Source: Nitrospirota bacterium
GTDB lineage: Bacteria > Nitrospirota > Nitrospiria > Nitrospirales > UBA8639
Direction: 5' to 3'
DNA length: 19,030 bases
NCBI GenBank assembly: GCA_029879555.1
Contig: JAOUQB010000010.1
Coordinates: 1-19,030, forward strand
Shown here: one piece after another, positions 1 through 19,030 of the stretch
How positions within the stretch are numbered: the first letter of the stretch is position 1
Layout of the letters: each line of letters opens with the position of its first letter
The notes under the pieces: model-generated
Seen by the model: the letters and a program-made list of their open reading frames with translations, nothing else
Databases searched by the model: none
What the model was told of the DNA's origin: nothing
Translations under genes and position numbers: made by a program

Positions 1-1240
1 TTTTTTGGGTGATGGCCACGAACTCAGCGAACTGGTTAGGCGAATCGCTCCAGATTTCAAGGCATTGGAGTTCCATGGTTGGCTGGTTCAATCGCCAGAG
101 TGCACCGACTTGCCATTCGAGGCTGAGACACACGGCAGACAGGATTTCCTGAGAGGCCTGTGTAATGGTTTTGGCTTCGGCCAATGTTCGTGCGATGGCA
201 TATTGCGCGGTTAATCGCCGGGCCATGATTTTTTCCTCTGTCAAATCACGCACTAAAGCAATGAAGACACGTCGTCCTGACAACTGGGCCTCCGTAACGG
301 CAAGAGATAACGGAAACGTGCTGTTGTCTTGACGTTGGGCGGTTACTTCTCGTCGAGTATCCAAGATATGATGATTACCCGTCTTCATGTAGGGGGCCAT
401 GTACTCTGTGTGAAGCTCACTCTCGGGTTTTGGTATCAGAATACTAAAGTTTTTTCCGATGACGTCGGACGCCATATACCGAAAGATGCGTTCCGCCGTC
501 GGATTGAATGTTTCAATCATTCCAGATTCGTCAGTCGTGATAATGCCGTCTGCGGCATGGGCAATGATGGCGCGCGTATGGGCTTCACTGGCCTCCAATT
601 GCCGAATGATGGGATGGCTGATTCGAAAGAGGAGAAACCCACCAAGGGTAATAATCCCGAGACCCACAAGGATCGTGACAATCGCGGCCTGAATAAAAGG
701 CTGGCGGATTTCTTGAAGATCAATTTTTGATACGAGCCCGAGATTGAGCACGGCAACGGGTTCATAGGCCCCCAAGACCGTCGCTCCTCGGTAATCCAGG
801 CCCACGATGGTTCCTGATTTCCCTGAGAGGGCGAGGCGCATCGGTTCCGCCAGCTTCCCGGCGAATGGCGTCGGTTGCGGGTGATCGAGGTCAATATGTC
901 GGTGGGGTAAAATCCAGACGATGTTATTTCCCTCGCGACGCCCTAGGGTGATTTCGCCTGTTCGACCAAACCCCTTGTTGAACTTATGGGCCTCGATGAT
1001 TTGGCTGAGTGTCGCACCTTGAGCGCCTTCAAGATGGTCCAGCACACTGAACTCTTCATCAAATCTGGCCACGGCTTCCATGAGCCGGGCCTGGGTCTGA
1101 GTAAATTCTGTCAGTCGAACGCGTTCTTCTTCAAAGGCTGTTTGATACAGGAGGGTAATGGCCACCACGGCCATGGCCGAGCATGCCAGGGTGAGGATGA
1201 CGAGCAGAAGGAAAATTCGCTGTCGAACTGTTCGATACAT
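1..1240 (-). CDS. Membrane-bound PAS/GAF sensor protein, C-terminal part cut by window edge
   Basis: An open frame of 413 codons runs from an ATG at 1240-1238 to the window edge without a stop, so the output domain is missing. The N-terminus has a transmembrane helix (about residues 9-31), then an extracytoplasmic sensor region of about 150 residues, a second helix (about 183-205), a PAS domain (about 219-335, with DGIITTDESG and a closing VRDLTEE) and the start of what looks like a GAF domain (from about 345). This layout is usual in sensor histidine kinases, often hybrid ones, but no kinase domain can be seen here, so a diguanylate cyclase or other output is possible. A purine-rich AAGGGATG lies just upstream of the ATG. 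The gene follows the response regulator on the same strand after a gap of about 320 bases, so it may have its own promoter. The domain reading is by eye. Confidence 0.85.
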   Translation of the reverse strand, partial: MYRTVRQRIFLLLVILTLACSAMAVVAITLLYQTAFEEERVRLTEFTQTQARLMEAVARFDEEFSVLDHLEGAQGATLSQIIEAHKFNKGFGRTGEITLGRREGNNIVWILPHRHIDLDHPQPTPFAGKLAEPMRLALSGKSGTIVGLDYRGATVLGAYEPVAVLNLGLVSKIDLQEIRQPFIQAAIVTILVGLGIITLGGFLLFRISHPIIRQLEASEAHTRAIIAHAADGIITTDESGMIETFNPTAERIFRYMASDVIGKNFSILIPKPESELHTEYMAPYMKTGNHHILDTRREVTAQRQDNSTFPLSLAVTEAQLSGRRVFIALVRDLTEEKIMARRLTAQYAIARTLAEAKTITQASQEILSAVCLSLEWQVGALWRLNQPTMELQCLEIWSDSPNQFAEFVAITQK

Positions 1241-1563
1241 TTCATCCCTTGGACGATGGCTTGAGAAGCCTAGTGGGAACGAGAGGAAAATCGTGGAACT
1301 AGTGTAGTCCTCTTTAAGGAAAAATTCTAGTCAGTCAGGTGGCTTGAACGTTTGAAACGTGATGAGGAAGAACTAATCTGGCATTCATCGGCCAGACTTG
1401 TGGATCAGATGTGGTCGTAGGCTTTGAAGACAGGGAACAAGTTTCCAGGTGGGTAAATGGCTTGTGAGGCCTTGGGAGTGCAAAGGAAGTTCAAGCGGTC
1501 TTCCCTGTCCAAAGAAGTATGGAAGGAAAAGATTTTGTGCGTTTCAAGAAAACAACAGGCAGC
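1241..1563. other. Intergenic region with a 13-base palindrome
   Basis: I see no convincing gene here. The region lies between the end of the response regulator and the start of the PAS/GAF sensor, both on the minus strand. It should hold the 3' end of the operon transcript and perhaps the sensor's promoter. The only structured element I find is a perfect 13-base palindrome, ACGTTTGAAACGT, at 1348-1360, about 108 bases upstream of the sensor ATG, which could be an operator. No clear Rho-independent terminator is visible after the response regulator. Confidence 0.5.
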
Positions 1564-2232
1564 TTAGTCTGAAATTTTATAGCCTATGTCACGCACGGTC
1601 TGGATGAGTTTTGGGGAGAAGCCTTTATCGATTTTATTGCGGAGATAACGGATATAGACATCGACGACATTGGTGCCCGGATCATGGTGTTGGCCCCACA
1701 CCTGTTCCAAAATCATGGTTCGGCTCAAGGGACGGTTCGGACGAGACATGAGGTATTCCAACAGCGCAAACTCTTTGGCAGTCAGGGCGATGGATTGTTG
1801 AGCACGCGTGACTTCCCGGGTGTCCTTGTTTAAACAGAGATCGCCCACCTGAAGGGTTGTGGGTGTTTCTTGGTAGATGCCACGTCTGAGAAGGGCCTGA
1901 ACTCTTGCGAGCAATTCTTCGAAGGCAAAAGGTTTGGTTAAATAATCATCGGCCCCCCTTTTGAGCCCTTCCACTTTATCTTCAAGCGTATCCCGTGCTG
2001 TGAGCATGAGAATGGGGGTGTGAATGCCTTCCTGTCTCAGTGTTTGGCAAATGTCCTTTCCAGTCAGTCCGGGTAACAAGAAATCGAGGATAAGGAGTCC
2101 ATAGTTTCCTCTCCCCAACTCCAATCCTTGCGGACCGGTGGCAGCCGTGTCGACTTGATAGCCCTCGGCTTCTAGGCCACGTTTAATAAATTGGGTAATG
2201 CGGTCGTCATCCTCGATGAGTAGTAATCTCAC
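1564..2232 (-). CDS. OmpR/PhoB-family response regulator
   Basis: A 222-residue two-domain DNA-binding response regulator, the usual length for this family. The receiver domain (about 1-118) shows the acidic cluster EDDD at 7-10, the phosphoacceptor Asp50 in LILDFLLPG, the switch Thr78 in MLTARD and Lys100 in YLTKPF. The C-terminal winged helix (about 125-222) has family signatures including LTAKEFALLEYL, VVDVYIRYLRNKID and RDIGYK. The start is a GTG at 2232-2230. It lies inside the 3' end of the upstream histidine kinase gene, overlapping it by 26 bases, so the two are almost certainly translationally coupled and form a cognate pair. The gene is the last of a run holding a porin, a small binding protein and the kinase, whose expression it probably controls along with other targets. 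The ligand or stress sensed cannot be read from the sequence. Confidence 0.95.
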   Translation of the reverse strand: MRLLLIEDDDRITQFIKRGLEAEGYQVDTAATGPQGLELGRGNYGLLILDFLLPGLTGKDICQTLRQEGIHTPILMLTARDTLEDKVEGLKRGADDYLTKPFAFEELLARVQALLRRGIYQETPTTLQVGDLCLNKDTREVTRAQQSIALTAKEFALLEYLMSRPNRPLSRTMILEQVWGQHHDPGTNVVDVYIRYLRNKIDKGFSPKLIQTVRDIGYKISD

Positions 2233-4069
2233 GTGCCATCTCGCTCGTAAAGGTTTGTTGGGGGAATTGAAGTGTCACGGTGGAACCTTCTCCCAGGCGG
2301 CTGGAAAAGTGAATGTGCCCTCCATGGGCTTCTGTAATCCATTTGGCTATGGCTAAGCCTAATCCAGCTCCCGGTTGGGTATGGTCTTTCACTCGGTGTC
2401 CCCGGTAAAAACGGTCAAAAATATGAGGGAGTTCCTGCTCGGCAATTCCTTGTCCGTGATCGATGATTTCGATAGTCGTATCGTCGGAATTCTGGCGTGC
2501 CCCCATTTGTATGTGGCTGTTGGCATCGGAATATTTGATGGCATTGTCTAAGAGAATGAGGAGAAGTTGCTTTAGCCGTTGAGGGTCTCCGAAGAGATTC
2601 ATCGAGTCTGGAGCATTCACGAAGGTAATGGAGATATTTTTTTTCCGAGCGAGCACCGTAGCTTCTTGCCGTACGTCTTGTAAGAGTTTCTCTAAAGATA
2701 GTTCGCTCTTAGTAATTTGGATCGTCCCTGTTTCTGAACGGGCAAGAAACAGGAGATCGCTGACCAATTGATTGACCTCTCCGGTCAATTGGACAATGCG
2801 CTCCAAGGAGGTTTTATATTCGAGAAGGGGCTTGTCTTTTCCTCGGAGGGTCACTTCGGCTTCACCGCGAATAACGGTCAATGGGGTGCGAAGTTCATGG
2901 CTGATGTCGGCAAAAAATTGTGATCGTAATTGGTCCAATTCTTTCAGCCGGGCATTGGCTTTTTCTAAGGCAGCTTGCGCCTTTTTTCGTTCAGTGATGT
3001 CTTGAGCTAAACAGGCAATTCCTTGAATGGTCTCATTGGCCTCTTTGATCGTGGCAGCTGAAAATAAAACGGGGATCAATTTTCCGTGTTTAGTCCGATA
3101 ACAGCTCTCAACATGGCCAAAACTGCCCTCTTTGAGTAATTGGCTGATCCGTTCTGGGGGCAAGAGATTCTGCGTGGATGGAAAGAGAATGTTAATGTGT
3201 TGGCCAATGAGTTCATCACATTGGAATCCTAGGAGCTGCTCAGTCGAACGGTTTATGGATTGAATGATGCCCTTCGTATCCAAGACCACTAAACAATCCA
3301 ACATGGATGTTAGAATGCTGTCTAAATAATCTTTCGAGACGGTGGTTTTGTAGAGCCGTTCCGTCATTTGATTGAACCCGGTGGTGAGTTGTCCTAATTC
3401 ATCATTGGAATGAACGGGGACTAAAATATCCAGTCGGCCAGATGCCACCTGTTTCGTGGCGTCCGTGAGTGGAGTAATCACTTGTAAGGATTGGCGAAGG
3501 AGGACGAATACTAGTCCTCCGCCAACAGCCATAATGAAGACACTGATTCCCAATGTTCGCCAAAGAACGAGATGAAGGCGGGCTTCCAGCGATTGACGAT
3601 CCAGGATGACGCGGATCCAGCCCTGCGTGTTTGGAGGGCCGACCTGATCTGAGGAAAACGGGAAGGAAACGGGATGGAAAAATTCAGTCACTCTCATGTG
3701 GTTGGGCAATAACGACTCCCGAGATGAGCGAGTCGGTGAGGTGCTCAACGCCAGCTCGGATGAGGCCAATTCAATGATGGAAGATTCTATCCACAGATTG
3801 GACCGTCCGGTATAGGCGAGGATTGCCAGGACGCCTTCTGCCTCGCCCAGGGATTGCAAGAGCGTCGTGAAGCCTTCGACATCCTGGGTCTGATAATAGT
3901 TCATCGATTCGGAGGCGATGGCTTTGGCTAATTCCCGGCCTCGAATATTGAATTCCTCAAACATGGCTTCTCGAGTCGCTTGATAGGTAAAAAACGTTAA
4001 CCCGCCATTGGCCCCGATCAGGATCAGCACCACAATCACCAAGAGTTTGTGCCACAAACGAACACACAT
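2207..4069 (-). CDS. Sensor histidine kinase with HAMP and PAS domains
   Basis: A 620-residue membrane histidine kinase. Order: transmembrane helix 1 (about 8-28), periplasmic sensor region (about 30-168), helix 2 (about 170-191), HAMP linker (about 192-245), PAS domain (about 248-360, ending in CLAQDITERKKA), a short coiled coil, HisKA with the phosphoacceptor His391 in ISHELRTPL, and HATPase_c with N box LLDNAIKYS (about 507-514), G1 box DHGQGI (537-542) and G2 box GAGLGLAI (567-574). All catalytic motifs are intact. The ATG at 4069 is only 5 bases after the stop of the binding-protein gene, with AGGAGGGTGAG upstream, so it is cotranscribed with it. The 3' end overlaps the response regulator by 26 bases. 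Placement after a porin and a small PstS-like protein suggests the periplasmic domain senses a solute handled by them or an envelope signal; that is inference. Confidence 0.95.
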   Translation of the reverse strand: MCVRLWHKLLVIVVLILIGANGGLTFFTYQATREAMFEEFNIRGRELAKAIASESMNYYQTQDVEGFTTLLQSLGEAEGVLAILAYTGRSNLWIESSIIELASSELALSTSPTRSSRESLLPNHMRVTEFFHPVSFPFSSDQVGPPNTQGWIRVILDRQSLEARLHLVLWRTLGISVFIMAVGGGLVFVLLRQSLQVITPLTDATKQVASGRLDILVPVHSNDELGQLTTGFNQMTERLYKTTVSKDYLDSILTSMLDCLVVLDTKGIIQSINRSTEQLLGFQCDELIGQHINILFPSTQNLLPPERISQLLKEGSFGHVESCYRTKHGKLIPVLFSAATIKEANETIQGIACLAQDITERKKAQAALEKANARLKELDQLRSQFFADISHELRTPLTVIRGEAEVTLRGKDKPLLEYKTSLERIVQLTGEVNQLVSDLLFLARSETGTIQITKSELSLEKLLQDVRQEATVLARKKNISITFVNAPDSMNLFGDPQRLKQLLLILLDNAIKYSDANSHIQMGARQNSDDTTIEIIDHGQGIAEQELPHIFDRFYRGHRVKDHTQPGAGLGLAIAKWITEAHGGHIHFSSRLGEGSTVTLQFPQQTFTSEMAREITTHRG

Positions 4070-4074
4070 GGAGA

Positions 4075-4521
4075 TTACTCACCCTCCTCTTTGAGGATGA
4101 AAATCACCTTGATCGTTTCGTTCACCGAAGACAACTTTACATATCCAATCGCCCCGTCGATAGCGGCCACAAACCGAATGACCGCTTCGTCGGATCGTTG
4201 AATGAGACTCTGGACAGCGACCGGGGTTCCGGGCCGGAGAAATTGTTGGTCGGAGCGGGCATTGAGAACCTTTTGGTAAAAATGCTCTCGGCTATCAGAG
4301 GAAATTTCCCGATTGACTAATTTGATTCGACCTCCGTGTGCCCAATGCAGTTCTTCGCCTCGATACATTGCCGCAATGCTGGTTTTTGTCAGGGACGTGA
4401 CGGGATTGTGCGTATTGACGATCACCGCTAATGGTTCAGCCAGCGCATAGGGAGATCCACCCCACGCACCGATAGCCAACATCCATCCAAAAATTGAAAA
4501 CACGAGAGTTCGTAAAGGCAT
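4075..4521 (-). CDS. Small PstS-like periplasmic substrate-binding protein
   Basis: A 148-residue protein with a signal peptide ending near ALA-EP (about residue 28), so it is probably periplasmic. The mature part resembles the short PBP-like proteins annotated as phosphate ABC transporter substrate-binding proteins: an early AVIVNTHNPV strand, the helix LTKTSIAAMYRGEELHW, then VNREISSDSREHFYQKVL, and a late GAIGYVKLSS. At about 120 mature residues it is less than half of a full PstS, and no permease or ATPase genes are near, so it is unlikely to feed an ABC importer. It starts 20 bases after the porin stop with no good ribosome site, suggesting translational coupling, and ends 5 bases before the histidine kinase. 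The likely role is to deliver a ligand to, or modulate, the kinase or the porin. Ligand identity (phosphate or another oxyanion) is not shown by the sequence. Confidence 0.8.
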   Translation of the reverse strand: MPLRTLVFSIFGWMLAIGAWGGSPYALAEPLAVIVNTHNPVTSLTKTSIAAMYRGEELHWAHGGRIKLVNREISSDSREHFYQKVLNARSDQQFLRPGTPVAVQSLIQRSDEAVIRFVAAIDGAIGYVKLSSVNETIKVIFILKEEGE

Positions 4522-4541
4522 GTGGATGTGTCGAAGAAGAG

Positions 4542-5825
4542 TTAGAACAGCCAGGCAATAGATGCGATAAAGCCATTCCAGCTTTGGCGCTCAATGCCTC
4601 CGTTATTAATTTGGTATTCGGTTTTAATGACGTAATTTTCAATGGGCCGGTAATTCAGTCCAACCGTAAAACGATCTTCGGTTAAACTACCGGTTCCCGC
4701 GTTGGTGGCAATGCGAGCATGGTCAAATCGTCCCACGAGCGTAAACGTCGGGTGGGTATAGGGCTCTCCCAAAAAGGTGTGATCGAACAGGCTTGGCCAA
4801 AAATGATAATTTACTTGTGCGTAATATCCATAGAGTCGAGAGGGAGTGTTTGACCCATTGATATCAAAGTGGGCGAATTCTCCTTTGAGTTCAAAATCTT
4901 CCCAGAATGGGATTCCCCGTGGTTTTAATTCCAAATCCACATCGATACCGGTAATGGTTTTTCCGTTCCCAGGGCTTGAGGCTCCTCGATAGCCACTTAC
5001 CCCAATTTCGTATTGATCAGCCAGCTTGACCGTGGCTCTCCCAACCACCGCCTTTTGCCCATTGTTGTCCCGAGTCAAAGGAGACTTGGCATCTTGAAGC
5101 CCGCCATTTGTGGAAGAAAATTGATCAGTGAGGCCATTGATCACCGCGACTTCATAGGTACTGATGACGTTCGGCGACCAAGGGATCAGGCCGAAGAGAC
5201 TAGCTCCCAAATCGCCCCAGGTGGTGGGCACGATTTGGCGTGCGACGAGTGGGCGGTCGGTCAGATCTCTTCTTGGATCAAAGTGATCTAAATTCCATTT
5301 GCCAAATGGAACCAACACCACCCCGCCACGTAAATTGATCCATTTAGCGAGGAGCAGATCAACGTACGCTTGTTCCGCCTCGGCTTCACCCTCCGGGATG
5401 CCGAGGTCAATTTCATTATAAAAACGAATGCGGTCATGAATCTGCCCGGCGATGAGCACTTCCAGTTTGCCTTCAAAAGAGGTTTTCGATCCGCCGAAGG
5501 CTTCGAACTCAATGGCCCCGTATCCCCCAAGAATCACTCGTTGGGATATTTCATCGAGAATGGAGTTTTGTTGCGATTCCAGGACTTCCACGCGATCCTT
5601 GAGTGTTTGGATTTCCTGTTCATAGACGTCAGGCTTGTCGACAGTCTGAGGCACAGTGGCATTGGATAGACGTTCTTGGGCTCCGAATCCCCCTCCTGGG
5701 ATCAGGATGATTCCCCACATGGTCACGGACACCAAACACGAGAGACGAAAGTTTCGAATGACCCACGATCTATGTGACCGTGGCTCATGGGGGTGACATC
5801 CGAATACAGAATTAGAACTTGCCAT
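4542..5825 (-). CDS. Outer-membrane porin, phosphate-porin (OprO/P)-like, paralogue of the gene at 14489
   Basis: A 427-residue predicted outer-membrane barrel. I chose the ATG at 5825 because AAGAGGT lies a proper distance upstream and it begins just inside the end of the preceding gene (14-base overlap); the frame is open further upstream but that part reads as shadow. The N-terminus is long for a signal peptide, with the hydrophobic stretch at about 29-48 and likely cleavage after GFGA. Residues about 66-95 form a short coiled coil, as in trimeric porins. The rest alternates as beta strands and ends in Phe (SIAWLF). The segment LVPFGKWNLDHFDPRRDLTD at about 171-190 matches a segment of the second porin in this window (LLPLGKFNLLHDAPLRDLTE). 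It lies directly before the small binding protein and the two-component genes. Substrate unknown; an anion or metal chelate is plausible. Confidence 0.85.
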   Translation of the reverse strand: MASSNSVFGCHPHEPRSHRSWVIRNFRLSCLVSVTMWGIILIPGGGFGAQERLSNATVPQTVDKPDVYEQEIQTLKDRVEVLESQQNSILDEISQRVILGGYGAIEFEAFGGSKTSFEGKLEVLIAGQIHDRIRFYNEIDLGIPEGEAEAEQAYVDLLLAKWINLRGGVVLVPFGKWNLDHFDPRRDLTDRPLVARQIVPTTWGDLGASLFGLIPWSPNVISTYEVAVINGLTDQFSSTNGGLQDAKSPLTRDNNGQKAVVGRATVKLADQYEIGVSGYRGASSPGNGKTITGIDVDLELKPRGIPFWEDFELKGEFAHFDINGSNTPSRLYGYYAQVNYHFWPSLFDHTFLGEPYTHPTFTLVGRFDHARIATNAGTGSLTEDRFTVGLNYRPIENYVIKTEYQINNGGIERQSWNGFIASIAWLF

Positions 5826-6429
5826 AGGAAGACCTCTTAGGAATTGGAGTGATAATCCAATGTGGGAAATCGTGTGTTGAGCGTGAGGAGGGCGTAAACA
5901 TTCGCTGGGTTGATTGAGGGGAAAATTCCCAGCGAATCGTCGGTGGTCGTGCGAGACTGGCCGAAATGTCAAAGGTTGCTCGTTGAAGTTCTTGAATAAT
6001 GAGGTGAAACTCATTCTGATGAATAAAGCAGAACCCCTTGGTATAGAGATGGCTGGCTTGGTCTGTTCTGACTCGAAAGTCAATCACTTCCTCCGGAAGA
6101 GCCTGTCCAAAGGCTTTAGGCAGTTCTCTTGCGAGAAGCGTTACTTGATAGTCGGTAAAGGTGGGGCGTCGTTTTCCCATGTGAGAGGAAAATAGCTCAC
6201 TGTGCTGATAGTGAATTTGGTGTAAGAGATCTCGAAGTTGAGCGGTCTCAACATCGGCCGGGTGGGCGAAATTGGTGAGGATAGGATAACCGCTTGGCCA
6301 TTCCCGGAGATCCACCCATTCGGTTTCAGTTTGGTAGATCGTCATGTGTGGAGGAGAGGTACAGGACACGCTGGTGGCACAAAGAGCCCATAGCATCAAA
6401 TAATATTTCAACTGAATGTTCATTCTCAT
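5812..6429 (-). CDS. Probable lipoprotein or secreted protein of unknown function
   Basis: A 205-residue protein starting at the ATG at 6429 (a second ATG two codons later, at 6423, is equally possible); GGTGGGGACC lies just upstream. The N-terminus MRMNIQLKYYLMLWALC is followed by ATSVSC, which could be a weak lipobox (Cys at about residue 23), so lipid anchoring is possible but not certain. The mature part contains no motif I recognise; it has an aromatic-rich start (QTETEWVDLREWPSGYP) and a central helical region with many His and Arg residues. The frame continues upstream of 6429, but that part looks non-coding. It overlaps the porin start by 14 bases, so it is translated together with the porin and may be an accessory of it. 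I do not recognise the family. Confidence 0.65.
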   Translation of the reverse strand: MRMNIQLKYYLMLWALCATSVSCTSPPHMTIYQTETEWVDLREWPSGYPILTNFAHPADVETAQLRDLLHQIHYQHSELFSSHMGKRRPTFTDYQVTLLARELPKAFGQALPEEVIDFRVRTDQASHLYTKGFCFIHQNEFHLIIQELQRATFDISASLARPPTIRWEFSPQSTQRMFTPSSRSTHDFPHWIITPIPKRSSYGKF

Positions 6430-6458
6430 TGGTCCCCACCATAGAAAAATGATCCTAT

Positions 6459-6471
6459 GGCGGCAACCGCC
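6459..6471 (-). other. Short intergenic hairpin
   Basis: GGCGG-CAA-CCGCC forms a perfect 5-base-pair stem between the two lipoprotein genes. On the minus strand it is followed eight bases later by ATTTTTC, which is too far for a strong intrinsic terminator. It might act as a weak attenuator or an mRNA stability element within the operon. Confidence 0.25.
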
Positions 6472-6529
6472 TTGCTGAAGTAATGGGATGAATGCAGTTA
6501 TTAATGACACAATAGGAATCATCTCGACT

Positions 6530-6898
6530 TCAATGCTTCGGACCAACCTGGGACTTGGGAAAGTGCCTGATCGGTCCATTGGGTGGTCTGACCGGTGGTG
6601 CAGTAGTTGATGGCCGAATTTGCGGCCCCTTGGTGCGATTTAAGGACTGGTCAATTTGTTGAGGCGGATGCTCAGATTCTTTCTCGTTCGTATGATCCTC
6701 TGCAAATCCTTGACGCAGCAATCGCAGTTGAATGACTGTGGGTAATACGCCCGGTTCCATCTTCTGTTCATGATCCATTCTTGAGTGTTGTGTTCTTGGA
6801 TTAGGCGTATTGATGTCGGGGGAAGGTGTCGACGAACATGCGGCAAGTAAGATGATGTTTACCAATAGGGATATTTGTGACCCGTTCACCACGACCAT
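6530..6898 (-). CDS. Small proline-rich lipoprotein, unknown function
   Basis: A 122-residue protein whose N-terminus has a short hydrophobic core and a good lipobox, LLAAC (Cys21), so it should be a lipoprotein. The mature part is low in hydrophobic residues and rich in Pro, Gln, Asn and charged residues, ending in a Pro/Arg-rich tail (TTAPPVRPPNGPIRHFPK). It looks disordered, like a tether or periplasmic linker. The ATG at 6898 lacks a clear ribosome site; a GTG start a few codons downstream cannot be excluded. It lies about 100 bases upstream of the next lipoprotein gene on the same strand and may be the first gene of the porin/two-component operon. No known family recognised. Confidence 0.55.
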   Translation of the reverse strand: MVVVNGSQISLLVNIILLAACSSTPSPDINTPNPRTQHSRMDHEQKMEPGVLPTVIQLRLLRQGFAEDHTNEKESEHPPQQIDQSLNRTKGPQIRPSTTAPPVRPPNGPIRHFPKSQVGPKH

Positions 6899-7173
6899 TC
6901 AATAACTGGTACCCATGCCTGTCTACTCAAAAAAAATCGCGTTATGTTTTCCATAGCGGTGGACTCATTTGGCCACAGGCTCAAGGCTTTTTTGTTGGGG
7001 GAGATGTCATCCCCACTTCTGAAGAACGTCATGGCTCCCTGGCGCCTCAACTTATCCGAGCCAAATGAGAAATTGATGAGAGTGACATGAAAAGAACATG
7101 AGAATTTCCCCTTTGCGTTCCTCTCCCTCGTGGCCACTCACTCGTATATGAGCTGAATTTCCGCTACAAATGC

Positions 7174-7533
7174 TTATCGATCAGCCCGCCGATCTTCGCG
7201 TCTGTCCTGGCGTCGATCCTCGCGCCGGTCTTCTCGACGATCACGTTGCTGATCGTTTTGTCGGTCTTCCCTGCGGTCCATTCTCCGGTCTTCTCGCCGG
7301 TTGTCCTGTCGAGCCATCCGCTGGTTATCTCGTGGTTCTCCTTGGTGAATCTCTCGCCTTTCCTTGCCATGCGATCCATGGGAAGATCCAAAATGCAGAG
7401 AACCCCGGCCAGAGTTCATGGATCCTTTCCCGGAATTCAGCGAACCCGGCCCGGAATGGCCATCATGGGCGACACTCTCCATTGCTGGGAGCATGAGAAA
7501 CGTGGTGGTGAAGATGAGCATCTTGAGTGTCAT
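7174..7533 (-). CDS. Secreted Arg/Asp-rich repeat protein
   Basis: A 119-residue protein. A signal peptide (MTLKMLIFTTTFLMLPAMESVA, cleavage before HDG) is followed by a Gly/Ser/His-rich stretch (about 23-55), then a strongly charged tail built from repeats of RREDRR/DRREDRQ type (about 75-119). The ATG at 7533 is preceded by AAAAGGAGG at ideal spacing, strong evidence that it is translated. Such short secreted proteins with charged repeats are common in Nitrospirota and proteobacteria and have no known function; roles in binding polyanions, metals or the cell surface are possible. It is divergent from the sigma-factor gene and is followed on its own strand by the small lipoprotein after a gap of about 275 bases. 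The repeat codes for alternating acidic and basic residues, so a single extended or helical charged rod is likely. Confidence 0.75.
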   Translation of the reverse strand: MTLKMLIFTTTFLMLPAMESVAHDGHSGPGSLNSGKGSMNSGRGSLHFGSSHGSHGKERREIHQGEPRDNQRMARQDNRREDRRMDRREDRQNDQQRDRREDRREDRRQDRREDRRADR

Positions 7534-7930
7534 GGGGCCTCCTTTTGGGACAATGAGATTGTGAGCGGTTGATCGGGTGCGGCAGGATTTTCTTTGCCGT
7601 GAAGCTACGAACCGTTAGATCAACCACTAAAAATTTTATGCTAGCCAAATCCTCGATGCTGTCGTATGGTTGGTTGGACGAAGGAATTGGGTAGATGTAA
7701 ACCTCAAATTCATGAATAAGTGCAGACTGATGGGCGATGCGAATTCTGGTGTCTAGGGCTTGCGAGGAAGTCTTTCCCTAACCTATTGTTTTTCTTTGTG
7801 ATTATGAGAAAATTTTCTGTCATTCTTCTCTGGTTCCCTCGTTTACGTTTGAGGTTGATGGGACGTCTAACTCAACAAGGGTGCATGGCCGCAGTTCCAT
7901 TGATCAGGGAAATGTTAAAAGGAACCCTGA
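7534..7930. other. Divergent intergenic region
   Basis: This stretch separates the minus-strand repeat protein (starts 7533) from the plus-strand ECF sigma operon (starts 7931), so it should contain promoters for both. I could not pick out a convincing -35/-10 pair or an ECF-type autoregulatory promoter by eye. The only clear structure is the nested inverted repeat at 7567-7625. A short open frame reading into the sigma start (ends at 7938) has no ribosome site and is probably chance. Confidence 0.5.
7567..7625 (-). repeat. Nested inverted repeats in the leader of the Arg/Asp-rich protein gene
   Basis: GGTTGATC at 7567-7574 is mirrored by GATCAACC at 7618-7625. Inside it CGGCA (7580-7584) pairs with TGCCG (7595-7599). 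If transcribed towards the minus-strand gene at 7533, the leader could fold into a two-stage hairpin ending about 33 bases before the ATG, leaving the AAAAGGAGG ribosome site free. It could equally be a protein-binding site. No match to a named riboswitch class is claimed. Confidence 0.35.
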
Positions 7931-8521
7931 ATGGGTGAAGCTTCAGACCATGACGATGAGTCGGCCCTCATTGTCAGGTCCCAACAGCAGGATCATCAGG
8001 CGTTTGGCTGTCTAATTGATCGTTATGGCGGAACGGTGCTGAATGTCATTGCCCGAATGATTGGCAACCAGACGGATGCGCAAGATGTGGCACAAGAGGC
8101 ATTTGTGTCGGCGTTCAAGTCCATTGCCAATTTCCGAGCTGACAGCCGGTTTTCCACCTGGCTTCATCGCATAGCGGTGAACAAAGCGAAAGATTATTTG
8201 AGAACGCAGGGACGGCGGCAAGAACGAGAAATTTTCAAGCCAACTGAAGACGATGGGAATGATCCCATCATGAATATTGCCGATGACCGAACCCCAGAAC
8301 ATGGGGCTTCCGACAAACAAACGGCCCACCATATCGAGCAGGCCATTCAACGGTTGTCACCCCTTTATCGGGAAGCGTTTGTGCTGAAGCATGTCGAGGG
8401 GATGGAGTATGAGGAGATGGCCCAGGTCCTCGGGGTCGGGAGGGATGTGTTGAAAATGCGAGTGTATAAGGCCAGAATCAAACTCGCACAAGAGCTTGAG
8501 TGGCTCAAGGAGGATCAATGA
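7931..8521 (+). CDS. ECF (RpoE-like) RNA polymerase sigma factor
   Basis: A 196-residue protein with the two domains of extracytoplasmic-function sigma factors. Region 2 (about 24-92) includes DAQDVAQEAFVSAFKSI, FSTWLHRIAVNKAKDYLR and the typical -10-recognition helix. Region 4 (about 135-190) includes AIQRLSPLYREAFVLKHVEGM and the helix-turn-helix YEEMAQVLGVGRDVLKMRVY. Between them is a short acidic linker. The ATG is preceded by AAAAGGAA at good spacing. The gene ends in ATGA, shared with the next gene, which occupies the normal anti-sigma position. This sigma factor therefore probably drives its own operon (sigma, CBM48 membrane protein, CBM48 lipoprotein, Arg/Gly-rich protein) in response to an envelope signal. 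Subgroup assignment would need a profile search. Confidence 0.95.
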   Translation: MGEASDHDDESALIVRSQQQDHQAFGCLIDRYGGTVLNVIARMIGNQTDAQDVAQEAFVSAFKSIANFRADSRFSTWLHRIAVNKAKDYLRTQGRRQEREIFKPTEDDGNDPIMNIADDRTPEHGASDKQTAHHIEQAIQRLSPLYREAFVLKHVEGMEYEEMAQVLGVGRDVLKMRVYKARIKLAQELEWLKEDQ

Positions 8522-9252
8522 CCTCTTCATTCAATCCAGACATTCCAGATGATCAGGACGACATGGATGAAAGGGATTGGCTCATCCAACGCTTTGTGGA
8601 TCATGATTTGTCACCACTAGAGCGGATAGATTTTCTCAAGGAGATGGATCGGGATCCCATGTTGCGCAAGCAAGTCCTTGCGACTGAGCAGATGCTTCTT
8701 CATTCAGCTCAATTGCCTCGAATGGCGGTCCCACCAGGGTTTAAAGCGGAGATATTGAAACAGCTGGCCCCTTCTCCGGTGAACAAACCATGGTGGAAGC
8801 CCTTCTGGTCTATTCTCTTTGCTCCACGGGTTTTGCAATGGAATCCGGCGATGGCCATGGCCGCCGCGTGTCTTCTTATCGGAATGCTGTGGATCGTCAA
8901 GCAGCCGATGATTCCTAGTGGTTCGGAAATGGGAGCAACAACTTCGGTGATGAAGGCCAGTCTGCCAGAACCAGATGATAAACCGGTGATGGTCAGATTG
9001 GTCATGTTGGAGCCGCAGGCACGATCGGTCGCGGTGGCCGGGGATTTTAATGGGTGGCAGCCACAAGAAACGCCTTTGCAGCGGACTGAAGACGGGGCTT
9101 GGACGGTGACGCTCCAAGTCAAACCGGGGCGCTATCATTATATGTTTGTGATCGATGGGCAAGAATGGATCACCGATCCCTTTGCCGGTGAATATAGTTC
9201 GGATGGGTTTGGAGCGAAAAATGCCGTCTTGGATGTCTCTCATGCTCTCTAA
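8518..9252 (+). CDS. Anti-sigma-like membrane protein with extracytoplasmic CBM48 domain
   Basis: A 244-residue protein starting at the ATG at 8518, four bases before the sigma stop, with AAGGAGG ahead of it. Residues 1-105 are cytoplasmic and contain WLIQRFVDHDLSPLERIDFLKE, resembling the start of anti-sigma factor domains but lacking the Cys/His zinc motif. One transmembrane helix covers about 110-128. The rest (about 157-240) is an AMPK/CBM48-type early-set domain: VMVRLVMLEP, VAVAGDFNGWQP, a Trp at 195, then GRYHYMFVIDGQEWITDP. Known family members bind alpha-glucans through the conserved Trp residues. The position, single membrane helix and coupling argue that it holds the sigma factor inactive and that the outer domain is the sensor. 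What it binds is unknown, and loss of the zinc motif makes the anti-sigma role an inference. Confidence 0.8.
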   Translation: MTSSFNPDIPDDQDDMDERDWLIQRFVDHDLSPLERIDFLKEMDRDPMLRKQVLATEQMLLHSAQLPRMAVPPGFKAEILKQLAPSPVNKPWWKPFWSILFAPRVLQWNPAMAMAAACLLIGMLWIVKQPMIPSGSEMGATTSVMKASLPEPDDKPVMVRLVMLEPQARSVAVAGDFNGWQPQETPLQRTEDGAWTVTLQVKPGRYHYMFVIDGQEWITDPFAGEYSSDGFGAKNAVLDVSHAL

Positions 9253-9302
9253 TTATTTTCGCACTTGCTGGATGGTCTTCCGTTGGCTAATCTTTACGGG
9301 AC

Positions 9303-9689
9303 ATGCTGTTCTCAAAAAGATCTCTGCCTTCAACGTCTTTTCTGGTTGTGATTGGGCTGGTCCATGGCTTTCTGAGTGCCTGTGCCTCCGCTCCAGCAGT
9401 GCCGGTCGTTCCTCAACAAATGGAGGATGGGGTCGAATTTTCCTTGGTACTGCCCAACGTGCAATCTGTTGCGGTGGTGGGAGATTTTAATGATTGGTCT
9501 CACACGGCAGATCTTCTGGGGCGGGAAGATGGAGATCGGTGGTCTGGGGTTGTCCCGTTAGCATCGGGCGAGCATGTGTTTATGTTTGTCGTGAATGGAG
9601 AACAATGGGTCGTTCCTCCCATGGCGGAGGATTATGTTGACGATGGGTTTGGTCAAAAAAATGGTGTGGTGGTGGTGCGGGAAGAGTAA
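9303..9689 (+). CDS. CBM48 (glycogen-binding-like) lipoprotein
   Basis: A 128-residue protein with a lipoprotein signal peptide (lipobox LSAC, Cys27) and, after a Pro/Val linker, one AMPK/CBM48-type domain (about 42-125): VEFSLVLPNVQSVAVVGDFNDW, a central Trp80, HVFMFVVNGEQWVVPP and the closing DDGFGQKNGVV. This is clearly a paralogue of the C-terminal domain of the gene just upstream (DDGFGQKNGVV versus SDGFGAKNAVL), so a local duplication is likely. The ATG at 9303 is the only ATG after an in-frame stop; the ribosome site (ACGGGAC) is poor. It sits 50 bases downstream of the anti-sigma-like gene in the same direction and is probably in the sigma operon. It might compete for, or present, the ligand sensed by the membrane protein. 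Confidence 0.85.
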   Translation: MLFSKRSLPSTSFLVVIGLVHGFLSACASAPAVPVVPQQMEDGVEFSLVLPNVQSVAVVGDFNDWSHTADLLGREDGDRWSGVVPLASGEHVFMFVVNGEQWVVPPMAEDYVDDGFGQKNGVVVVREE

Positions 9690-9723
9690 TGGGAATGGAT
9701 TCCTAGGACTCTCTAAAGAAGAA

Positions 9724-10683
9724 ATGATGCCTCTCATGCAAAAATTGAACGTTTGGTTGATGGGCCTGGTCATGGTCGTGGTTCCACAGGTGAGCCATGC
9801 CGCATCCTTGCCTGCCAAGGATGTTCAGGACATCAATCAATTGGGACAGGCCAGAGGCCATACGCCGGAATCGATTAACCGGCTGTTGGAGCATGCGCAA
9901 CAGGCTATCGATCAAGGCCTTCCCGAACGGCCTATCATGAATAAGATAAAAGAAGGCTTAGCCAAAGGTGCCTCCCCTGAACGCATTCAACCGGTTGTTC
10001 GGGATATGGTGGGGAACCTTCGTGATGCTCGCGAGGTGTTACGAGATGCCACTTCAGGCGGTTCAGGGCAGGAAGGGGGTGGTAACTCTCGAGCGACCGA
10101 AGTCATGGCTGAAGCCTTGGGTCGAGGCGTAACCGTTGATGAGGTGCGATTCCTCGGGCGTTCTGGCGGGAAAAATCGAGTGAATCAGGAAGACCTGGCC
10201 TTTGGCGCCAAAGGGTTGGCATTGACGAAGGAAGGGGGCGTGTCCGGGGCCGATGCCATTCCGGTTGTTGGGGAAGCGCTGCGGCAAGGCTTTCGATCGA
10301 ATGAATTGCTGGATCTCGGACGGGAAATCAAAAAACGAGGCAATGAATTTCGAGCGGACCGCAATCGTATTCAGGATATTAAAAAAGCGGTTGAACGAGG
10401 GGAGCGCCCCGACAAGATTTTTGACCGTGATCGTCAATCGGCTTCGGGACGGGGTGGAGGTGGTAAAGAGTCTCGCAAAGAAGATCGTAATTCTTCCAAA
10501 AATGTCGATCGTGAACGAAGTGGTGGAAGAGATAATGGATCCGGCGGAGATCGGGATCGGATCGAATCGCGAGACCGAATTGATCGTGGGAGGGAATCGG
10601 GAGGGAATTCCGATGTTCAACGGGATCGGGGAGACCGAGGAGGAAATTCAAGTGGTCGTGGTCGAGGTGGACGCGATGATTGA
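9724..10683 (+). CDS. Secreted helical protein with Arg/Gly/Asp-rich C-terminal tail
   Basis: A 319-residue protein. I chose the ATG at 9724 (ATG ATG, preceded by AAAGAAGAA); the frame is open further upstream but overlaps the previous gene. A signal peptide ends near VSHA. Residues about 27-230 are helical with imperfect repeats of a unit like EGLAKGASPERI, EALGRGVTVDEV and EALRQGFRSNELL, spaced over the domain. From about 240 to the end the protein is low complexity, nearly all Arg, Gly, Asp, Ser and Asn, with runs of RDR and GG. It follows the CBM48 lipoprotein by 34 bases and is likely in the ECF sigma operon. It ends three bases before the stop of the convergent barrel gene. The helical repeat occurs in secreted proteins of several environmental bacteria, but its function is unknown to me. 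The tail could bind nucleic acid, anionic polymers or the cell surface. Confidence 0.75.
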   Translation: MMPLMQKLNVWLMGLVMVVVPQVSHAASLPAKDVQDINQLGQARGHTPESINRLLEHAQQAIDQGLPERPIMNKIKEGLAKGASPERIQPVVRDMVGNLRDAREVLRDATSGGSGQEGGGNSRATEVMAEALGRGVTVDEVRFLGRSGGKNRVNQEDLAFGAKGLALTKEGGVSGADAIPVVGEALRQGFRSNELLDLGREIKKRGNEFRADRNRIQDIKKAVERGERPDKIFDRDRQSASGRGGGGKESRKEDRNSSKNVDRERSGGRDNGSGGDRDRIESRDRIDRGRESGGNSDVQRDRGDRGGNSSGRGRGGRDD

Positions 10684-10686
10684 TAG

Positions 10687-11700
10687 TTAAAACCTGAGCC
10701 GAATTCCCCCGGAAAATCCAAAATCTGCCGCACTGTCTGAAAGACCCACAAACCCTCCAACATTCACGCGAATCGCGTTGGTGATTCGATAATTCAGATC
10801 GCTATAGATGTCCCTGGCATTCGGTATGCCTTTTACCACGGCGCGATATTCCTCATAAAATACGCTGGCACGTAGATCATCGGTGAGGTAATACCCAAGA
10901 CCCACATCGTAATTCCATTGGTTGCGAAAGTTTCTCCCCTTAGGATCGCCTAAAAAGGTGTAGCCTCCATCAATGTACAAAATCAGATCTCTGGTAAGAG
11001 ACTTTGCGAGCTCACTACCAAATCCATAATCAAATTTTCCGGTGCCCAATCCTTTATTTTCACTGGCCGTAGGGAATTTCACTCGTCCCGTGAGATTGAC
11101 TGACGGGGTCCAATCTCGTTCATCCAGCAGATAATAGCGAGCAGCCAACGTCACATCGCCTAGGCCGCTCTCGGTTTGTTTGTTGCGTTGGGTAGTAGAA
11201 ATCGTAGATCCTCCTCCGCCGGACCCGCTTCCACTTGAGCCACTTCCGGAACTTCCACTCCCGCTCGATCCCGACCCGCTTCCGCTTGAACCACTTCCAG
11301 AGCTTCCACTCCCGTTTGATCCTGAGCCACTTCCGCCAGATCCGCTGCCTGAACTGTCGCTTCCACTTCCACTATTGCTTCCGCCGCCTCCGCTTCGATC
11401 ACCACCAAGAAGCGTCACGGAACCATCACTGGTAATGCTGACAAAGGGGACAGTGACTGATAGGTCACCAATACTAAAGAGGCGTTTCACGGCAAAGGGG
11501 AGGTAGAACACGGAGCTCGTGGTGCTGCCACCATAATCTCCTTGGCTATAGGACGGATTGGCTGAGATTTGCCAGTTCGGCGTGGATTCTTCCGCAAACA
11601 CCGTCGGGCAGTGCGAGAAAATGATTAACGTCAATAAAGCCCGCTGCCAAATTCCTGCTCGATATCTTTGGGAAACGGAATGATGATTGTTCAAGATCAT
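10687..11700 (-). CDS. Outer-membrane beta-barrel protein with Gly/Ser loop insert
   Basis: A 337-residue protein with a signal peptide (likely cleavage after TVFA, about residue 36) and a barrel of alternating strands ending in Phe (IRLRF), as in outer-membrane proteins. Strand-like segments such as GDVTLAARYYLLD, VNLTGRVKFPTAS, FDYGFGSELAKSL and DVGLGYYLTDDLRASVFYEEY resemble the transporter/MetA-pathway phenol-degradation-type barrels. Residues about 102-165 are almost only Gly and Ser; they fall between strands and must form a large flexible loop, probably outside the cell. The ATG at 11700 has GGAG nine bases upstream; the frame is open to a TTG at 11715 that would overlap this site. It converges with the Arg/Gly-rich gene, leaving three bases between stops. 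Function unknown. Confidence 0.8.
   Translation of the reverse strand: MILNNHHSVSQRYRAGIWQRALLTLIIFSHCPTVFAEESTPNWQISANPSYSQGDYGGSTTSSVFYLPFAVKRLFSIGDLSVTVPFVSITSDGSVTLLGGDRSGGGGSNSGSGSDSSGSGSGGSGSGSNGSGSSGSGSSGSGSGSSGSGSSGSGSSGSGSGGGGSTISTTQRNKQTESGLGDVTLAARYYLLDERDWTPSVNLTGRVKFPTASENKGLGTGKFDYGFGSELAKSLTRDLILYIDGGYTFLGDPKGRNFRNQWNYDVGLGYYLTDDLRASVFYEEYRAVVKGIPNARDIYSDLNYRITNAIRVNVGGFVGLSDSAADFGFSGGIRLRF
11222..11323 (-). repeat. 51-base tandem repeat coding for Gly/Ser loop
   Basis: Two adjacent copies of a 51-base unit (11222-11272 and 11273-11323), each starting GACCCGCTTCC, differ at roughly eight positions, mostly synonymous. Shorter related pieces continue to about 11390. A 17-codon period keeps the reading frame, so changes in copy number would only alter loop length. 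Confidence 0.7.
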
Positions 11701-12008
11701 GTAACGAATCTCCAAATGACTACGTTGCGGTTTGTACCACCTAGTTTAAAAGTTGGGCCGCAAAAAGAAATTGAAGCTTATAAGTTCTGGAATGAATCGT
11801 ACTCTGGTAGGATCGGAGATATTCGATTTATTCATATTGGGGTGAGTTGAAGTGGTTGAGTAGGAATGGTGAGCCAATCGTTTTTGTTCGGTTCAAACAC
11901 ATGAAAGGGGGATGAGTAATGTGCCCTGTTGGTAGGGGCAACAGTTATTCTCTGGATAAAGAGAACATGGCACCTCGATTCGGGATGTTGTGGGTGAGGG
12001 AGGAGTGC
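11701..12008. other. Intergenic region without a recognisable gene
   Basis: No reading frame here looks coding on either strand. It should contain the promoter of the barrel gene (minus) and the 3' end of the minus-strand iron/flavin operon. Two small hairpins are present: TGCCC/GGGCA around 11923-11941 and TTCTCT/AGAGAA around 11948-11965. Neither has a T-run typical of an intrinsic terminator. Confidence 0.45.
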
Positions 12009-12176
12009 CTAGTTGTTGGGTTCCGACATCATAAAGACGGCCTTTTCTCCTAATATTTTTGGCATGGACATGGCGAACATCATGAGGAATCCGATAGCCA
12101 TCAGAAGATTTTCAGTCAATTTGGTGAAAGCAAATATGGATGGTCTAGAGGAAATAGGACAGGGAACGATCAGCAT
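12009..12176 (-). pseudogene. C-terminal remnant of a second copy of the four-helix membrane protein
   Basis: A 55-codon frame begins with an ATG directly after the stop of the small lipoprotein gene and ends at TAG (12011-12009). Its translation aligns with the last 45 or so residues of the protein at 12557-13069: ENLLMAIGFLMMFAMSMP against GDALMVIGFLIMFIVPMY, and EKAVFMMSEPNN against QKAAFMMPESDD. The DNA is alignable too (12015-12135 with 12568-12690). The first three helices and all candidate haem histidines are missing, so this is best read as the tail of a degraded duplicate whose front was lost or replaced by the lipoprotein gene. Translation of the fragment is possible, since its ATG follows a stop codon, but it has no good ribosome site. 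Confidence 0.7.
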
Positions 12177-12494
12177 TTATGGCTTTTCAGCTAAAAACCA
12201 CCCGTGGTTGTTTAAGCATTGCGCTAAAGCTTCATCCGTGATTCCCCTACTGAGGGGGTTGAGAGATGTCTCAGAATATTGCACGTCATTGATGAGGAGT
12301 TCGCGACATGTGCGCAAGTCCTGTTCGAATTCCCCCTCGACGGCGTCTGGTTTTGCCCAATACAAATTTGGGGTACAGGAAGAAAGACAGAAAAATACGA
12401 GGCTGATGCCTATCCAAGTCCCGGAGCCATTGTGGAAAATTCTTGGCCAGGTCGATGCATGATGTGGTCGAGATGCTTGCTCTTCTTCTCTCAT
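12177..12494 (-). CDS. Small lipoprotein with conserved Cys pair, unknown function
   Basis: A 105-residue protein with an unusually long N-region (about 28 residues), a hydrophobic core and the lipobox LSSC (Cys40). The mature 65 residues follow a pattern common in small hypothetical lipoproteins of many bacteria: YWAKPDAVEGEFEQDLRTC, then a central region, then AQCLNNHGWFL. The two Cys residues (63 and 93) could form a disulfide. The ATG at 12494 is the only usable start but has no strong ribosome site. It lies 62 bases after the four-helix membrane protein on the same strand and is probably the last intact gene of the Fur-box operon. It may be a peripheral accessory of that system. Confidence 0.7.
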   Translation of the reverse strand: MREEEQASRPHHASTWPRIFHNGSGTWIGISLVFFCLSSCTPNLYWAKPDAVEGEFEQDLRTCRELLINDVQYSETSLNPLSRGITDEALAQCLNNHGWFLAEKP

Positions 12495-12556
12495 GAAGGT
12501 TTTACCGTCGTAGGCGATTGAGTGAGAAATTTCTTCGTCGGGCCACGAGACCGAAA

Positions 12557-13069
12557 TCAGTCATCTGACTCCGGCATCATGAACGCGGCTTTTTGCCACC
12601 ACATTTCATACATGGGCACGATGAACATAATGAGAAATCCAATGACCATCAACGCATCACCCGTCAACATGGTGAGAACAAACACGGGTGACACATAGGT
12701 AATGAGCCAGGGAGAGAGTAAATCGAGCGTGACCCCCAAAAACGAAATCCATGTGGTGAGCACCTTCAGGAAGGGGCTGATCATCGTTAAATAGAGGACA
12801 TGGACCAGAATCATAAAGACGACCGGCATGGTAAACAGATGGAAATGTGTGGTTTCGGATAAATGCCCAAACGACATCGGTTCCCCGAAGTTCGCGTCGG
12901 ATCCCCGATAATGGGCGGCCAGGCCTTTGGGTGTCAGTTGAGTCATATCGTGAGCCCACACGAAAGTGAACACGAACCCTGCGAGCATGAGCAGGAGAAA
13001 CCAGGTATAGACTAAGCGGATATGGCGGTCGGTATCGCGGAGACGAAAGCGGGCATTAAAATTTCGCAT
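12557..13069 (-). CDS. Four-helix membrane protein, candidate haem-binding partner of the FMN protein
   Basis: A 170-residue integral membrane protein with helices at about 19-39, 78-98, 104-124 and 136-156. The Arg-rich start (RFRLRDTDRHIRL) suggests a cytoplasmic N-terminus. His16 lies just before helix 1, His40 just after it, His77 at the outer end of helix 2 and His90 thirteen residues further in the same helix. This places His40/His77 near the outer face and His16/His90 near the inner face, a layout that could hold two b-type haems. I do not recognise a named family. It begins 17 bases after the FMN-binding gene and is surely cotranscribed. With an ApbE-modified flavoprotein as neighbour, a role in passing electrons from the quinone pool across the membrane is the simplest proposal; haem binding is inference. 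Confidence 0.8.
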   Translation of the reverse strand: MRNFNARFRLRDTDRHIRLVYTWFLLLMLAGFVFTFVWAHDMTQLTPKGLAAHYRGSDANFGEPMSFGHLSETTHFHLFTMPVVFMILVHVLYLTMISPFLKVLTTWISFLGVTLDLLSPWLITYVSPVFVLTMLTGDALMVIGFLIMFIVPMYEMWWQKAAFMMPESDD

Positions 13070-13086
13070 TCCATTGTTGCAGGAGG

Positions 13087-13776
13087 TTAGAACCCCAGCA
13101 GGGACTCCAAAAAGGCTTTGTCCGTCCGACTGGCCGTATTGATGGGAGCACTTTTGCTCTGGGATTTTAAGTAGAGTTCATCGGCCAGCACGAGGGCTCG
13201 TTTCACGCCCGCGCTCATGGATCGCACCGACATGGTGGCGCCGGAAATATTGATCACGTCCCGATTGATCCGAATGGGATCAGACACCGTTTTCCCTTGG
13301 AATTGGTAATTAAAACGTTTTTTGCGGACTTCGCTGCCCCGTGATTCTCGATAGACCAGAATTTCTACATTGGTGACTTCCCCATCGGGGTCAACGCCAA
13401 CCATATAGGTCATTGGCTTATGCTTCCCGATCGTATTTTGAACAAAGGCCCATCCATCGACTGTTCCTTTCGTTTCTCCAATGAAGCAATCAAAGGTTGT
13501 CTCGGGGAAATGCCATCCAATGCGTTCTTCGATCAATCGTTTTTGGTCTTCGGAAATGGTGATGATTTCGGAACGGATCGAATCTGACGAGGGAAACATC
13601 AATTTTGCGGCGTCTTCCTGAGTCAGGTAGACATCCTCCTGACCCATTTCCTGGGGCGTCAGATATCGGTTCAAGTCCTTATCCCAGATTTGCTGATCCT
13701 GGGCCTGGACTCCAGCGATTAGGATAAGAGAAAGGAGCGTGTTGAGAAGCAGGATCGTCAGGATTCGATGAAACAT
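13087..13776 (-). CDS. FMN-binding-domain protein, predicted covalently flavinylated by ApbE
   Basis: A 229-residue protein with a signal peptide (cleavage after GVQA, about residue 25) and an FMN_bind domain (about 95-205). The domain has the flavinylation motif ISGATMSVRS, with Thr181 as the expected attachment site of FMN through a phosphoester made by ApbE, as known for NqrC, RnfG and related proteins. No membrane anchor is seen besides the signal peptide, so it is a soluble or loosely held periplasmic electron carrier. The ATG at 13776 has GAGG upstream and overlaps the preceding lipoprotein gene by 19 bases. The ApbE gene is in the same window at 16464. No Rnf or Nqr subunits are nearby, so this is one of the stand-alone extracytoplasmic flavin systems. 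The upstream Fur boxes suggest induction by iron limitation. Confidence 0.92.
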   Translation of the reverse strand: MFHRILTILLLNTLLSLILIAGVQAQDQQIWDKDLNRYLTPQEMGQEDVYLTQEDAAKLMFPSSDSIRSEIITISEDQKRLIEERIGWHFPETTFDCFIGETKGTVDGWAFVQNTIGKHKPMTYMVGVDPDGEVTNVEILVYRESRGSEVRKKRFNYQFQGKTVSDPIRINRDVINISGATMSVRSMSAGVKRALVLADELYLKSQSKSAPINTASRTDKAFLESLLGF

Positions 13777-14249
13777 CCTTCAGCCTCAAGTTTCTTGGTT
13801 AAGCTGTTTAAAATATGATCCACCTTTTGTTGTGACGGCTGGACCGGATACCAATCATAGATCCGAGACCCACCCCGAAATCCCCAATGTTGCCGCCGTT
13901 CAGCAATTTGCAGTCGCACGGTATTGGATTCGAGGGGTTTCAAGTTTAAGGTCAGTTGGGATCGTTCTTTATCGCCCATGCCTTCTCGCCCGAGCAGGCC
14001 ATACCCTGGGCCCTGTACATATTCCACGCGCCATCCTGTTTCGATCACGCCGTTGGCTTTATCTTTCACCGTCACGGGATAGGCTTTCAGCGATTCAAGG
14101 GAGGAATTCCACACGGAGTCCATGGGACAGGCCATGTATCGGTCGACCATTAAGTCTTGGCCTGCAAGGGACCCACAGCCCAAGAACATGGCTGTGCATA
14201 TGAGGAGAAAAGTTCCGCGAAGCAGAGAGGTCAAGAATAAAGCCAACAT
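13758..14249 (-). CDS. Lipoprotein with BamC-like fold features, first gene of the flavin operon
   Basis: A 163-residue protein. I chose the ATG at 14249; the frame is open to a TTG at 14285, but that would put the start within a Fur box. The N-terminus is hydrophobic and ends in FLGC (Cys25), a slightly atypical lipobox. The mature part has MACPMDSVWNSSLESLKAYP, then ANGVIETGWRVEY and a later RLQIAERRQHW, a pattern like the helix-grip domains of BamC-type lipoproteins (a helix after a short strand, then GxIxTxW). The relationship is weak and by eye only. Two Fur-like boxes lie 37-80 bases upstream, and the gene overlaps the FMN-binding gene by 19 bases. It may anchor or organise the flavoprotein at a membrane. 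Confidence 0.7.
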   Translation of the reverse strand: MLALFLTSLLRGTFLLICTAMFLGCGSLAGQDLMVDRYMACPMDSVWNSSLESLKAYPVTVKDKANGVIETGWRVEYVQGPGYGLLGREGMGDKERSQLTLNLKPLESNTVRLQIAERRQHWGFRGGSRIYDWYPVQPSQQKVDHILNSLTKKLEAEGCFIES

Positions 14250-14285
14250 GAAGAACTCTAATGAATTGAAAAATAAAGAAACCAA

Positions 14286-14300
14286 TGAGAACGAATATCA
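14286..14300 (-). promoter_or_regulatory. Fur-box-like operator, proximal
   Basis: TGAGAACGAATATCA matches the 7-1-7 Fur consensus (TGATAAT-N-ATTATCA) at 11 of 14 positions. It begins 37 bases upstream of the chosen ATG of the lipoprotein-FMN operon. Confidence 0.5.
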
Positions 14301-14313
14301 ATATATCTGAATT

Positions 14314-14328
14314 TGATTCTCATTATTA
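14314..14328 (-). promoter_or_regulatory. Fur-box-like operator, distal
   Basis: TGATTCTCATTATTA matches the 7-1-7 Fur consensus at 11 of 14 positions, 28 bases from the proximal site. The paired sites in an A/T-rich stretch ahead of the operon make iron-responsive repression likely. Confidence 0.6.
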
Positions 14329-14437
14329 AAAATGAAAAAGCGATTCTATCACCGAGATTTGAAGTCGGTCAACTTGGCTCCTAATGCCGAAATTGCCTAA
14401 TGTTTTCAAAGTGTTCATCTTTCATTCCATTGCTTTA

Positions 14438-14474
14438 AACAGGGGAGAACAACTTGCCGCTTTCTCCCCCTGTT
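14438..14474 (-). terminator. Rho-independent terminator after the second porin
   Basis: AACAGGGGAGAA (14438-14449) pairs with TTCTCCCCCTGTT (14462-14474) apart from one bulged C, with a 12-base loop. It lies just after the stop of the porin at 14489. The minus-strand transcript is followed by TTTAAAG; the plus-strand side has CTTTTG. It separates the porin transcript from the Fur-box operon downstream. Confidence 0.75.
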
Positions 14475-14488
14475 CTTTTGCCCAATTT

Positions 14489-15919
14489 TTAGAAATAGGT
14501 GGCCCAAGAGGCCACAAATGCGGTGTCATGAATTCTCTGGCTACCACTACGTCCCTTGGGCGTATATTGGAAATCCGTTTTGAACACCGTATCTTCCGTT
14601 GGTCGGAAGTTCAGCCCAACGGTTGCACGTTGCCATTCCCCCAGTTTTGCCGCTTCGGAACTACCATGTAAGTCCTGGCCCAGGTTCATCTGTTCCCACC
14701 GTGCGACAGCGGTAAAGGTGGAGATTTCCTGCTTAAAGAAGGTTGGCGCGGCATTGGTTAACCATTGTGGAAGGAAGTGGTAATTGAGTTGGAGATAGTA
14801 CCCGTACATGCGCTTGGGTTGCCCGTTCGGGGTTCCGTCTACGCCACGATCGTTTTTCTCAATACGGGCCCAAGCACTTTCCCCGATGAACTCAAAGGGG
14901 CCACGCTGGAATGTCCAATCTACGGCAAAAATCCCCAGTGACCGGTTGCTCATCGGATCGTAGGATCCGTAAAAACCCGATCCGCCAATTTCTACTCCCA
15001 AAAGGGGGCTTACCGCCACACGTCCAGCCACGGCCTTCGCATCATTATTGTCAAATTCCGTGTTAGTGGTACGGGCCGACCGGATTCCATTCGATGTGGT
15101 GATATTAGAATCATTGTTCGGGTTACCCTTTCCTCCAAAGGCGTTGGTAAAGCCGCTGATGAAGTAAACCTCGTAGTCCACCTTGGAAAGTGTGGTGGGA
15201 TAAAACGTTCCATAGGCGCCAATGCCTGGTTGGTGGAGGGTGGAAGGGAGGATGCGTTGGTCCACAAGAGGACGTTCCGTGAGATCTCGAAGGGGAGCGT
15301 CATGCAGGAGGTTGAATTTTCCCAGAGGCAGAAGAAGGATTCCTGCGCGAAGATTGATGGGTTCCTGAATGAGATAGTCGATGGTGGCAAATTCTATGGC
15401 GAGTTCGTTCCCATGCTCGAATTCAATTTCTGCGGCGACTTTCACCCGATCACTGACGTCTGCATAAATAAACGGGACCAAGTGGTGCTGGTCGAAGTAG
15501 CTATTCCCTTGGTTTCGACGATTCCAATATTCGATGTCGATGTATCCACCGACGATGGCTTTTGGGCTGGAGACGAAGGGCCGGGCATAGACGAGTCCAC
15601 CGGATCCTTGCATGGTCGATCCATATTTCTTTTGCGGAGAAATTTCCTGCAAACTCTTGCCTCCACGGATGTTGAGTTGAGGCGCGGTTCCCGCTTCTGA
15701 CGTTACGCCTGGAATCGCGCCCTGTCTCAGGAGGTCCTGAAATCGTTGTTCGACTTTTTGATCGACTATCCGTTCGATTTCTTCATTTGAGATGACGTTG
15801 ACGGGAGATGAAGAATCGGAAAGACGCTCATCCCTTGCCTGGGCCCCAGTGGTCAAACCAAGCGCACTTGCCATAACGCAGAAAACTACAACAGCTCTAC
15901 TCATTAACCGACCCATCAT
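14489..15919 (-). CDS. Outer-membrane porin in the iron/flavin locus
   Basis: A 476-residue protein. The ATG at 15919 has GGGAG upstream; the frame is open to a TTG at 15934. The signal peptide (MMGRLMSRAV then a hydrophobic core) is cleaved near AQA-RD. Residues about 44-65 form a short coiled coil, then comes a Gln/Gly/Ser linker and a barrel from about 120 ending in Phe (ASWATYF). The segment RAGILLLPLGKFNLLHDAPL (191-210), followed by RDLTERPLVDQRILPST, matches the porin at 4542-5825, and the last strands also align (VGLNFRPTEDTVFKTDFQY against VGLNYRPIENYVIKTEYQI). It follows a Com-like zinc-ribbon gene downstream of Fur boxes and ends at a strong terminator. Iron-limited expression suggests it admits an iron compound or another metal complex; that is inference. 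Confidence 0.88.
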   Translation of the reverse strand: MMGRLMSRAVVVFCVMASALGLTTGAQARDERLSDSSSPVNVISNEEIERIVDQKVEQRFQDLLRQGAIPGVTSEAGTAPQLNIRGGKSLQEISPQKKYGSTMQGSGGLVYARPFVSSPKAIVGGYIDIEYWNRRNQGNSYFDQHHLVPFIYADVSDRVKVAAEIEFEHGNELAIEFATIDYLIQEPINLRAGILLLPLGKFNLLHDAPLRDLTERPLVDQRILPSTLHQPGIGAYGTFYPTTLSKVDYEVYFISGFTNAFGGKGNPNNDSNITTSNGIRSARTTNTEFDNNDAKAVAGRVAVSPLLGVEIGGSGFYGSYDPMSNRSLGIFAVDWTFQRGPFEFIGESAWARIEKNDRGVDGTPNGQPKRMYGYYLQLNYHFLPQWLTNAAPTFFKQEISTFTAVARWEQMNLGQDLHGSSEAAKLGEWQRATVGLNFRPTEDTVFKTDFQYTPKGRSGSQRIHDTAFVASWATYF

Positions 15920-16021
15920 TGTAGATACTCCCAAAAAATTGGGGACTCGAATGGTCCTCTGAGGTGAATGAAATAATGGAGCTCAGAGGCCCTCAGGTGT
16001 TATCGCACGTCAAACAAACGG

Positions 16022-16246
16022 CTAGGATTGGACCCCTGGGGAAGGTGTGGTGGCGCAGAGCGTGACGGTCACGTCGGAGTGGAACAGGGAAGAAAAAGGT
16101 ATAGAAACAAGACGTTTGCAACGTTTGCACTTCAACTCTAAACTCCCTAATCCAAACTTCGCGACCAGCTGACCACATTCACACCGAGCCTCAGACAGGC
16201 CAGTCGTTGAGCCTGTGAGAGCCGTGTGTTGTTGACTTGCGTTCAT
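16022..16246 (-). CDS. Com-like zinc-ribbon protein
   Basis: A 74-residue protein with a central zinc ribbon: RCECGQLVAK (Cys22, Cys24) and LELKCKRCKRLVSIP (Cys40, Cys43). The pattern resembles the Com family, named from the phage Mu translational activator of mom, which binds RNA and opens a start site. Homologues also occur in bacterial chromosomes away from phages. Here there are no phage genes, and the gene lies about 100 bases before the porin and just after two Fur boxes. The first pair is CxC rather than the usual CxxC. The ATG at 16246 has no clear ribosome site. It may regulate translation of the downstream porin or of iron genes, but no evidence beyond the zinc ribbon supports a function. 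Confidence 0.65.
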   Translation of the reverse strand: MNASQQHTALTGSTTGLSEARCECGQLVAKFGLGSLELKCKRCKRLVSIPFSSLFHSDVTVTLCATTPSPGVQS

Positions 16247-16275
16247 GAAAAATACGATCTATGGTACTTAGTAAT

Positions 16276-16290
16276 TGAGAATGATTATGA
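16276..16290. promoter_or_regulatory. Fur-box-like operator 1 between Com-like gene and apbE
   Basis: TGAGAATGATTATGA matches the 7-1-7 Fur consensus at 12 of 14 positions. It lies 30 bases upstream of the Com-like ATG, so it most likely controls the minus-strand Com/porin transcript. Confidence 0.65.
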
Positions 16291-16304
16291 ATTCCATGCT
16301 AATT

Positions 16305-16324
16305 GATATTGATAACCATTATTA
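16305..16324. promoter_or_regulatory. Fur-box-like operator 2 between Com-like gene and apbE
   Basis: GATATTGATAACCATTATT matches the classical 19-base Fur box at 16 of 19 positions; the 7-1-7 core TGATAACCATTATTA is at 16310-16324 (12 of 14). Being between divergent genes it could control both directions. Confidence 0.7.
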
Positions 16325-16391
16325 ATAAAGAAATGCCACTGAGTTTGTCAATCCCCAAAGTGCTATTTCTTCTAAAATTGAATAAATCAGG

Positions 16392-16406
16392 TGATAATCA
16401 TGAGCT
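16392..16406 (+). promoter_or_regulatory. Fur half-site and possible -10 near apbE
   Basis: TGATAATCATGAGCT has a perfect left half of the Fur consensus and a poor right half. The GATAAT within it could be a -10 element for apbE, whose start codon is about 60 bases downstream. Weak on its own. Confidence 0.35.
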
Positions 16407-16463
16407 GTCTGAAATGTTCTGTGCTGTGCAACGGCTTTACGACAACTAAGAAGGAGAAGGACT

Positions 16464-17540
16464 TTGAAATCACTGGCGACTAGAAGATTTGGTTATGGCC
16501 GGTTTTGGCTTATCGGGATGCTTGCCTTCGGCATTGCGGCCACAAGCGTAGGAGAAGCTCTTGCGAAAGATTCTCTCATCAAACGAAGCCAATATTTAAT
16601 GGGGACTTTGGTTTTTGTGACGGGAGTAGCCCAGGATGAAGAAACGGCCAAGACTGCGGTAACCCAGGGCTTGGCTGAAATACGTCGTATTGAACAATTG
16701 ATGAGTACGTGGATTCCCACCAGTGAGCTGTCAAAGGTGAATGCGGCTGCGGGGAAACATTCCGTGCCAGTCAGCCTGGAGAATATGGAAGTGCTAAAGG
16801 CCTCGCTGCGAATGGCACAATTAACTGAGGGCGGATTTAATATAGCCGTGGGCCCTGCGGTAACCGCGTGGAATGTCAGTCAGGAAGGAAGGATTCCTTC
16901 GCTGGCAGAATTGGACGCGGTTCGTCCCTTCATCGCTCTCGACAATGTTGTTCTTGATGAAGCGGCCAGCACAGTGTTTCTCAACCGTGCGGGAATGCAA
17001 ATCGATGTTGGTGGTATTGGCAAAGGCTATGCTGCCGATTTGGTTGTAGAGGTCATGAAAAAGGCCGGAGCGACAGCGGGTGTGGTGGCGCTTTCAGGGG
17101 ATATCAAAACATTTGGTCGTATGCCGGATCAGGAACGATTTGTCTTTGGCATACAGCACCCCAGAAAAGAACAAGGAGAAGTTTTGGGTCGGATTGAACT
17201 AGAAAATGAAGCGGTGTCGACAGCAGGTGACTATCAACGCTTTATCATGAAAGATGGTATTCGCTACCACCATATTCTTGATCCGACCACACTTCAGCCG
17301 GCCAGAGGATGTCAAAGTGTGACGATTATTGCCAAAGACGGCGTCATGGCAGATGGCTTAGACACGGGTATCTTCGTCATGGGCTCAGAGAAAGGCATGG
17401 CGCTTATCGAATCGTTACCCGATGTGGAAGGTGTCATTGTTGATCAACATGGCAAAATACGTGTGTCCTCAGGCCTCCGATCCCGCCTCATGCTCGCCTC
17501 ACAATCCTCTGAAAACAAGAATGGTGAGCATAACAATTGA
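16464..17540 (+). CDS. apbE: FAD:protein FMN transferase (ApbE)
   Basis: A 358-residue ApbE-family protein. It moves FMN from FAD onto a Thr of FMN-binding-domain proteins outside the cytoplasm, with Mg2+. A signal peptide ends near EALA (residue 34); there is no lipobox. Family motifs: YLMGTLV (44-50), GGFNIAVGPAVTAW (123-136), DVGGIGKGYAADL (181-193), ALSGDIKTFG (209-218), STAGDYQRF (252-260), HHILDPTTLQPA (269-280) and the metal-binding ADGLDT (296-301). The GGFN and LSGD segments vary from the more usual GAFD and GGD forms, but the overall set looks functional. The start is TTG at 16464, chosen because AAGGAGAAGG lies just ahead and the next ATG (16518) would cut off the signal peptide. 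It is divergent from the Com/porin genes with Fur boxes between. Its likely substrate is the protein at 13087-13776. Confidence 0.95.
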   Translation: MKSLATRRFGYGRFWLIGMLAFGIAATSVGEALAKDSLIKRSQYLMGTLVFVTGVAQDEETAKTAVTQGLAEIRRIEQLMSTWIPTSELSKVNAAAGKHSVPVSLENMEVLKASLRMAQLTEGGFNIAVGPAVTAWNVSQEGRIPSLAELDAVRPFIALDNVVLDEAASTVFLNRAGMQIDVGGIGKGYAADLVVEVMKKAGATAGVVALSGDIKTFGRMPDQERFVFGIQHPRKEQGEVLGRIELENEAVSTAGDYQRFIMKDGIRYHHILDPTTLQPARGCQSVTIIAKDGVMADGLDTGIFVMGSEKGMALIESLPDVEGVIVDQHGKIRVSSGLRSRLMLASQSSENKNGEHNN

Positions 17541-17565
17541 TTAATTGATGTTGGCCTTTTGTAGT

Positions 17566-17595
17566 CCAACCAAGAGCAAGGTTTGGATTCTTTTG
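17566..17595 (+). terminator. Possible weak terminator after apbE
   Basis: CCAACC (17566-17571) can pair with GGTTTGG (17580-17586) with one bulge, followed by ATTCTTTTG. It lies 26 bases after the apbE stop. The stem is short and the T-run interrupted. Confidence 0.35.
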
Positions 17596-17630
17596 TAAAG
17601 GCGCAGTCCGGGACAAAACATAATAGAATT

Positions 17631-17654
17631 TGACTATGGTTATGACTATGGTTT
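17631..17654 (+). repeat. 12-base direct repeat upstream of the antitoxin remnant
   Basis: TGACTATGGTTA is followed at once by TGACTATGGTTT. It lies about 30 bases before the antitoxin start, where autoregulated toxin-antitoxin operons usually have operators, so it may be the old operator. Confidence 0.45.
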
Positions 17655-17682
17655 CATTTTGGGTTTCAAGGGAGATATGAGG

Positions 17683-17910
17683 ATGAAAACAACCAAAGCT
17701 TCAGAATTCAAAGCGCGGTGTCTCCAGTGAATAGATGAGGTATTCCAAACAGGTGAAGCCCTGCTCATTACCAAGAATGGGAAGCCGGTAATCCAACTGG
17801 TCCCATATCGTGAGAAACCAGCAACGGTATTTGGAGCGATGAAAGGAACTGTGACGATTCAGGGGGACATTGTCTCGCCACTCAATGAAGAGTGGGAGGC
17901 CTTAGAGTGA
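17683..17910 (+). pseudogene. Phd/YefM-type antitoxin with in-frame stop
   Basis: From the ATG at 17683 (GGGAG eight bases upstream) the frame reads MKTTKASEFKARCLQ, then TGA at 17728-17730, then IDEVFQTGEALLITKNGKPV and on to a natural stop at 17908-17910, 75 codons in all. This is the usual length and layout of Phd/YefM antitoxins: N-terminal DNA-binding domain with the FKARCL...IDEV helix and the ITKNGKPVIQLVP strand, then a C-terminal toxin-binding tail ending in EEWEAL. The frame is intact on both sides of the TGA, so a single base change is enough to explain it. The N-terminal fragment would be only 15 residues. The stop overlaps the GTG of the toxin gene (GTGA), the classical TA arrangement. 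Confidence 0.85.
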
Positions 17911-18308
17911 TTCTCCTTGATACGCATGCCTTAGTTTAGCTGTCAGAAGGCCTGCCCTCCCTCGGAAAGCAAGCGAGGAAAATTGCGGATCAAGCCTTGG
18001 CTGATGACGCGTTAGCGGTCTCTGCTATTTCGTTTTTGGAGATTGTCTTGCTTCACCAGAAGGAAAGAATTATTTTGACCCAGGGGGTCTCTGCCTGGAG
18101 AAATCAATTATTGGAATTTGGTTTGCGGGAGCTACCCTTGGATGGAGAAATTTGCATCGCCTCGACAACCCTCGCGAATTTCCATTCAGACCAGGCTGAC
18201 CGATTCATTACCGCAAGTTCGGTGTTTTATGGAGCATCATTACTTACTGCTGATACGCGTATTCTCAAATGGACAGAGAAGGTCCACCGTATTGACGCGA
18301 GTCGATAA
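17907..18308 (+). pseudogene. VapC-type PIN-domain toxin with in-frame stop
   Basis: From the GTG at 17907 the frame reads MILLDTHALV, then TAG at 17937-17939, then LSEGLPSLGKQARK and on to a stop at 18308, 133 codons in all. The family signature is LLDTHALVWL, so the stop replaces a Trp codon (TGG to TAG, one base). The remaining PIN-domain landmarks are present: Asp5 in LLDTHAL, the ISFLEIVLL segment with its acidic residue (about 47-55), DQADRFITASS (about 98-108) with the third acidic site, and LLTADTRIL (about 114-122). PIN toxins cleave RNA. With the first catalytic Asp cut off from the rest, the protein should be inactive unless the stop is read through or translation restarts at a downstream codon. 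The pair is probably decaying. Confidence 0.88.
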
Positions 18309-18496
18309 TACGCTTAGTTAGATCTACCCGTTTCTTACCCTAGAATTTCAGGGTCAGGCTTACCTTACTATTTTCATAGAGTCGGCCAATGACTTTTAGC
18401 CCATGGCAGAAAACCCAGGCTGCATATATCGTGAGTATGAGTTCAGTAATAAGTGACTCCCACAAACAAATGCCTATGCAGATTTCTATTCAGCTA

Positions 18497-19030
18497 TCAT
18501 CCAAGGAGGCGAGACAAGAACTGCAAGGGATGCGCAATCCCACGCCCCTCAAAACGCTGTACCTGCGATCGACACGAGGCGCCTGTTGCCACGATGGGTC
18601 GGTTGGAGTTGGCTAGTTTGAATTTCCAGGATTGCTCATAAATGCCCTTCGATTCCTCGTAGTGCGCGGTCTCGTGCCCGAACGCACCCGCCATCCCGCA
18701 ACAGCCCGCCTTCACAATCTCTAAGTTCAGACCAAACGCCTGAAAGACCGCTTGCCACTGTCGCCCTGATGCCGGAATCGAAGATTTCTCGCTGCAGTGC
18801 CCCATGAATCCGATGGTGGGTGAGGTAAGCTGAGTTAGTGTTGCGGCGCGAGATGGCAGCGCGTGGGCTAGCCATTCTTGCGGCAACCAAACGTCGACGT
18901 CTTGTCGGTCGAGATAGGTGCGATACTCTTCCCGGTAGGTCAGGGTGATCGCTGGATCGATCCCAATGATTGGACGCCCCATTGATGCAAGCTTCTCAAG
19001 CTGCTGAGTGGCGTGACGGGCGGTGTGTTG
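18497..19030 (-). CDS. YdiJ-like FAD/Fe-S dehydrogenase, C-terminal part (5' end beyond window)
   Basis: The minus-strand frame is open from the window edge through to the TGA at 18499-18497, so 177 codons of the C-terminus are seen; an internal ATG at 18982 is not the real start. The visible part is the cysteine-rich domain found at the end of YdiJ-type proteins (E. coli YdiJ, about 1,000 residues): TIGFMGHCSEK, then AGCCGMAGAFGHE, YEQSWKFKLA, VATGASCRSQVQRF and HPLQFLSRLL. This domain normally binds an Fe-S centre and passes electrons from the upstream FAD domain. YdiJ has been assigned as a D-2-hydroxyglutarate dehydrogenase, but the substrate here cannot be judged without the N-terminal domain. 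The gene converges with the broken toxin; the 188 bases between hold no other gene. Confidence 0.9.
   Translation of the reverse strand, partial: QHTARHATQQLEKLASMGRPIIGIDPAITLTYREEYRTYLDRQDVDVWLPQEWLAHALPSRAATLTQLTSPTIGFMGHCSEKSSIPASGRQWQAVFQAFGLNLEIVKAGCCGMAGAFGHETAHYEESKGIYEQSWKFKLANSNRPIVATGASCRSQVQRFEGRGIAHPLQFLSRLLG

Follow-up and report, generated by a model that had tools for sequence, protein, structure and literature searches.

Gene content of the locus

The window analysed here is a 19,030-nucleotide stretch of DNA from a Nitrospirota bacterium of the order Nitrospirales. In this window, apbE (16464-17540, plus strand) is divergent from a minus-strand series of genes for a small zinc-ribbon-like protein (16022-16246), a porin (14489-15934), a lipoprotein (13758-14285), an FMN_bind protein (13087-13776) and a 170-residue, four-helix inner-membrane protein, referred to here as TM4 (12557-13069), with Fur-like boxes in between. 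All of these genes are open frames at the positions given. The frames and profile matches confirmed the original prediction that apbE, an FMN_bind protein with the SGAT motif (Thr181), a four-helix protein, a porin and a lipoprotein lie in one locus. No recognised iron importer was present among the window genes scanned, and an Rfam scan gave nothing at the gathering thresholds.

ApbE matched PF02424 at 263.6 bits (cut-off 25.6) and has an N-terminal hydrophobic signal (residues 16-34), as expected of an exported ApbE flavin transferase; its relatives in the PDB are FAD:protein FMN transferases. The FMN_bind protein matched PF04205 at 44.6 bits (cut-off 22) and combines an N-terminal hydrophobic signal (residues 5-23) with the flavinylation motif SGAT, the features of an exported flavinylation substrate. 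Its PDB relatives are RnfG chains, and [ST]GA[ST] was found in 78 of 79 FMN_bind sequences, the lone exception being an 82-residue fragment. A single ApbE and a single FMN_bind protein were found in the organism's own assembly, and no Nqr or Rnf subunits were detected among the window proteins scanned or the neighbours checked. Separate NQR operons with their own ApbE occur in some Nitrospirales.

The lipoprotein, with a likely lipobox at Cys37, matched DUF3576 at 25.2 bits (cut-off 25). Among aligned sequences, Cys37 and Cys171 were each conserved in 72/72, and Cys53 in 72/73 (the other has an X). Of 51 loci whose sequence extends at least 5 kb beyond the start of TM4, 31 encoded the zinc-ribbon-like protein. 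Its earlier description as a Com-like zinc ribbon held for the four cysteines (C22, C24, C40 and C43 in 35/35 aligned sequences), but the match to phage Mu Com itself (PF10122) reached only 14.3 bits, below the cut-off of 22.9.

AlphaFold models covered TM4 and the porin. The porin was modelled as a 16-strand outer-membrane protein without a plug domain (pLDDT 76.8), and its best fold match in the PDB was OprP (Foldseek, 2o4v_A, E 9.9e-13); it shares this fold with the OprP/OprO porins at 12-13% identity. A weak Plug match (E 0.011) covers residues that vary or are missing among relatives and that the model leaves unstructured except for helices 6-27 and 50-70; the porin was rejected as a mini TonB receptor. 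The porin count scored the gene as absent in L046 and L078, though L078 has one upstream.

The TM4 family

The TM4 model (pLDDT 90.0) consists of four helices, spanning residues 15-43, 67-93, 99-125 and 128-157. TM4 of the window gave no Pfam or NCBIfam match at E<=1; its database relatives carry the precomputed label PF27139.1. Foldseek with TM4 returned nothing at E<=0.001, and no TM4 homologues were found on plasmids. The paired histidines noted originally proved to be family features: Y54, H75 and H77 were present in 68/68 aligned relatives, and H90 was present in 61/61 short members (including 27 database proteins taken by sequence without gene neighbours) and in 0/7 of the others. The HxH motif is common to the family, and Asp116 is mostly conserved. 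A family scan of the 68 relatives listed 25 families.

TM4 was also considered as a DUF4405 protein and rejected, as it had no PF14358 match (window TM4, E<=1) and four helices rather than six. In hhalign comparisons with DUF4405 the probability was at most 3.5, against up to 5.7 for reversed controls, while DUF4405 groups reached only 40.3 among themselves.

Fur-like sites in both promoter regions

The Fur consensus has a 7-1-7 arrangement, against which candidate boxes were scored, with p values from 500 shuffles. As originally proposed, both promoter regions contain Fur-like boxes: the divergent promoter scored 12/14 (p 0.004 for the region), and a box 5' of the lipoprotein, FMN_bind and TM4 genes (14286..14301) scored 11/14 (p 0.032). 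The divergent promoter holds a conserved 24-bp Fur-like element (16304..16327, plus strand), in which the Fur pattern was matched with zero mismatches at 16309-16324, and a second Fur-like box (16275..16290, plus strand) with 12/14 to the consensus. In divergent promoters, the core of the 24-bp element scored at least 11/15 in 49/54 loci, including L033, where the 11/15 match lies at a chance-looking place, and 15/15 in 25; L036, L037, L038, L049 and L062 scored below 11. Because this core was derived from the same 54 loci on which it was scored, the independent evidence comes from the general consensus test and the genome-wide matches.

In the organism's own genome, the Fur pattern occurred at 10 places, three of them in the locus, compared with three matches for a control pattern; no iron gene was recognised at the other seven. 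In two Nitrospira genomes, the sole other exact match was at a bfd-like gene, which encodes a BFD domain (29.5 bits, against a cut-off of 75 for the bacterioferritin-associated ferredoxin model), and in one genome the same pattern was found 5' of a TonB gene. The conserved Fur-type box, together with the same pattern at bfd-like and tonB genes, points to a Fur regulon, and binding of Fur to these sites is predicted. These findings strengthened the original proposal of Fur control.

The box at 14286 is weaker than the divergent one across relatives; it reached p<=0.05 in 8/39 porin-lipoprotein gaps, mostly in near relatives of the window. In more distant loci, the sequence ahead of the porin scored, without shuffle control, 14/14 in L126, 12/14 in both L121 and L122, and only 7-10/14 in L114, L116, L117, L118 and L120. 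In the same comparison, the sequence ahead of the fur gene gave 11-13/14 in L114, L117 and L118, but just 8 in L116 and 10 in L120.

Co-occurrence and iron-related neighbours

The gene set is one indivisible unit. Among 116 Nitrospirales genomes, 99 had both TM4 and FMN_bind, none had TM4 without FMN_bind, four had FMN_bind without TM4 (one of which was inspected, G105, locus L208) and 13 had neither, so that co-occurrence of the four-helix family with FMN_bind, the check that the original prediction had called for, was strong. The two genes were adjacent on one strand in 98/99 genomes, the remaining TM4 gene lying at a contig edge. ApbE was found in 96/99 of the TM4-containing genomes, and apbE was divergent in all 51 loci with room for it.

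Iron-related genes around the locus add weight to an iron-related role. Among 91 loci, with one representative of each neighbour family checked, neighbours included TonB (29), ExbD (26), ExbB (25), bacterioferritin (29) and Fur-family proteins (11). A Fur-family gene was present in seven of eight distant contexts of short TM4 proteins (L114, L116-L118 and L120-L122; not L126), and FTR1 in one of the eight, L114, together with a cupredoxin. Neighbouring ABC transporters scored 259 bits with a ferric model, below its cut-off of 496.

ApbE and FMN_bind were encoded by a single open frame in six loci of other families. A twin-arginine-like motif, judged by the twin-arginine consensus, lay between the domains in 7/7 linkers; RRxφ-type strings also occurred elsewhere in some of the fused frames. 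A hydrophobic stretch exceeded the threshold in the linkers of 4/6 complete fused frames and was absent in L115 and L117, in a run that left out L119.

Proposed function

On balance, we consider it probable that the cluster is an iron-starvation electron chain that passes electrons from TM4 to FMN and on to ferric iron for assimilation. At low iron, Fur is predicted to leave both promoters, and the FMN_bind protein in the periplasm would acquire its FMN, on Thr181, through secreted ApbE. TM4 may then draw electrons from the membrane, probably from quinol, and pass them to FMN on the periplasmic side. Haem-ligand histidines have a typical spacing, and membrane orientation follows the positive-inside rule. 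In the predicted orientation, the common residues H75, H77, Y54 and W121 are placed on the periplasmic side, and H77 and H90, which share one helix at a spacing of 13 residues, could bind a pair of stacked haems in a TM4 dimer. The reduced flavin would deliver its electrons to ferric iron or a ferric chelate admitted through the porin, and the freed iron would be taken up by each species' own carrier (FTR1, an ABC importer or others). The flavin ferric reductase proposed originally gains partial support from co-occurrence, Fur sites and iron-related neighbours, but the Com link of its zinc ribbon does not share in it.

A wider reading is offered tentatively, its prospects being somewhat less than even. 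TM4 would represent a four-helix carrier class that is induced by iron starvation, dimerises around two stacked haems held by H77 and H90 of each partner, and serves a porin-linked flavoprotein; the fusions would load FMN in the cytosol before Tat export of the folded domain through an internal twin-arginine segment. That the hydrophobic linker stretch occurred in only four of the six fused frames slightly lowered our estimate of this joint reading.

Alternative explanations

Some TM4 relatives, of 236-253 residues, carry a CxxCH motif inserted in the periplasmic loop, and their neighbours include cytochrome or NiFe-hydrogenase-family genes. In L128-L130, the three loci opened of five such Nitrospirales loci, the genes next after that of the c-haem relative encode a c-type cytochrome (Pfam) and a CxxCH protein that looks, by eye, like an outer-membrane barrel, so that each position has a haem version. 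For this reason, the main rival is an iron-sparing stand-in, in which a starved cell would swap a cytochrome envelope chain for a flavin one, much as flavodoxin replaces ferredoxin, and the acceptor need not be iron. Iron-sparing flavinylation is also proposed in the Discussion of PMC8238504. We judge this explanation unlikely: the uptake and storage genes around the locus fit acquisition, and the c-type relative, found in at least five of the 116 Nitrospirales genomes with this profile, is not the usual partner. The cytochrome and barrel pair was absent from the genes seen in the other c-type loci (L123, L124 and L131), and the barrel-like protein did not match Pfam in its L128 copy, nor did its profile align significantly with that of the porin (Prob 6.8).

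The same c-haem relatives, with their cytochrome or hydrogenase-family neighbours, argue for a redox role against the improbable reading of TM4 as a component of an inner-membrane metal permease or channel, with the flavoprotein merely keeping iron reduced. That reading would account for a small membrane protein with a common HxH and an Asp116 that is mostly conserved, and for a window that lacks a recognised importer; the retention of H90 in all 61 short members and its loss in the seven others also speak against it. Haem-copper oxidases have an HxH motif in helix X, and a structural hint suggested that TM4 might be a divergent, stand-alone relative of their C-terminal helices, binding haem likewise through its HxH. 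The profile tests did not bear out this resemblance, whether 11/27 oxidase rows without the helix-X HxH, including open frames in the wrong frame (L185 and L186), were dropped or, as in another test, kept, and we consider the relationship very improbable.

Relation to known systems and significance

Meheust et al. (2021; PMC8238504) describe NapH-, MsrQ-, PepSY-, DsbD- and NQR/RNF-like membrane apparatuses for flavinylation, where a single cluster likewise combines ApbE with a substrate for flavinylation and a partner in the membrane; the PepSY-like clusters are reported there as iron-linked and Fur-repressed in two species. Window TM4 matches none of these five (Pfam, E<=1). Unlike them, the present locus includes a porin in the set, and its TM4 lacks a Pfam (E<=1) or NCBIfam match; the words "porin" and "Nitrospir" are absent from the main text of PMC8238504. 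The P19/FTR1 clusters mentioned in that paper also place FMN_bind beside iron uptake, resembling L114 with its FTR1, cupredoxin and Fur, whereas TM4 and the porin are additional here and the families matched by the scanned proteins did not include P19. DUF4405 proteins, as outlined in PMC10979944, have six helices and four central histidines, with FezC modelled to form its haem sites by dimerising. These are, like TM4, membrane proteins with conserved histidines tied to apbE or iron, but TM4 has four helices and no Pfam or profile match. NqrC and RnfG share the FMN_bind domain and SGAT motif; in contrast, the assembly studied here has no second FMN_bind protein, and some Nitrospirales have separate NQR operons.

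If the proposed function is correct, known flavinylation systems would gain TM4 as a further membrane partner. Export of the ApbE/FMN_bind fusion by the proposed route would reveal a covalent flavoprotein that receives its FMN in the cytosol and only then crosses the membrane. With flavin and haem versions of one scaffold, the iron-sparing question can be tested inside one order. The Nitrospirales include major nitrite oxidisers, and, among the papers listed in the literature searches, none had a title or abstract opening on iron acquisition in Nitrospira. The locus provides a concrete, conserved candidate for iron acquisition in Nitrospira and gives an unassigned family of membrane proteins a role that can be tested.

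A conserved six-gene flavin locus in Nitrospirales

All six genes predicted to share one locus were found to be real. The minus strand of the window encodes the zinc ribbon, porin, lipoprotein, FMN_bind protein and the 170-aa four-helix inner-membrane protein (TM4; 12557..13069), and apbE lies on the opposite strand. As a single contig, the window belongs to a 3.2-Mb assembly (605 contigs, completeness 92%, contamination 5%) containing one ApbE, one FMN_bind domain and two Fur-family genes; with few exceptions, the named relatives are Nitrospirota assemblies.

A scan of a species-genome collection confirmed TM4 relatives at 100 places, and the best 80 of these 100 loci were used. FMN_bind was directly upstream of TM4 in 78/80 loci (76/76 with >400 bases upstream). 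Among loci with room, the porin was upstream in 60/62 by script (61/62 counting locus L078), apbE was divergent in 51/51, and the lipoprotein and zinc ribbon were present in 50/51 and 31/51, respectively. We also surveyed 116 Nitrospirales genomes (G numbers), each at least 90% complete. Of these, 99 had TM4, 103 FMN_bind and 104 ApbE, and none of the 116 encoded TM4 without FMN_bind (Fisher p 4e-14, in a test that ignores shared ancestry). The original prediction depended on co-occurrence of the TM4 family with FMN_bind, ApbE and the porin across genomes, which proved strong. The six-gene locus is a unit, not a chance neighborhood.

Thirteen of the 116 genomes, including the one-contig G189, had neither TM4 nor FMN_bind. 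ApbE was missing from three TM4-positive genomes (G297, G288 and G108), and four genomes contained ApbE without either TM4 or FMN_bind (G307, G300, G121 and G216). In the two opened, G121 and G307, the contig stops a few hundred bases past the promoter element described below (core 15/15 and 13/15), so that the contig end truncates the locus. The four genomes with FMN_bind and no TM4 carry a 277-aa FMN_bind type with a stronger score; in the one opened (G105, locus L208), it is NqrC of an NQR operon, which is followed by an ApbE of its own. G137 (L209) has a like NqrC-type gene in an NQR operon, then its own ApbE, and NqrC-type and TM4-type FMN_bind occur together in several Nitrospirales genomes.

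Just downstream of TM4, 12018-12173 (-) of the window is a decayed partial copy of its C terminus (42% identity to residues 117-168). Other features of the window include an apparent antitoxin/PIN-domain-type toxin pair, broken and containing in-frame stops (about 17670-18310, +; by eye), and the C-terminal piece of a YdiJ-like oxidoreductase (18497-18982, -; positions 858-1017 of 1018 matched). A trio at 7931-9689 (+), found again in L007 and L016, consists of an ORF that resembles a sigma factor (by eye), an anti-sigma-like protein with a glycogen-branching-enzyme-type domain at its end (below cut-offs) and another small protein akin to that domain (by eye). A row of genes at 1564-6083 (-) encodes what look by eye like a response regulator and a histidine kinase, together with a PBP_like_2 protein and another porin-like protein (matches below cut-off); L003 again has the porin, PBP and kinase.

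Predicted Fur control and iron-related neighbors

Fur-like boxes had been proposed at both promoters of the locus. The box at the divergent apbE/zinc-ribbon promoter is conserved, but that of the porin-lipoprotein promoter is largely confined to near relatives of the window. For the divergent promoter, ≤1% of shuffles equalled the best Fur 7-1-7 consensus match in 21/53 regions, and ≤5% did so in 36/53. Relatives share a 24-bp element there, TATTAATAATCGTTCTCAATTTCA (window 16304..16327, +), the 15-base core of which is matched at ≥11/15 in 49/54 loci and at 15/15 in 25/54, with variable flanks.

The core (≤1 mismatch) was used as a genome-wide pattern, with the backward pattern as the control. 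In two Nitrospira genomes it matched four places each (control 0). The exact matches were at the TM4 locus and at a gene whose product has a BFD [2Fe-2S] domain, scoring 35.1 and 34.3 bits against a cut-off of 26; this gene does not reach the cut-off of the model for bacterioferritin-associated ferredoxin. In the second genome, one single-mismatch match lies before a TonB gene. Both bfd and tonB belong to the classical Fur regulon. The window's own genome gave 13 strand matches at 10 places, three within the TM4 locus (control 3); no iron genes were recognised at the other seven. Fur control of the locus is probable, as judged from these sequences.

Gene clusters near TM4 among 91 loci, with one representative of each checked, included TonB (29), ExbD (26), ExbB (25), bacterioferritin (29; the representative exceeds its equivalog cut-off), ABC ATPase (34), ABC permease (17) and a Fur-family gene (11). 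The ABC transporter check gave 259 bits with a ferric model, below its cut-off of 496.

TM4 relatives beyond the order and ApbE fusions

The TM4 profile identified relatives in 100/295 Nitrospirota genomes, and named Deltaproteobacteria made up 3 of the 120 matches listed. In six loci from other families of the class (L114-L118, L120), ApbE then FMN_bind are encoded in a single ORF adjoining TM4, which links ApbE to the TM4-type FMN_bind; the porin precedes this ORF in 5/5 with sequence there. L121, L122 and L126 have the order porin, FMN_bind, TM4. As these loci keep all three genes without a fused ApbE, porin, FMN_bind and TM4 make up the core of the system. A Pfam-confirmed Fur-family gene is near TM4 in L114, L116, L117, L118, L120, L121 and L122, and none was seen among the neighboring genes inspected in L126. 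In L114, the genes beside the porin include Fur, a cupredoxin and an FTR1 permease; L120 has a permease and a solute-binding protein, and L122 a ferritin.

An N-terminal hydrophobic signal was absent from 6/6 complete fused ORFs. All seven fusions (L114-L120, contig-edge L119 included) contain a twin-arginine-like motif between the two domains (RRRFL, RRRFM, RRRVL or RRSFL), followed by a hydrophobic stretch above threshold in 4/6 complete ORFs. On a plain reading, the ApbE domain would be cytosolic and the loaded FMN domain would then be exported by Tat. A review of ApbE describes cytosolic ApbEs and ApbE fused to eukaryotic fumarate reductases, and the word "Tat" is absent from its main text (PMC12052999). 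The literature titles and abstract openings searched contained no report of ApbE with Tat-type export of a loaded domain.

TM4 and its haem-bearing cousins

The window TM4 matched no Pfam or NCBIfam model; the label PF27139.1 is carried by the database relatives listed, and no paper searched mentions it. The AlphaFold model of TM4 (pLDDT 90.0, pTM 0.82) comprises four membrane helices plus a short one at 47-55. Judging by charge, the N terminus is probably inside, which would place Y54, H75, H77, D116 and W121 in the periplasmic half. Of these, Y54, H75 and H77 are kept in 68/68 aligned relatives; H90 is present in 61/61 short members and 0/7 others (five with CxxCH, two without). H77 and H90 lie 13 residues apart on the same helix, a His spacing known for stacked haems. 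A TM4 monomer has no second H77/H90-type helix, so that haem would require a dimer; the haem sites of FezC have been modelled in this way (PMC10979944).

In TM4 relatives that are 236-253 aa long, the loop preceding the HxH helix contains CxxCH. In L128-L130, the three opened of five such Nitrospirales loci, this protein, a c-type cytochrome and a single-CxxCH protein with barrel-like sequence (by eye) stand in a row. These cousins are the reason to keep an alternative, that the flavin chain spares iron by standing in for a cytochrome chain, although we consider it unlikely. No cytochrome/barrel pair was seen among the neighboring genes inspected in L123, L124 and L131, and in L123 NiFe-hydrogenase-family and Oxidored_q6-family proteins are upstream of the haem-bearing TM4. 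Separately, 20 Nitrospirota stretches (L188-L207) contained 22 ORFs (132-196 aa) that stand alone and match the C-terminal helices of haem-copper oxidases.

Meheust et al. described five membrane apparatuses for flavinylation and iron-linked examples (PMC8238504), and TM4 matches none of these five families. The kind of system is known. What is new, as far as our literature searches show, is its variation: the membrane partner, the porin, and a fusion that contains an internal export-type motif. We conclude that this is a real, conserved flavin electron-transfer locus, probably for iron and probably Fur-controlled, and that its predicted job is most likely ferric reduction.
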